A stretch of DNA of 64,000 nucleotides from Flammulina velutipes (Eukaryota; Basidiomycota; Agaricomycetes; Agaricales; Physalacriaceae), in NCBI GenBank assembly GCA_011800155.1, contig JAALGH010000011.1, positions 1,984,001 to 2,048,000 on the forward strand, given 5' to 3'. The notes beneath the pieces are model-generated. The model was not told where the DNA came from. It made no database searches and saw nothing but the letters and a program-made list of their open reading frames with translations. How positions within the stretch are numbered: the stretch's first letter is position 1; every line of letters begins with the position of its first letter. Position numbers and translations under genes: made by a program. Positions 1 to 64,000 of this stretch are shown in pieces.

Positions 1-479
1 TTCAAGTGCGAGGGAATCGGATGCGCCTGAAAGATGCTGCAGAAGGCCTGGCTCGAAAGGGAGTCCTGGAGTCCTCGGCGCTGAGGTTCCGCCACCTAGA
101 GTTCCAGGGCGTCAGTTGCTCATGGCAATGTATCGGGTGGTATACGTTCTTTACCGTCTCCTTATTAGCGGAGACACCCGTAATTATCGACGCGTCCGAT
201 GGAAGACTACCCCCGAACTGGTTCGCATTGGTTGCGCCCTTCCTGCATGCGCTTTGATTGAGTATGTTTGAAGGGTTCACCTTGGCTCGTTGACTGATCG
301 TGTATTTTCAGATCCATCAACCGGGTTTAGATATACAAGAATAATATGCATCCCTTTTTTGAAACTGCATTGAGGGACTTGTCCGGCCTCATGCAAATTA
401 CTAGCACCGACAGTTGAAGCGCCCCCATTGCCAGACAGAACACGTCTAACACCAACACTCTCGCTCATACCCCACTTTA
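1..479. other. Intergenic, no supported gene
   Basis: Short open frames occur on both strands, but none has a plausible start, intron structure or recognisable protein. The stretch probably holds the upstream region of the gene starting at 480 and perhaps the edge of a neighbour outside the window. Confidence 0.5.
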
Positions 480-2963
480 ATGTCGACTTCTCCGCCTCCT
501 CCTCCGCCTCCTCCTTTCCCCGATGTCGCGGGGTGGAGCTTTGACAAGGTTCCTCCCAATAAGCACGCATCAACGGAGCGACACGGACAAACGATATGGT
601 TGAGCGTCGAACAACTGACACTGGTTGAGTTTTGCAGGCCTGAATGGTTCGCGGCAAGGCAGGCATTGGACCGCACAGGGAGGACCAGCTGGAAGAAAGC
701 CTTGATGACCAAAATAGGGTGTCATCCTTGTTTCTCGATGGTCGAAGCACAAGCTCGCAGGACGGTAAGCTGGTCTCATTACTATGCATATGGGTGTCGT
801 TGACTTTGTGCTCCACAGTGGCTTAGACATACCCTGGGCAACATGAAAACCCTCAGGTCGACAGAGGACACCCCAAGGAAATCCACCAAGGCCACCAAGA
901 CCACCGCTCCCAACACCAACACTACCGACACTTCATTTCCTGGTGATAAGCCGCTGCGCGCATTGTTGAACTGGGAGGGACTGAGTGGGCACAAGGTCTT
1001 CAAAGATAAGAAACACGAAGAGATTCTCGAACGCTCAAAGCAAGAATTGGACCATGTGAAGGACGGGAATGCCGCTGGCGCTTATATCAAAGCAGCGTCA
1101 CTGATGTGGAAGGAGCTCACTGAGGAGGAGAGGCAGTCCTTTGAAGAAGAAGCGGAGTTGTTGAAAAAGGACGTCCCTACGTGCGTCTACTATCTCTAGT
1201 GTTTAGCATCCACTGACTCTGTTCTAGACGTAAGGCCTTCGCCATGGCTGGCCTGCATAACGCATTGTTGGCTATGTCGAACTTTTTGGATGGAGCCACA
1301 TTTTGCGTTCTTGCAGCATGGGAGCCAACTAGTGAGGACTGCAAGAAAGGTGAGGATGGCGGGATGTATGTGCGCCGATTCTCTCTAGTGTGATACTCTC
1401 TGATACCTCCACTTTTAGGATAGTTGTCGGCCGGGAGAACATACGCGCTTTGCTGCCTACTAACACAGAGGAGGCACTAGGAGAATGGCGAAGGAAGCAC
1501 TACGGTAATTGTCTATGTCTCCTAATATTTCGTCCCTAACATTTCCTCAGCATGCAAAGCGACAAGCTTTGCGGTCACGGCAGCTGGCGTGCCCATCTTC
1601 CCCAAGCTCAATCTGGAGAGTGTTATGACCAATGAAGAGGACGCCAAAGTGAAGCGCTCTGTTCTTCATGAATTTCTCACTGCTGCCTACAGTAAGTATC
1701 AACCAATACCCATATGCGTCTTTATTGAGACGCAGATTTTCTAGAGCATGCTTGTCCTACCCATAAAGGCGATCTACCATACAACGATATCATTACGACC
1801 CCGGCAAACTTCTATGACATTGGAGCTTGGCCGAAACTCCCAACTTTGCTGATCGCCGAGCCAAACGTATTGGAGGACGTCAACCTACTCGCGATCATAA
1901 GCATCCTTATGGACCGGAAAAGGGCAGGCTTCGAGTTCTGTGTATCGGCAACCCGTTCCCACCTCGAAGAAGATGATGATGATGATGTGTCGATGGATTT
2001 CAATAATGGTGATAACAACGATCTGCCTGAACCAGAGCTAGAGGTTGAGTCAATGGTCGAGGTGAAGAGATTCGAGATGGCCGACGCGCAGGCAGCTCTC
2101 GACGCGCAGACAGCTCTCGACGCGCAGACAGCTCTCGATGCGAAGGCAGAGCTAGAGGTTGCGTCAATGGTCGAGGTGAAGAGACTCGAGATGGCCGACG
2201 CGCAGACAGCTCTCGACGCGCAGACAGCTCTCGACGCGCAGGCAGCTCTCGACGCGCAGGCAGCTCTCGACGCGCAGGCAGCTCTCGACGCGAAGGCAGC
2301 TCTCGACGCGCTGACAGCCACGAGGGAGCTCGCCAAGAAAACAGCGTCAGTGAAGCTCGAAGCGATGAGGAGGCAGCTGGCAGAAGCAGAGGCGGAAGCG
2401 GCTGAGGCTGAAGAAGCAGCGAGCGTTCTTGCTGTGCAGATGGTGTCAAATGTCGAGAAGGACACTGTTGGTGCCAAGACTCTCGCGCTCGAGGTCGAGA
2501 AGAAGCGTGAGGTGGTGGAGACAGAGGCAGAGGCAAAGAGAGTCGAGGGACCAATGAGGTCTGAAGAGGAGTGGAAGAAGACGGTTGACAATACTACCAG
2601 GACGCTCATCAACAACGTGGAAGCAGTACCCGATATACCGCACATAGGGAAGCCTTCCAGTGCGACGAATAAGCGCAAGATTAACTCTAGCGCTGCGCCA
2701 AAGAGCAAAAAGCGTAAGACTCCGAAGCCCTCCCTCAATACCCCGCATCCTGTGTCGTCTGCATCGACTTCTCAGCCACCTACATCCACTGAGCGCAGCA
2801 AGAATCTCCCTAAAGGCTACCAGTATGTTTGTTCCAGGTCTATATCGTTCAACGTACTTATAAATTCAACAGATACGGGGTAGTCATTGGAGAGCTGGAC
2901 CAAGCCCAACCCAAGACAGATATTACTGAACCTAGAACGACGCGACAAGGAGGCAAGAAGTAG
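480..2963 (+). CDS. Hypothetical protein with ALDAQ repeats and basic C-terminus
   Basis: Multi-exon gene that I do not recognise. Exon 1 is 480-764, starting MSTSPPPPPPP. Exon 2 is 819 to about 1181 and contains an acidic/basic helical stretch (MWKELTEEERQSFEEEAELL) resembling the end of an HMG-box-like or coiled-coil region. Several short exons follow, each joined by introns of about 50 nt with in-frame GT-AG sites. The last large exon covers about 1770-2823 and a final exon ends QGGKK-stop at 2963. The protein is about 700 residues. Its centre is built from six-residue ALDAQ(T/A) repeats flanked by acidic DDDDD and Glu/Ala-rich coiled coil. The C-terminal part is Lys/Arg-rich (KSKKRKTPKP), which would suit a nuclear protein. 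Function is unknown; the repeats could be structural or mere slippage products. Confidence 0.75.
2036..2330 (+). repeat. In-frame 18-bp tandem repeat inside the 480-2963 gene
   Basis: The unit GCTCTCGACGCGCAGRCA (encoding ALDAQ plus A or T) occurs in two blocks of about three and six copies. A longer repeat beginning GAGCTAGAGGTTG and encoding VEVKR(F/L)EMADAQ precedes each block, so a larger unit was itself duplicated. All units are multiples of three and keep the frame. Confidence 0.9.
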
Positions 2964-3400
2964 TGGATTGGATTTGGATTGATTCAACTCATTCCTTAAC
3001 TCATTTCTTTTTTGGATTGATTCAACTCATTCCTTTGTTGGATTGATTCAACTCATTTTTGGATTGATTCAACTCATTCCTTTGATCGAACTCGATCCGA
3101 TTCAACCCATTCCATTTGATTTGTACTCAACTCATTCCAGCTATTATTTATTTTTTGATTTGATTCTGAGTCAAGATCATTATTCCAACTCAACTCAATA
3201 TACTCATTTTTCAATCTGGAAGTGGAGTTGAATCGAGTTCAACTCAAACTCAAGTTGAATGACCCAAACTCAGCTCGACTCTGCCTACTCAACTCGAGTT
3301 GACAGACAGACTCTATACTATCACCTATATACCACACCGCTCGCCCCCATTCATCATATATCTGAGTACTTGTGAGTGAGTTGAGTTGAGTTGAGTATTG
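2964..3400. repeat. AACTC/GAGTT-rich degenerate repeat with palindromes
   Basis: At least four near copies of GGATTGATTCAACTCATT lie between 2976 and 3090. They are followed by AACTCAA runs, then the complementary GAGTTGA runs to about 3400. The mix of both orientations makes palindromes: GAGTTGAA-tcgag-TTCAACTC at 3225-3245 and the perfect TCAACTCGAGTTGA at 3289-3302. No coding potential is seen. Confidence 0.8.
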
Positions 3401-4480
3401 AAACGGTGTACTGGGGCATGGCTTACGTCGACAACCCAATTACAATCTGTCACCCTGTTGCCGGATGAGTCCATAGATATAAAAGTGAGCAAGGCCAGCC
3501 ATAAGTTCCTGATCGTTGTTACAGTCATTTATTTCCCGACTCAAGCAATGAAGGCCCTCAGCATATGGAGCGTGGCGCAAGAAGTATCCCAGCGCGCGTC
3601 CGGCTACACGAGGTGGCAGTTTCGTCACGAAGTCTTCAGCGCTGAGTTTGTTCATTTCGTCAACCAAGACAGTCGTCGTCCACTGGTCGTTCAATAAGAC
3701 AACTATCGTACGCAGCATGCTGGAAGTCGTTATGAGGCAACGGTTGAGCTTTGGACAGTAACGTCATGGGGAGAGACCTGGGAGAGACAGAGAGAGAACC
3801 ACCACGGCCACGTGCCCGGGATTTTCCGCTTTCCGCTTTGACTTCGACGGTCATAAAAAAGATGCTTGGTCGCTTGCTGCTATCGACTCACGATTAAATT
3901 CTCGCTGCTTTTCATTTTCTGAACTGACCAATTTAAGCGTCTCCATTCCAGAATGACATCGCACCAATACCTATTTGTGCACGACTTTCCCCACAAGTGA
4001 TTGTCGCAGGATAATGGTATGCAATTTATCTTATTTTGGCGTATAAATATGCGCTAATTCTATGGAAAGCACTCAATATGGATGGCGAAGTTTCCATGAG
4101 ACCATTTTGCGCGACCAGTGGTCACGTTAATAGGCTAAAAGAACGCAAGACACGCTGCAAAAGCATGTCGTCTCCCTACCTTTATCTCCACTGACCTCGA
4201 CTGGACGTCTCCTCCCCCGTCCCTCGTGCATGTCTATCATTTCTGGGACGCTTAGGATATTTGAAGCATGTTGGCATTTTCTTAGGCAGCTCATGTGAGC
4301 GTCACCTTTTGGAGTGACGTGTTGTCTTCTTCATATCTCATTCGAAGCTATCGCCGTATATTTGGGTAAGTACACCTCTTGAGTCTTACGATGTTCGCTC
4401 AGCCCAAGCAGATCATCACCAAAACCAGATGGGTAAATTGAGTGTGTGAATTGTTGAATCTTCTATCTCATCGTTTGCAG
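3401..4480. other. Intergenic spacer and likely 5' region of the caspase gene
   Basis: No supported gene. Small open frames around 3400-3700 on both strands lack exon logic. The 3' part (about 4200-4480) probably contains the promoter, 5' UTR and one or two small upstream exons of the caspase-like gene: a strong donor GTAAGT at 4366 and an acceptor TTTGCAG ending at 4480 suggest a leader intron. Confidence 0.45.
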
Positions 4481-6747
4481 GATCCCACCATCTACACCAT
4501 CTAGTAATGAAGAGAACAAAGAGCACGTCAAGAAGAGGTACGGCCCTCCACAATGTCACGATTTGGGTACTACCCCCTTGTTGACTCATTTTGTCCAGCT
4601 CCAACTCGCTTCCAATCTTCGCCCTTACTATCGGCATCGACGATTATTGTAGTCAATTTATCAATAACCTGTCTGGATGTGTTGCCGACGCCGACGACGT
4701 CGTCGACTTTCTCCTCGAGACACTTGACGTCCCTCCAGCAAACATCACCAACCTCCGAAACGAAGAGGCCACCGCTGCGGGCATGACATCCGCTTTCGAA
4801 TCACTCGCCACAGACCCTCATATTCCCAAGGACGCCATCATCTTCATTTTCTACGCAGGCCACGGCAGCGAGGCCTTACCTCCCGAAGGCTGGTCATCAA
4901 ACGAGGTAATCCAGACGTTGATCCCATACGACTTTGACTTCGGCTCAGGCGAGAATCCCGTGGCGACGAATGGGTTGGCTGATATCAAACTTAGCCAGCT
5001 TTTGGAGGATATCGCCAACAAGAAGGGAAACAAGATCGTGAGTCCACTTCGGGTTCTAGTTTCCGGGACTTGCCAATACTAAAAGCTAACTAAAAGCTAT
5101 GCGCAGACAGTTATATTTGATAGTTGTCATTCTGGCTCTAGTACTCGTCATTCCTCAAGTGTCGGAATGGCCTCCCGGGGCCTTGATCTTCCTAGAGGTA
5201 CTAGGCTGGGTGACGATGCCTTTCCTGTTTCCCGTGGATCCCATGTCCCGGAAAAGGATAAAAACAGAGCCCTTGGCTCTCATGTGCTCTTTGCTGCATG
5301 CACTGAGCTACAATCGGCACTGGAGAGCAACGGCCGTGGAATGTTTACGTTCGCATTGTTGAGGCTACTCAGATCGGAGGACTTGAAGCAACTCACGTAC
5401 TCGGACATCATTCAGCGTCTTCCTGCTTTGCCTAGGTAAGCTTTGGTGATCTTCGTGTCAATGGCTTTGCTTATGATTTCTTTATCAGTCAAAATCCTCA
5501 GTGCGAAGGGATCAACAAGGACCTAACGTTCCTCGACAATACAGTTGCCAGCCGTTGTAACGTTGTCCACAGCCTCACCCAGCACGATAATGACGCCAGT
5601 GCCTACATCGTTGACGTCGGAGAGGCCGGCGGAGTTACTTACGGTGCGGTGTTCATCGTTTATGATACCAGAGCCCGCATCAACGAGCTTGGGCGTCTCG
5701 TCGTCGAGAACGCTGACGCGTTCGAGTCATCATTGAAACCCATTCCTGGCGGTCAGCCCTTCGACATACCTAAGAAAGGTGCCTTCGCTGTCCAGGTATT
5801 CAGCGGAACCCCTCACGACGTTCGCCTGCTTTTGGAGTCGACCGACGACAATCCCGGAGCCCTCACGGAACTCCAGCAGATACTTGCAAATTCTGGGTGC
5901 AAGAATTCTTTCAAGATTGTATCGTCGCGAGAGGAGAATCCTGACCTCGTAGTCACCGCAAGCGATGGCACTGTACGATTTGAAATCACCGACAAGATAT
6001 GTCGTGATGTTGGATTGAACGAGATTCCTTATCGTCCAGCGATGGATCGCGAAACGATGGAACGAGTCCTTCGTGGCGCTGCCGATTTTTATTGGAATCT
6101 GCATCGCACAACCACCGGCGCCCATATCATCTCTCCCAAGATTGTCTTTGCGTGTTATGAGCTCGAATTCGCACCTTTTGGCTCCATTGAAAGTGTGAGA
6201 CCCTCTGGTGATAACCTCTTCCTGGACGGCACAATCCAGGTTGAGATTACGGATGAAGAAAAGCCATACGGATTTCTCATTCAGAATACGTCCAGTGTTC
6301 CACTATTTGTTTCCGGATTCTATTTCAACATGACTGATCTCAGCATTGGCAAGTCAATCAGCTCTCCGCATTGCAAAGTTGATCACTTACTCTCCTGCGT
6401 CAGCTTCTTACTACCAACCCCCATCTGCTCGCCACAAAGGCCATTTTGCGTCCCTCCAACCCAAGGGATCTCTCACACTCGGGTATGGCCCCGGGGGCTC
6501 CTGCCCACAGACATTTTATCTTGACGAAGACCAGGAGGTCGACGTTGGATATTTGAAGCTCTTTTTCACTCCTGAACATGTCGATTACAGCCACGTACCT
6601 CAGGAATCTCCTTTCCTTCCTAGAGGACGTGTTCATGGACAGTACAAGCCCAAGCAGCGCCTTTGGGATACGATGCTTATACCCATTGTTCAGCGTCTGG
6701 AGACGAACACAGTCAAACGCAGCAGCGCCTTCCGTCGTAGGCGTTAA
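4481..6747 (+). CDS. Caspase-domain (peptidase C14) protein with large C-terminal extension
   Basis: Putative cysteine protease of the caspase/metacaspase fold. Supported exons are 4481-4537, 4599-5037, 5107-5435, 5489-6348 and 6404-6747, giving about 675 in-frame residues. The first coding exon is unsettled, because no ATG joins 4481 in frame without a further upstream exon. The N-terminal third has the first strand FALTIGIDDY, the catalytic-His segment FYAGHGSEALP and, after an intron, the catalytic-Cys segment VIFDSCHSGS. The remaining ~400 residues match nothing I know; they resemble the C-terminal part seen with caspase domains in mushroom genomes. There is no signal peptide. The intron at 6349-6403 uses a GC donor (GCAAGT...CAG), the only choice that preserves the frame. 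Whether it is an active peptidase cannot be read from sequence, although both catalytic residues are present. Confidence 0.85.
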
Positions 6748-8502
6748 ACTGATCTATTTTTGTCTCTACCATTTTAAATTACGCACTATGCACTTGTAAT
6801 TCATATTCTCTGTGTCGAGCCTTGTCGAGCCAGCAGCTTTGTTTTCAACGCCACGCCCACGTGCTTCCAGTTTGTCAGCAAATTGATTTCTTCCTGACTT
6901 GCTTCTCTCGCCGCAGCGACACGCGGTTCTGAACAGCATACACGAGAAACTGGTTCGGGTGCTTGTTTCGGTGAATAATGTACAACACGGATAGGCCATG
7001 GGACGACAATAGTGCGTTATCACTTATCCGTGTCAAGCTTGTGGCTCAATCTTACTAGGAAACCTATAGGAAATGAAGAATGGTCAGCTTGTATAACTGT
7101 GATAGTCAATGCACTTCCACCAACGAGCTCCAGGACGACGAACACACATATTGCGACCTAGGACGACCCACCGAACGTTTTCACTAATTCACCCAGGCCT
7201 CCTCGATCTCCTCGCTACACGCACATATCTAGGATTCCGGGAAAGTTTTGGAAAATACATTCACTCTGTCCATCCATGTTCTGTCATCGGGTCCGGTGGC
7301 TTCCAGTGGGTTGGCGCACGTTCTGTCGAAGCTTTACCTCGCACAGTCCCCGTCAGACTCTGTTCGAATCTGCAAACGGATAGTCGAGTTCAAAAGTTTC
7401 TGCGCATTCATTGCATCCTGCCGAGGTCGCGTGGCAGCCTGTCTAGCTATACAGTAAGTATATCTTTAGTCGCCTTGTTAATGGATTGAATTGTGATGCT
7501 TTACTTACTTTTCGTCCATAGTATCCGCCAACGACAGGCCCAGCTATCACACTGAAAGGGTGGTCAACGTCCGCGCTTAGGGCGTTTCTTGCACTTTGTC
7601 TATGGCAGCCCAATTTACTCTGTAACCAAACGCGTTTTAGCCTAAATTATATCGGTTACATGGACGAGCCGTCGGATCCTATACTGGCCTCACATGCTGT
7701 TTGACCAACGATGGTTCACTTTTCAACCCCGCCGGGAGTTGAAGGCGACGAAACGCCACACTATCTGAAGCTTCTAGATCTCTTGCTGCTCCCGAGAGAT
7801 GAAGCGCCAAATTTCTCACCCGCTTCGCTGCCGTCCACCATTCTCCCAACCGGTGTCTACTAACCCACATGATTGACTTACTGCACCGTATCGTGTTCTA
7901 TCCGCTCGACGAGCTTGGGAGATCATGTGGCTGTCTGGTATCATCATCTTCCCATCGCCTCCTTGACAATGATCCAAGCAGAAGACTGGTTGACGGATTT
8001 GCGTGGACGCCGAGCCCTCTTTGGTTCAACTTGATGCATTGGGATAGCAGTGGTTCGTCGTTGTTGTCGCACCCTCGTCTTTCCCACGTATCTCACGTTT
8101 TCGAGCAGTTGACCTTGGCGGTACATTCATGAGAGACCTTGCACATGAACCCATGAACAACACGTCTTGATCTACAAAATCGAACCTTGTTATCACAAGA
8201 TCTCGAACTTTGTTCATTCTCCAACCAGAGACCACCAATTTTGTTGATGCCAACAGTCGACTGGGGGCGTTACGTGGGCTTCTGGATCATGTCCGTCTTC
8301 CAAAGAACGCGCACTTTGGCGTTAGTGGGAAAGACTTCGAATCAGGTGCAACATTTCGAAGCATCGGTGCTCTAAACACGGTGCTTGTGGTAGACCGGGA
8401 GGTGAAGCAACTCTGCGGATCAACTATCTATGTGCCTCTGCAGCCATAACGCACAAGACGCCAGACATATACTTATAGCCATGGGAAACACGAAGCCTTC
8501 CA
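6748..8502. other. Long intergenic region, possibly gene remnants
   Basis: No gene can be supported. Open frames at 7109-7489, 7248-7457 and 8187-8449 have protein-like composition, but they overlap in different frames and I found no intron set that joins them. They may be decayed gene pieces. The 3' end includes the promoter of the P450 gene. Confidence 0.4.
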
Positions 8503-10425
8503 ATGCATGCCATGTTGTCCACTCTTGCTGTGACTGCTCTGTTCGCTTTCATTGTTTCGCTGGTCTACGCCTTCGTGTCCAGGCTCCTCACTCATCCTCT
8601 GAAGTTGATTCCTGGTCCCCGACTCGCGGCGTTGACGGATTTGTATGCTGCCTACTTCGAGGTTTGGAAAGAAGGCCTTCTAGTTCATCAACTTGAGTAT
8701 CTTCATAGCATCTATGGTTAGTTGAATCTTTCCCTATGGAAGCTTCATCAACGCTACATCTACTAGGTCCCGCCGTAAGGATACGTCCCAATGAAGTAAG
8801 TACAAGCCTTCGAAAGGTGCCGCTACGACTAACAAACTTTTTGTAGGTCCACTTCAATTCTCCCGAAGCTTACTTTGCGATCTATGCAACACCCTCTGGA
8901 TTTACCAAAGACCCTAGCTTCTACAACACATTCTCCAGTGCCGACTCATCTTTCGGCTTCACCGATGTCCGCGTCCATAAAGAGAGAGTAGAGCTATTGA
9001 ATCCACTGTTCTCTCGGCGCGCGATCTTGAAGTTTGAACATGTCATTCAGGATACTGTACGTGTGATCTTGGTCGGGCTTTCCTTGCAAGAATCTTGACA
9101 CGTTCACAGGTGAACCTCCTCCTTCAACAGTTGCGAGCGTACAAAGCGTCTCAGCCCGTCAATCTCCATGCTGCCTTTCGCGCTTTCACGATGGACGTGA
9201 TAACAACCTACTCCTATGGGCACTCATTTGGAGGGCTGATAGCTCCGGGATTCAACCATTCTATCCCCCATAGCATCGACAGTGCCCTTGTCATCGCCGT
9301 CCTCTCCAGATATTTCCCTCCTCTTCGTCTTTTCCAGTTTGTCCCTCCAGGCATGCTCAAAGCCCTCGGCAAAGACGTGATGGGCTTCGCGGAAACACAC
9401 AATTTCTTGAGTAGCCAAATCGACGGAGTCCTCGCTGATCCGGACACACTGCAGAAGGATAATCATGAGACGATCTACCACCATTTGCTCCCAAATGACG
9501 TTGACCCGAAGCGGTGGCCGACCAAGGAGTCGTTGATTGGAGAGGTAGGTGTCCTGGTCGCATCATAATGCTAGTAGCTTCTAATTGACCTCGTTTGTAG
9601 GCTCAAGCTTTGCTCGGCGCTGGGACGGATACGGTGGCAAACACGGCGAACGTTGGGTTCTATCACATTCTGAGCCAGAAGGAGGTGAAACAGGCTTTGG
9701 ATATCGAACTCGAGCATGCTTGGCCGGAGAAGGATAGTCCGTTCTCTTATGAGCAGGCGGAGAAACTGCCTTATCTCGTGAGCACGGTTCAGACAATTTC
9801 CATCATTGTTGCTCACTGCGATCACTTTCATAGACGGCCGTCTTGAAGGAGTCTTTGAGGATGAGCATCGGTGTATCTGCACCTCTTCCGCGTATCGTGG
9901 GCTCCACTACCGGTGCAATGCTCGACGGTGTTTACGTTCCTCATGGAGTGAGTGGATGTGGTGCAGTGTCGCTTTGCTCATACTGACGAGGTCGCAGGCA
10001 GCCGTGAGCGTCTCCGCGACATTCGTCCTGATGAACCACGAGATCTTTCCCGAGCCAGAGAAGTTTAAACCCGAAAGGTGGTTGCAGCCAGATTCGGCCA
10101 AACTCGACAAGTTTCTCGTTGTGTTCTCTAAAGGACCTAGGAGCTGTATCGGGATCAAGTTAGTCATTGGTATTTCTATGCTAGCATTCTCTGATTTGAG
10201 GTTTAGTCTGGCTTGGTGTGAGTTATATAACATTTTCTCACACCTCTTGCGAAAATTTGACATGGAGCTGCATGATGTGAGGTATGTGGACAGTTGATAC
10301 TACTTTACCTACTGGGCCAGAAACTGACTGTATTCAGGCCTGAAGACATGATGAAGCGTGATTATTTTGTACCGGTATGGATTGGTAAGGGACTGAGAGT
10401 CCTTTTGCAAGAGCGCTCTGAATAA
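8503..10425 (+). CDS. Cytochrome P450 monooxygenase, membrane-anchored
   Basis: Complete P450 of 500 residues. Exons are 8503-8716, 8767-8795, 8847-9056, 9110-9544, 9601-9777, 9834-9947, 9998-10158, 10207-10281 and 10338-10425; they sum to a multiple of three. An N-terminal signal-anchor helix (LSTLAVTALFAFIVSLVYAF) is followed by the proline hinge LIPGPRLA. The oxygen-binding I-helix reads LGAGTDTVANT, the K-helix ExxR is KESLR and the heme loop is FSKGPRSCIG with its Cys ligand. After the heme loop, acceptor TTTAG at 10206 gives the usual INLAWCEL. Start is ATG 8503, with a second in-frame Met at 8512. It is expected to act at the ER membrane with a P450 reductase; substrate unknown. It lies beside a hydrolase and two dehydrogenases and may share a pathway with them. 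Confidence 0.93.
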
Positions 10426-11139
10426 GGCGCGCAATGGAGATTTGTAATAGCCCCCAATGTCTTTATTCCTGTTGAACAGAAGACTTCGTCGTATTAGGAG
10501 ATAAACGAGACCCTTTCTATCTTGATTTGCAACATAGACTTGTCCTTCTAGGTTTCAGTTCTTATTTCTATGTTTTGAAGCACCTCATCCTTGTGTGGCG
10601 CACCGTGTTTGCTCCAACACACTGCTAGGTTGCTTCTGAATTCAATCCAGCGTCCTGGCTTGAGACAAGTTTCAGTTGAGAACGGAGAGTCTGACGACTG
10701 AGGGTTGTGCAGTACCGAGTACTGGAGTGCTGAATCTACTATGGAACAAGAAAACCTTTCGCCACATCCCGAAACGTCTTTCATTTATGACTAGTACAAA
10801 CTCTGTTTTTCACCGCAGGCGGTGTTGCTATCTACTCTGACTCTGGGGTGGACAGTCCATTCAGATCGGCGAATATCAGCCACATGTTTCGATCTGGTAG
10901 GAGACCAAGAGAAGAAGGATACGCTAGTGGAGGCTGGCGGCTGTCTTTCCGTGTTGCTTGTTCAACTCCAATAGTTTGTGGAATGTTTCTAAGTCCTTGC
11001 GTCTGACGGAAGTTTGGAAACTGGAAAGGAACCGAAGTCGGCGTCGACGGTAGGAGGCATCAACACTGAATTTCAAAATATCCTAAATGTCCCGGTAAAG
11101 GTAAGAGCACACAAAAAAAGAAAACAAAGTATAGCGACC
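10426..11139. other. Intergenic, convergent 3' regions
   Basis: This lies between the 3' end of the P450 (+) and the 3' end of the hydrolase (-). No gene or repeat is recognised. Confidence 0.5.
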
Positions 11140-12472
11140 TCAAACGAGGTTATCTCCAGAATTATCATCGTCACTCTCATGCAGCCAGCCCGCCTCCAAT
11201 AAACCCTCGTCCCATGGCGACGTCACCGACGCCGGCGCTGGCGGTACATCTCCCGTCGAATTGGCAAACACAAAGTCGTGCAGCATAGGATTGATGACCC
11301 TATCAGACCAACTTCAGCGCGATCGTCCATCTTTCAAATCGAAACCCACTCACTCGGCGCCAGCGAGAACAGCGCATCCAAAATGCGGCGCGTTTGGCAC
11401 GGTCTCGAGAGATACGTTGACTCCCGCCTTGAGGAGAAGATCACAGAATCTCTGGGAATAATCCAAGGGATATGGTATATCATTGAGACAGTGCACCAGC
11501 TTCACGGGGCATTTGATCTTCGCTAACTCTTCCGGGGTATATGGTTTGCGTCCAGTGAAGATTGTTACGGTCACAGCTTCGCACAATTCGAATGGGGGAC
11601 CCCAATTCTTCATGGCGGGGGGAACACCCCTGACGAGGAGGCTAAGAGATGATTAGTTAGAGCGAATGTGATTTGGTGGCGAGAGAGAGCAAGGCGTACG
11701 CTGTCGCGAGGGTGTCCAGCACGTTGCTAAATGCCAGCTGATGACCGCCATAGATCGAGTCCTCCAACCAGCTTGGGTCAAAGTAACCCTGCTTCCAACA
11801 CAACAGTATTTCTTCTCTCCCCTCCGCGACCCCGCGTGGCTGGAATTTGTTATATGGGTGGGACGCGCAAACGAAACATGACGCTCACCTCCTCCAGGCC
11901 CAAGGGTGAGATAAGGAATAAGGATAGAACGAGTTCGGGGTGACGCATAGCTAATGGAATGGCGCCAATAGTGCCCAGGGACACGCCGACGATATGGCAA
12001 GCAGGGAGTTTGAGTGCATTCTCGGGAGGACAATATGAGGGGTGGCGTATAGGATGGAAGAACATGGCGCGCACCATAACAGAGACAATGTCCTCGAGAA
12101 ACATTTCTTGGTTGTAAGTCGTGGGAGGAGGGCCTTCACTCTCCGTCAAACCATGTCCCATTAAGTCGAAAGCTACGCAATTGAAACGTCGAACTCTTGC
12201 GTCAGCCCATTGGACTGTAATGAATGTCAGTGGGAAGACAGTTGGAAGTAAGACCACTACTACGTACGCTGGAACAACTCTTTGTTGATAAACGCGCCGT
12301 GCAAGAACAAAATAGTGGGAATGTTTGGTTGAATCTCCTTAGCGTTGGTCTCTGACGGCGTAGATATGTCGTAGTGCCAATTGGTGCGTCCTGAGGAGGT
12401 TTGTGTTATTATAAGAGGCATGGATGGTGGAGGGGAGAGGGAGGGGCATCGCTCGCAGGGTATCTTCAACAA
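11140..12472 (-). CDS. Alpha/beta-hydrolase fold protein
   Basis: Five exons on the minus strand give about 380 residues ending SGDNLV-stop at 11140. The fold is clear. The oxyanion strand is ILFLHGAF, followed by FDLMGHGLTE. The nucleophile elbow is GVSLG (catalytic Ser), the acid is likely the Asp in CLNDIPYP and the catalytic His is in NAPHFG. Joins are in frame, for example the last intron joins LAGA to EVINPMLHDF. Start is taken at 12472 (MLKIPCERCP); MPLIITQ at 12421 is equally possible. There is no signal peptide, so it is probably cytosolic. It could be an ester, lactone or epoxide hydrolase; sequence alone does not decide. It is transcribed divergently from the SDR at 12623 across about 150 bp, which suggests co-regulation. 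Confidence 0.88.
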
Positions 12473-12622
12473 ATGGTGGCTTCACCATGTGTCCACTGTG
12501 CTATGATATAGGGGGCGCAAGAGTGATGGATAGCCGTAAGCACCGATATTGATTCCGTGGAATGGAACTTGGGGTAAAGAATCTTATCGCCCATCATCTC
12601 TAACGCAACATTGAGAAGGACG
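12473..12622. promoter_or_regulatory. Short bidirectional promoter between hydrolase and SDR
   Basis: Only 150 bp separate the two divergent start codons, so both promoters and 5' UTRs must fit here. No canonical TATA box is seen. The inference rests on the start assignments at 12472 (-) and 12623 (+). Confidence 0.5.
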
Positions 12623-13672
12623 ATGGCAGCAGAACGAAAAGACCTCACCAGTCGAGTCCTTCCCCAGATGACGCTCTCTGAGGGCTCGAATCCCTTGACA
12701 GCGCCCCTGCCCTCGCTGGTTGGCGCGTCAGCCACGGAACGTGCCATGCAAAGATTTGCGGTGTCAGGAACGGCAATAGGTACCATTTGCGATCCTTATT
12801 GCTAAACACTCGATAATGAAAGCTACCAAGTAACTGGCGGAGCTGGTGTGCTGGGATTGGCTGCCATTCATGCCCTGCTCGAGCACGGCGTATCCGGCAT
12901 CGCCATATTTGATGTGCCGGCATCGTTCTCGACATCCCAGACGAGGATCGACGAACTGACAGCAAAGTTCCCTAATGCCAGGATCGTTACACAGGTCGTC
13001 GATATCTGCGACGACGCTGCCGTGATCGCAGGCGTAGACGCGACTGCGAAAGAGTTCGGGAGTGTGGACCATCTTCTGTGTTTCGCAGGCATCGTGGGCG
13101 CCCAGCAGGCCTTGGAGATAGGCCTGGCCGATTGGAAAAAGGTGCTGGGCGTGAATACGACAGGGAGCTGGATCTGTGCGCAGGCCGTCGCAAAGTGCGT
13201 TGTCGAATATCCTGGATAGAGATGAGACTAATCGTCTCCAGAAAAATGGTAGCCCAACAGACCGGTGGCAGCATCCTCTTCACGGCCTCCATCTCTGGCC
13301 ACACCGTCAACTTTCCGCAGCCGCAGGTGTCGTACAACGTGTCCAAGGGCGCGATCAAGCAGTTGACGCGTTCACTGAGCGCCGAGTGGGCGAGATACGG
13401 TATTCGCGTCAACAGCATTAGTCCGGGCTACATGGACACGATTCTGAATGAAGGAGCCGGTCTCGCTGAGGGTAGAGCTATCTGGGCCAGTAGGAATCCG
13501 ATGGGAAGAATGGGCGACCCCCAAGAGCTCACTGGCGCCATTATCCTGCTCTGCAGCAGCTTCGCCGGGCGATATATCACTGGGACAGATATTCTCGTTG
13601 ATGGTGCGGTCTTTCATTTCCTTTCAACCTGGATTCTAAATTCCGGCTGTAGGTGGCCAAACTGTCTTCTAG
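12623..13672 (+). CDS. Short-chain dehydrogenase/reductase (classical SDR)
   Basis: Exons 12623-12779, 12831-13194, 13242-13603 and 13653-13672 encode 300 residues; the last exon is only 20 nt (GGQTVF-stop). The cofactor motif VTGGAGVLG spans the first intron. It is followed by an acidic residue at the end of the second strand (IFDVPAS), more in keeping with NAD(H) than NADP(H). The usual NNAG is CFAG here. The catalytic Ser is in TASISG and the catalytic Tyr/Lys are in YNVSKG, followed by IRVNSISPGYMDT. Start ATG 12623 (MAAERKD) is the first in-frame Met; 12668 (MTLSEG) is an alternative. The ~45 residues before the Rossmann fold are typical of fungal sorbitol/mannitol-dehydrogenase-like SDRs. 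The substrate is unknown. Confidence 0.92.
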
Positions 13673-14416
13673 AGAGAGTTGTAAGAAAGGTATCCAACAA
13701 GGCGCTCGACGACATACCGTCATTGAATATGTAATTTCCCAGCTGCAAAGACATACAGAGCATTGACAAGAGAACATGGTGGTAAGAGGCAGAAGTTATT
13801 ACGTAAACTTGTATGTTTCTGTGTGGCGCTGTCCTCCCACTTGCATGCCGCTATCCATCTTCCCATCATCTTCACTTAACTATCCCTCTCAAATTGGGTC
13901 CAGAGCTCACTCACTGGATGGAAGATGTGCCTAAAACCCTGTAATAAAGCTAAGATTGCGCCACGCTGTCGACCCACTTCACTTCCGGAGCGGCCCAAGT
14001 GCGGGACCCACTGTAGCAGACTGTCTTCGACACTAGAGCTGGTTCTTTTTCGATACTGCTGCTAGTGTACTCTATCATACATTCCGGAGCTATTCTTGCT
14101 TTGAACTCCAGCTGGGCACTGCTTTGCTTTTCAACAGGATGCTCAACAGAGAATTTCCCATTCTGCGCGTCGATGGAACTTATACGTGTACAGCATATCC
14201 ATGTCTCGTGAGGATAACTTTCTTTACGCAAATCTATCTTATCCGTACAATGTCAATCGTTCCACCCAAAGCCGACTTGCTACTACCGCCGGATGTGATA
14301 TTCCTGTGGGCGACAGGTGTGGGTACGATTCAAGGTATAAAGGCGTCGGCAGCTCCTCGTCAGTAAGTATCTTCATCGCTCACACTTCACTCACCAACAA
14401 CTCAATTTCCCAAGAA
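13673..14416. other. Intergenic region
   Basis: No gene supported. Small open frames around 13950-14366 do not join to the downstream SDR in a convincing way. Confidence 0.45.
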
Positions 14417-15531
14417 ATGGACGCCTTCATGATGATGTCTCCTTCCTACTACCCCATCCGCGCTCCATTGGTGTGGCTCATTACAGGTATGATGATCCCT
14501 ATTTTGTCCTCTCAACATTCTGGTATTCATTTTATATTCTTCTAGGTACTTCCTCCGGCTTGGGAAAGCGTCTTGTCCTCTGCGCTCTAGCTCGAGGCGA
14601 CAAGGTCATCGCCACAGCACGCAGCCTAAGCAAACTCGACTGCCTTCCTCTCCACTGCGACCGCCTACGCACCATAGAACTCGACGTGGACAGTGGTTTT
14701 GCCACCATCCAAGCCAAGATCGACGCCGCGGTTAAGCTCTTCGGGAGGATAGATGTCCTCGTCAACAACGCAGGCATCGGCGTGAAAGCCGTTATCGAAG
14801 AGGGAGGGTAAAAGCCTCTCGCGTGAATATCCTACACCAGAGGAACTCACCATCCACGTAGATCTGAGATGTTCAGACGTCAATTCCAGACGAACTTATT
14901 TGGCGTTGTCGATGTTACAACAGCTGTATTGCCTTATATGCGCGCTCGGGAGTCTGGGACTATCGTGCAGATTGGCAGCAGATCATCATGGACTGCTGAG
15001 CGAGTGGCTGTAAGCTCTTCATTTTTATGTACCTTGACAGATAACTAAACGGTCATCTCTAGACATGGGGCCAATATTCCGCTTCAAAAGCAGCCGTACG
15101 GGGTACGTCCTCCTATATCTTTCCAACTAACATGCAAAACTCACCTCTCTTTCTTTCTAGCATTCAGCGAAACCCTCTCAAACGAAGTCGCGTCGTTTGG
15201 TATCCGCGTCCTCATCGCCGAGCCTGCTGGTCTCGTTACCGAATCGATATTTTCGTTCCCGTTCCACACTACAAACCCAATCTCGTCGTACGACTCTATG
15301 CGATCGAACGCAATGGAGAGTCTTTCCGGGTCCGGGTTCTGCACGGGTGACGCCACAAAAGCTATGGAAGTCCTGGTTGACGTCATTCGTGGCGAGGGGA
15401 AGGCAAGGGGGAAGGAGTGGCCCCTCTACTTCGTCTTTGGGCCCGGTGGAAAAGAGGGAGTTCGTACCAAGTGTGAGAAAATCTTGAGGGTTATGGAGGA
15501 ATGGGAGGATGTTACCGAGGAGTGTCTCTAA
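14417..15531 (+). CDS. Short-chain dehydrogenase/reductase, second copy type
   Basis: Exons 14417-14486, 14546-14807, 14862-15009, 15063-15102 and 15161-15531 encode 296 residues. Motifs appear in order: cofactor loop ITGTSSGLGKR (split by intron 1), ATARS after the second strand (Arg suggests NADPH), VNNAGIG, a Ser in VQIGSRSSW, and catalytic YSASKAA. The C-terminal half (FGPGGKEGVRTK) fits the retinol-dehydrogenase/oxidoreductase branch of fungal SDRs. It differs strongly from the SDR at 12623, so it is not a recent tandem copy. It is probably soluble. Being third in a row with a P450 and a hydrolase hints at a shared catabolic or secondary-metabolite route, but no backbone synthase is visible. 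Confidence 0.92.
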
Positions 15532-15628
15532 AGTTATGTGTATTCATTCATCCTTGGGGTCATATTAGAGGTCCTTTATAGAGGTCAGATAGCAGTATTT
15601 ATGTGTAATGTAACGCGGTGTGAATAAT

Positions 15629-15959
15629 TCATTGTATCCAACGCAGAGCCACGAACACGGGTAAGACCAATAATAGCACACATGCCACGCCACCAAGAAC
15701 GAGCTCTTTCGTGCCGGCCTGTGGCTGGTCTCCAGACCATTCTGTTTCGTTGTGCGTTCCTCTTGATAGATCTTTAGGGGATTAGGATGCCTGGTTATGA
15801 TAACAGAAGAGGAGCGAAGTACTTACTTATTTCTTTGAACAGTTGGTCGGCGCCTGGTGTAATGAGCTCGATGGTTTCTATCTCTGTCATGAGAGATGAT
15901 TAGAAAATTCAACATTGCATCTCGACAGAGCGTAGGGGTGGTTTACCTTCACTCATCAT
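15629..15959 (-). CDS. Tiny tail-anchored membrane protein, 70 residues
   Basis: Three exons, 15947-15959, 15827-15883 and 15629-15771, sum to 213 nt. All introns have good sites (GTAAAC..CAG and GTAAGT..AAAG). The protein starts MMSEEIETIELITPGADQ, is hydrophilic for about 45 residues, and ends with one hydrophobic helix (LVLGGVACVLLLVLPVFVAL) plus RWIQ-stop. This is the layout of a tail-anchored protein with its N-terminus in the cytosol. I do not recognise the family. Its first exon is only 13 nt, which is why it is easy to miss. It is convergent with the SDR ending at 15531. Confidence 0.72.
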
Positions 15960-16880
15960 TCGGATTGAATTGAGGCTATTGAATGTGATGGTGGTCTGTT
16001 AACAAGCAGTGATTGATGACGGGTGGGAACGCAGAGTAATTTTGACGCTGCGAAATTCGAGACTCGGAAGCAAGCGTCCGACACCGTACTCATGGAAGAT
16101 GCTCAGCTTGTGATGGCCAGGGAATCCATGAGGAACGTAGATATAGCAAGTGATAGCATTTTATACATTTGTCATGACAGTTGGGACTATTCTTGAATTG
16201 CTAGTGGGTCGTGAACGCCTGAGGGCTAGTATCATCAAGAATCGTAGTATCGTAGTATACACTCCCTGAGAATTGTGTTGATGCGTTGTCGGACGTCAGG
16301 CTGGAGAAGCTCTGTAAATGCGCAATGAGCCATGTATCATTGAATAGATGCCAGTCTTACTGTGAGCCTTTGCAGACATAGCCTCAGATAGCTCATGTAT
16401 GGGCAGCTGATTTGGCAGCGATGATAGAGCGTGGGACCTGCAGTTTTGTTGCATCTCGCCAGACCAACCGCTTTCATCCAGTACAGCGGTCAGTGTTCCT
16501 TTGAGGCTATAACAGGCGGAAAATGAGCGGTGAACAGAGGGGAGGCAACATGTAGCTCACCGCTCCCATTCTCCACTTTGGACTAGACGCCTCAGAATCC
16601 GTTGAAAAGCAACTTCGTTTTCGTCCATGAACGGAGGAAAGCAAGTTGCGCCTTCGGCAGGCATTTACTACGGGAGCTCGTTCCGAGATCCGTGCTCCCA
16701 TTGTGCATTGCTCCTTACCTTTCTACCACCACTGCGTCGCAAGGGCGTCAGGCGCCTGAAACTCGTCCTTTGCTCATTAATAAAGGTGGCCCTCTGAATA
16801 TTGAGACGGCTGCGACTGGTGGCGTCGCGTTGGCATCTAGTGCGTTACTCGAACACGCCACGGAAGCTACTGATACTTTT
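15960..16880. other. Intergenic, with possible upstream extension of F-box ORF
   Basis: An open frame continuous with the F-box gene extends upstream to 16602 but has no ATG before 16881. It may be 5' UTR or reflect an unseen upstream exon. Nothing else is recognised. Confidence 0.4.
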
Positions 16881-18383
16881 ATGAAGATGAAGCTGCTCAA
16901 AACCTCGCACGACGAACGAGGACCAGAATCCCAGGCATTCAAGTCTACAAATATTCTGGATCTGCCCACCGAAATCCTCCATATCATTTTCTCCGACGTC
17001 GACGAGCAGGATATCATATCAGTTGGCTCTCTATGCAGGCGGTTGAACCAAGTAGCATACGGCTACCACTTTTTCAAACCACGGCCAAAATCCCTTTCGG
17101 CGCTGGATGACATACTGAACGATCCCTCGACATTTTACGTCGGCTCGTTCAAACACACAAAGTGGACTTTTCGCACCTTCCAGGCTCTCCGGCTTTCCTT
17201 CTTTGCTAAACCCAACATCCTCTCGGTCAATACACGGTTCTCCTGGTCTTTTCCAGACGAGGCCAGGCAGATTAGCGCGTTCTTCAAGAGCGGCCCATCG
17301 CTGCAGTCTGTGTTCATTGGATTCCCGTATGGTCCTGGCGCCCCGGGAATAGGACGACAGTGGATCAAGAAACAAGGAGAGCTCACCGTTGAGCAGCTGA
17401 TTGACCACCGGAAAGCTATCTACGGCTTGCTAGAGAGCCTCGCATCTGTCCGACCCGATCCCAAATACAATAGCATCATGATGGATTTCAGCCAAGGCGT
17501 CCCTCTAGATAATGAGGCAACCTCCCCCGACTTTCCTTCATACGACGGACCCCTCCTTCGCGCCCCCACCGTATTCTCGTTTTCACATTGCTCCTTCCTT
17601 TTCCAGCGTCCTTTCCTAGACTGGACCATTCGTTCTTTGACAGCATGTCGCCTTCGTCGCCTGGTGCTAGAAGACGTGGATATCGGCCCGCATCTCGAAC
17701 ACCTAAAATTCGACACGCTGCGAGAAGTCGTTCTTCGCAGTATCACAGTTACCCAGGCGCAGTTCAACGCGTTCCTCTCTCGCCATCCCAACATCGTGGA
17801 ACTCATAATCTTCCGGATCGCTCCTCTCCCCACTGACTCGTTCAAGTTCCCGTCTGAGGAAGAGACGTGGAAGGCTCAAGCAGCCATATCTCCAGGCGCG
17901 CTACCGAGGTTACGCGAAATCACAATACCAGGCGACTATCTCGCGTCTTGGCTCGCGGTCCCTTCGACGATAGCTTCGATTAGGAATTGTCGCATTGAAG
18001 GCCGGCCTTCCGACGCGAGCCTGCAGTTTATCTTCCGGGAGCTCGTAAACAAGGGCACGGTGACGGCGTTGCACTTCCCTCTTTGCCAGCTCAGTGAAAC
18101 GTCGGATTGGCTGGATATCCCTCTTGCTGAACGGGCAGAGCCCAAGATGAAGGGGATGGTGCGGATTGATCTTAGCGTGCCGATTGTTAAGGAGTGGGAG
18201 ATGACTGAGGAGAGGATGGATAGGATTACGAAGGCGATTGCGATGTTTCCTGATGTTGCGAGTGTGAGTATGTGGCCCTCGACTGGGCAGGCTGGGTGGG
18301 GCACTTGCTTCCGGAGGATGTTGAAGGAGAGGTGTCCCAAGCTCAAGTATACCATTTTCGATTTCGAGACGTACTCGTGGTGA
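16881..18383 (+). CDS. F-box protein with leucine-rich-like C-terminus
   Basis: Intronless frame of 500 residues from ATG 16881 (MKMKLLKTSHDERG) to TGA at 18383. The F-box (ILDLPTEILHIIFSDVDEQD..) starts about residue 27, matching LPxEILxxIF. This domain binds Skp1 in SCF ubiquitin ligases. The remainder has spaced Leu-rich segments (LRRLVLEDVDIGPHLEHL, LREVVLRSITVTQAQF) typical of the very large F-box/LRR-like family in mushrooms, where it presents substrates. Partner and target are unknown. The start is uncertain because the frame is open upstream. Confidence 0.8.
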   Translation: MKMKLLKTSHDERGPESQAFKSTNILDLPTEILHIIFSDVDEQDIISVGSLCRRLNQVAYGYHFFKPRPKSLSALDDILNDPSTFYVGSFKHTKWTFRTFQALRLSFFAKPNILSVNTRFSWSFPDEARQISAFFKSGPSLQSVFIGFPYGPGAPGIGRQWIKKQGELTVEQLIDHRKAIYGLLESLASVRPDPKYNSIMMDFSQGVPLDNEATSPDFPSYDGPLLRAPTVFSFSHCSFLFQRPFLDWTIRSLTACRLRRLVLEDVDIGPHLEHLKFDTLREVVLRSITVTQAQFNAFLSRHPNIVELIIFRIAPLPTDSFKFPSEEETWKAQAAISPGALPRLREITIPGDYLASWLAVPSTIASIRNCRIEGRPSDASLQFIFRELVNKGTVTALHFPLCQLSETSDWLDIPLAERAEPKMKGMVRIDLSVPIVKEWEMTEERMDRITKAIAMFPDVASVSMWPSTGQAGWGTCFRRMLKERCPKLKYTIFDFETYSW

Positions 18384-18595
18384 GCCTCTTTAGTCTTAGA
18401 TTGAGAAGGCGGATGCTCACTTTTGGTTGATAGCGAGAGACTAAGGTGTGATGATTGAAGCTAAGGTGTCGACGAAGCGTGTATCTTTAGGGCCCGTGTA
18501 TATACTGTACTAAAGCGGCACAGATAGTCTGCGTCTACATCCTGTGATCGAATTAAATCGCGAGTAGCGTACATGCTGTATGTTTACTGTAATCG

Positions 18596-18934
18596 TCAAG
18601 GTGTAAAGCCCAATGTTGAATCCTGCTCCTCCTCCTGCTTCACAATCAGCCTGAGTTTGACCGACTTCACGGGTAACTGTATCCGTCCTTTCGACTTTCC
18701 CGTTCCCCTCCCGGTTGCCTTCTTTCTCTTCTTCTCGGTGGGGGATTTGGAGGGAACCACTACTCGTTTTTGTGGTGGTGGTGGGGGTGTGGGAGGTTGG
18801 GGAGGAGGGCTTAGGCGCATGGGAGCCTCTGGATCTGGAACCTCGACGATCCAATGTTTGTCGTCGGGTTCGTCATGGATGGAGGATGAGCGTAAATCGG
18901 AGGTGGGAGGCTGGTGGGGTGTGATGATGATCAT
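18596..18934 (-). CDS. Small proline-rich, basic hypothetical protein
   Basis: Open frame of 112 residues (MIIITPHQPPTSDLRSS). It has a central PPPPPP stretch, a basic segment EKKRKKATGRGTGKSKGR and an acidic end KQEEEQDS. The basic stretch resembles a nuclear-localisation or AT-hook-like sequence. The frame stays open upstream for about 50 codons, so the start could be further 5'. The opposite strand is also open here as a Gly-rich frame, but the minus-strand composition is the more protein-like. Existence is only moderately supported. Confidence 0.45.
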   Translation of the reverse strand: MIIITPHQPPTSDLRSSSIHDEPDDKHWIVEVPDPEAPMRLSPPPQPPTPPPPPQKRVVVPSKSPTEKKRKKATGRGTGKSKGRIQLPVKSVKLRLIVKQEEEQDSTLGFTP

Positions 18935-19639
18935 GGCCGGGGATGGAGATGGGGAGAGGAGCAGAGTGAAGAAACCACCGAGAGGCTTAGTAACGGTGTG
19001 GGCCCGGGGAGTCCTTGTTATGTTTCGAGAAGTCGGTTGGGGGTCGTTGCTAGGAGACCTTCATGAGAACGTCGACTTGTTGGGCTTAGAGGATTGAGCG
19101 CCGAGCCAGCGCTTGACAAGTTAAGCGTTCAGAGTTACGATGATTTCGGCATGTGACTCGGGCGAGCTTTGTAGATCGCCTCAATCATCTTCCAGTAACG
19201 ACTTGGAGGTAGAGGTCTGCCTCATGCAATGCATGAAGTTTTTTTTGTCGACGTCGGTGTACAAGCGCAAGGTGCCATTGATACACAGGCGCCCTGCGCC
19301 ACATCAATTTGTTTTACCCACTCGAGCTCAAAATAAGTGCTACTAGGCTACCAAGTGACTACTACAATATTGCTTTTTTGCTTGTTACAATGCTGAGGGC
19401 TTCGGACAGGCTTCACTTGGGTCTGAATCTTTGCGGGCCGGAACGGCCCGTGGCAAATGCATGCCGTCTTGATCCTTTCTTTTCCTTCGCCACACAGACG
19501 TGGGCTCCCAGGAGGGTATGTAACGAATAAGGAGAACAATAGGTATATTTCACTCTGCGCCGGTTGATGCTGATCTTCTCTCGCATGATAATAGCATAAT
19601 GACTTCTCAGTGGCAATATTCTCAGCGCATGATGCTCTT
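18935..19639. other. Intergenic flank left of the transposon
   Basis: No gene recognised. The last bases before the element, ATA at 19640-19642, are repeated right after its far end at 37816-37818. Confidence 0.5.
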
Positions 19640-19642
19640 ATA

Positions 19643-19686
19643 CACACCGTGGACAAGGCAGTTTACCCTTTGCGGAAACTCCTTTA
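19643..19686 (+). repeat. Left terminal inverted repeat, 44 bp
   Basis: Reads CACACCGTGGACAAGG at the outer edge and ends ..CTCCTTTA. It is the exact reverse complement of 37772-37815. Target duplication ATA at 19640-19642. Confidence 0.96.
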
Positions 19687-20090
19687 CAAAGCTCTTCTAT
19701 TCGAGATAAGGATACTTATTTCTATATGTAATTATTTAAGATGCGAATGTTCTGCACAGATAGTCCTTAAGTTAAGTGTTGGAAAATAAAAATAATTCCC
19801 GAACCAGATACGTGTTCAGAAATGTTTGGACAAAGGGATCAAGATATCATGGTATATAGGTAACCTATGCCTGGATTAGAAATACTATACATATGCAAGT
19901 CCTGTGTATCAACCTTCTTACAATGTTTTACGAGAGTGTACAAATGAGTAGATATATTTGATGTTCCTAGGTTGATTTCGCAAAAATGTAGATACAAATC
20001 ATCTGTCGCGTCCAGATAACGCGCTCCCGGTCAGCGCCGGCCTTAGGGGAGACCAGCTGCCAACAAGCGCCTGGCTTCCATATCGTCGGA
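19687..20090. other. Left subterminal region of the transposon
   Basis: AT-rich non-coding stretch, where CACTA elements usually carry transposase-binding subterminal repeats. TAGATATATT near 19950 recurs near 37490 at the other end. I cannot show a regular array. It also holds the 3' UTR of the transposase gene. Confidence 0.45.
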
Positions 20091-23000
20091 TTACAAAATC
20101 ACTGCTGTGGGGAGAATAAGAATGTCTTCATCATCGTGACTAAGGGAGCTTACTCGGCCAAGGTCGACGACAACCATGTGTCCGTCATACTCGAGCTGAG
20201 CAACGTGACAGACAATGTCAAGCGGCGATATGATATCCAAATCCGCGGCCATCTCCAACGAGTAGCTGGTGGCAGGAAACCACTGGAATAGAGAGAACGG
20301 ATCATACGTATCAGAAGGGAGAGGAAGAAAGCGTGAAATGTGAAAGCAGGCTGAGGAGCCATCTGACGACGCTGTAATTCTTTGGATACTCCCAGTATAC
20401 GTCGCTGTCGGTGATCCAGGAAGTGAATAACGGACTAAACTGTTACCAAGATGCGTCTGTTGACGGGTGTACATGACGCCATCATAGGCGTAGCGGGCGG
20501 TTTCTCCAGTTTGAGTGCCAGGCGCCAAGTCGTTGTTGGTTTCTGCCAGCCGTTGGTGCGGTGATAACGCTTTGTCCAATAATCGCTTGAATTCGCGAAT
20601 TAACGGCGGGCAATCTTGATGCCTGAGGAGCTTGCGTAGGTTCGATCCTCGGGTAAACGACTTGACAATGGTGGTTTCTGCTTCGCCTTGGATACGATAA
20701 ATCAATAAAACCACCTCCAAAAACAAGAAGAACCCACCACCGATATGGGTATTTGTGTTGATCTTTTGAACTGTGCCTATGAGGCGTTCAAAAGGGAAGG
20801 TCCACCACGAGTTCACCGGGCCAAAAAGCTTCAAAAAATCGTAGATGTGAAACGCAGCGTGCACGTTTGGTCTGTGTTTCTGCGTTCGAGTATGGGGATG
20901 TACCTTGTGCAGGCCGTCGACCCATTCCTTCAGGAGGGTACGATACGCTTCCATGCGCTCGACAGTCATACTATAACGGCAGAGGATGTTGACAGCCTGA
21001 AAAAGTGCCATGGTGTGCGAGAGGACCTCCCGCTCACGAGTCGAAGAATTCTGAGAGCCGAAAAAGGTGATGAGTGCAATAGGAAGGTAGAGGGTCGACA
21101 GGGTACGCCATTCGTCCGCCTTGATAGTCCCTTCGACCGCTTCACCGAATCGCTTTGGCACAGTGTTGATCCACGTAGGTACAGCACAATCTTTGATCAC
21201 GGCCTGGATATGGTCAATGACGTCCACTGTAATACTGCGAGGAGGGTTCAAAGACGGGTGAGGCTGCGAATTGCGCTGAAATATTACTTAATAAGAGAGA
21301 ATGAATTATCATTAGGTGCGCACCCATTTCATTAGAGCCTCCGTGTATTGCTCCTTGTTGTTGAGAGGTGAGTTGACATCCCTGCGTTCAGCTTCGCCAT
21401 CCTCTGAACGAAAGACCAGCGTTCGTTTTAGTTCGTGGATTCCAAGCGACCAGGCTACGAATCTCAGAGCAGGCTTCGGTTGCTTGAAGAGACGAGTACG
21501 GAGTACCTTGAATGTTAAGGAATCGTCGCCGGATTCGAAAGGCTGCTGTAGAAGATCCTGGATTGTTTCAATGCCTTTGAGGCATTTCTTCATGTTGTCC
21601 TTTTCCAGATTGATTTGCGCGTTCGCTGGCACTTCCAGATGGACATACGGCTTCCACGAGTAGACGAAGGCGGGAGATGGTTTGGACTTCGTCTCGGCAG
21701 CTTTCTTGTCGATCTTGAGGACGTGACGGCAATGATAGTGAACCAAACCCTCCAGAATACAGTGCATGCTGTCAACAACCAGCATTCTGGTTGGATTCCA
21801 ATACGGCAGCCTCCAGAATTCGGACCAACGTACACCATGGGCATCAAAGATAGCTTGTTGGTCAGCTGCAGTGTCGGCCGCTAAATAATCCTCAGCCGCT
21901 TCCCGGAGATGATTGGCGTCTCGCAAGTGCCATGGGAAGGTGAGGTTGTAGCTTTGGGCGGGTTGATCACATATTGTGCACCATGCTGAAAGAGGACCCG
22001 CTGCGCCTCCAACCTTTCGGGCGGCAGGAAGGTCATTGACAGAGACGACTACTGCAAAATCCATCGTCCGACCAGCAGGGCGCGAAGCAGTGCGGGAAAG
22101 ACGAAAGCCAGTTTGCCAACCAACCACACAGACATCGATTACGGGTGCCATGTAGCATGATAATCCGTCGTAGTCAGGCTCCTTGGGTCCCGGAATGATG
22201 GAAGCTAGGAAAAGATTTTCTGGTTTGTAGCGTATATCGGCAGGGAGGTTGAGAATGGCGATGGAGACGATGCCCAGTGAATCGCTTGCTCCTCGAAGGG
22301 TGAGGCCGTTGGGGTTGAAGAAGTCGACCTGCATTGCGAGTGCTAGGCGTGCACGGTCTCCCCTGTCGATGAAGAGTTTGCGGGTGGTTGCTGACGAGGG
22401 AGGCGCCTCAAACGTACGCAGAAATTCCCCGTCAAAAGCATTCTGCATATTTAGAGGTTCACTGGAAGACGTGTGGGGAGTGGAGTCGTCGGCGGTGCTC
22501 TGTACGCTGGCGAACGCATCATCACAAGCCTTGTCGCAAAGTCGCTCGAGCTCTTCGTCAGCGAGGATGCGAGCAAGATGTTCCTCTAACGATGCGACAG
22601 GATAGGCCTTCTTCGGACGCAAATTTCCATGCCGAAGCGAAGTCAGGCCCTTTCCGCACATGCGACGAGAAGCCTGCGGGTTATCCTTGTCAATGACCAT
22701 GCGTTTACATACGTCGGGATATTTAGCAATGACGGAAACATCGCTGGAGAATTCGGGACGGTGGCAGTGACTGCATGATGGGCATACAGCGAAGATTGTA
22801 AGCTTCCCGTCCAAATTGAGGGAGTTGAGGGAGGAGTAGAGGGAGGAGGGGAGCTGGTCCAGAACATCATCGTGGAAGGGTGTTTTTGGTTGACCTGAGC
22901 GACCAAGATCGATGGAAACTCCGGCTATGAGCCCAGCAATACTGAGGATGAAGTCGCAGGCAGCATGCGAGAGGCCGAGGATGAGGTTGCACGTCAATCC

Positions 23001-23996
23001 TAAGAATATGACGAGTTGAGTCGTTGCAGTTTTTCCCCAAAGGGGATCCTGGAAAAAGTGATCTGAGAGTCGTCAGTTTGAGACTGTCAAAAGCAACCAA
23101 TAACTTCACGTACCTGTTTCAATCACGGGAGGCTCTGTTATCGTGCGTGGAGGTAAATTTGAACCTAGTAGATTGATGATGCCGTCCAGCTGTCGCAGAC
23201 GCTCCCTGGCCATTGCAAGCTCCGCAACGTAGTCCTCCTTACGTCGACGTCGTACAGTGGAAAGGCTCCGACTCAAATCGACAATTGTATGGCTGGCAGT
23301 GTCCAGAATGACATATCGTTGCTCCACCGCTTGAGCATCAGTGTGGCTGACTTGGCTTAGTGTCCTAAGTTCTTTGAGGAGGGCCTCTGCTTTTTCGGAG
23401 ATGCTTTTGATGAGGTCCTCAGCGCGTTCAGCCTTCGTAAGGTGGACTCGACCTGTAGGAGTGGAATTTCGATATCCACCACGCCACTCCCCTCGTTCCA
23501 ACAAACCCGATTGGACAACGGTACGTACACCATGTTCCAGATCGCTGAAAGATGCGCCGGTGATGCGCGAAGGGAGAGTAGATGCAATGTTAGCCTGATG
23601 AGCGACTCTCGAAGTCCACAGCCGGTCTGGTGCTTCGGGCGCCTGAAGACCATCGCTGATTGCGGTGGCCGCTACCATGTCGGCCAGTTGATGAGATGTT
23701 GAGTCCCGCGTCCCGCGCAAAGACGGTGAACTATTCGCCAGATTGTCCGTTTCGTCGTGGCTGTAGACATCGCTAGAAGTCGTTTTCTGTGCGAGGCTGG
23801 TGAATACGGCTCCTTCCGACGCTGGGGCAGAACTATTCGCTAACTTTCGCTGCAATGAGATGAGCGACAATCACGATGAATGTAAAACACAACTCACTAA
23901 TGACTGGAGATGCAAATGTTCTGATTGCTGGACAGATGTTACGCGGTGAGGAGGAAGCACGTCACATTTACAGTCCTTCAGGCGAGAACGACTCAT
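20091..23996 (-). CDS. CACTA/EnSpm transposase (Tnp2-like)
   Basis: About 1180 residues in at least four exons on the minus strand. Exon 1 starts at ATG 23996 (MSRSRLKDCKCDV) and joins over a 48-nt intron to RKLANSSAPA. The next join, near 23100, gives VIETDHFFQDPLWGK. The core domain resembles Transposase_21/Tnp2: DFFNPNGLTLRG, then LPADIRYKPENLFLASIIPGPKEP (matching the family's LP..IPGPK.P), YMAPVIDVCVVGW, and VDSMHCILEGLVHYH with the D..H...G motif. A Cys/His cluster (CPSCSHCHRPEF) precedes the core. The C-terminal third (NVHAAFHIYDFLKLFGPVNSWWTFPFERLIG) resembles the DUF4218-like tail common to this superfamily. It should bind and cut the 44-bp ends. No frameshift or stop was seen, so it may be active. 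Confidence 0.9.
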
Positions 23997-24201
23997 AGAT
24001 GGATACGGAAGTGGTGTACGAGGATGGATATGGGAGATATGGGTACGGATAGTCTGGGATGTGAAAATAAGGCTATAAGTAAGGATAAACGAAATGAGCA
24101 CAAGGTCACCATGGCATTAGATGCCATCTATATTACTACAAAGCTCACCATATAGAGAGGCCATGCGTGGTGCACACCCCGCTCTCGAAGCTAAGGGATG
24201 G

Positions 24202-24442
24202 ATAAGGACACCTTATAACGAAAACGGACAATGAGAAACGTACACGTCCTTAAGAACGCCTCGGTAGTGCAGCAATTTGACGCACATTCAGCATCGGCGG
24301 AACACGAAGGGCGCGAGATCCTTGAGCATGCCAGTTGTGCACGCTGGATGAGTGGCGTGGTTGGCCAGAGAGCCATTCGGCCAGAAACGACACGGGGCAC
24401 ATACAGATAGATGCCTATAGGATATGCCCCGTGCCGTCATTC
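24202..24442. repeat. Palindromes between transposase and first cargo gene
   Basis: ATAAGG-aca-CCTTAT lies at 24202-24216. A long imperfect inverted repeat follows: the 16-nt arms at 24387-24402 and 24422-24437 pair at 14 of 16 positions around a 19-nt loop, with the perfect part CACGGGGCA/TGCCCCGTG. Next to it is TCATTC-tgag-GAATGA starting at 24437. No protein-coding frame covers them. Confidence 0.7.
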
Positions 24443-24532
24443 TGAGGAATGAATGAGGACGCTTTGTAGCGAAAAGAGAACAAAGGGACGTACTATGCAG
24501 ACGAATGTCCCTGGCCTTGACACGATACCCAA

Positions 24533-24612
24533 ACGATTTGACGCAAAGTCAAATCGTACAGCAGAACACAAAGTTCTGCGTCACTCGTATACCCAAAGAC
24601 CCAAAGTCTTTG
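24533..24612 (-). repeat. Stem-loop cluster A, three copies, loop TTTGN on minus strand
   Basis: Three adjacent perfect hairpins have 10-, 7- and 7-bp arms: ACGATTTGAC with loop GCAAA (24533-24557), GCAGAAC with loop ACAAA (24561-24579), and CAAAGAC with loop CCAAA (24594-24612). Read on the minus strand, the sense strand of the transposase, the loops are TTTGC, TTTGT and TTTGG. Arms are unrelated to each other apart from ending in AC at the loop. They lie about 540-620 bp upstream of the transposase ATG. Confidence 0.9.
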
Positions 24613-24778
24613 AGAGCATACTAGTGGTGGGTAGTGGAGAAGCTGAAGCAGGCGCTTGTTGCTGACTTAACGCCGTCGCCTGATCCGGCGCCCTGGATTT
24701 TGATCTAGCACATCTCTACATACATATTCACCTTCATCTATAGTGATATCACTGCTACGATGTTCGATGACAGTAAGT

Positions 24779-25047
24779 ATCCAACGACTTCGTGTCGCTG
24801 GATCTCTCTCTTCAATGCTCACTCAAGCTGAACTGTGACTTCAGACTTCTCAACCTTATTTCGCGGGCCGACCATAACTTCTCCGACGATTCTTACCCAG
24901 GCCAGTCGTTCCTTTCTACCAGACTACGATGTCGCTGTTCGATGATGCTATCTCAAGGCGCGTTATTCTGCCTTGACCACTCGGAAGAACTTTGTGTTCT
25001 TGTTGAAGACTTTGCGTCTTCATCGGTAAGGACTGTGTGTCCTCACC
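24779..25047 (+). repeat. Stem-loop cluster B, four copies, loop TTTGN on plus strand
   Basis: ATCCAACGAC with loop TTCGT (24779-24803, one mismatch) lies inside a likely intron that starts GTAAGT at 24774. AAGAAC/TTTGT is at 24985-25001, TGAAGAC/TTTGC at 25004-25022 and GGTAAGGAC/TGTGT at 25025-25047 (one mismatch). A decayed copy, CCCAAGC/TTTGT/CTGGG, lies near 25185. All read TTTGN-like on the plus strand, the sense of the cargo gene ending at 26233. Confidence 0.88.
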
Positions 25048-25169
25048 TTTCTTTTGTCGATTCCTGTAGCTGACGAGTACTAGAATTCAAGTCAATACTC
25101 AAGCCACTGTCCTTTTCTCTCTGTGTGTATATTTCTTGTTGTCTAATCCATAAAATCTGATTTCCATAG

Positions 25170-26233
25170 ATTAACCGGCTGTATGTCCCAAGCTTTGTCT
25201 GGGATTCAGTTGATCATCCCATATGTACAGTCGCGCTCGCGTACTACTATATTCTTCTCTTCTTCCCTCGTGGGGTGGATGGAATAAAAGTTCGCGTTGT
25301 AGTGCGTTGTTCTATCTTTTCTGTTGACAACCTTCTGACAGCCTTCAGACGTCTGTAGTCGCCACATTCCTTTTAGCCCACCTCGGGATCCTTGACGTGA
25401 TGTTGACAGGAGGATTGGAGAATAAAGTCAACAATTATCTATCCGCTACTACCCTAGTCCTCATGGGGTGCACTACGGCTACTACAGAGGGATACTTCCT
25501 ATCATCCTTTTTCATCATCTCGAAGACCGCTGCCTACGGCTTAGAGCGCCGTGTACGACACCTACTCTTTCTGGTCGCATTCATCCTTTTGGCCAATACG
25601 GTCTCCAGTATAGTGTCTTCCGTAGCTATCGTGGAGGATCACGCATCTTGGGTCAAAATATCCTTGATCACGACTCATTCAACTTCGTTGGTCGTGGATG
25701 GTTTCTGTATGTTTATGGGGTGCCATGTCATCTGTCAACTCCAAAACTCGGCCATGGAGGAAGTACAGCACCATCTCAAACGGCAGGTGAGTATTGTCTG
25801 GACAGATTGCTTTCCAAGCCTCATCATATCCGCAGAAGTCTTCGATTATCATCACCCGTGTTCTCACAATATGTCTATCGTGCAGTGTCATAGCTACTGT
25901 ATGTGATTTTCCAACTCTCAGCTCGATGACGAGGCTGATTCACCTTTAGACAGCTTTTCCAGAAACCGAACGGATTGGGAGGATTCTACAGATGTTCATG
26001 GTCCCCAGTAAGTTAAACTCAATTGTCCTTTGATGTTGCTGAAAATGTTGACAGCTCGCGCCGTTGGAATGTTTGGGATTCTTAGTCGCCGCAAGTGGAA
26101 TAATGACGGTCCCGGTAGCGACGTTTTCTTCGCCTCGTCCGCGTCCAGCCGTCTCGGAAACGGAAGTTTCAGACTGGATGATGACAGAGAATTCAACGTT
26201 GAAAAAGCTACAGACGTCGACATAGAGATATAA
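25170..26233 (+). CDS. Cargo 1: DUF6534-like polytopic membrane protein (5' end uncertain)
   Basis: Exons 25170-25289, 25349-25786, 25836-25898, 25950-26007 and 26055-26233 form one frame of 285 residues. The pattern matches the fungal DUF6533/DUF6534 membrane family: an early helix with AYYYILLFFPRGVDGIK, then TFLLAHLGILDVML, FLSSFFIISKTAAYG, LLFLVAFILLANTVSS, VKISLITTHSTSLVVDGF and a terminal segment ending ..RAVGMFGILSRRKW before a hydrophilic tail. Expect about six or seven membrane passes. The true start is upstream. Candidates are ATG 24760 (MFDD, followed at once by a GTAAGT donor) or ATG 24931, but I could not join either cleanly. Family members are common and poorly characterised; a role in sensing is only a guess. 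It is divergent from the transposase. Confidence 0.7.
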
Positions 26234-26346
26234 AGCTGGAAGCATATTTTTTTGACCGCATGATATCTTGTAAACACTACCTATTGTAAAATAAATCACT
26301 CGCTTGTAAAGTCAGGAGGGAACCATAGTATGGATTCATTAGCAGT

Positions 26347-26406
26347 GAACGCTGGCCAACTCGGCATCGCCGAGTAGCATGGCGCAGCCTATGCGTTGGC
26401 CACGTT
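26347..26406. repeat. T-shaped palindrome, copy 1 (core orientation B-C)
   Basis: Outer arms are GAACGCTGGCCAAC (26347-26360) and GTTGGCCACGTTC (26395-26407), complementary apart from one bulge. They enclose a 34-bp core (26361-26394) of two small hairpins: TCGGC-atc-GCCGA, a gta spacer, then GCATGGC-gca-GCCtATGC. Folded, it gives a T with two short arms. The 5' flank reads GGGAACCATAGTATGG. Confidence 0.93.
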
Positions 26407-26472
26407 CGAAGAGTAATTTAATAATAGAACTCTTTTTACACTAGGGAACTATAGTATGGATAAATTAACAAT

Positions 26473-26532
26473 GAACGCTGGCCAACGCATAGGCTGCGCC
26501 ATGCTACTCGGCGATGCCGAGTTGGCCACGTT
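26473..26532. repeat. T-shaped palindrome, copy 2 (core inverted)
   Basis: The same outer arms occur in the same orientation (GAACGCTGGCCAAC ending 26486; GTTGGCCACGTTC from 26521). The 34-bp core at 26487-26520 is the exact reverse complement of the core in copy 1. The flanks (GGGAACTATAGTATGG at 26444 and CGAAGAGTA on the right) align directly with copy 1, so the unit is duplicated head to tail while only the core is flipped. Confidence 0.93.
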
Positions 26533-26592
26533 CGAAGAGTAGTTGGGGAATAGAAGATGAACTTAAATGCGAGAAATGTTACATATTTTACA

Positions 26593-28133
26593 CTAATACA
26601 AGCTACAACGATGGTCTACGAGGTGCGCCAGATGCGCTGCATAAGAACGACACATTCCACATTCATCACATTTAATCTCCATCGTAGATACGAGTGCCCA
26701 GACGTCCTGTGAAACACCAATTCGCGAGTTCCATTCTATCAGAGCGGCACGGCTGGGGGCGGATATATCTGACCAGTCAGGAGCTCCCTCTGGAAGAGAG
26801 GGAGCATGTTCCAGAGTGACATGGCGTTGATGGGTTTCGGGAAACACTGTGGGAGCTATTAGCTTGCATGAATCTTCGGATGAGCAAAACAGTTACCTTT
26901 GACACCTCGATACCAATTGTGGCAGTAACCACCTGGAACGATGTGATCGAAGTAGCCAGCATTGGAGAAAACACAGGAACAGACGCGACAGACGACAGCA
27001 TCATCTCTGATGATACGCCAAGTCAAGGAGGGGATACCACTCGTAGAATGGAGCTCTCGAATAGCATGGCCGATATCTGTTCCGAGGAGTTGTGTAAAAT
27101 GATTGGTATTACGCTGCGCCGAAGGATCCAAGGAGAGATCCCACGGACGGAGGACCTGGGGAAGAGTGTTATCGTGTGTTGGGTGATTGACGGCACCTGG
27201 TATCGTTAGAAGTAGTTCGTAGCATCAGAAAGGGCTTACCTGACGAGAAGTCCCCCCTTTGGTACGCAGTTTCGATACGAGAGCAAAACTCGATGTCTAG
27301 AAGATGGCGTCAGGATGGTTCGGAGAATAGCCAGTAAATAATAACCGTGAGTAGCGCGTGTGATTGCTCTCCTGCGATTGAAGTACGCCTGGAAGGGAGT
27401 GGGAATGGCCTGACCTTCCGGCGAGGGAGTATAGTAGCGATCTTGTTCCCAAGGGAATTCGTCACTCAGAGGGTCATTGAGGACTGGGATGGTAACTACA
27501 CGCTGATTAATCCCGTTCTGAAATGATTTTGAGACCACTTACCACGAAGAGAGCACTGATGTAAGTCGTTTTTGGCCTGGAAGTAGTCGACGCCATCCGC
27601 GGTGCGAAATAACGACATGGTGCACTCCTCCAGGCAGCGATAGGGGTTGAGAGAGTGCGGACAGCGCACTGTTGGTAACGCAGAGCCAAACTGGTATCCG
27701 TGTAGGCTTGTCATCGTTCCATCTTTCAGCTGGATATACGGGCTACGACATAGGTAAGAAAGACAGAAGAAGTATTGGGTTTAACGTACCGATCTACCTC
27801 TTCCCATTGAACGGTATTAGGGTTGAAAGTAACGATGAGGCCGTCATCGTACGCGGCGGCCAATTTCTTCAGGCAGAACACCATGTAACTCTCTGGCGGC
27901 TCGTTCGCCGTAAATAGCTTTTCGAAGAGTCTTGTAGACTTCCGAGTACGGCGTGCTTGCTCAGACGGATGAGTTGAGTTGCTCTTGGGACGAGGAGAGC
28001 GATTCGGACGGATGAGGGAGGGCGTGGGGCTTTTGCTAGTGGATTTCTTGTGGTTGCTAGTGGCTTTCTTGGGGCTTTTGCTGGTGGCTTTCTTGGGAGA
28101 CGCTTTCTTGGAGCACGTAGTAGAGCGAGGCAT
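26593..28133 (-). CDS. Cargo 2: hypothetical basic protein with Cys/His clusters
   Basis: Minus-strand gene from ATG 28133 to TAG at 26593. The N-terminus is a Lys/Ser-rich tail made of SPKKATSK-type repeats (histone-H1-like, probably DNA- or RNA-contacting). The following exons encode KSTRLFEKLFTANEPPESYMVF, PYIQLKDGTMTSLHGYQFGS and a long segment with YYTPSPEGQAIPTPFQAYFNRRRA. The C-terminal exons carry CRVCSCVFSNAGYFDHI, GGYCHNWYRG and CDECGMCRSYAAHLAHLVDHRC, which look like zinc-binding clusters. Most joins are clean. The junction near 27130-27240 is ambiguous: the best-looking donor (GTCAG/GTAAGC) breaks frame, and only weaker GT sites keep it. It is transcribed divergently from cargo 3 and could be a nucleic-acid-binding accessory factor; this is unproven. 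Confidence 0.7.
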
Positions 28134-28339
28134 GGTGATGAGAGGGCGAAATGATCATAGGAGGCTTAAATATACAAGTCAGTAATTGTTTCCCGAAAGT
28201 ATCTAGGAATAGAATAGCTCACAATTGGGTATCCAAGCACGTACCGTTTCATCAAGTGCTATTGTGTGTGTACCCGACGTCCGCAGGATTCCTTGGATAC
28301 GTTGACCGACATGGACGCACAGTCCATTCCGGAATCCAA

Positions 28340-28553
28340 CCAATAACTCAAAGTCATTGGCACTCTCAGCAATGACCCAAAGTCGTTGCTGGCAGTGGGC
28401 GTCTGAGAACAAGAAGTGATCGGCGACGGATGCAATAACGGGATGATGATGATCAAGGTTGCGCAAGACCATCACCTGAAGACTCTGCGTCTTCAGGTGA
28501 TAGAGTGAAGACTTTGGGTTTTCACCAGTTCGCTCAAGACTTTGCGTCTTCAG
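28340..28553. repeat. Stem-loop cluster C, five copies, orientation switches with the genes
   Basis: On the cargo-2 side are CCAATAAC/loop TCAAA (28340-28360, one mismatch) and CAGCAATGAC/loop CCAAA (28367-28391, one mismatch), i.e. TTTGN on the minus strand. On the cargo-3 side are ATCACCTGAAGAC/loop TCTGC (28471-28501, 13-bp perfect stem), GTGAAGAC/loop TTTGG (28505-28525, one mismatch) and CTCAAGAC/loop TTTGC (28533-28553, one mismatch), on the plus strand. The change of loop strand falls between the two divergent genes. Confidence 0.9.
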
Positions 28554-28724
28554 TGGCACGTCTGACTCGACCTTGCGTTAATTGCTTGATCGTAGTGAAG
28601 GCAACTGCACCGCCAGGATGGATATCGGTACGAGAACAATTAGACCAATTGTTTTCACGAATGACAATTACAGGCTCAGTATATCCGTTTTCCAATGATT
28701 CGATAATCTCCAAACTCCATCCCC

Positions 28725-31062
28725 ATGTCTGATAGTCCAAATGTAAGGTCATCGCCGTAGTCTATCATCATCGTCTCAACTCTTTTGCAGATTCCCAACA
28801 AGCGACCCAATCTAGGCGATGGGAATACTACACCCCACGGTACCCCAGCCAAGACGACGATGCATAAAGCCCTTGGAGAAAGACGCAAGGCCCTCGCTGA
28901 TCTGAGAGCAAAACTCGAATACGCCAATACACGCGAGAAAGAGCTCAGACAGGAGCTGTCTGGACGAGAACAAGACGTGGAACGACTTTTGGAGACCGTA
29001 CGACTCCGGGACCTCGATATCCTCAAGTTTGAACTTCGACTTGCTGGTGACACCAATGAGGACATCGAAATGAATAGGCTTGACGAATTCGAGGAACTTT
29101 CAGAACATTGCGAAGCGCTGAAAGACGCTTTGTTGACATCAGTTCGTTTTTCTCTTCAATTCCCTATCTATTCTTCCTGAATGATGCCTGTCAGAATCGC
29201 CAAATCGAAATACTCACATTCGAGAAGGACGAGTCCGTCAAACTGGCAGCTCTGCTGAAGGAGAATGAAATAGCACAGGCTAGAAAGCACGCTGAAGACA
29301 TCGCAGATGCTGCCACGAAGGCCAACGCTCTCCTAGTTCGCTTTCTGACTACATCTAGCCTGTCTAGTACTAATCTACTGTAGGAGGCTCAGAGAGAATC
29401 ATTTGAGGCTCAGGTCGAGTCTAACCGTCGGGAGCAACACAAGATCTTAGTACGTGTTCAAAATCCCGTTATTAGCAAGACCTAACTAACATCAATCAGG
29501 AGCAGAGAAATATACAAATCGTTAAGCTACAGTCACAGTTGGCTCAGGTTAGGGCATTAGTTTCATTTGCGAACAAATCTCACTCCTTTCAAGGCCTTCA
29601 GAGCTCCTCGAAATTCGTCACCATCTCCAGAGCGAACCACGAACTTTCGACGGCCTGGGCGTGGGCGAGCACGTCGCAAGTTTGGCTCTACTCAAGCGGC
29701 AGGCTCGCTGCAACCTCTTCCTGTTCGTCTGGAGGTGCCTCCAAATTCCGCTGGTGCAACGGCGGCTGGGACATCTGGCTCAGCGCCGACAGCTGATGGC
29801 GCTACTGGGAGTTCTACCTCTTTTCCAACTCCCTCTTCAGGACGGCGCGTTCCACGAGCTGGAGAACCTTGTCCCCCCGCTATCCATGTCAACCTTGGTG
29901 TTGATCCTGCTCGAGGCCCCGAAATGCGTTTGATCTTCAAGAGTCACTATACTTGGACAAGAATGGTGAACGAGGAGAAGGCCGCATGGTGCGATTACCT
30001 CGACAAGCTCGCAGTCTACAACAAATGCGACAGCTCAGACTACGCGAATGAGTATCATGTGAGTTGATTTTACATGACATTGTTCTCTTTTGATTGACGT
30101 CTCTACCAGGCCATGAACCGCGACTTGTGGAGAGACACATACGGGCTATCCACTTACAGCGAATTTGCCGGCTATATCCCCGCAACCAACGATGAAGCTG
30201 ACGCATTCGAAAAAGGAACTGCAGGAGGCCCTGACCAAACATGCCGACTTTTCTTCGGACACAATTTCAGTAGCCATCCATGGAATAGACGAGTAATTGA
30301 AGCACTTACCGGTCGCTTCAAGGAATTGGTGGCGAAGGAGCATGACTGGCTACCTGAGGTCTCTGATGGCTACCTTGCAGGATTGCTTCATAGCTCTCTC
30401 ACGCAGTCTCAAAAACATTGGAAGGAGTTCCAGCCGAGGAGAGATGACGCAAAGGGCAGGCTAGAGACGCCTGAAGAGGCGATACTTCGCGCAAATTCTG
30501 GAAGGGAACAGACTCTACGGCAATGCAGTCTCACAACTCTTCGCACGACAGTGAGTGATTAGTACCATCAACGCGATAAGTAAGCTAACTACCGGCTCAG
30601 AAGCTGAAAAACCGCAAGTACTGGGTCAATGTCCTCCTTTCGATGAAGGAAGCTATGCAGCCCCCTCCTCCAGACCTCAATGTCTGGCGACAATGGGCTA
30701 CAGGGGTAGCCAAATGTCGTCCTGACGTTATGACGGACGAAGAGTTTACTATCGAAACGAACAGCGACAATATTCCACACAATGTTTACCTGATTCGACA
30801 ACCTCCGTGGAGAGACGCAACACTTTCGCTCGCACTTAGGACCATAGACAAAGAAGCGAAAACTGTCGGTTTAAAGGGGGTACCAACGGTAATGGCGACT
30901 GAACGCAGGTACGTTAATGAAGTCAGCACGCAGCATGCGCCTGAGGGGCTTTATAAGCCGTTCTACGACGATGCATGGTTGGCGGAGCACTTGAAGACCT
31001 CGGATATGTATGTTGAAGATGCTGACTTTGAGTGGCACGAAGTTACTATCACCAGCTTGTAG
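28725..31062 (+). CDS. Cargo 3: coiled-coil hypothetical protein
   Basis: Start ATG 28725 (MSDSPN) in an 18-nt first exon, followed by a 48-nt intron and exon 2 at 28791 (IPNKRPNLGDGN). At least eight exons join in frame. The N-terminal ~200 residues are a coiled coil (LGERRKALADLRAKLEYANTR, then ENEIAQARKHAEDIADAATK). A low-complexity Ser/Ala/Gly/Pro linker with RPGRGRARRKF follows. The C-terminal ~300 residues contain LIFKSHYTWTRMVNEEKAAW, GLSTYSEFAGYIPATNDE and a final part with KYWVNVLLSMKEAMQ and ATERRYVNEVSTQHAPEG, ending at 31062. I do not recognise the family. It is likely nuclear or cytoplasmic, with no membrane segment. Confidence 0.75.
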
Positions 31063-31204
31063 TATACGTTTATAAGCCATGTATTTTGTATTTTACCGAG
31101 TATTTATTGTACGATGAACGAAATCAACTGCTTTAGCAAGTGTGCTATTTTAGGACGCTGTAACCCAACCGTAACCCTACTTGCTACCATTACCATCGCT
31201 TCAC

Positions 31205-31352
31205 CCAAAAACTTTGCGTTTTTGGCTCTTCACGCTTCAGAACTTTGTGTTCTCGAGCGCCGTAGAATTGACTTTGTGTCAATTCGCCTTTCTTTCAATT
31301 TCCGCTTGTATTTCCGCGTGCTGCGTCAGTCAGTGTGTACTTTCGGTGCGCA
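31205..31352 (+). repeat. Stem-loop cluster D, four copies upstream of cargo 4
   Basis: CCAAAAAC/TTTGC (31205-31225, perfect), CGCTTCAGAAC/TTTGT (31233-31259, one mismatch and one wobble), GAATTGAC/TTTGT (31265-31285, perfect) and TGTGTAC/TTTCG (31334-31352, two G-T wobbles). All read TTTGN-like on the plus strand and lie 50-200 bp before the ATG at 31406. Confidence 0.9.
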
Positions 31353-31405
31353 TACCACTTCATTGACTTACTGCTATTATTATTCACACCCTTCACTAGA
31401 CCCAG

Positions 31406-33586
31406 ATGGCTTCTACCAGCAAATTTCTACGTCTTCATGATCTCACCGTGAATTCACCCAAGGACGACGAGCCCTGTGAGTTGATACTTGCCTCGATTCA
31501 TGCGGTCAGTTGGAAAAGCTTTGAGCTTCACACTGAGGCATTGAAAGACTTTGAGTCTTTTCTTGTTTCTTATGGCTTTGTGCCATGAGCTGAATACTGA
31601 CTATCCTACAGATACTCTAAAAGCTAACGATGGTTTGGTCGGTACAATCTTCGAGACGTCTTTCATCACCTGTCATCGACCTGTCAAATCTATACCCCCG
31701 CCCCCTCCGGAGTCTGAGGTTCAGGTGTATCGGGATGGGTCGTTCGGGCCTCACGACTTCGTTTGCACCCCGCAATGGTACCACGAATCTGCACCGCAGC
31801 TAGCAGTCGTGCCCGTATGCCCGGAATGGGACGATATACGACATCCCCTCCATGAACACAGATGCATGTGGGACCTCCTGCAGCCTAAGGATATCAACTT
31901 CGGCCAAGGCGTCGTATCGGGGGTTGGTCGAGTTAGCCACTCGTTCTTGAAGCCTCTCATTCGATCCGTTAATGTACTTAGAGTCGAGACAGAGGTCTAT
32001 CTCAAGGAGCTTCCCGAGAGTGGCACTGGCAACCTTCGCAATCTTCTCCCCCTCTTATTGCGACGCACGGAGCTATACATGGACCGCCTATCTTCTTTGA
32101 GCAAGGATATCACATCTTTGCGCGTTTTGACACGCGGTCTCCAGCGGACGTGGCTTCTCCTCCTAGCAACCATTCGCTACATGAAAATCTACAGGCCAGT
32201 CATGAACGGATTACCTCCCGCCAACGAGGACGAGTTACGGGTCAAGGTCGTCGGGGTTTATACTGCAGGCCTTCACGTCGTCGAAATGTTCCTTCCTGCC
32301 AAAGTCCCGACATATTTTATGCGCCCGTGGTCTGCATTTATCGACGTTACAATCATGGGTACATGCAATATCTCTCCACGCGGTGTGTACATTCTGCCGG
32401 ACAAGCCCCTCCCCATCGTTTTCGCCCAAGGGGCTGTGACAATGGAGGCACTTCATGCCATGTCTGGATATGTGGCGCGTTTTGTCACCTATCGCGACCC
32501 ATACAGCTTCAAAGACCCCAAAAGCTCCTCTACTTCGACACAGGAGAATACCGCGGCGTCTTCGTCTTCTTCTGCGAGACCCGCCCCAGGCCCCGTTCGC
32601 CAAACTCAACAAAATGTTCAGGGGCGGAGAGACGCATACCGCGCTGGTCCTGCTGCCACAAGCAACAGAAAAAGCGCCAAGCTCAGTACGTTTTGCAATA
32701 TCTTGATGTATATTCCATATTCATGTTCACTTCGATAGACATTCAGCCCGATCTCTTCAAAGATGTCGTTGGAGGAGACTGTCCTGCTATCGCCTCTAGT
32801 TGGACAAGCCTTATCACTGAGATAGATACTCAGTCTACCCGCTTCCTCAATACGCGCCCCACCAAACATCTGTATCCCATTCCCCCGCCCAGCATGTTCG
32901 TCAATACTCAAAAGGCGGTAGACTATTTCGCACAATATCGTCATCTTCGGAATGCTCTCCTGTATCGAGGAGAATCATCTGCTCCCATGCTCCGAACTCA
33001 ACAATGGCGCTCAATTCTCGGTTTGCGTCAGAGCATGGGATCTACCAAGTCGAACTCGGCCTCTACCGCAGCATTCAACGAGGTCAAGACGTTGCTGGGC
33101 AAATGTTTCGAGCTCCAAGGTGTCGAATTCACGGAGTCCCTCGTCGCCCCCCCTGGAGTGGTAGATGATCATCAGCGACGTCGAATTCTTTGGGAAGTAT
33201 CCCAGGTCGGCTTCCGTATTGACCTGAGCGCCGTCGATAGCCATCTATACGTGGGATCTACCACAAACGAGCACGACGATGGATTGGATGGCAGTCTGGA
33301 ACACTCCGACAAGCTGTTATCGTTGTTCCCCGAGAAATCTCTGACGGTCATAGATAGTTCCAGTGATGCTGGGTTGCTTGCTCAGGAGTGGACCTCCCGT
33401 CGTCCATATCTTCAAAAGTGGAGGGATATCATGGCTGAGTGGAAGGTCGCATTGCCGGATATTTTCAAGGGAGATTTACCTACGACGCATGAGGAACATT
33501 GGGAGCGCGGACTCATCAAACATTACTTACAGCTAGCATACGATGTCCTCGGTCGACCACCATTTATTCCGTTTGTATTATATTGA
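31406..33586 (+). CDS. Cargo 4: large hypothetical protein
   Basis: Exons 31406-31475, 31612-32685 and 32739-33586 give 663 residues, a clean multiple of three. It starts MASTSKFLRLHDLTVNS. The N-terminal half includes YTLKANDGLVGTIFETSF, a Pro-rich KSIPPPPPESEV and predicted helices. The middle is Ser/Thr-rich (SSSTSTQENTAASSSSSARP). The C-terminal half has PTKHLYPIPPPSMFVNTQKAVDYF and ends RPPFIPFVLY. There is no membrane segment or motif I can name. Intron 1 is 136 nt, against about 50 nt elsewhere, because it holds three stem-loops. The upstream region carries four more and the downstream region six. Confidence 0.82.
31516..31586 (+). repeat. Stem-loop cluster E inside intron 1 of cargo 4
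   Basis: AAGC/TTTGA/GCTT (31516-31528), AAAGAC/TTTGA/GTCTTT (31544-31560) and ATGGC/TTTGT/GCCAT (31572-31586) lie within the intron 31476-31611. All are sense to the gene. Stems are short (4-6 bp), but all three have the shared loop. Confidence 0.8.
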
Positions 33587-33786
33587 ACTTCATCGTTTCA
33601 GTTTTACGTCTTTCAATCACTGTACTTTGTATTAAATTTGCCGCAAATTCATTTGAGTTTGAGAAAGTGAAATTATCTCCCGCCAGCGGATGAATTAGCG
33701 ACAACGTCGAAAATATGCGCCACATTCAGGCCATGTGGCCCGACGTCAGTGGCATCAAACAATGTTTCTTCCTCCTACCATCATCA

Positions 33787-34100
33787 TGCGGGAATACAAT
33801 GACTTTGTGTCATCGTGTCTTGCTATCCTGCACTTTGCGTGCAGGATGAATGACTTTGTGTTATTCTCTTCGATGAGTGGCAACCATATCTCGTTCGCTG
33901 TACTCCCTCACGCATATTTTCCCTGGACGTCAAACCCGAATATGTTTCTTGCAACCTCAACCTTTCGGTACGTCCGACTTATCATTATTGTGTACCCAAA
34001 AAATGCCTCGTTTCCCAGGAATACGATGACTTTGTGTCATCGTGGCTTGCTATCCTGCACTTTGCGTGCAGGATGAATGACTTTGTGTTATTCACTTCGT
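33787..34100 (+). repeat. Duplicated block with stem-loop cluster F, six copies
   Basis: A block of roughly 80 bp occurs twice, near 33791-33870 and 34018-34097. Each copy carries three consecutive stem-loops: (A)CRATGAC/TTTGT (33796-33816; 34023-34043), ATCCTGCAC/TTTGC (33825-33847; 34052-34074) and GAATGAC/TTTGT (33848-33866; 34075-34093). Neighbouring hairpins abut with no spacer. The region separates the convergent ends of cargo 4 and cargo 5. Confidence 0.9.
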
Positions 34101-34241
34101 GGAGTGGCGACGCCGGCTGATGTATCGGGACCGTATCTGCTGTAGTTCGCACTCTGAATTCACCAACAACAATGAAGATTTAATGGATAGCAAATGTCTG
34201 AACCCGCAGAAGGTAAGCTTCCACGACAACCTGTGTATATT

Positions 34242-35930
34242 CTACCTAACTAATGTCCCATTCGTCAGGAATACATTATTTCGGCCATCCTCTTCAGAAG
34301 ATTCCATGAACATATCGCTGGCGACGGTGCTAGTAACGGTATGGGTGGTAGTGACGAGCGAGATACTGGCGACGGGAAGAAATTCGGTAGCGGGAGGGAT
34401 GTCGGTGACCAGAGGGATGACGGTGAACTCAACGGGTGGTTCACCTCCTGAGGTATCGTGGGCTTGCACTTCCGCCGGGCCTGTAGTATTAACAATATTC
34501 CCAGATACCTTTGCTATATACGGGCTACAGGTCATCCACGCGTCCTGCATATATTGTCCGATTTCCTGTGGAACAGGTGAGCAACGAAAACAGACAATGG
34601 ACCACACTAACCTCTGATTCTCTGTAGGCCCATTCACAACCGAAGACCGCGAGCACAGATACGAAGACGATAAGCAACAATCGCAAGAGACGATGGACCC
34701 AAGTCTTCCTGAAGACGAAGATATCACACCGTCCGTTGTTAGACATTGCATGGCCCGCGATAATTGCCGGTACTCCATTTATAGTGGTTGTCTTGGTACG
34801 TGAGCTCACGAAAATTTGGCAAGAACTATTAACTCACAGTAACAGCTTGCACCCAGGCATCCTTCTTCGTCCGGAGCTTCTGCATGATATCTCCCGTCTT
34901 CCGATCGAAAACGTACACTGTGCCGTGGTCGCTACCACTAACAATGACGGTGCAATCCTCTGCAAGTGCCACCTGTTTGGGTGCCGCTAAATCCTTCTTG
35001 CGAGGTACATCGAGCTCTTTGAGCCGGGACGCGTCGTCCATCTTATAGAGCGCGACACCGCCCAATATTGTGTCGACGGCGAAAACGTTTTTCGCGGCAT
35101 TGCAGGCTGCAGATCCACTACAGGTGCGTCAGATTCATTTTCCACCCGAAGTCGTCATACTCACATCTTAATACCATGTAGCATAGACCGGGCGTTGTCT
35201 ACCTGCCCAGTACCTGCATTCAAAATCATACTTCTTATAATCAGTATCAGCTTTTTGCAGGTAAGAGATTACTCACATGGCATCATGGAGACCGAAAATC
35301 ATGACGTTCTTCGCAATAGTGAATGTCACCGATTTTGGAATGCAGTTATCAATACGAATGGCCCACAAGTCGACTGCGGTGCGCATCGTTGACGGATCTA
35401 TACCGAAAAGGGCAACCGAGCCTTCTCTGTTGGCGGCGACTAGCCTGCTAGTTGCGGAGTCGAATGCAATGGATGTGATTTCGCTTGGAAACGCGAGTCG
35501 GATGACGTGAGTTTCCTCAACGCCGTTCTCCAAGAAAGTAAGTATTTGTGCGGTGGATCAATGGCGAAGAACTGACCTCAGCTTTGTACCTACAGAAGGT
35601 GATATAACCTTCGAGGGTACCATAAACGAAGCCCTCTTCTGGGCTGTCGTCACGTCGAATCCATGTGACAGCCGTGGTAGCGCCTCGTACGTTGAAGGTC
35701 GAAATTCGATGCAATTGAGCCATATCTTCCAGGCTCCAAATGATGATCCCATCCCCACCTCCGAACAGGTCAGTATAACACTGGGATAGAGATAAAGTAT
35801 ACTCACCACCACTCGCGAGAAGCTTTCCGCTGTCAGCGACGGCTAAGCACAACACATGGGTATCGTGCCCGCGAAGGACAGTCTTCTGGTTGTAAGTGTT
35901 GACGGCGCGGTACCAGTTTCTGATATTCAT
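34242..35930 (-). CDS. Cargo 5: WD40 protein with C-terminal membrane anchor
   Basis: Minus-strand gene from ATG 35930 (MNIRNWYRAVNTYN) to a stop at 34242, in at least six exons. WD40-type blades are visible: KTVLRGHDTHVLCLAVADSGKLLASGG, then GGDGIIIWSLEDMAQLHRI, EITSIAFDSATSRLVAANREGSVALF, and CTVIVSGSDHGTVYVFDRKTGDIMQ. These form a small propeller used for protein contacts. Near the C-terminus is one membrane helix (RLLRLLLIVFVSVLAVFG) followed by an acidic/hydroxyl-rich tail ending TNGTLVR. A single-pass propeller anchored in a membrane is unusual cargo for a transposon. The start is the first Met in the exon; the last join (FGCEWAYRESE to EIGQYMQDA) is in frame. Function unknown. Confidence 0.82.
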
Positions 35931-36472
35931 TGTTGACGATTTCCTAGCTTGCCCGTTTGCGCCTACTTATACAATTTTCCGCACAATAGGTATGCCTTTC
36001 TTGTCCTTTTGAATACTCAGCCATTCCCAGCCTTGGATCGTACATGAATAATCCTATCCATTTATTGCACCACGGTTGCGATGTGCATAGCCTTGCCAAC
36101 AATTGGTATACCCCGCTTGTAATTTCAGCTAATTGTTCTCTAACGGACCTTCCAGGTGCAAGCTTTCCGTATGGGTATACTCTACAATTGCTAATTGTTA
36201 GAGACAACCCGTGAGACATTTTTCGCCATCGTCGTGTTGGTTGTCGGGAGTCGCTACAGACGAACAATTGGTATGCTCTCATTGTCTTTTTATCTAATTG
36301 TCTTCTTACTTCGTACTTGCTTGCTCTAGGCATCTCGTCAAACTGTTCGCTTTCCGATGTATGGGTGATGATCATCATCTGTCCAGGTTATTGTTGTTCC
36401 ATACTCAGCCCTTGTATTGTTCTCGGGCGCTATGAATACGGCGAGCAGACGGTAAGTGTAGCATCACTCACC
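35931..36472. promoter_or_regulatory. Divergent promoter region of cargo 5 and cargo 6
   Basis: No TTTGN stem-loops are seen here, unlike the other two divergent regions. Instead ACAATTGGTATRC or a close form occurs three times (about 35982, 36099 and 36263), and an inverted repeat CTCTACAATT-gct-AATTGTTAGAG lies near 36180-36203. A minus-strand open frame covers the region but has no supporting features. Confidence 0.5.
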
Positions 36473-37435
36473 ATGCCCAAGATACCATCTGTCACCGTTT
36501 TGCCAGCTGCCCATGCTAGTCGCCCATACCCGAAGCCTCCCACCGTTCTCGCCCTCGCACAGACCGAGTTCTCAGAGGAAACATTCTCTGTGCTTCCTCT
36601 TGCTCTTCAGGACGCACGGAGCACTGTTGCTGATCTTTCCCGCCCTCACCCGTATCAAAAGGCAATGCAGCGTCGAGCAATGTTTGCGTCTCAAACGGCC
36701 CAAGCTCGCGCAGAGTAAGTAACACCTTTACATTGTCGACCAGGTGATCAAATACTTTCGCTAGAGCACCTTCGAGTTCGGACGGCACGCAAAGTAACGA
36801 AGGGTAAGCTTACTTCCAACGTACAACTCCAGTTCTCACGTCATTCTTGTAGGTCGATAATGACCGGAGGCGGCGACAGTGCCAATGCCCCTTCGGCACT
36901 GCCTTCTGTTCCTCCCGCACCTCGACTCGTTGTTGCGCCTTCTGAAATCACGACCATCAAGATATCTTATCCGGGGAAAAGCTCCGGTCGGGATCACCTC
37001 AAAGCCCAATTACATCTTGGGGAAAAGACAGACGAGATTTGTGTAAGTCTTTGCTCTTCCACCACTGTCAACCTTGCGGGCTGATATGACTTTCCAGCAA
37101 TATATTCAGAAACTTGCCAAAGACCACCTTGACTTGTCCGTGAGCTATGATCTACAGACTCAAGAAGCGCTTGATAGGGTCAAAGACGAGGTCAGTCTAC
37201 ACTTCGAAACTTTGTCACATTCCTAACCGTCTTATTACAATAGGCCACCGCCAAATATCCCCAGCTCTTCAACTACGTTGATCTGTGGCCTATCAAAGAC
37301 TTACTTATCCTTGACTGCAAGGCAGGTGTTCAGAGGGCCAAGACGAGGGAGACCCGGGCAAAAGCGAACCAGCGGGGCGCGAGTGAGAGGCCCGTGGGAC
37401 GACCAGCGTCCAGACGGCAGGCGCCTGTAGGGTGA
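36473..37435 (+). CDS. Cargo 6: small hypothetical protein with basic AT-hook-like tail
   Basis: Exons 36473-36714, 36765-36803, 36853-37042, 37098-37190 and 37244-37435 give 251 residues, an exact multiple of three. It starts MPKIPSVTVLPAAHAS. The first half is low-complexity and Pro/Ala/Ser-rich. The second half has a compact segment, SEITTIKISYPGKSSGRDHL through YIQKLAKDHLDLSVSYD. The tail is strongly basic (RAKANQRGASERPVGRPASRR), and its GRP-type core could contact AT-rich DNA. It lies just inside the right end of the transposon, so a role in binding the subterminal region is conceivable but unproven. Confidence 0.78.
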
Positions 37436-37771
37436 CGCATATCCCGGTTGGCGCAATGGTAGATATGCAGGCCCATATCTCCAAAGTTTAGATATATTCA
37501 CAATGTCATCGCTTATCTCTGACGTCTATAACTGTATCAACAATATGTATTACGCGCACTTGTAAACTATCTCTTTCTCTCCATGTAGATAACTCGATTA
37601 TCAATATGTGTTGCCAGGTACTGGGCAGGTGCGCTATCTAGTTAGCAATATATGTTTAGGTGTATGCATCTTTACTCGAGATATTTCAGTGTGCTAGAAA
37701 TCTAAATCGATAATTTTATTAGTCTAAGTATTTTCTGGGTGGGTATCTACGTTCTTGGTATAAATATTATA
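37436..37771. other. Right subterminal region of the transposon
   Basis: AT-rich and non-coding. CAATATGTRTT or a similar sequence recurs about every 50-58 bp (near 37541, 37600 and 37648), which could be transposase-binding sites. TAGATATATT near 37490 is shared with the left end. Confidence 0.5.
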
Positions 37772-37815
37772 TAAAGGAGTTTCCGCAAAGGGTAAACTGC
37801 CTTGTCCACGGTGTG
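37772..37815 (-). repeat. Right terminal inverted repeat, 44 bp
   Basis: Exact reverse complement of 19643-19686. It is followed by ATA at 37816-37818, the second copy of the target duplication. Confidence 0.96.
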
Positions 37816-37838
37816 ATAGGTGCTTATCGATTTCATCT

Positions 37839-38552
37839 TCAATTCAGTCGCGATAATTGCCGGCGGTTAGGGACAGGTGCATACAAACTGACGGAGTTAT
37901 GCCCTGGATGCTCTTCGCGGGGGGACAGCAAACAATGCTTCCACCAGGACCGTAGGTCGTCAACAAACGTGGATCTAGGGCACTGGAAGACCGACAGTCC
38001 ATGAATGGTTTCGGAGTACGTCTAGATAGATGATTTATGTCAGCTTCTATCTGGCGAAAACACACAACACCTCACGTTTGTCGAAGGGTTGTCACACAGC
38101 GTATGACCTGGAGCCTTCTTGAGCGTCCACGACGCCGAGCTCGAGGAGAATTCACCCGTCTGAATGAATCCAAATCGAGTAAACTCGTCCTGATACTTGG
38201 GAGAGAACGATATGGGGTTGTTGCCGTTGTCGATGAGGTCGATGGTTTCCGTGAAATCAATCTTGTCTGCAAAACTTCATTCAGTATTCGCCCGGTACAA
38301 CGACCAGAGGATCTCCGTACAGCTATAATACGAGCTCGATGCCTCGTGATGCTCGTCCAAAGCGCGCGGCAAATGCTTCTCAAAGCCGCCGCTCCCGGTT
38401 TTGTTAATGAGCTGGTGCTTTACATCGACACTGTTCACGAAAGTCTCGGTGGTGTCAAATTCGCGCTTCTGCCTAGCGGGCGGGAGAATTTATTCAATGG
38501 AGAAGTCCAGGTAGACGTCGTCATTCCACTAACACGCGTTTGCTGCGTGCAT
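37839..38552 (-). CDS. Hypothetical protein, host gene abutting the transposon
   Basis: Four exons on the minus strand, 38536-38552, 38321-38472, 38076-38266 and 37839-38021, total 543 nt (180 residues), and every junction stays in frame. The first exon is only 17 nt (MHAANA). Recognisable segments are KREFDTTETFVNSVDV, NNPISFSPKYQDEFTRFGF, WTLKKAPGHTLCDNPS and STFVDDLRSWWKHCLL, ending RRQLSRLN. I do not know the family. The stop codon is 20 bp from the transposon target site, so the element sits in what is probably its 3' UTR. No single exon forms a long open frame, so the gene is easily missed. Confidence 0.72.
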
Positions 38553-38980
38553 TGGTTCCACATGTTATCAATGTCTAGGAGCCCCCACAACGCGCTAGGA
38601 TGTAGACGCTCGTGTCCGAGGAATTTCTTTTTGGTAACCTAGCTTCCTGAACGGTCTTTCCCTTTGTTCCCGAAAAAGGAAAAAAGCACTGTCTCTGGTG
38701 AGTGGCTCTTGCGCCTCATGTTTGAGGGCGTCTAGGTATCTTCCGGCCTGGACATATTCAATTCTGACCTTCTACGATGGCCGAAATTAACGACCTCACA
38801 CAATGTTCGTGGTGTCAATTCCAAGGTAAGCAAACGGACAGCTACTAGGAACAAGATGCAGAAGGCCTATTTCCATTTGGACACAAAGTGACACTGCATT
38901 TTTCCTTGGTGGCTCATACTGGGAGAGTATAAAGCGCCCAGGATGTTATTATCCGAACTCCCACCATCATCGCCCCCAAC
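38553..38980. other. Short intergenic region, possible leader exon
   Basis: An ATG near 38777 followed by MAEINDLTQCSWCQFQ and a GTAAGC donor could be a first exon with a CxxC motif, but I found no partner exon. Otherwise this is promoter sequence for the gene at 38981. Confidence 0.35.
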
Positions 38981-39951
38981 ATGTCTCGTCGCACGCCTGC
39001 TTCGCCTACTACTGGAACCCCCCGCCCACCGCGTCCGGCCGCTGGGAATAATCCCTCATCCTCGCGTAGGTCCGTACCGTCGACCGGGAGTATCTACAAC
39101 TACAACATTCGCGTGTGTTTTCAATTGACCACGTTCGAAAGTAGTGTTGAATATACGGCTTCCCCTCGGAAGACTATATCTCTCTTGGGAGACTACATTC
39201 TGAGCGACACGAGTCGCTCCCTCAAAGTGTGAGTGTGTTTCGAGTTCTCCCGCTTGAGTGGCACCAAGTACCGTGGGGATTTATCCCCACCGCTCATTGT
39301 CATTCCCTTCCTCGTCTGCGTCTCGTCGATCCCCGTTGATGCGTTCTTAGTCTCCATTATGGCCATGAGATCGAAAACCCTTCTCGTGGATTTCTCGCCA
39401 TCGGTTCGTTATTCCCTCTCACTCCCTCTTCCACCTCGAGACTAACGGACGTCAGTCTGGGCTGATCCTGAACATCACATCGTCTCCGACCAATACAATC
39501 ATCTCCTCTCCCGAGCCCTTGCTCGTCGCTCTCCCCCATCCTTGGATGAAATTTGGCTGGACGCCGAATCTTATCTTTGGGGAGTGTTTTCCGCTCCCGC
39601 AGTCTCCGTTCAAATCTTTCGGCTGAAGAGGCTCAACGACGTTGAGCGGGTTATACCTATGATAGCGGATTGGACCAGTCGATCGCGTACATGCGAAGGA
39701 TACCGCGACCACTGGTTTAACACGACTATTAATGTGAACGATGATGAGTTTATCGTCGTGACTGGATGGGATAGCATCGAGGTAGGCTAATTATTATGCT
39801 ACTTTGAGAACTTGACGTGCTTAATTGTGTGTAGGCTCAATGGAACGCGCGTTCTGGGGGCGACTATGCCTCTGGACTCCAGAGGATCCAGCAGTACGCC
39901 ACGGTTGATACGAGGACGGTCAAGATGACAAGGTACTCCCGATTCACCTGA
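38981..39951 (+). CDS. Hypothetical protein, 247 residues
   Basis: Exons 38981-39228, 39351-39403, 39456-39781 and 39835-39951 sum to 744 nt. The first intron is long (122 nt). The N-terminal ~45 residues are Ser/Pro/Arg-rich (MSRRTPASPTTGTPRPPRP). The rest is a folded-looking domain with NYNIRVCFQLTTFESSVEY, KVLHYGHEIENPSRGF, SLDEIWLDAESYLWGVF and WFNTTINVNDDEFIVVTGWD. It ends VKMTRYSRFT. There are no motifs I can name. Confidence 0.8.
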
Positions 39952-40824
39952 ACTGGGATGGGGAAAGGATCTTCCATTTTCTATAGGATATGGTAAACTG
40001 TATAATGTACTTGTTGTTTCTTATGTTTTTATGACAAAGTATCGAGATTTCGCGCGTGGCTCTAATAGTATCGGCCCTGATGCCTTTGACCTGTTCTCGT
40101 TGTTTCCCCCATGTTCAACGTGCTGGCGAAGAGGCCACGGGCTTCTGATAGCGGATGTGTCCGGGATAGGAGAGATGAGCACAAAAAATGGAGGTCGTTT
40201 CTGTGGCAGAAAAACTATGCCAATTTCTGACAGTATTTCCTCTCGTTTTTTGAACAGATGCTGAGGACTATAAAATAGATAGCTGACTACCCCAGCCTGA
40301 AGGGCTCCCTTGCGACCGGAAGCTAGAATAAAACAGATATTAGTGAATATGAAACCAAACCACTTTACTTTACGGCAAGAGAGTGACAGCATATCGAGTG
40401 GCACTTGTGTGGCGCACGCCAGGGACACGGGACCGTGAGAATGTATTTCCTTGTTGTGTTGCGTGGACTTTCATCGCGACTTGAACTTGTACTTTGACCA
40501 CTATCTGCAACAGCCACTTTCCGACTTGAACTGCGACCGAACGAGCACATTTTCCGCTCGAAATTACTGACAAGGTATGCCCCCGTGTATGCCGTATTCC
40601 CTGATCTAACAAATTCGAAAGGTTGTCCGAAAACTCAAACGAGACACCCTAAACGACCAAGAACGACGAAGCACGCTGAATATTCTCTGCATAGCCCTTT
40701 TAACGCATTAAATCGTGCGTATGCTGCGTGCCACTCGAGTCGTGCGCTAACAAGCGACCATGCGGTTTGCAGGCGTCGTCATTATCGAATTCTTTCATCC
40801 GCCGACCAGCAACTACCATCCAAT
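39952..40824. other. Intergenic region upstream of DHH1
   Basis: No gene recognised. Open frames on both strands are short and lack exon logic. Promoter and 5' UTR of the helicase gene are expected near 40600-40824. Confidence 0.5.
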
Positions 40825-42335
40825 ATGAATCCTGCTTCATCGTATGTGGCCAGCCAGCGAGCCGAGACTTGTGATTAACATTTTCGCAGGTCATCCACGC
40901 CCGCACCCGCCTCTCGACCACCCTCTTCCCATCCGCCGCCCGCCGGCAACGCTTCCAACAACAAACAACCGGAATGGAAGTCCCAACTCCGTCCTCCCCC
41001 CAAAGATCTACGGCCACAAACCGAAGACGTCACCGCGACCAAGGGCACCGAATTCGAGGACATGTTCCTCCGCCGCGAACTCCTAATGGGCATCTACGAA
41101 GCCGGCTTTGAACGCCCATCTCCCATCCAAGAAGAAGCGATACCCGTCGCACTCACAGGCCGTGACGTTCTTGCACGCGCAAAAAACGGCACCGGAAAGA
41201 CAGCAGCTTTCGTTATCCCATCCCTCCAGAAACTCGATGTTTCCAAACCAAAGATACAGGCTTTACTCCTCGTTCCCACCCGCGAGCTAGCGCTACAGAC
41301 CAGTCAGGTCTGCAAGAACCTCTCTAAACATATGGGCGGCGTGAACGTCATGGTCACCACTGGCGGTACCACCCTCAAGGACGACATCATGCGTCTCAGC
41401 GAAGCAGTGCACGTTCTAGTCGGGACGCCCGGTCGTATCCTCGATCTCACAGGCAAAGGAGTCGCAGATCTCAGCCAATGCGCCGTATTCGTTATGGACG
41501 AGGCCGACAAACTTCTCAGCCCCGAATTTTCGCCTGTCATGGAACAGCTGTTGGGCTACCTGCCCGAAGCTAGACAAGTTATGTTGTTTAGCGCTACTTT
41601 CCCCATGATAGTCAAGGACTTCAAGGCAAGTTTCACTATTGTCAACACTGCTGTTTTCTTACGTTTTCCTCTAGGATAAACACATGAACAGTCCCCACGA
41701 AATCAACCTCATGGACGAACTCACTCTGCGCGGTGTTACACAATACTACGCCTACGTTGAGGAGCGCCAAAAGGTGCATTGCCTCAACACCCTTTTCTCC
41801 AAGGTATGCTCTCTCTCCATGTATTCGGTTCGAACCTCATCATCTGTAGTTGCAAATCAACCAATCCATAATCTTCTGCAACTCCACCAACCGCGTCGAG
41901 CTCCTCGCGAAAAAAATCACAGAGCTAGGTTACTCCTGCTTCTACTCGCATGCCAAGATGCTCCAATCGCACCGTAACCGCGTCTTCCACGACTTCCGCC
42001 AGGGATCCTGCCGCAACCTCGTCTGCTCTGATCTCCTCACACGCGGTATCGACATCCAAGCCGTCAACGTCGTGATCAACTTTGATTTCCCCAAGAACAG
42101 CGAAACGTACCTTCACCGGATCGGTCGTTCAGGTCGCTTTGGACACTTGGGTATCGCCATTAATTTGGTGACCTACGAGGATCGGTTCAACCTCTATAGG
42201 ATCGAGCAGGAGCTAGGCACGGAGATTCAGCCAATCCCGGGCGCGATTGATAGGAGCCTGTATGTTGCTCCCGTTGGTGGTGACGAGCAAGCACAGCAGC
42301 CACATAAGCAGCAGAATGGGAATGGACGGAGATGA
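40825..42335 (+). CDS. DHH1: ATP-dependent RNA helicase DHH1 (DDX6 family)
   Basis: Exons 40825-40841, 40890-41625, 41675-41803 and 41850-42335 encode 455 residues. It is a cytoplasmic DEAD-box helicase of mRNA decapping and P-bodies. Motifs in order are the Q-motif ([13 protein letters not shown]), I (AKNGTGKT), Ia (PTRELALQ), Ib (TPGR), II as DEAD ([10 protein letters not shown]), III (SAT), IV ([12 protein letters not shown]), V ([15 protein letters not shown]) and VI ([12 protein letters not shown]). The run from NFDFPK to [10 protein letters not shown] is almost invariant across the DHH1/DDX6/Me31B family. The N-terminus (Pro/Ser/Asn-rich) and C-terminus (Gln/Asn-rich) are short. Intron 2 (41626-41674) has a GC donor, GCAAGT; only this choice gives the conserved join KDFK-DKHM. 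Confidence 0.96.
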
Positions 42336-43094
42336 GCGTGGTGCGAAGGGATGTGGGCGTGTAGGACAACGACGATGACAACGACAAACAACAAGCGGGT
42401 GACGAAGGAGGCTTCCTTTCATTTCCCCCACTCACCCTTTTCTTTCTGAACCACCGATTCTCTGTATATATCTTGACCGACTACTTCCCCTTACTCATTT
42501 GTCGGTGGTTCCCTATATATTTTACAGTCCACTCTTTACTGTAGTTACGCTTGCGATGAGTTGTCGTGCTTAGTTACTCGCTTACCTTTGTCGTTTGTTA
42601 TTCAATGTCCTGCACGTTCTCAAATGTCTCCGAAGTGATGATTCATAGCGTCGATTGGGTACAGCTGGTTATGTACTGCGACTCGGACTTCAATTGGATA
42701 GAGGTAAGAAGTCACTAACTGTCAGCTTTGTCTTCTGTGTTCAGCGTCACTGGGAGTTGAACGACGTTGAGTAAGTGGTTAGAAGCTATGTACAAATGAC
42801 ATTCACCACACATAAACCGGCGATTCGACAACAGACTGAACGCTAAAGACGTCCCATGATATGATTTGTGGCTTCCAGCCTTCATACAACGTTCATATCC
42901 GAAGATATATTTGAGCGAAGACGACCGTAATGCATAATGCATTGGACAGCGAGATCCCAAGGCTAGATAGGCACGAAGGATCGTTGCTGTGTCTTCAAAA
43001 CAACCATAAATCACGAGCGAAACACGTCTTCGGTCACTAATGGGAAAAAATGTCGATCTCATTGGCCACGTATTACACATAGTAGAGGTGACAT
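42336..43094. other. Intergenic, convergent 3' UTRs of DHH1 and SEC62
   Basis: T-rich sequence typical of fungal 3' UTRs follows DHH1. An open frame runs on from SEC62 beyond its stop only if the last intron is ignored. No separate gene is supported. Confidence 0.5.
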
Positions 43095-43995
43095 TTATGA
43101 ATCTGCGTCGTCTGGGACGTCTTCTATACGCGTGCGAGTACCATTGGGTGGCGTTGTAGGCCTGGAGGTGTCGGTCAAAGGTGGACTGAGAGTGGCCCCA
43201 TCTGTCTCCTTGCCCTTGCCCTTCTCCGCCCGCCTCTTCTTGGTCTTCTTCTTGGGGACATCCCACTCCCACAAGGGAATAAAGGACTCGATCTATAAAG
43301 ACGTTAGCACGTAGTTTCCAAAGTCGAGGATATAAACGCACAAAGCCAACGTCGGCGAATAATTTAGGGAATACCCAGATACCAGGACTGGCGACGATGA
43401 CCGTGATGATGTAGAATATGAGCCGTATGATTGCAATAACGAAGAAGAGGCCAATTAGTCCCAGCATGCCGATGCTCAAGTACCACACGCCTAAGCGCAT
43501 GATAGGTGGCCAGAGAGGGAACATCACACCGCCGAGCATGATGGCGACCATAAGCACCCCGCCCGCGTACGTCGTCCACTGCGAGCCTTCGTAGAACCAC
43601 GCGTAGTACTCCTCCTGCGCCCACTTCTGCTCGGGTACGATTTGAAGAACTTTGGGAGAAGCTGCGGACGTCCCAGAGGGCCCGCCACGCTTGACGCGTA
43701 TGTAAAAGGCAAAGGTATGCACGGCGTGTAAGACGGTCATGGCTTCCGCTTCGTTCGTTATGGATGGCATGCCCTTTTTCTTCTGGTATGCTTCAGACAG
43801 GAGGGCTTTCACAGCAGATTTCCCTTAAATAGTCGTTAGTATACATATACGAGTACAGACGCCAGACGCACCTTTGAAATAGTCCACTCTTTTCCCATTC
43901 AACGCTCCTACGCGCACTTTCATTCCTGCATTTCCGCTGCGAAGAAACTGGGCGACTTTTTTGAGATCTGGCGGGGCTTTTGCTTGTTGCTCCAT
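43095..43995 (-). CDS. SEC62: Sec62, ER protein-translocation subunit
   Basis: Three exons from ATG 43995 (MEQQAKAPPDLKKVAQFL) to TAA at 43095. Sec62 joins Sec61 and Sec63 for post-translational import into the ER. The cytosolic N-terminal domain contains LRSGNAGMKVRVGALNGKRV and DYFKGKSAVKALLSEAYQKK, characteristic of the family. Two membrane helices follow (TYAGGVLMVAIMLGGVMFPLWP and GVWYLSIGMLGLIGLFFVI...), with the short lumenal turn expected between them. A basic cytosolic tail (KKKTKKRRAEKGKGK) ends in an acidic DDADS. Length, about 270 residues, is normal for fungi. Confidence 0.94.
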
Positions 43996-44149
43996 TATGA
44001 AGAGAAATAGGTAGTGGTGGTGGTAGTGGTGGTATGAAGGAGAGCAACGACGAACGACGACGTGGGCGATACACGTCGAGACCAACACGTGGCAGACCGA
44101 AAGGTAATGTGGCTGTGCCATCAATTCTAAATGTGGCGTATACAACTTT

Positions 44150-47100
44150 CTAGCTAACTTCTCTCCCCTCCGCGTTCCATCCAGGGTTTTCCGTCTTAAT
44201 ATTATCAAGCCCTCCTTGCCACACATTATCTATCTCCAATTGAAAGTCTGGTTTGATACCCTCGCCGCCCTCCATGGCCCACAGGGCTACCACAATAGTG
44301 CTATAGAAGATATGAGGATATCGCCTTTTCAGGTTTGGAGAGTCACGTACTTTGTGCCATGATAGTCAAGGATTCCTTCATGTACGGGGAACTTCCACTG
44401 CGGACCCAAATTCGCCACTCGCTTCCCCATCATCCAACCGTTAACCCAAAAGTAAGCTCGGTAATTCTGCCCTTCTCCTTCCTTAAAATTGAAGGACAAC
44501 GGAACGTCATATCCTTTGGGCATGTCCAAGTCGAACGTGGTAACGAAGAATCCAACGCCGGCGCTGTCTCCAGGAAGACCTTCCCCAATGTCCCGCACAG
44601 TCCATCCGGATGTGTCAAACCCAGGGAGATGCCATCCAGCGCGCTCTCCAAACAAGCCACCTTCGTTGACCACTCCACGGTGTCTGTCCAGGAAACCGTT
44701 GTAGCCGCCCACTTTGCCCTGGACCTTCCAATCGCCAAATTCACCCGTGTCAAGCTTGAAACCACGCACTCCACGAGGATTCTTTGACACGTCCCCGTTA
44801 ACGTTGACGAGGTCGCCCGTCTCGTTGAGTCCCATGTTATCCTGTACGATGGTGATGACATTGTCGCCTGTCCTGAGCGCTCCATCCGGAAAGAGGAACG
44901 TGTCGTCAGTCTCTTCGATCTTGTTCTGACTGTTGCTAGAGCTGAGAGGAGGACAGGATTTAGAAAAAGGACCACGAATACAGAAACGGAGTTACTCACT
45001 TTCCGTAGGACGTATTCAGAAAGACGTCGTTCAACCATACACTTGCTGCGAAGGCTGTAAAACGATCAGAGATAAGTAAATGTACATCCTCGGAAAAACT
45101 CACCTTGACCTCCATTAATCGACAAATTGACGCTCTTCTGCTCTCCAATCGATTCGAAATGGCCTCGCCAAAGAACGATGTTCTCGCAGCTTAACCAATA
45201 CAACCGTCAAAAGTGAGCTAGAAAAACCAGAGATCCACTCACAAACCATAATCACACCCATACAAAATCCTTCCATCCCCATAAAACGGTTTTTGCGGGA
45301 TATTCGTCGTGGTGCGATTCGCGATCGTCCACTCGCGATCATCGTACTCTACAGACAGCTCTGGGATGCTATCCCTGTATCTCCATCCCTCCAATTTGGG
45401 AAGAGCGATCTTTGGGTCGACGAACGATACACTGGCCGTCCATCCACCAAACTCCGAGACGCCCGCATGCAAATCGAGAGGAGACCCGTTCCAAATGATG
45501 CTCGTTACAGCGGAAGGCGCCACGACGTATAGTAGGGTATCCTTGCTGGTGTCTCCCGTCAACATGAGGGTATCACCGGAGATCGCACCAGTGCGAACAA
45601 GGTAAGGACCCCCGACAAGGACGCTCTGGTTGGTGCCAAGTTGCCAGAAGTTTCGGAATGGGTTGCTAGGATCACCGGCAATGGTAGGGGAGTAAAACGA
45701 TGTTGCCGTCGCCGTGTCCGCAAAAAGGACCAGCTGCGAGGATGAATCATGTACAGTTAACAATCCTGTTGATCCTTCGGCGATTGACACGATGGTATGG
45801 CCATCCAAGAAGTTGGTGTAGTTGACAAAGGAGGAGCCCAGGAAAGTTGACTGCCCTTCACCCGCAAGCTTCAATGCGAATTCGTGCTCTTGCACGGAGT
45901 CCCCGTAGAGAAGAATGACATCCCGTCCATCGATGCGTCCAGCGTAATACAGTTCGGCAGTCGAGTATAACAGTTTGGAAGTGGTGCCAAATGGATAATC
46001 GGCCAGAATGACTTTTGACTGCCGTCCTCCCATTGTGAGCGTCGAGGCTACGATCGGGACTTCGAACGCGCCCAGCGCGGTTGATACGTTCATCTTGAAG
46101 TCATTGATATCCCTAAAACATTATGAGATATGAGTTCCAGATATTGATAGGTGGCATACGTTGTAGTCGAGTCGTTCTGTCTGGTAATGTAGAACCGAGC
46201 GTTTGTATCAGGATTTTTCAGCAGCGTGACAAATAATTTGGGATTTGAAAGAATATCGCCGATGTAGGGTGAATGTGTGGCATTGCTATCGCCCATCCAT
46301 TCAGTCTTGTAAAAGTCGGGAGAAGATCGGATAAAGTAGCCTTCGCGCTTCATTTCTTCGTATTTCGGCGAGAGCGTACGGTTCTCCGAAATCTGGAAAC
46401 TTGGCTCAGTCTTTCCCATGAGCTATCGAGATGATGCGGCTTACAGCGGCACCCCAGTCATACGAAGTATAGATCTGTTTATGATATCAGCATAACAAGA
46501 AGAACCCCAGGGTGGGAAATTGTACTCCGCTGTAAGTCTGTATCAGTTTATATTCAACACAAGAAGACTAGAGACATACTGGAAAGGAATTGCGCCCCAC
46601 GAAGTGCCTCCATATACCATGTAGTAACTGAGCAGCTTCGAATTCATCGCCCACAGGTTCTTGTACACTACGTTCATCCAATCCGGGCCAGTCAAAATTT
46701 GGCATCCCTCGAAATCTGTGGGATAATTAGGATGCGACGGCTGACATTGTATGGAGGTGTAGTCACCAGCCGAGCCAGGACCCCAAGCATTGGGAGATCC
46801 TGCTTGAAACTCTATGTACAAGTGAGCAATTGCATTCTTACAACAACGAGAAAGAGCGGACCAGGGAAGAAGAAAGGTTGCGATGGGTTCACTTCGAGAT
46901 GAAATTCGCGATAAACCTGCTTGACCTCCTTCCATGCATAAGGATTCCCGCAGTCATAACGTTGAGGATAGTCATCAACACTGCAAACGTGGGTAAGACA
47001 ATTGACGAGATGCCGTTGACAATCTAGACTCACCCGTAAAGATCGACGGCACCCTGTGAAAGAGAACCAGAAGTTGTCAGTACAAGCCTATTGCAAAGGG

Positions 47101-48128
47101 ATAACGGAGGGCGTACAGTTCCATTGATGAAGTTCCCAACCATCCCGGCGTTGTTATATGTCCATGGCACGACGATGTCAGAGTCACGGTAGATATCCTC
47201 GATGTCGTCGTAATACTCGCCGCCTACCCCACCTTCGAATGTCTGATTGTATTCGTTATCTGCGAGCGATGCCGTTAGCTTCTAACCGCACTGTTATTGG
47301 GCTCGTTAGCAGGCTTACCAATTTGAACGGCTATGAATACGGGTTAGTTAGCATTACAAGGCATGCATGGACAACGGATGCTCACCGATGACTGGTCCGC
47401 CATGTGTGATTTGGTACGGGACAGTCTCATCGATAACTCCGCGGATATACTGCTGGTACGACTCTCGCCAGTCAGTCGCGTTGGTTCTTAGCTTCCCTGC
47501 GACTTCCGTAGTCACCTAATGTGCTATCCCACCTGCACTCGTCTCGGCGTTGATGTACTAGATGCGGGTCAGAATCTTGTGTTGGGGAAGGTGATGATAC
47601 GGTACTTACAGGACCTAGGTGAAGATGTAAGTTTGGTGCTGACACTAGAAGATAGGCAACGTACCAGGTCGAATGATAACCCAGATACCCGCTTCAAGAC
47701 AAGCTTCGTATAGAGGTTTCAACGCGCGGTACCCGTCGAAGTCGATGACACCTGGTGCAGGATTGATTGCATACCAATGTGTGTAAATGCTGATTGTGTT
47801 GAACCCGGACGCTTTGATTTTCTGGAGGATGTCTGGCCATAATGAAGGAACGGGAAGGCGATATGTATGAAACTCTCCAGCGCTATGAGGAGTGATGTAA
47901 GTGATGCGTTCCGAGAACAGGCCGTTAGACTCACTGTATGAAAACACGCTGGCCATAAAGGCTTAAGCTGTAGTTGTCGAAAGAGACCGCTCCATTACCA
48001 AAGGTCTCGTCACGAGTCAACAGATTGTTTTTGGTGAGGTCCATATATGGGCCGCGCCCGAAAGCGAATATCGAGGATGCAAGCCATAGAAAGCAGGAAA
48101 CATGGAGCCAAGGACGATTAAGCGTCAT
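44150..48128 (-). pseudogene. GH35 beta-galactosidase gene with one in-frame stop codon
   Basis: Large secreted glycoside hydrolase of about 1000 residues in more than a dozen exons. The signal peptide is LHVSCFLWLASSIFAFG. GH35 marks are GEFHTYRLPVPSLWPDIL, IRPGPYINAETSAGG, the acid/base Glu in AVQIDNEYNQ and the nucleophile Glu in PEFQAGSPNAWG, then MVYGGTSWGA. The C-terminal jelly-roll domains run to EGREVS-stop at 44150. The GP of RPGPYIN needs a 5-nt microexon (47610-47614) and AVQI a 12-nt exon. The codon after GGIAH is TAG (47516-47518) where the family has Trp (TGG); no plausible intron removes it. All other exons look intact. This is therefore a very recent nonsense mutation, a read-through case or a sequence error. 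Whether galactan or lactose was the substrate cannot be said. Confidence 0.88.
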
Positions 48129-48603
48129 CGGTCGTAAAGCGTTTCGCGAATACATAGACCCCCTTTTAAAGCCTTCCACAGATCTCACGCTACCGCGTTC
48201 TTGTTATCCATCCGGGCCGCAACGTCAAGTGCAGCGGAAAAGAGCTTCCGAAACGAGGAAAAACTGTTTGTCGAGTCATCCCGTGGTTGAACGCGCCTGA
48301 TAGAAGCAACTTGAACATTGGAGTCGGACCGAGAGCAGGAGAGTATACGATGGCCTTATACGGCTCTTGCGTATTCGCTTTGATATCCAGAAGAATAAAG
48401 ACGGCAGTTAATTGGACTGCAAGTGGACGTTGAAGTTCAAGGGCAACATGTAATGATTATGTAATGTAACGTGATGATATAAAATAGCGCCACACTTTAC
48501 ACCAGATTTCATTTCAATTTGTAGCCTTGAAAATTTCGGGAGCCCTAAGAATAAATACTAAGTCCGCGACACGAGCTAAAGGCAAATACCTACATCACAG
48601 CGG
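48129..48603. other. Intergenic, GH35 promoter region
   Basis: This separates the GH35 start (-) from the stop of the next minus-strand gene. An in-frame upstream Met at 48188 is possible, but the signal peptide favours 48128. Nothing else is recognised. Confidence 0.45.
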
Positions 48604-49365
48604 CTACGAACAAGTATAAATTCCGTTCGTAACTCTCTGAGGAAGAATGAATTCTGTACTTGGGTGCATCCCGGTCAAAGTGACGGTGTGCAGCTTGGGA
48701 GCAAACTGAAACGCTTTGATCCTCTTCTCTATGTCGCCCGCATCTCTTTTCTGACCATGCATCGAGATAGAAAGGCTGCGCAGCTCTGCCACATTGCTTC
48801 TCAACCCCCTCAGACACCTCGCGAGACAGACTTCGACGGGGATATACATGCGCAGAGCCTTCCACCTCCCGGAGCACGGTCTGAGCAGACTGAAGATCTG
48901 CTTGACGGCTCTTTCTTTGTCGAAACCTCTCTCCGTAATGGCGGGACATAGCACATAGATGGATAACAAGACGTTTCCAGAGTAGGAAAGTGCGCGTCTG
49001 AGAGTGTCTGCCATCTTGAAAGTAAGGGAGCGGGGTGGCTTGCAACATATGTCTGACCAAATGCGTGGTGAAGACGAACATATGTCGAACCAGAAGCGTG
49101 ATACAGAACGAAATGCCCATGGTCCTGTATTCGTAGAAAACACAGAGTAGCATGTAGATGCGAGAAACATGATTTCTTCCATGACCTCGTAGGGGAGATG
49201 TTCGATGTAGCAAGGTGGCGGCGTCGGTGGAAGAGGCCTGTCAAGGTCTGGAGGCTTCCGGCGTGATACGAAAGCGCGCAAGATGAGGCGGACACGTCGA
49301 AGGAGAGGGATACGAACGTTGCCGCGAAAAAGTGAATCCCTGTATCCCTCGGGTCGAATGGGCAT
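48604..49365 (-). CDS. F-box protein, short form
   Basis: Single open frame of 253 residues from ATG 49365 (MPIRPEGYRDSLF). After a basic, Pro-rich N-terminus comes an F-box-like segment, IEHLPYEVMEEIMFLAST, and then PWAFRSVSRFWFDICSSSPRIWSDI, the usual F-box continuation in mushrooms. Leu-rich pieces follow (AELRSLSISMHG, PKLHTVTLTG), and the frame stops after ITNGIYTCS-like residues. Most relatives are 400-550 residues, so this looks C-terminally truncated or needs further exons that I did not find. A role in SCF ubiquitin ligases is inferred from the domain only. Confidence 0.68.
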   Translation of the reverse strand: MPIRPEGYRDSLFRGNVRIPLLRRVRLILRAFVSRRKPPDLDRPLPPTPPPCYIEHLPYEVMEEIMFLASTCYSVFSTNTGPWAFRSVSRFWFDICSSSPRIWSDICCKPPRSLTFKMADTLRRALSYSGNVLLSIYVLCPAITERGFDKERAVKQIFSLLRPCSGRWKALRMYIPVEVCLARCLRGLRSNVAELRSLSISMHGQKRDAGDIEKRIKAFQFAPKLHTVTLTGMHPSTEFILPQRVTNGIYTCS

Positions 49366-50078
49366 AGATCGGTTGGGGCTCTAGCCGAACGTGAAGCTGC
49401 GTAAAGTGTAAGTGTAACTGGTATCCCACGCCCAACTTTGTCCGCGTTCCGGGCCGAATACCGGTCGATCAGGCGCGTCCGCCACAGTGCGCTGAATTTC
49501 CTAATCGCAACGTTGCCATCACATAAAATCAGGATAGATAGTAAAAATACTGTTTGAATCCTCTCCTTGATTGTTATTGAGCTATGTACTCTATGGACCA
49601 TTAGGATAGGTAACGAAGTGTGTGACCAGACATGGAGACTCGACATATGAGCATCATTCACTGACGTTCAAAGTCTCTCCATACAAAGCCACCATCCCGA
49701 AAGGCTATGCACACGAGGTAGATGATTTTGCCCCGTGTTGAGGCTTCTCGAGCCAATTAGTGATTATCTTTTACAGCAAATGTTTCTTCGCTGTTTCTTC
49801 AAGCCTGCATGCAAGAAACATCGTGGTATATACTGTTCATTCTCTCATAGCTTGAGATCTGGCCTCGTCTGGTGAAGTTCTCTGCAGAAATTTACTCCAA
49901 GCTCATAACACGCGCTACTAGTAAGATTTTAGCTCCAATACGCCACTGCAACTCGTACATAATCTTCGTGATTCTGAGCCTGTTCGGTCATTTGCCGATG
50001 TAATGATATAAGTAATCTCTACGTGATTATCTCTATCGTGACGGATCCCCCACACTCCCCTCCACTCGATCTCAAGTT
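49366..50078. other. Intergenic, divergent promoters
   Basis: Lies between a minus-strand F-box gene and a plus-strand small membrane protein. A long minus-strand open frame overlaps the F-box gene in another frame and is a shadow. No other feature seen. Confidence 0.5.
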
Positions 50079-50650
50079 ATGGGGAAATATCTTGAGCTCA
50101 TCCTCCTGTGTCTCAATATCTGTGGATATGCAATCCCAGATGCCTCTCTTGTATTCCAAGGGGCTTCAGTTACGATCTACGTAGCAACCCTTGCTATTCC
50201 CTGGCTTGTAAAGCATTACAGCCCCATGACAAACGCCGGCGTCGACGTCATCGTTTCGGTTCTTGAAGAATGCGACACCGCTCTGGCTGAAGAAGGAGAG
50301 CAGATTTTTTTGAAGCCGCAGGAACGAGAAGATTCTTGGGAAGAGTTAAGAATGTGAGCCATAGTCTACAGCTCCAAGGAACGTATGGCTCATCTGTTCA
50401 TAATGATAGGTTGCAAGACCTTGTTCTCGAAAATGAGACTATTCAAGTCGACCGGGAGTCTGCTTATTGGCGGAAAATCTGGAATTTCCGCATTCGCAGG
50501 CCGCTGCGAAATCGGGAGTACCTCGCTCGAGCCCAGGCTTTGAAGCATAACTTGGTGAGTTATGACCATTTTTCAACCTGATTTATCTTACTCACGCGCC
50601 GGTACAAACAGCTGCTTCGCATGAAAGTCCGTCGCACTGGAACCTTGTGA
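50079..50650 (+). CDS. Small hypothetical protein with N-terminal membrane segment
   Basis: Three exons: ATG 50079 (MGKYLELILLCLNICGY) to about 50353, then one exon beginning LQDLVLENETIQVDRESAYW, then a short last exon LLRMKVRRTGTL-stop at 50650. The total is about 165 residues. The first 60 residues hold one or two hydrophobic stretches (LILLCLNICGYAIPDASLVF, ASVTIYVATLAIPWLV). The rest is hydrophilic and Arg-rich near the end (WNFRIRRPLRNREYLAR). I do not recognise it. Confidence 0.68.
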
Positions 50651-51568
50651 TGATGGTGGTCGTGTCATATCCCATATTCCCATTTCCAATCTCTTCCTCC
50701 TCTCTGTCTCATTTCATGCGGGATCTTTCTCGGTCGAGTATATAAGGCATTAGAGAGCAAGTCTTTTACATGAGCCCTAGATCGTCTTCCGCGTTTCCTG
50801 TCTGCCTGTCTACTTTCCGGTAGCTTTCCATTCTAAAATTGCTATGTGTTTTCGCTGATTATATCCTTTAGCAACTCTGCATTCTCTTAATTATCCGTAT
50901 TATCGACCACATTTTCGACTATAGACGTGGATTGTGGACGGCGTCCCGCTGCCGGCGTCAAGGTGATGAGCATTTGCTCTCGCATCACCTTTACTACGAT
51001 GCGGGGCGGCGGCCACACGATGTACACTTTTATTACCCCCTCCAGTTTTACTCTGAATGAAATTTGTATTCTGGGCAGTTCGATCACGCGTCCATTTATG
51101 GGCATGTTCGAATTTGAATTTGATGCAGGGCCGCCCTTTGTTCGTTGGGAAACAATGGGAGTGCACCGTTGCTTTGCAGTATATAAGCCATGATCGGGTG
51201 GCCAATGTGTTTAGGTTATCATTGCCCATTACACGACTCCCGATCTCTAAAGCAAACATGCCTACTGTTATTGTCTCCGTCAACGATCGCGTTGACATCA
51301 CATCGATCGAGTTCAGATTCAGGACTAACACGGACGAGAATTATTGGATCGACATTCTGACTCCGACTATGTGCGTGTTCTACGTTCGGAGTTCAATGCT
51401 ATGCTTATGCTAGATCACAGTATTCCAGTTATTGTTTCGGCATCCCATCTCACTGCTTCCTCTACCAGCCATCAGCTTAGCGATGTCCAAGGCGGAAGCC
51501 TTTCATTCTTCGTGGTTGCACTGCATACAGTTCGCCCTGTTTTCTTCGTCAACAAGGATTTCTTCATC
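50651..51568. other. Spacer with TATA box and weak small ORF
   Basis: A TATATAA box at 50739-50745 suggests a promoter. A frame from ATG 50966 (MSICSRITFTTMRGG) continues through FMGMFEFEFDAGPPFVRWE and could use a 43-nt intron starting GTATAT near 51179, but the product would be only ~80 residues and unknown. I do not call it as a gene. Confidence 0.35.
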
Positions 51569-51979
51569 ATGCCCGAGAGCACGACCCCGGCGCAGAAGAT
51601 TACCGAATTCCTGGCGGTCGAAGAGTGGCTGGATCTCAAGTCCGGCAAATGTCTTGGGTGCAATGAGCACATTGTCCATCTGGAGGGGAAGCACGATGTC
51701 GCAGATATTACCCACTGGGATACATGGGAGCACCATAGAGAACAGTGCGATGAAATTGAGCGTAAGATTGCAATGGGGATTTTGAGGGAATTCGACGAAA
51801 TTCATGAAGAGAGGGACGAAAAAGGAGAGGCCTTTGGATACAGACAGTTGAAGAAATGTGCCGATCCATTGGAGGTGGGAAAAAAGAGAGGGCCTCGCGC
51901 GATCGCTCTCAAGAAGTTTGTGACGGCGGGGATCAAGAGAAAGTCTCTGACAGCGAAGAAATTCTTGGGAGGAAGTTAA
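51569..51979 (+). CDS. Small protein with C2HC-like zinc-binding pattern
   Basis: Frame of 136 residues from ATG 51569 (MPESTTPAQKITEFLAVEEW) to TAA at 51979. It contains CLGCNEHIVHLEG followed by DTWEHHREQC, i.e. CxxC..H..HxxxC, a likely single zinc site. It ends in a basic tail (KKRGPRAIALKKF..KRKSLTAKKFLGGS). The frame is open upstream to 51344, so an earlier exon is possible. The pattern occurs in many short, uncharacterised mushroom proteins. Nucleic-acid binding is a guess. Confidence 0.6.
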   Translation: MPESTTPAQKITEFLAVEEWLDLKSGKCLGCNEHIVHLEGKHDVADITHWDTWEHHREQCDEIERKIAMGILREFDEIHEERDEKGEAFGYRQLKKCADPLEVGKKRGPRAIALKKFVTAGIKRKSLTAKKFLGGS

Positions 51980-52134
51980 GTAGGGAAATCAGTATATGTA
52001 ATGGGAAACAGTAAATGAAATGTATATTACTGCGGAATCTATGCATATGTGTCTATTTTCATCGTCGTGAAGTGTTCAGCACGTCTCAAAAGGCACAATT
52101 CAATGCGACCGCAACGCGTCAAATTGTCACCTTA

Positions 52135-52402
52135 CACTGGGGGAAATACAGGATATTCTGACCACAAAATTTGGTAAAAGTATGTAAAGTATTTTGACGA
52201 TATTTTCAATGCCAAAAATGACCTCAAAGGACCAATAAAATCAAGAAGATATGTTGAATTTCGAATATTTAATTCATATTTTTACACTTTAAGCATATCT
52301 CTACTAGTTTTGAACCTCTTTCTGGCACTAAAACTATGGTAAAGAAATTTTACATACTTTCAGCACTTTTTGATGTCAAAATATTGTGCTCTTTTCCCAG
52401 TG
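52135..52402. mobile_element. MITE, 268 bp, CACTG ends, TTA target duplication
   Basis: It starts CACTGGGGGAAA and ends TTTTCCCAGTG. The ends are imperfect inverted repeats that align for about 60 bp, including TTYTGAC near position 25 and AAAGTATGTAAA near position 50 from each end. Both sides carry TTA (52132-52134, 52403-52405). It is AT-rich with no coding frame. The CACTG ends and 3-bp duplication fit a non-autonomous CACTA-type element, but its ends do not match those of the 18.2-kb element. Confidence 0.88.
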
Positions 52403-52405
52403 TTA

Positions 52406-54654
52406 AGCACGTGCGCGGCACTTTCCGTTTTCCGCCCTGCGCCATTCAAACTTCATCATAACGATGACCCACACTGGCCACAGTGACAACGGGTGGTTCA
52501 ACGCGACGTGCTCCCTATTCATTACTCATCGCTCTGTTTTTATATCTTCCTCCATGTGGTTGGAACCGCGAGACGACCTGTGACCGGACAGCTTGCTCTT
52601 AATTCCCTCTGACTCGATTACACAACTGGACGGTTCGTCTTAATCCTGGAGAGCTTGTGTTATATTATGCAGGAATGTCATCAGAGCGCACGAGGTCCTG
52701 CCTTTTCTCAATCTGAATCTTGAGCTCGGCGTTCCCAGCAATAGTATACTTTCGCAGCACGTTGGTGCATGATTTGCTTCGGTTATCCTATACCGAGGGT
52801 GCGTTCAATTCCCTTCAATGGTCTTACTCAGACGTTCACTCACTCTCTCCCGCTTAGTTATGTGCGCTTGGGGCTACCATGACATTGGTTGGATTTGTCG
52901 CTTTGCTGGAAGTTAACGCCGCGGCTGTGTTCTACCTGGACGTTCTGGAGAACGTACCGGAGCTTTTGAACTGGCGGATGGGGTGCTAATAATTTGAATG
53001 CTATAGAAGGCAACGCAAGATCCCCCTCATTCTGGTGGGCGTGGACTGAAAGCAAGTGTCCTGAGATGCGGCCTCGATCTTGATCTGCTTCAACTAAATC
53101 GAGGTCGTGGTCGGGCTTGCGATTGATGCGACCGCGAGGATGCTGGACATGGAACACTGTCTTGCATAATGTGCTAGAGGGAGAGGTCTTTCCGTTCTCC
53201 GCCGTCTATGTGAAGACACTCATTCGTTTGTTTGAAGATCTTGGTGATGTTGCCGTTCGTTCTCTCACCTAGTTGCAGATGGAGGAACGTCGGAGGTCAA
53301 CTCACCGTCCAGCTGCCGTGAACAGCAGCGTACTTGCCTTTTGGTGCGATACTTGGTGGCGTACCACCCGTACGACATGGTTCGGCAGCGCTGACACAAA
53401 TATAGTCAGGGTACAGACCGCTCTCAGAGATGGTATTCGCCTGACCGAACAAACCTCCAGATTCCATTCCTTTCCCCGTGCAAAGATTTCAATTTTGGCA
53501 TTCATAGGGATTCGAAATCGCGGGCAAACACAATCATTCGTCCACCACTAACGGGAGTCACGCATTTCTAGCATGGGTGGCTATACAAGCTTATTCTGGC
53601 GCTCAAGGCTCCTCGTTTTCAGCAGTTGGTGTCCGGGAGAGGCGCGCGCAGACCACCAACTCTGATAAGGTCAGTCTATTTTGGTTAACTTATTGATATC
53701 AGGTTCACTAGATATGCGGGATGGCGCGTGGAAAGGTGTGGGGGAGCCCGATGAATTGATTAATAGCCTGTCAGTCTTGACATAGATTCAGCGCTCATCA
53801 TTCATCATTCAGCGCTCAGTACAGTACTGAATACTTTGTATTGATAGATTGTGCCGGCATGTTTGCTTTGTCATCTTTCTTGCGGGCCGGGATCGTGTGG
53901 CCCCCTCTTCAGACCATTCACTGATTCAGGCTACTAACGTACATCTAGATAGGCCAGGGCACGATAAACGTTGTAATCGCTCAGGTACGAGTTCTCCTTC
54001 CTGTTTTACCGAGGTAAACGACATCCTAGAATTGAAGATATGGCTCGAGACATTCACCGGAGTGCTATCTATACTGAGTCGTAATGCGGGCACCATCACA
54101 CAGGTTTTCGACTACTGACTCGGTGAAATGAACGTAGATAGTCTGGCCATGTTGCGAACTCGGAGAAGGAGCTACTACTGGTAACGAGCATACATCTGAC
54201 GGGCTTTAAACGGTCCAATAGTTCGCCCAACCTTGTACACCGGCGGTAACGCTAAACTGAACATTCAAATTCTTGATGCATGTGATGTACGTCTTTGACT
54301 TGTTCGCCAATTCTATATTGTTCGCTGAGATGTTCTGATAAGTATTCCAACAGATCGTTGTCCCTCATTTGACTCGAATCCATTAGTACCTTCATTGAGC
54401 CTCGAGCTTGATAAGTCATTTCTCAGCGGTCACGGGCATCCAAGGCGCCGCAAAAGCGACACGTACTACTCGAAGTGGTAAGAACACTGAATTGGGCTGG
54501 ATCGTGAAGGGTCAATACACTGACGTTCATTCCAGGAATCCCAGGATGTACGAAATAGGAAGTCAAGCACTGGCAAGTGTGTCAAAGCGGAGTCAATCTC
54601 AGCGGATGGTATATAAAGGGTTCAATGCGGTAGAGATCGTTCGTTCAACTGACC
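52406..54654. other. Long non-coding stretch before the second P450
   Basis: No gene can be supported. Open frames at 52858-53157, 53273-53551 and 54408-54848 lack starts, joins or family resemblance. AATAC-ttt-GTATT at 53829-53841 is a chance-size palindrome. The 3' end is the P450 promoter. Confidence 0.45.
54610..54617 (+). promoter_or_regulatory. TATA box of the second P450 gene
   Basis: TATATAAA followed by GGG, 38 bp before the ATG at 54655. The spacing implies a very short 5' UTR. Confidence 0.65.
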
Positions 54655-56937
54655 ATGGCTCTCTCAACGTTTACGATTGTGTCTTTCTTATCGCTAGTCA
54701 TTCTCATCGTCGTCGCCACCAGACTTGTCTTCAAGAAGTCTCCTGTTTCTCATATCCAAGGACCCCCGGCACCATCGTGGATAGTAGGTTCGTCAAGCTG
54801 TCAAGCTACTATCTCCTGGCCCACCCGCATCTAACACCTCAATCGTGAAGGTCATGAAGACGTTCTCAGACACCAAGAGCAATTAGGCGACCTTGAATTT
54901 TCTTGGTTTCGCGCATATGGGTCTGTCTTCCGAAGGAAGGGTGTGCTGTGTGTGAGTTACAGCACTAATAACCATTTCTCTTTCGTTCATATTTCGCAGG
55001 AGGATATTCTGATGCTCGCCGACGCAAAGGCCATTCATCACGTCCTTCATGCCTCTGGGTATGGGTTCCCCAAGTCTCCGTTCATGGACCTAGTGAATCA
55101 GAATGTCTTCGGGAATGGAGTAGTCACGGTCAAAGGTAAACAGCTCTACGACCGATTACTTGTCATATCTGACGCGAGGCATTATTGTAGGAATGGATCA
55201 TCACCGTCATCGCAAGGTTCTGCTGCCGGCATTCTCATTGAGTCACTTGAGGACGTTCGCGACCATCTTTCAACGCTACGCTAAGAATGTGTGCATCCGT
55301 TTTGGTTGAACTGTGTGACTTCAACTGACTGGGCGAGTAGACTACTCAGCGGATGAACCATCTCATTGAACGCGGGAACAAAACGATCAACATCTACGGC
55401 TTACTAGGACAAGCGACACTTGATATTCTGGGAGAAAGTGAGTAGATTGATTTATCACTGTATTATTCCCATGATGAGCTCGAACACGGATTAGGTGCTT
55501 TCCGTTATAAATTTAACGCGTTAGAGGAGCGTGAGGATGACGAGCTGTCCTATACGCTCAAGCATCTTTTGTACGCAAGTCTCTCTTCATTCGTCACGAC
55601 CTCGGCTCACAATGCTCAAGCGATGATGTATTGGCGGAGACCAAACTCACTCAACTCCTAGGCTGGCTTTGGTTGCGGATTCCACCTGTGCTTCAATCTT
55701 TGGCGGACATCAGTCCGTCTAAACAGACCCTCAGATTCAGAAATTTCCAGCAGGTCACCAAGAAGAAAGCTCGTGAGATTCTTGCAGAGAATGGGGATGG
55801 CGCGGGAAAGGACATCTTGAGCATCCTTGGTACGCCGAACTATACACATTCTTTTCATAACTGCGACATCTTATAATAGTTCGGGCCAACGAGACGGAGG
55901 ATTCTAGACGGCGACTTGACGAAGATGAGATTTTGTCCCAGGCCTCGTACATCGCCGTTGTTCTCCTTGTTTCGTGAGCTTGCTGATGTGTAGCTGTAGG
56001 TCGATCATACTTGCCGGGCACGAAACCTCCGCGTCGACAATGACTTGGATGCTTTATGAACTCAGCCGAAGACCGGACCAACAGGCCAAAATTAGGAGCG
56101 AGATTGCTGAAGCGCGCTCGAAGAACGGGGTGTTGAGTCCACAGGATTATGATGATATGGTGTACTTGAACGCCGTTATCAAGGTCATCCACCATCATTG
56201 CCAAGTTGACCGGTAATCTAATTCCATCTAGGAAACTCTCCGTCTGCATCCCGTCGTTGCTGTTGTCCTCCGAGCCTCTGCTGAAGACGATGTCATCCCT
56301 CTATCTGAACCTATCACGACCACCACTGGCACAAAGATTAACGAGATCCCGGTGGGGAAGGGGCAATTGATAACTGTTGCGATTCACTATTATAATCGGT
56401 TCGTGGATTAGTCTTTCGTGGTTGAGCGCCATAGCTGACATAGTCTGACTATAGTAATCCGTCGGTTTGGGGAGACGATGCAGAAGAATGGAAACCCGAA
56501 CGTTTCCTGACGCCGCGTCGTAATAGAGAGAAAGACGTCACTGTTGGGCTCCTTGATAACCTGTCAGTATCCTATAGGTTCATACTAGTACAGCGCTTAC
56601 TGATACCCGATCTACAGACTGTCATTCAGTAACTAACATCTCTTGATTGTTGGCTGCGATTGCTAACAGTTATTCAGGTGCAGGCGTACGAAGTTGCATC
56701 GGTTGGCGCTTCTCGTAAGTTAGTTATCTACTTTCACGCTCATTCTCAAATTTCGTCAGCATTATCGAGGTTCAGATGTTCATCGTGGAATTGTTGGAGA
56801 ATTTCGCATTCTCGTTCCCGGAGGATGGCACGGAGGTTCTTCGTCAGCCTGCGGGCCCGTTGATGATGCTACCCGCCGTGAAAGGCAAGACAGGCGATGG
56901 TCCCCAGCTACCACTTTGTGTCACGGCGTTGCCGTGA
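54655..56937 (+). CDS. Cytochrome P450 monooxygenase, second gene
   Basis: At least 13 short exons from ATG 54655 (MALSTFTIVSFLSLVILIVV) to TGA at 56937. The N-terminal anchor helix is followed by IQGPPAPSWIVG. The I-helix is LAGHETSASTMTWML, the ExxR is KETLRLHP and the PERF-type motif is EEWKPERFL. The heme loop is built across an intron as NLYSGAGVRSCIGWRFS, with the Cys ligand present. The consensus FxxGxRxC normally has Phe seven residues before the Cys; here that position is Ser, and the TF usually seen in this loop is absent. Splicing is in frame throughout, e.g. RFS to IIEVQMFIVELL. It is a different subfamily from the P450 at 8503 (12+ introns, other sequence). Substrate unknown. Confidence 0.9.
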
Positions 56938-57238
56938 ATATAGAGCGCGGTGGAATTATGGAGAAAGGAAGAAATAGAATCGAACTCAGCGGAATCTGAC
57001 TGTACAGATAGAGGAGCCTTCTACAAATTGAAAGATTCATGATTACAGACGCCACACAAAGCAGATCTCAGTCCTATGGACTTTCTCCACCCAAATCACG
57101 CCTCTAGTAACGCCAGTGGCATACTCCATCGCGGAATGGACTAACTATATTGGTATACACACTACGGCGCCGTAGTTCTACCCATAAACAAACATCAGAA
57201 TAAATACAAAACTATACACAGCCTAAACAACATCTCAG

Positions 57239-58568
57239 TCAAACCAAATCCAACAATCCCCAACACTCTCCCCTGAAATGAGACTCGCAGGCACCCAACA
57301 ACATGTCCTTCAAGCAAAACGGGCACTTGACGCTCGAGTCAAAATGGCTCTCCACGAAATGCCGCGCGAGATCAATCGGATATTCCCCACAGTCACATCG
57401 TGATAGAACATGCCCCATCGCACGATGACAGTCAAAATGCGACTGGAAGTTCTCCTCGTTGTAATCGGGCTGGAAGAGAAATCGACATCCCCGAAACGGA
57501 CAGCTGATGGGGTACGTCGTGAAGGTCTTCACGGATTTGTAGCATCGGAAGCTGAAAGCAATGTCCTCGATGAGTAGGCCACTGCGCTCAGCGAGGGCTT
57601 GTTGCGCCCCTGGCGATAATGGTACCCAGGTGTGGTCCGGCGGGCTAAAAACAATGAAGATGTTGTTCATCATGACAAGGGATGGACCATACCAAGGAAG
57701 TGCTCGCTCGTGGATACGCTTTGTGGGGTTATCGACGAGCGCTTCGAGGCGTCTGGGGTGAGCATTAGTGTCTGGATCACCAGTGAACGAAATAGCCTTA
57801 CCCTAGAAGAGTCCGCTCTTCATGCAGAACTGCTTTGGGCCGTATGATATCAATGCTCACACGATCATGGACCATTCGCAGGCGACCATGATCGACGGAT
57901 TGTTGAGCGAATGCCTGGGAGCTGTAATAGAATGTCAGCAAGATGGAGTGATGAGGCCCGAACACATACCCCGCTGCAACTGGTGGGTTTGTTGCCAAGT
58001 CGGGCGTGGCAAATAGGTAGGCAGCGTTTGTCGCGGGCCGTACGAGAGGGAAGGTCGCCGAAGTCGAGGTGAAAGGAACAGCTGTTACCGAGAAAGTGTC
58101 CTCCAAGATGATTTGTTGAACCACTGTGTCCAGAAGAACGAGTCTATCGTACGGTCGTGGAGCGTCTTCGCCACTTGCAGGATTGATACCACCGCCTGGG
58201 CCTGAAAGTCTAGAGCAAAGTCAGAGATGGAAGAGCAGAACACGACCTTGACGAACGGTACGGTAATGTCGTGTACTCTTCTGGAGGTCATCGTTAGCTA
58301 TAGTAGAGGAGAAAGAATCATCGAGCACTTTTATAGCCATCCACGAGGATCGAATGAACAATGGACAGTCGCTTTGGCCGAAAAAAGACCAGGATATCCT
58401 CCCATCTTGAGGGCAAACGGGGAAGACGAATTCCAAATGAGTGGCGAGGCATTGTTCATTCTCAAGTTCAAGTTGTGATGGTGAAAGACAAAGATCAACG
58501 ATGCACGTGGTCATACCATTTTCAGTGATGGCTACGCCACACTTTCCCGAGGCGTCAGAAGAGTCCAC
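57239..58568 (-). CDS. Hypothetical protein with Cys/His zinc-finger-like C-terminus
   Basis: Four to five exons from ATG 58568 (MDSSDASGKCGVAITEN) to a stop at 57239, about 380 residues. The N-terminal part is a globular-looking domain with LCLSPSQLELENEQCLATHLEF and ISWSFFGQSDCPLFIRSS. The C-terminal ~120 residues contain CPFRGCRFLFQPDYNEENFQSHFDCHRAMGH in two pieces, then CDCGEYPIDLARHF.ESHF and CPFCLKDMLLGACESHFRGEC. These are spaced Cys/Cys..His/His pairs like degenerate C2H2 fingers. Joins such as GPGGGINPASGEDAPRPYD after RTVRQ are in frame. It is next to, and in the same orientation as, a gene with a similar finger region (58727-61556), so the two may be paralogues. Confidence 0.78.
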
Positions 58569-58726
58569 TCGAGTCGGTATAAAAGTACATTTCGCTTTTG
58601 AAACAGTGGATACATATACACGTTCGTTTCTACCAGGCGGTTTTTGCGTGAATGATACATTATCGTACAGTCCTCGAAAACGTCATGACAGAAAAAACAC
58701 ACGCCCCCCATCGGACCCATCACGAG

Positions 58727-61556
58727 TCAAGCCTTATCATGCATCTCCGCCAAAACCTTACATTTCGACACAAAGTGGTCCACCACCTTGCACGGTTGCT
58801 GCAGCTTTGTGTCTCCACAGTGAGGGCAAACATAGTTGTCCAACTTCCAATGCTCCTTTCGTATGTGGCGTTCCATAGCTTCGGCAGAGAACTTCCTTCC
58901 TTCCGTCCCACGATGTTTGAAGCATACCGGCTCGGTGCCGTGGCATTTCAAAATGTGCTCGAGGAGTCCATTGCATGAAACTTGCGCCAAACAGTCCAAG
59001 TTGTTTTGCGTAAGCGGGCACGGATATGCTGCATTGCCAGTCAGGGTTTGTCTTTTGAGGAAGAACATTTCGTGGAATCTCTCCCCCGCGAACTTGGGGA
59101 ATTTCTGTTTGAGGCTGTCGACCTGGCGTGGGAAGGTGATGGCGCTGAGGTCAGGACCATCTCTACTGTCATAGACATCAGAAGAGCTCCCGCCACGAAG
59201 GATGTGGAAACTCACGAGTGACCTGGGATAGCCGCTGGATTCGAAAACGAAGGCTGCCACGCCGATGTGCTACCAGATGCTCTGCAACACGATACTTAGA
59301 AAAATGACAGAGATAGCGTCGGAAGACACTTACTGTGGGGCTGGAGGAGGCACCGGCATCGGTGCGTTGAATTGATTCACATTCTGGTAGTGGTTGGGTT
59401 GACTGGACATGATTTGCGCATTGACGGCCATTGGCGGTGGGTAAAAGGTAGGTTGTGCTTGATGCATGCCCGGCCTAGCATGAAAGGTGAGCCAAAAGCG
59501 CTCACAGGGCCCCAAATGAACTTACATAGATGGGTTTCCTTGCAACGGAGGGGGAAAGGCGTCCCACGGGTTTTCCATGACTGGGAGGTAGCCTGCTGGG
59601 ATAAATGGCTGATTCGCGTTGCGATCGGGGTGGAGAGGCAGCTGGTTGTTGACGACTTGTGCGCCGACGGGTGCCCACATCGGCTGGTGAAAGGCAGGTT
59701 GTCCTTGATATCTATCATAACAGGTCAGGCAAGGCACTGAGGTAGGCTGAAATCAACTGACACTGAGGGATTTTCAAGTGGAACGGGAGCCATGGTGTTC
59801 ACCGGTTGCTGCACGACATTCCTATAACCAGTGGGGATACGTGGTGGTGGCATGAGAGCGCTACGTTGCATCGGTGGGATGCGAGGCTCAACGGTATGCG
59901 CAGGAATCTGTCTTCGGTTCCAGTCAGAGGAACCGGAAATTGCATCGTTCGCAGGTACTTGAATAGGATACGTGGGGTTCACTGGCGTGGGTCGAGTGTT
60001 CTGTGGCATCACGGACTCAAGCAACATGACCTGTTCTTGATGACTAGGAAAGAACAAGTCAGCAAGAGGACGAGAATCCGTATTCGACACTTACACGATC
60101 CTATTCACGATCCAGCTGTCGGGGTCTTGCAACTGCCTTGCAAGGTGTTGAGGCTCGGTATAATTCATAAAACCTTGGTTCATTTCTGGCTGCGCATAAG
60201 CAACCGCCTGGCCTTGAGGCAAAACAGGTGCATGGAGAGGTTGTGGATGTCCATAGTTGAACGTCGGTTGTGCAGGTTGAGCTTCCTGAGGGAAGGTATG
60301 TTGGGCTGACGGAAGGAAGCTCTGAGTCCATAGAACGTCATGTCGAACACCATCACCAGGATTGAGGGGGACAGGAAACTGAACATGAACAGGCTGATGT
60401 TGCGGAGCGACGGGGAGATAGTCTTGTTCTGGAGGAGCGTACTCCTGTAGCCGAATGTCTTGTCCGAGGGTATTATCGGAAGCGTTGACGACTTGGGGCT
60501 CAGAGGGAGCACGAATGGCTTGCGCCGCAGCCAACCGTTGTGAGCTGCCATTAGAGAGGACGCGAGCTCGTTTGCCTTCGGGCTCAACAGGCGCTGTGGA
60601 GGACCCATCCAACGAGCTACAAGGCAACGTTAGATGTTGGGAGATATCGCCAATCGAATGAACGCACCGTCTCCGCTTTTTTTCCGTCGAGTCATCATCG
60701 CCCTCACCGGCAGATGATTTACTGGGGAACACAATTAGATTTGGTTGGAGTTGGCGAAGAGAGTGGACGTACTGTTCATTCTCCTGTCCCTCCGATTTCC
60801 GACCGCGTTTCTTCCTTGGGGGGCTTGTGGTGTTGCTAAGGTCTAGCAGCCTAAGACGGAGGTTAGGAACCATACTGCGAGCATACAAGCGGACAACATA
60901 CGGCTCGGCGGGCACCTGACCCTGGACGTCTGTGTCATTGAACCCTCCAAACAGAGACTCCAAATCATCGTCTTCCTCAACTGCTGCATGGTTCATCGGT
61001 TGGCTCTGGACGTTATTGGCCACTGTGGGATTCGCGATTGCGTTGCTGAGGTCCAACAGCCTGAAATGAAGGTTAGGAATCATAATGCGAGTATACAAGC
61101 AGACAACATACGGCTCGGCAGGCTCCTGATCCACGACGTCTTCGTCATCCAACCCTCCAAACAGAGACTCCAAATCATCGTCTTCCTCAGCTTCTGCATC
61201 GTTCATAGGCTGGTTCTGGATGACGTTGGCCACAGTGGGATTCACGATAGGCTCGGCTTGATAACCTTGTGCATGGGCGACTTCGTGACTGACATTCTCA
61301 CTCGCGTTGTCCTCGACAACTTCTCTCTGTATGTCTTGTTGAATCTGGGTCGAGGAATAGGACGAGGGGAGATTCAGCGTCTGGAGCTCGTCAAAGTCAT
61401 TGAAAAAGGAAGATCCGTTGAAGGCGTCGAAGTTGTATATGTCGTTAAAGCTGTCTGGGTTTCGGACTCCTTCGCGTTCGAAATCCTGAGTGCTAAAACA
61501 TACAATTAGCACGGCGAGGAAATACACAATATGAGGCAGACGCACAGATAGTCCAT
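58727..61556 (-). CDS. Large disordered protein with C-terminal zinc-finger-like region
   Basis: Minus-strand gene of about ten exons. The first is 14 nt (MDYL, ATG 61556) and joins to TQDFEREGVRNPDSF. The N-terminal third is acidic (EEDDDLESLFGG twice) and holds a tandem duplication. A basic patch (PPRKKRGRKSEGQ) follows, then a long Pro/Gln/Met-rich, low-complexity middle (PQHQPVHVQFPVPLNPG, NPWDAFPPPLQGNPS). A final intron (GTGAGT..GACAG) joins AAIPGHS to RDGPDLSAITFP. The C-terminal ~150 residues contain YPCPLTQNNLDC, EHILKCHG, MERHIRKEH and YVCPHCGDTKL, which are Cys/His pairs. The combination of acidic, basic and Gln/Pro-rich segments with fingers suggests a transcription-factor-like protein, by composition only. 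Confidence 0.8.
60842..61262 (-). repeat. Intragenic 210-bp tandem duplication including an intron
   Basis: Two direct copies, offset by 210 bp, each encode an ANPTVAN / EEDDDLESLFGG / EPAEP segment. Each contains a 51-nt stretch (61061-61111 and 60851-60901, minus strand) with donor GTATGT, branch CCTAAC and a final AG. The stretch is also open in frame, so it can be spliced or translated. Confidence 0.85.
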
Positions 61557-64000
61557 GTTCGTGGAGGAGCAATGAGAGTAGATAGTGGTGGGAGTGTAAG
61601 ACTGAAGGACAATCGAGTGCTCAATTTATCATATACAAAGCGCGCCGCGCGTGGGGTGTCACGATTTGAATTGCGGGGAACAATAGCGCAATGTAGACAT
61701 CGGAAAATCTGTTGTAGCCGAGGTCATCGACGCGAACAATGAGCTGGGCTCTGTACACGATCCGTCATGGTCGTCCCCAGTGGCGCAGCCTACCCCGCCT
61801 GGCCCTAAAGCATACGTAGCATCCCAAGACAGTACTAGGCCTTCCCTTTGCGAACTAGATCTGTTAGTCGTACCCTAGACGCCAGACAACGCCGCTAGTA
61901 CTCACTTTCGTAGATTCTGACCACGGACATTCAAGATAGCCGCCCCTGGTGCATCTGGCTACCTACATGTCGCACAAGAGGTTGATCCAGACTATCCTTA
62001 AATCATTTCAAGGCCAGGCTGATATCGAATAAGCATGGAACAGAAATATGTAGTCAGACTTACTTGTAGCGCAACCAGGTGTTCTCTGACTGTGCGTGTC
62101 ATGAGCACACCTTTTATGGTACCTCATGCCGTACCGACTCATCTGAAGCCCTGTGTATGTGTATCCGAATCGAAGTAGAAGATCCAAATCAGGACTACCG
62201 ACACCGAATATTGGATACTTGTCGTCCATTTGGCTACATAGCCTTCGCCTAGATAATCATCCCGAGTGATATCTGAAGTATGACTGAGTGCTGTCTACAA
62301 GATGTAAGTCAGGAGAAGCAATGCAAAGCCTCCCCTTACATGTGGCGCACATTAGTACATGTTCTCCGTCAACTTTGTGACATGGCCCCATCAGTCACAT
62401 TTCTGGTGTACTTTGTTGCGAAAATCCACCAAACTAGGAAGCTTGATGTATGCCTATCAATCGAGTCGAAGATACAGGTCCGAATCAGGACTGTTGACAC
62501 CAGATTCTGAAAGTCTGTCCTTTTGCGAAGGCTGAACCAACCGAAGCAGAACCAGCGGAGAACATAGATAATGGAAGCTTGTCGATTGATGAATAATTCT
62601 TCAGAATGAACCCTGTTGGCATGGTAAGCACTGGAAGCAGTTTCGAAAGCTCAACGTACGTGAACATATACGGCATTAACGTAGACCGTTTGATATCCAT
62701 TGTAGGGCGTGCGAGTACCTTGCAGATTATGCAGCGGGGCTACACATGCCCGACTGATGCAAAATGTCGACCTCGTCTCGCTGTCCGTTGCCTGGAGAGT
62801 GCTATTCTCTGCCAGCTTGCGGGACCAGTATGGATAATCACACTAGAGGTGGTACTGAGTCATCTGGATGTGCCGGTTATGCTGTGTCACGTTTGCGTTC
62901 ATTCAAGATGAACACAGGATGGAAAGCAGTTCCGTCCTTCCAGGCTTCGTCTTGGGATTGCTCATCCACACATTGTTGTATCGTCCTAGGGCTGATAGTA
63001 GAGGAAGAATGGTTCCCAGTGTAGAAAGATGTGACGTTGATGTGATCTCGGTGGTTGGACGTGGAAGGAAACAAGAGTTTCGCCCACGTGGCTAAACATT
63101 GGCGTGCAACCTCAAAAGTTATTCAGAACACTTAATGCAGCGCGAACGATACAGTATGGTATGATGCGTTAGTAAACGCGTAATACGTGTTCGACGGGTG
63201 TAGTACTGATTTCTACAAATAAGACGTGCAACGTGCATCTGAGCATTCATTTACAGGAACCAGTCTTCAACGCCGCCATCGTATCAGACCATAGCGAGTC
63301 GTCGCCCCCCTATCGACATCGCGACATAAGGACATCCGTCTCCGTCACCACACAATCCCGCTACCCGATCTTCGTTCAACGTCATTTCATTTTCCTTGAA
63401 CTCGATGCCTGATGTGCCGGTAGCGAACTAGGTAATAACCTGGCGAAGGTGTTGCAAACTTACACAGCCGTTGTATGTTGACGCCCGTCGGAGATGACCA
63501 ACTAGCGGTCTTTGCGTAATGGAATTTATCGGGTGGCGGGGGTGATCAACTGTAGTCAGTAACATTAGCTACCAATGTAAGTGTAACAACCATCACTTAC
63601 ATTTGGCCGTCCGTAGGCATGCTTCCAAGGAATGGAAGTTCGTATTGTGCAGGAAAATTGGGATGAAGCATCACCCTGCTCGCGATTCTCGTTTTGCGAT
63701 CCTCACACCCGACACCATTGAAAACGGGAGCCGTTCATCCTTGAGTGATCAAGTCATGACGTTGGCGTCAACTCAGATTCGGGTCAGGACTGTGGTGGGG
63801 TTAATCGATGTAGTATGATAGGGTTCATCGAGGGGCATTGCTGGGCGCCGGCAAGTCCGTTGGCACTTGAACAGTCTAATGGCATGCATAGTACGATATC
63901 AAACGGATTGCAAAGAACGAACGTACCAGAACCAAAAGCGAAATAGCTTTGTACTTTCCCGAAGTGAGGAGACGGCTGAGACGTGACATATAAAGATCGG
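61557..64000. other. Terminal region, no firm gene
   Basis: No complete gene supported. Between about 62160 and 62510 two degenerate copies of a GAAGAT..AATCAGGACT..GACACC block occur. On the minus strand near 63284-63408 a frame reads IEFKENEMTLNEDRVAGL and ends with a stop at 63284. It looks like the last exon of a conserved protein (preceded by SWSSPTGVN near 63470-63510), but upstream exons could not be joined. Confidence 0.4.

Follow-up and report, generated by a model that had tools for sequence, protein, structure and literature searches.

The window analysed here, a stretch of 64,000 nucleotides from a fungal genome of 38.1 Mb, contains a CACTA/EnSpm transposon of 18,173 bp, which hosts a set of short hairpins. 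Its assignment is based on ends of the form CACACC...GGTGTG with terminal inverted repeats in five of five copies, on a 3-bp target site duplication in each of them (ATA, TGA, TGG, CTT and CTA), and on a tnp2-type transposase (PF02992, E 2.9e-11, 43.4 bits vs. a curated cut-off of 28.6), for which KDZ type was a first guess given up in favour of tnp2. According to the available passages of PMC12730594, fungal CACTA/EnSpm elements have 5'-CAC..GTG-3' ends, 3-bp target duplications and a tnp2 transposase as well; compared with that description, the element presented here differs by its size (17.7-45.6 kb among copies), about seven genes beyond the transposase and the hairpin triplets. Besides the window copy, the genome harbors four more copies (C5, C7a, C7b and C9), two of them nearly identical, and the five together make up 0.31% of the genome. 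Genes and hairpins of the window copy are arranged as follows.

19643..19686, + strand: left terminal inverted repeat, CACACCGTGG..., target duplication ATA directly before; 44/44 complementary to 37772-37815
20091..23996, - strand: multi-exon gene A for an EnSpm/CACTA (tnp2) transposase, translation start at 23996; PF02992 on exon 21312-22997
24533..24614, - strand: gene A triplet, cores 24605, 24572, 24547; RNA fold z -5.8
24780..24802, + strand: single hairpin (24789), loop TTCGT, upstream of gene B; seen in the window copy only
24929..26233, + strand: gene B, membrane protein predicted by eye; exon structure common to four distinct copies
24985..25043, + strand: gene B triplet, within the first intron; RNA fold z -2.8, 3/200 shuffles as good
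26596..28133 (approximate limits), - strand: gene C, Cys-rich C-terminal part; from reading frames
28311..28390, - strand: gene C triplet, cores 28381, 28352, 28321; RNA fold z -3.3
28471..28554, + strand: gene D triplet, cores 28484, 28513, 28541; RNA fold z -4.1
28725..31059, + strand: gene D, N part coiled-coil-like by eye; C-terminal exon 30589-31059 conserved
31205..31285, + strand: gene E upstream triplet, cores 31213, 31244, 31273; RNA fold z -4.6
31406..33586, + strand: gene E, 663-aa orphan protein, open spliced frame of exons 31406-31475, 31612-32685 and 32739-33586
31516..31589, + strand: gene E second triplet, within intron 1 (31476-31611); RNA fold z -3.0, 3/200 shuffles as good
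33799..33866, + strand: triplet G1, cores 33804, 33834, 33855; RNA fold z -5.3
34022..34094, + strand: triplet G2, cores 34031, 34061, 34082; RNA fold z -6.4
34183..34451, + strand: putative small gene G, ~70 aa, one intron near 34213-34269; drawn by eye, the weakest gene model
34242..35966 (approximate limits), - strand: gene F, WD40-like; weak Pfam beta-propeller/WD40 matches below cut-off
36473..37432, + strand: gene H; reading frames conserved in C5 and C7a
37772..37815, - strand: right terminal inverted repeat, ATA directly after; 44-bp repeat pairing with the left end

Gene A shares 78-82% identity with the four other copies, and the last exon of gene D 78-81% with C5, C7a and C7b. The 5' part of gene B consists of exon 24929-24957, intron 24958-25169, an 11-nt exon (25170-25180) and intron 25181-25230; its later exon limits are approximate, and the window and C7a models contain downstream stops. 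Gene C yields no Pfam match over cut-off. Gene E has two database relatives, and a structure prediction for its exon 2, modeled from three sequences, reaches a pLDDT of 34. Sequence searches of the PDB with pieces of genes D and E returned no relatives; one bacterial adhesin match to a D/E piece (E 0.019) was taken as chance.

In total, the window contains 25 hairpins, eight triplets with cores spaced 20-33 nt and one single hairpin. An earlier note on this DNA had listed 26 copies; the hairpins themselves are real, but the count is 25 because 21570, in the transposase exon, where no hairpin is listed in other copies, and 31333-31353, a weak G.T-rich match, are both excluded. Triplets accompany six of the eight genes (A, B, C, D, E and G), six of them lying 5' of the start codon and two inside the first introns of B and E. 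The intronic position is found in all four distinct copies for gene B and is established in the window copy for gene E. No upstream hairpins accompany F and H (none of this form in 35900-36520). Throughout the four distinct copies, the loops of clustered hairpins are in sense orientation relative to the gene that follows, even where blocks of genes are inverted between copies. As RNA, each of the eight window triplets folds better than its shuffled sequences on average (z -2.8 to -6.4). G1 and G2 belong to a 94-bp direct repeat at 94% identity.

The excess of hairpins in the element is real and far above chance. With arms defined as uninterrupted Watson-Crick pairs, 16 TTTGN-loop hairpins with arms of at least 5 are found in the element vs. 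a mean of 0.155 and a maximum of 3 in 200 dinucleotide shuffles, which rejects a chance origin and confirms the earlier observation; at arms of at least 6 the element has 12 (shuffle mean 0.03, maximum 1). The remaining 45,827 bases, outside the element, contain one with arms of at least 5 (mean 0.4), at 11373-11387 with a 5-bp arm and a T-A closing pair; the earlier note had found none there. A constant TTTGN loop, as initially described, does not hold either. Among five-base-loop hairpins of the element collected regardless of loop sequence (arms at least 6), 14 of 23 have the form C-[TNYGN]-G, for which ~1.6% would be expected at equal base frequencies; 13 of these 14 sit in clusters, the remaining one being 21570, and in the clusters 13 of 13 such hairpins have this form. 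Across 88 hairpins of four copies, a tally in which the search pattern presets loop positions 1 and 4 and the closing pair, any base may occur at position 2 (T 62, A 13, C 7, G 6) and position 3 is T in 83 and C in 5. Thus, the loop consensus reads C-[U N Y G N]-G, not TTTGN.

Genome-wide, three exact hairpin patterns gave 101 matches, 59 in the five copies and 42 scattered elsewhere, with 47 for the controls. Hairpin clusters outside the element copies were not found with these three patterns, in agreement with the expected confinement, which does not extend to single matches: with the third pattern, 6 scattered hits fall outside the elements vs. 1 in its control. In viral contigs, 30 stretches match a two-hairpin pattern as raw matches, and a search of such contigs for transposase relatives confirmed none.

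All four further copies carry hairpins at matching places. In five of six copy pairs the hairpin columns are 81-83% identical vs. 49-53% in the surrounding leader (C5-C7a: 94% vs. 77% outside), although some triplet members are absent or degenerate in other copies. Co-variation was assessed from 98 candidate hairpins in four copies, the near-identical C9 copy being left out of every count. Five exonic or unrelated matches were excluded (window 21576, C7a 1833, C5 8093, C7a 9981 and C7b 16837); the set of 88, used for the loop and G.T/A.C tallies, additionally omits stems shorter than 5 as well as the hairpins at window 22086 and 23634. An alignment of 70, chosen for pairing (five or more of the inner 6 pairs Watson-Crick, each distinct hairpin entered once), shows 92.9% standard pairs vs. 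61.4% shuffled, and a covariation score of 0.79, which drops to 0.19 on shuffling and to 0.18 or less on sliding. Of 34 hairpin-bearing alignment columns, 9 with a hairpin in a single copy were excluded; in the resulting 25 orthologous groups 487/540 cells are paired vs. 471 +/- 3.3 when permuted, a value reached in 0/2000 permutations. At sites differing between two copies, 269/392 cells pair within a copy vs. 210/392 with arms exchanged. Pair-keeping differences comprise 33 Watson-Crick double changes, 5 doubles with G.U and 43 changes from Watson-Crick to G.U, as in the cluster G stem series TAC..GTA (C5), TAC..GTG (C7a, G.U) and CAC..GTG (window); pair-breaking ones comprise 85 single and 22 double changes, and 8 sites are unpaired in both. 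G.T outnumbers A.C by 31 to 13 in stems (23 to 9 in a first count), an RNA-specific signature that is not decisive since the flanks are also skewed (161 to 108). The orthologous places in four copies with mostly ~50%-identical leaders, together with compensating stem changes, show that the hairpins are old and maintained and not recent copying products, so the snap-back origin considered earlier is rejected. The C-G closing pair, U1 and G4, the free position 2, co-varying stems, conservation and strict orientation instead support the other suggestion of the earlier note, that the loop or its shape is recognised.

Loops of the UNCG class have U1, any base as N2, C3 (A or U as well in the wider YNHG class), G4 and a C-G closing pair, and they consist of four bases, or of five with the last one bulged, in a Z-turn. 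The first four loop bases and the closing pair of the hairpins fit this class; U1, G4 and the closing pair are preset by the search pattern, and the loop-unselected set also favours them (14/23). As far as described in the consulted sections, YNUG loops can adopt the UNCG fold, for example in enterovirus oriL domain d (PMC5633025), a fold also open to pentaloops whose fifth base is bulged (PMC5311481). U1, a free N2, a pyrimidine at position 3 and G4 are common to UNCG/YNMG/YNUG loops and the present ones, which have five bases, the extra one after G4, and U3 far more often than C3. Smaug/Vts1 recognition elements, in the portion of PMC4053848 available, have a CNGGN0-4 loop on a non-specific stem. 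They thus share a constant loop with a free second position, a non-specific stem and the possibility of more than one site per transcript, whereas the loop here is UNYGN and the sites are 5' or intronic, arranged in triplets and, as clusters, confined to one transposon family; furthermore, SAM domains, which bind the Smaug/Vts1 elements, were not found in the element pieces scanned. A known RNA family was rejected, as Rfam gave for window positions 19000-38500 a sole match of 23.5 bits vs. a gathering score of 90 (E 0.61). Searches of open-licence papers yielded no description of such hairpins, and PMC9674265, in its accessible part, concerns other transposons.

We slightly favour a reading at the RNA level: the transposon's own transcripts would carry the hairpins as folded structures in their 5' parts (leader or first intron), and these would mark an element-specific regulon recognised by loop shape. 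On any helix, the loop would take a UNCG-like turn with U1 and G4 fixed, N2 turned out, a pyrimidine at position 3 and the fifth base bulged. A putative loop-reading RNA-binding protein would occupy three adjacent sites per triplet, and genes A, B, C, D, E and G might be jointly spliced, exported, translated or repressed as one regulon. Clustering of the sites is restricted to the element, which makes an element-encoded reader (with C, D and E as candidates) more likely than a regulator of general function in the host; Pfam recognised no RNA-binding domain in the element pieces scanned. The fuller proposal, in which such an element-encoded protein reads UNYGN triplets in leaders and first introns of six of eight genes and coordinates splicing or translation while host RNAs are unaffected, is more tentative, and we consider it rather less probable than its negation. 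Control of cut-and-paste transposons is usually ascribed to promoters, alternative splicing and silencing by the host. If most genes of one element do share an RNA tag of their own, this would be a new level at which a transposon controls itself. It would also provide a small and testable case of RNA-protein recognition that depends on the loop and not on the stem. Large mushroom CACTA elements would then appear as systems of several genes that are regulated in common and include uncharacterised accessory proteins.

A DNA-level role is possible because the six triplets 5' of start codons could be promoter DNA. In genes C and D the triplet is followed, before the start codon, by an AATTGT motif that is present also at the triplet-free F/H. 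Hairpins in phage N4 promoters are read as extruded DNA, and here too a DNA-binding protein or polymerase-like factor might read extruded hairpins strand by strand, which would set transcription rather than RNA fate. The divergent triplets at the divergent pairs C/D (window, 80 bp apart) and E/G (C7a, 113 bp apart) accord with this, and stem co-variation is expected for DNA too. Two triplets lie inside first introns, however, the element pieces scanned contain no recognisable polymerase gene, and extrusion of short stems is unfavourable in chromatin; we therefore regard structured DNA as unlikely, if the most serious competitor. Promoter-proximal clusters with a conserved core would also suit double-stranded palindromic sites for a dimeric transcription factor with an ACTTTGYGT core, whose antisense ACAAAG resembles HMG-box sites. 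Such a dimer needs no matched arm changes out to 8 pairs, and the asymmetric loop, fixed orientation and free position 2 make this explanation improbable.

In plant En/Spm, the known repeated motifs are subterminal TnpA sites. A role as sites for transposition or internal recombination might be considered, given mobile elements with internal inversions, yet the hairpins are at least 4.9 kb from the left and at least 3.7 kb from the right end, 0/3 of the 222-bp MITEs that moved with the same ends carry them, and the inversions of gene blocks go with separate inverted repeats of 50-75 bp, leaving little probability for this role. Snap-back synthesis or chance, which perfect arms in some copies would fit and nothing more, is scarcely credible given the shuffle test and the compensatory change at orthologous sites. 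Compared with these alternatives, the RNA reading is preferred.

TTTGN-loop hairpins with arms of at least 5 are in real excess in the transposon at 19643-37815 (the element): 16 were found against a shuffled mean of 0.155 (maximum 3 in 200 shuffles), and the remaining 45,827 bases of the window hold one (shuffled mean 0.4). Five-base-loop hairpins with arms of at least 6 were also counted in each copy of the element irrespective of loop sequence. C-[TNYGN]-G loops, expected at about 1.6% assuming equal base frequencies, made up 14 of 23 in the window copy (one of them exonic, at 21570), 12 of 15 in copy C5, 14 of 21 in C7a, 14 of 21 in C9 (near-identical to C7a) and 13 of 25 in C7b. The loop is wider than the constant TTTGN described in the earlier note. 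Among 88 hairpins from the four distinct copies, with loop positions 1 and 4 preset by the search pattern, position 2 was T in 62, A in 13, C in 7 and G in 6, position 3 T in 83 and C in 5, and position 5 T in 45, C in 25, A in 9 and G in 9.

The element is a CACTA/EnSpm transposon on three tested features: 44-bp perfect inverted repeats at its ends, starting CACACC; a flanking direct duplication, ATA; and a tnp2 transposase match (PF02992, E 2.9e-11) in its large minus-strand exon. Named relatives of the transposase, among at least 120 matches listed, are from mushrooms (Tetrapyrgos, Mycena, Pleurotus). The window belongs to contig 12; the whole genome spans 38.1 Mb in 23 contigs and holds these further copies and MITEs:

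C5:1924605-1942296, copy C5, 17,692 bp, target duplication TGA
C9:1880162-1898165, copy C9, 18,004 bp, target duplication TGG
C7:2528949-2546950, copy C7a, 18,002 bp, target duplication CTT
C7:916959-962536, copy C7b, 45,578 bp, target duplication CTA
C1:1429503-1429724, C4:2991899-2992120 and C13:259566-259787, three 222-bp MITEs sharing the element's ends, each with its own 3-bp target duplication (CCT, TCA and ACA, by eye)

C9 and C7a align over 18,004 bases at 99.917% identity but differ in insertion site and target duplication, so their transposition was very recent. C7b owes its length to a 13.5-kb segment present twice in direct orientation (99.985% identity), in which no such hairpin with arms of at least 5 was found among the matches listed.

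Three hairpin patterns, a non-exhaustive sample of possible hairpins, were searched genome-wide. Of the 49 matches to TGACTNTGNGTCA, 32 fell inside the five elements and 17 outside (control 19); AGACTNTGNGTCT gave 35, 16 inside and 19 outside (control 27); AGAACTNTGNGTTCT gave 17, 11 inside and 6 outside, a small excess of scattered matches over its control of 1. Pooled, 59 of 101 matches fall within 117,449 bp (0.31% of the genome) and 42 elsewhere (controls 47). By their listed places, the nearest two of these 42 are about 40 kb apart; for the three patterns tried, hairpin clusters are thus confined to the elements. The bare core ACTTTGYGT was counted 694 times and its reversed control 467 times; of the core's first 30 sites on contig 1, one has at least 4 Watson-Crick pairs.

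Within the element the hairpins are grouped as triplets, three adjacent hairpins with variable stems and cores spaced by 20-33 in the window:

24547/24572/24605, minus strand, triplet of gene A (tnp2 transposase)
24789, lone hairpin outside the triplets
24991/25011/25034, triplet of gene B
28321/28352/28381, minus strand, triplet of gene C
28484/28513/28541, triplet of gene D
31213/31244/31273 and 31520/31550/31577, two triplets of gene E
33804/33834/33855 and 34031/34061/34082, two triplets of the putative small gene G

Gene A carries two triplets in other copies, where some triplet members are degenerate or lost. The F-H intergenic region of the window copy (35900-36520) contains no such hairpin. 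When clusters in all four distinct copies are compared with gene positions, the TNYGN loop lies on the sense strand of the following gene, as judged by eye at gene G, the weakest gene model. Since the C-D and E blocks run in opposite directions in different copies, hairpin orientation tracks the gene, not the element.

Two triplets are intronic. The start of gene B is readable in the four distinct copies as a short ATG exon, a 212-233-nt intron, an 11-nt exon and a second intron; the splice junctions yield R-x-x-G-(F/S)-(A/G) in all four, the donor is GT in two and GC in two, and the models of the window copy and C7a contain downstream stops. The first hairpin core begins 23-41 nt past the donor of intron 1. 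In gene E, exons 31406-31475, 31612-32685 and 32739-33586 form an open frame of 663 aa, which places the second triplet within intron 1. The remaining six triplets each precede a start codon, with triplet-to-ATG gaps in the window of about 535 nt (A), 178 (C), 172 (D), 121 (E) and 89 (G2).

In a gapless alignment of 70 non-identical hairpins, standard pairs reach 92.9% against 61.4% with 3' letters shuffled, and the covariation score is 0.79, compared with 0.19 after shuffling and no more than 0.18 on sliding, figures that are overstated because rows were picked for pairing. A stricter test used 25 orthologous groups (90 hairpins) from four copies; a group qualified once one copy had a paired hairpin, and its other members needed only the core. 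Here pairing holds in 487 of 540 pair cells, compared with 471 ± 3.3 after within-group permutation of the 3' letters, and extra Watson-Crick pair types number 17, compared with 8.6 (maximum 14); neither value was reached in 2000 permutations. Where two copies differ, pairing is seen in 269 of 392 cells with both arms from one copy and in 210 of 392 with arms swapped. Hairpin columns are 81-83% identical in five of the six copy pairs, compared with 49-53% in the remainder of these regions (94% and 77% for C5-C7a). The stem changes are mixed, both compensating and pair-breaking: a tally over copy pairs, whose counts are non-independent, gives Watson-Crick double changes at 33 sites, double changes involving G.U at 5 and a shift from Watson-Crick to G.U at 43; a pair is gained or lost through one change at 85 sites and through two at 22, and 8 sites are unpaired in both copies. 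The G.U comparison does not clearly separate RNA from DNA: G.T:A.C is 31:13 in stems and 161:108 in flanks.

The stems vary but change in step, the loop is asymmetric and keeps a fixed orientation, and two triplets are intronic; at the sequence level these features point to RNA that would be recognised through its loop. As RNA, the eight window triplets fold with z of -2.8 to -6.4; for six triplets no shuffle among 200 folded equally well, and for each of the other two 3 did. It is possible that the hairpins act as DNA instead, a role that would likewise produce co-variation and orientation. An AATTGT motif sits between triplet and start codon in genes C and D; it may mark the actual core promoter, in which case these triplets would fall upstream of transcription. 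A second repeated motif, ACAATTRG/CYAATTGT, occurs at 28221 and 28636-28652 (C and D leaders) and several times at 36099-36301 between F and H; its arms are constant and its loop variable, the reverse of the triplet hairpins, and it is possibly a protein-binding promoter site.

For the RNA reading, UNCG-like loops are constrained to U1-N2-Y3-G4 with a C-G closing pair. The hairpins resemble the UNCG class in these first four loop positions; U1, G4 and the closing pair were preset by the search pattern, and the hairpins counted irrespective of loop sequence also favour them (14 of 23 in the window copy). YNUG loops include UNCG-class structures and pentaloops can fold likewise with the fifth base bulged, according to a 2017 study (PMC5633025), and another paper reports a Z-step in a UCAGu pentaloop (PMC5311481). 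Functionally, the closest parallel is the Smaug/Vts1 element, whose loop is CNGGN0-4 on a non-specific stem (PMC4053848); the triplet loop does not follow the Smaug loop rule. The hairpins matched no Rfam family, and no description of such hairpins appeared among the open-licence papers listed by literature searches. We call loop-specific RNA (or DNA) hairpins known in kind, and this placement and arrangement not found described.

We infer an RNA-binding reader protein that would act on six of the eight element genes. The candidate reader is probably encoded by the element itself, since the site clusters were found in the element only. It might affect splicing, export, translation or decay; splicing or nuclear fate is a fair first guess because two triplets lie in first introns. 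A domain scan of element pieces recognised no RNA-binding domain. Gene E has two relatives in 5.8 billion proteins (best 8000 candidates scored), which cover 56-57% of its 663-aa length at 96% and 60% identity, and the structure model of its exon 2 was useless. Between genes B and C lies a 50-bp perfect inverted repeat (26353-26402/26479-26528). The C-D block of C7a/C9 is flanked by a 75-bp inverted repeat and its orientation is flipped between copies, which suggests flipping by recombination.
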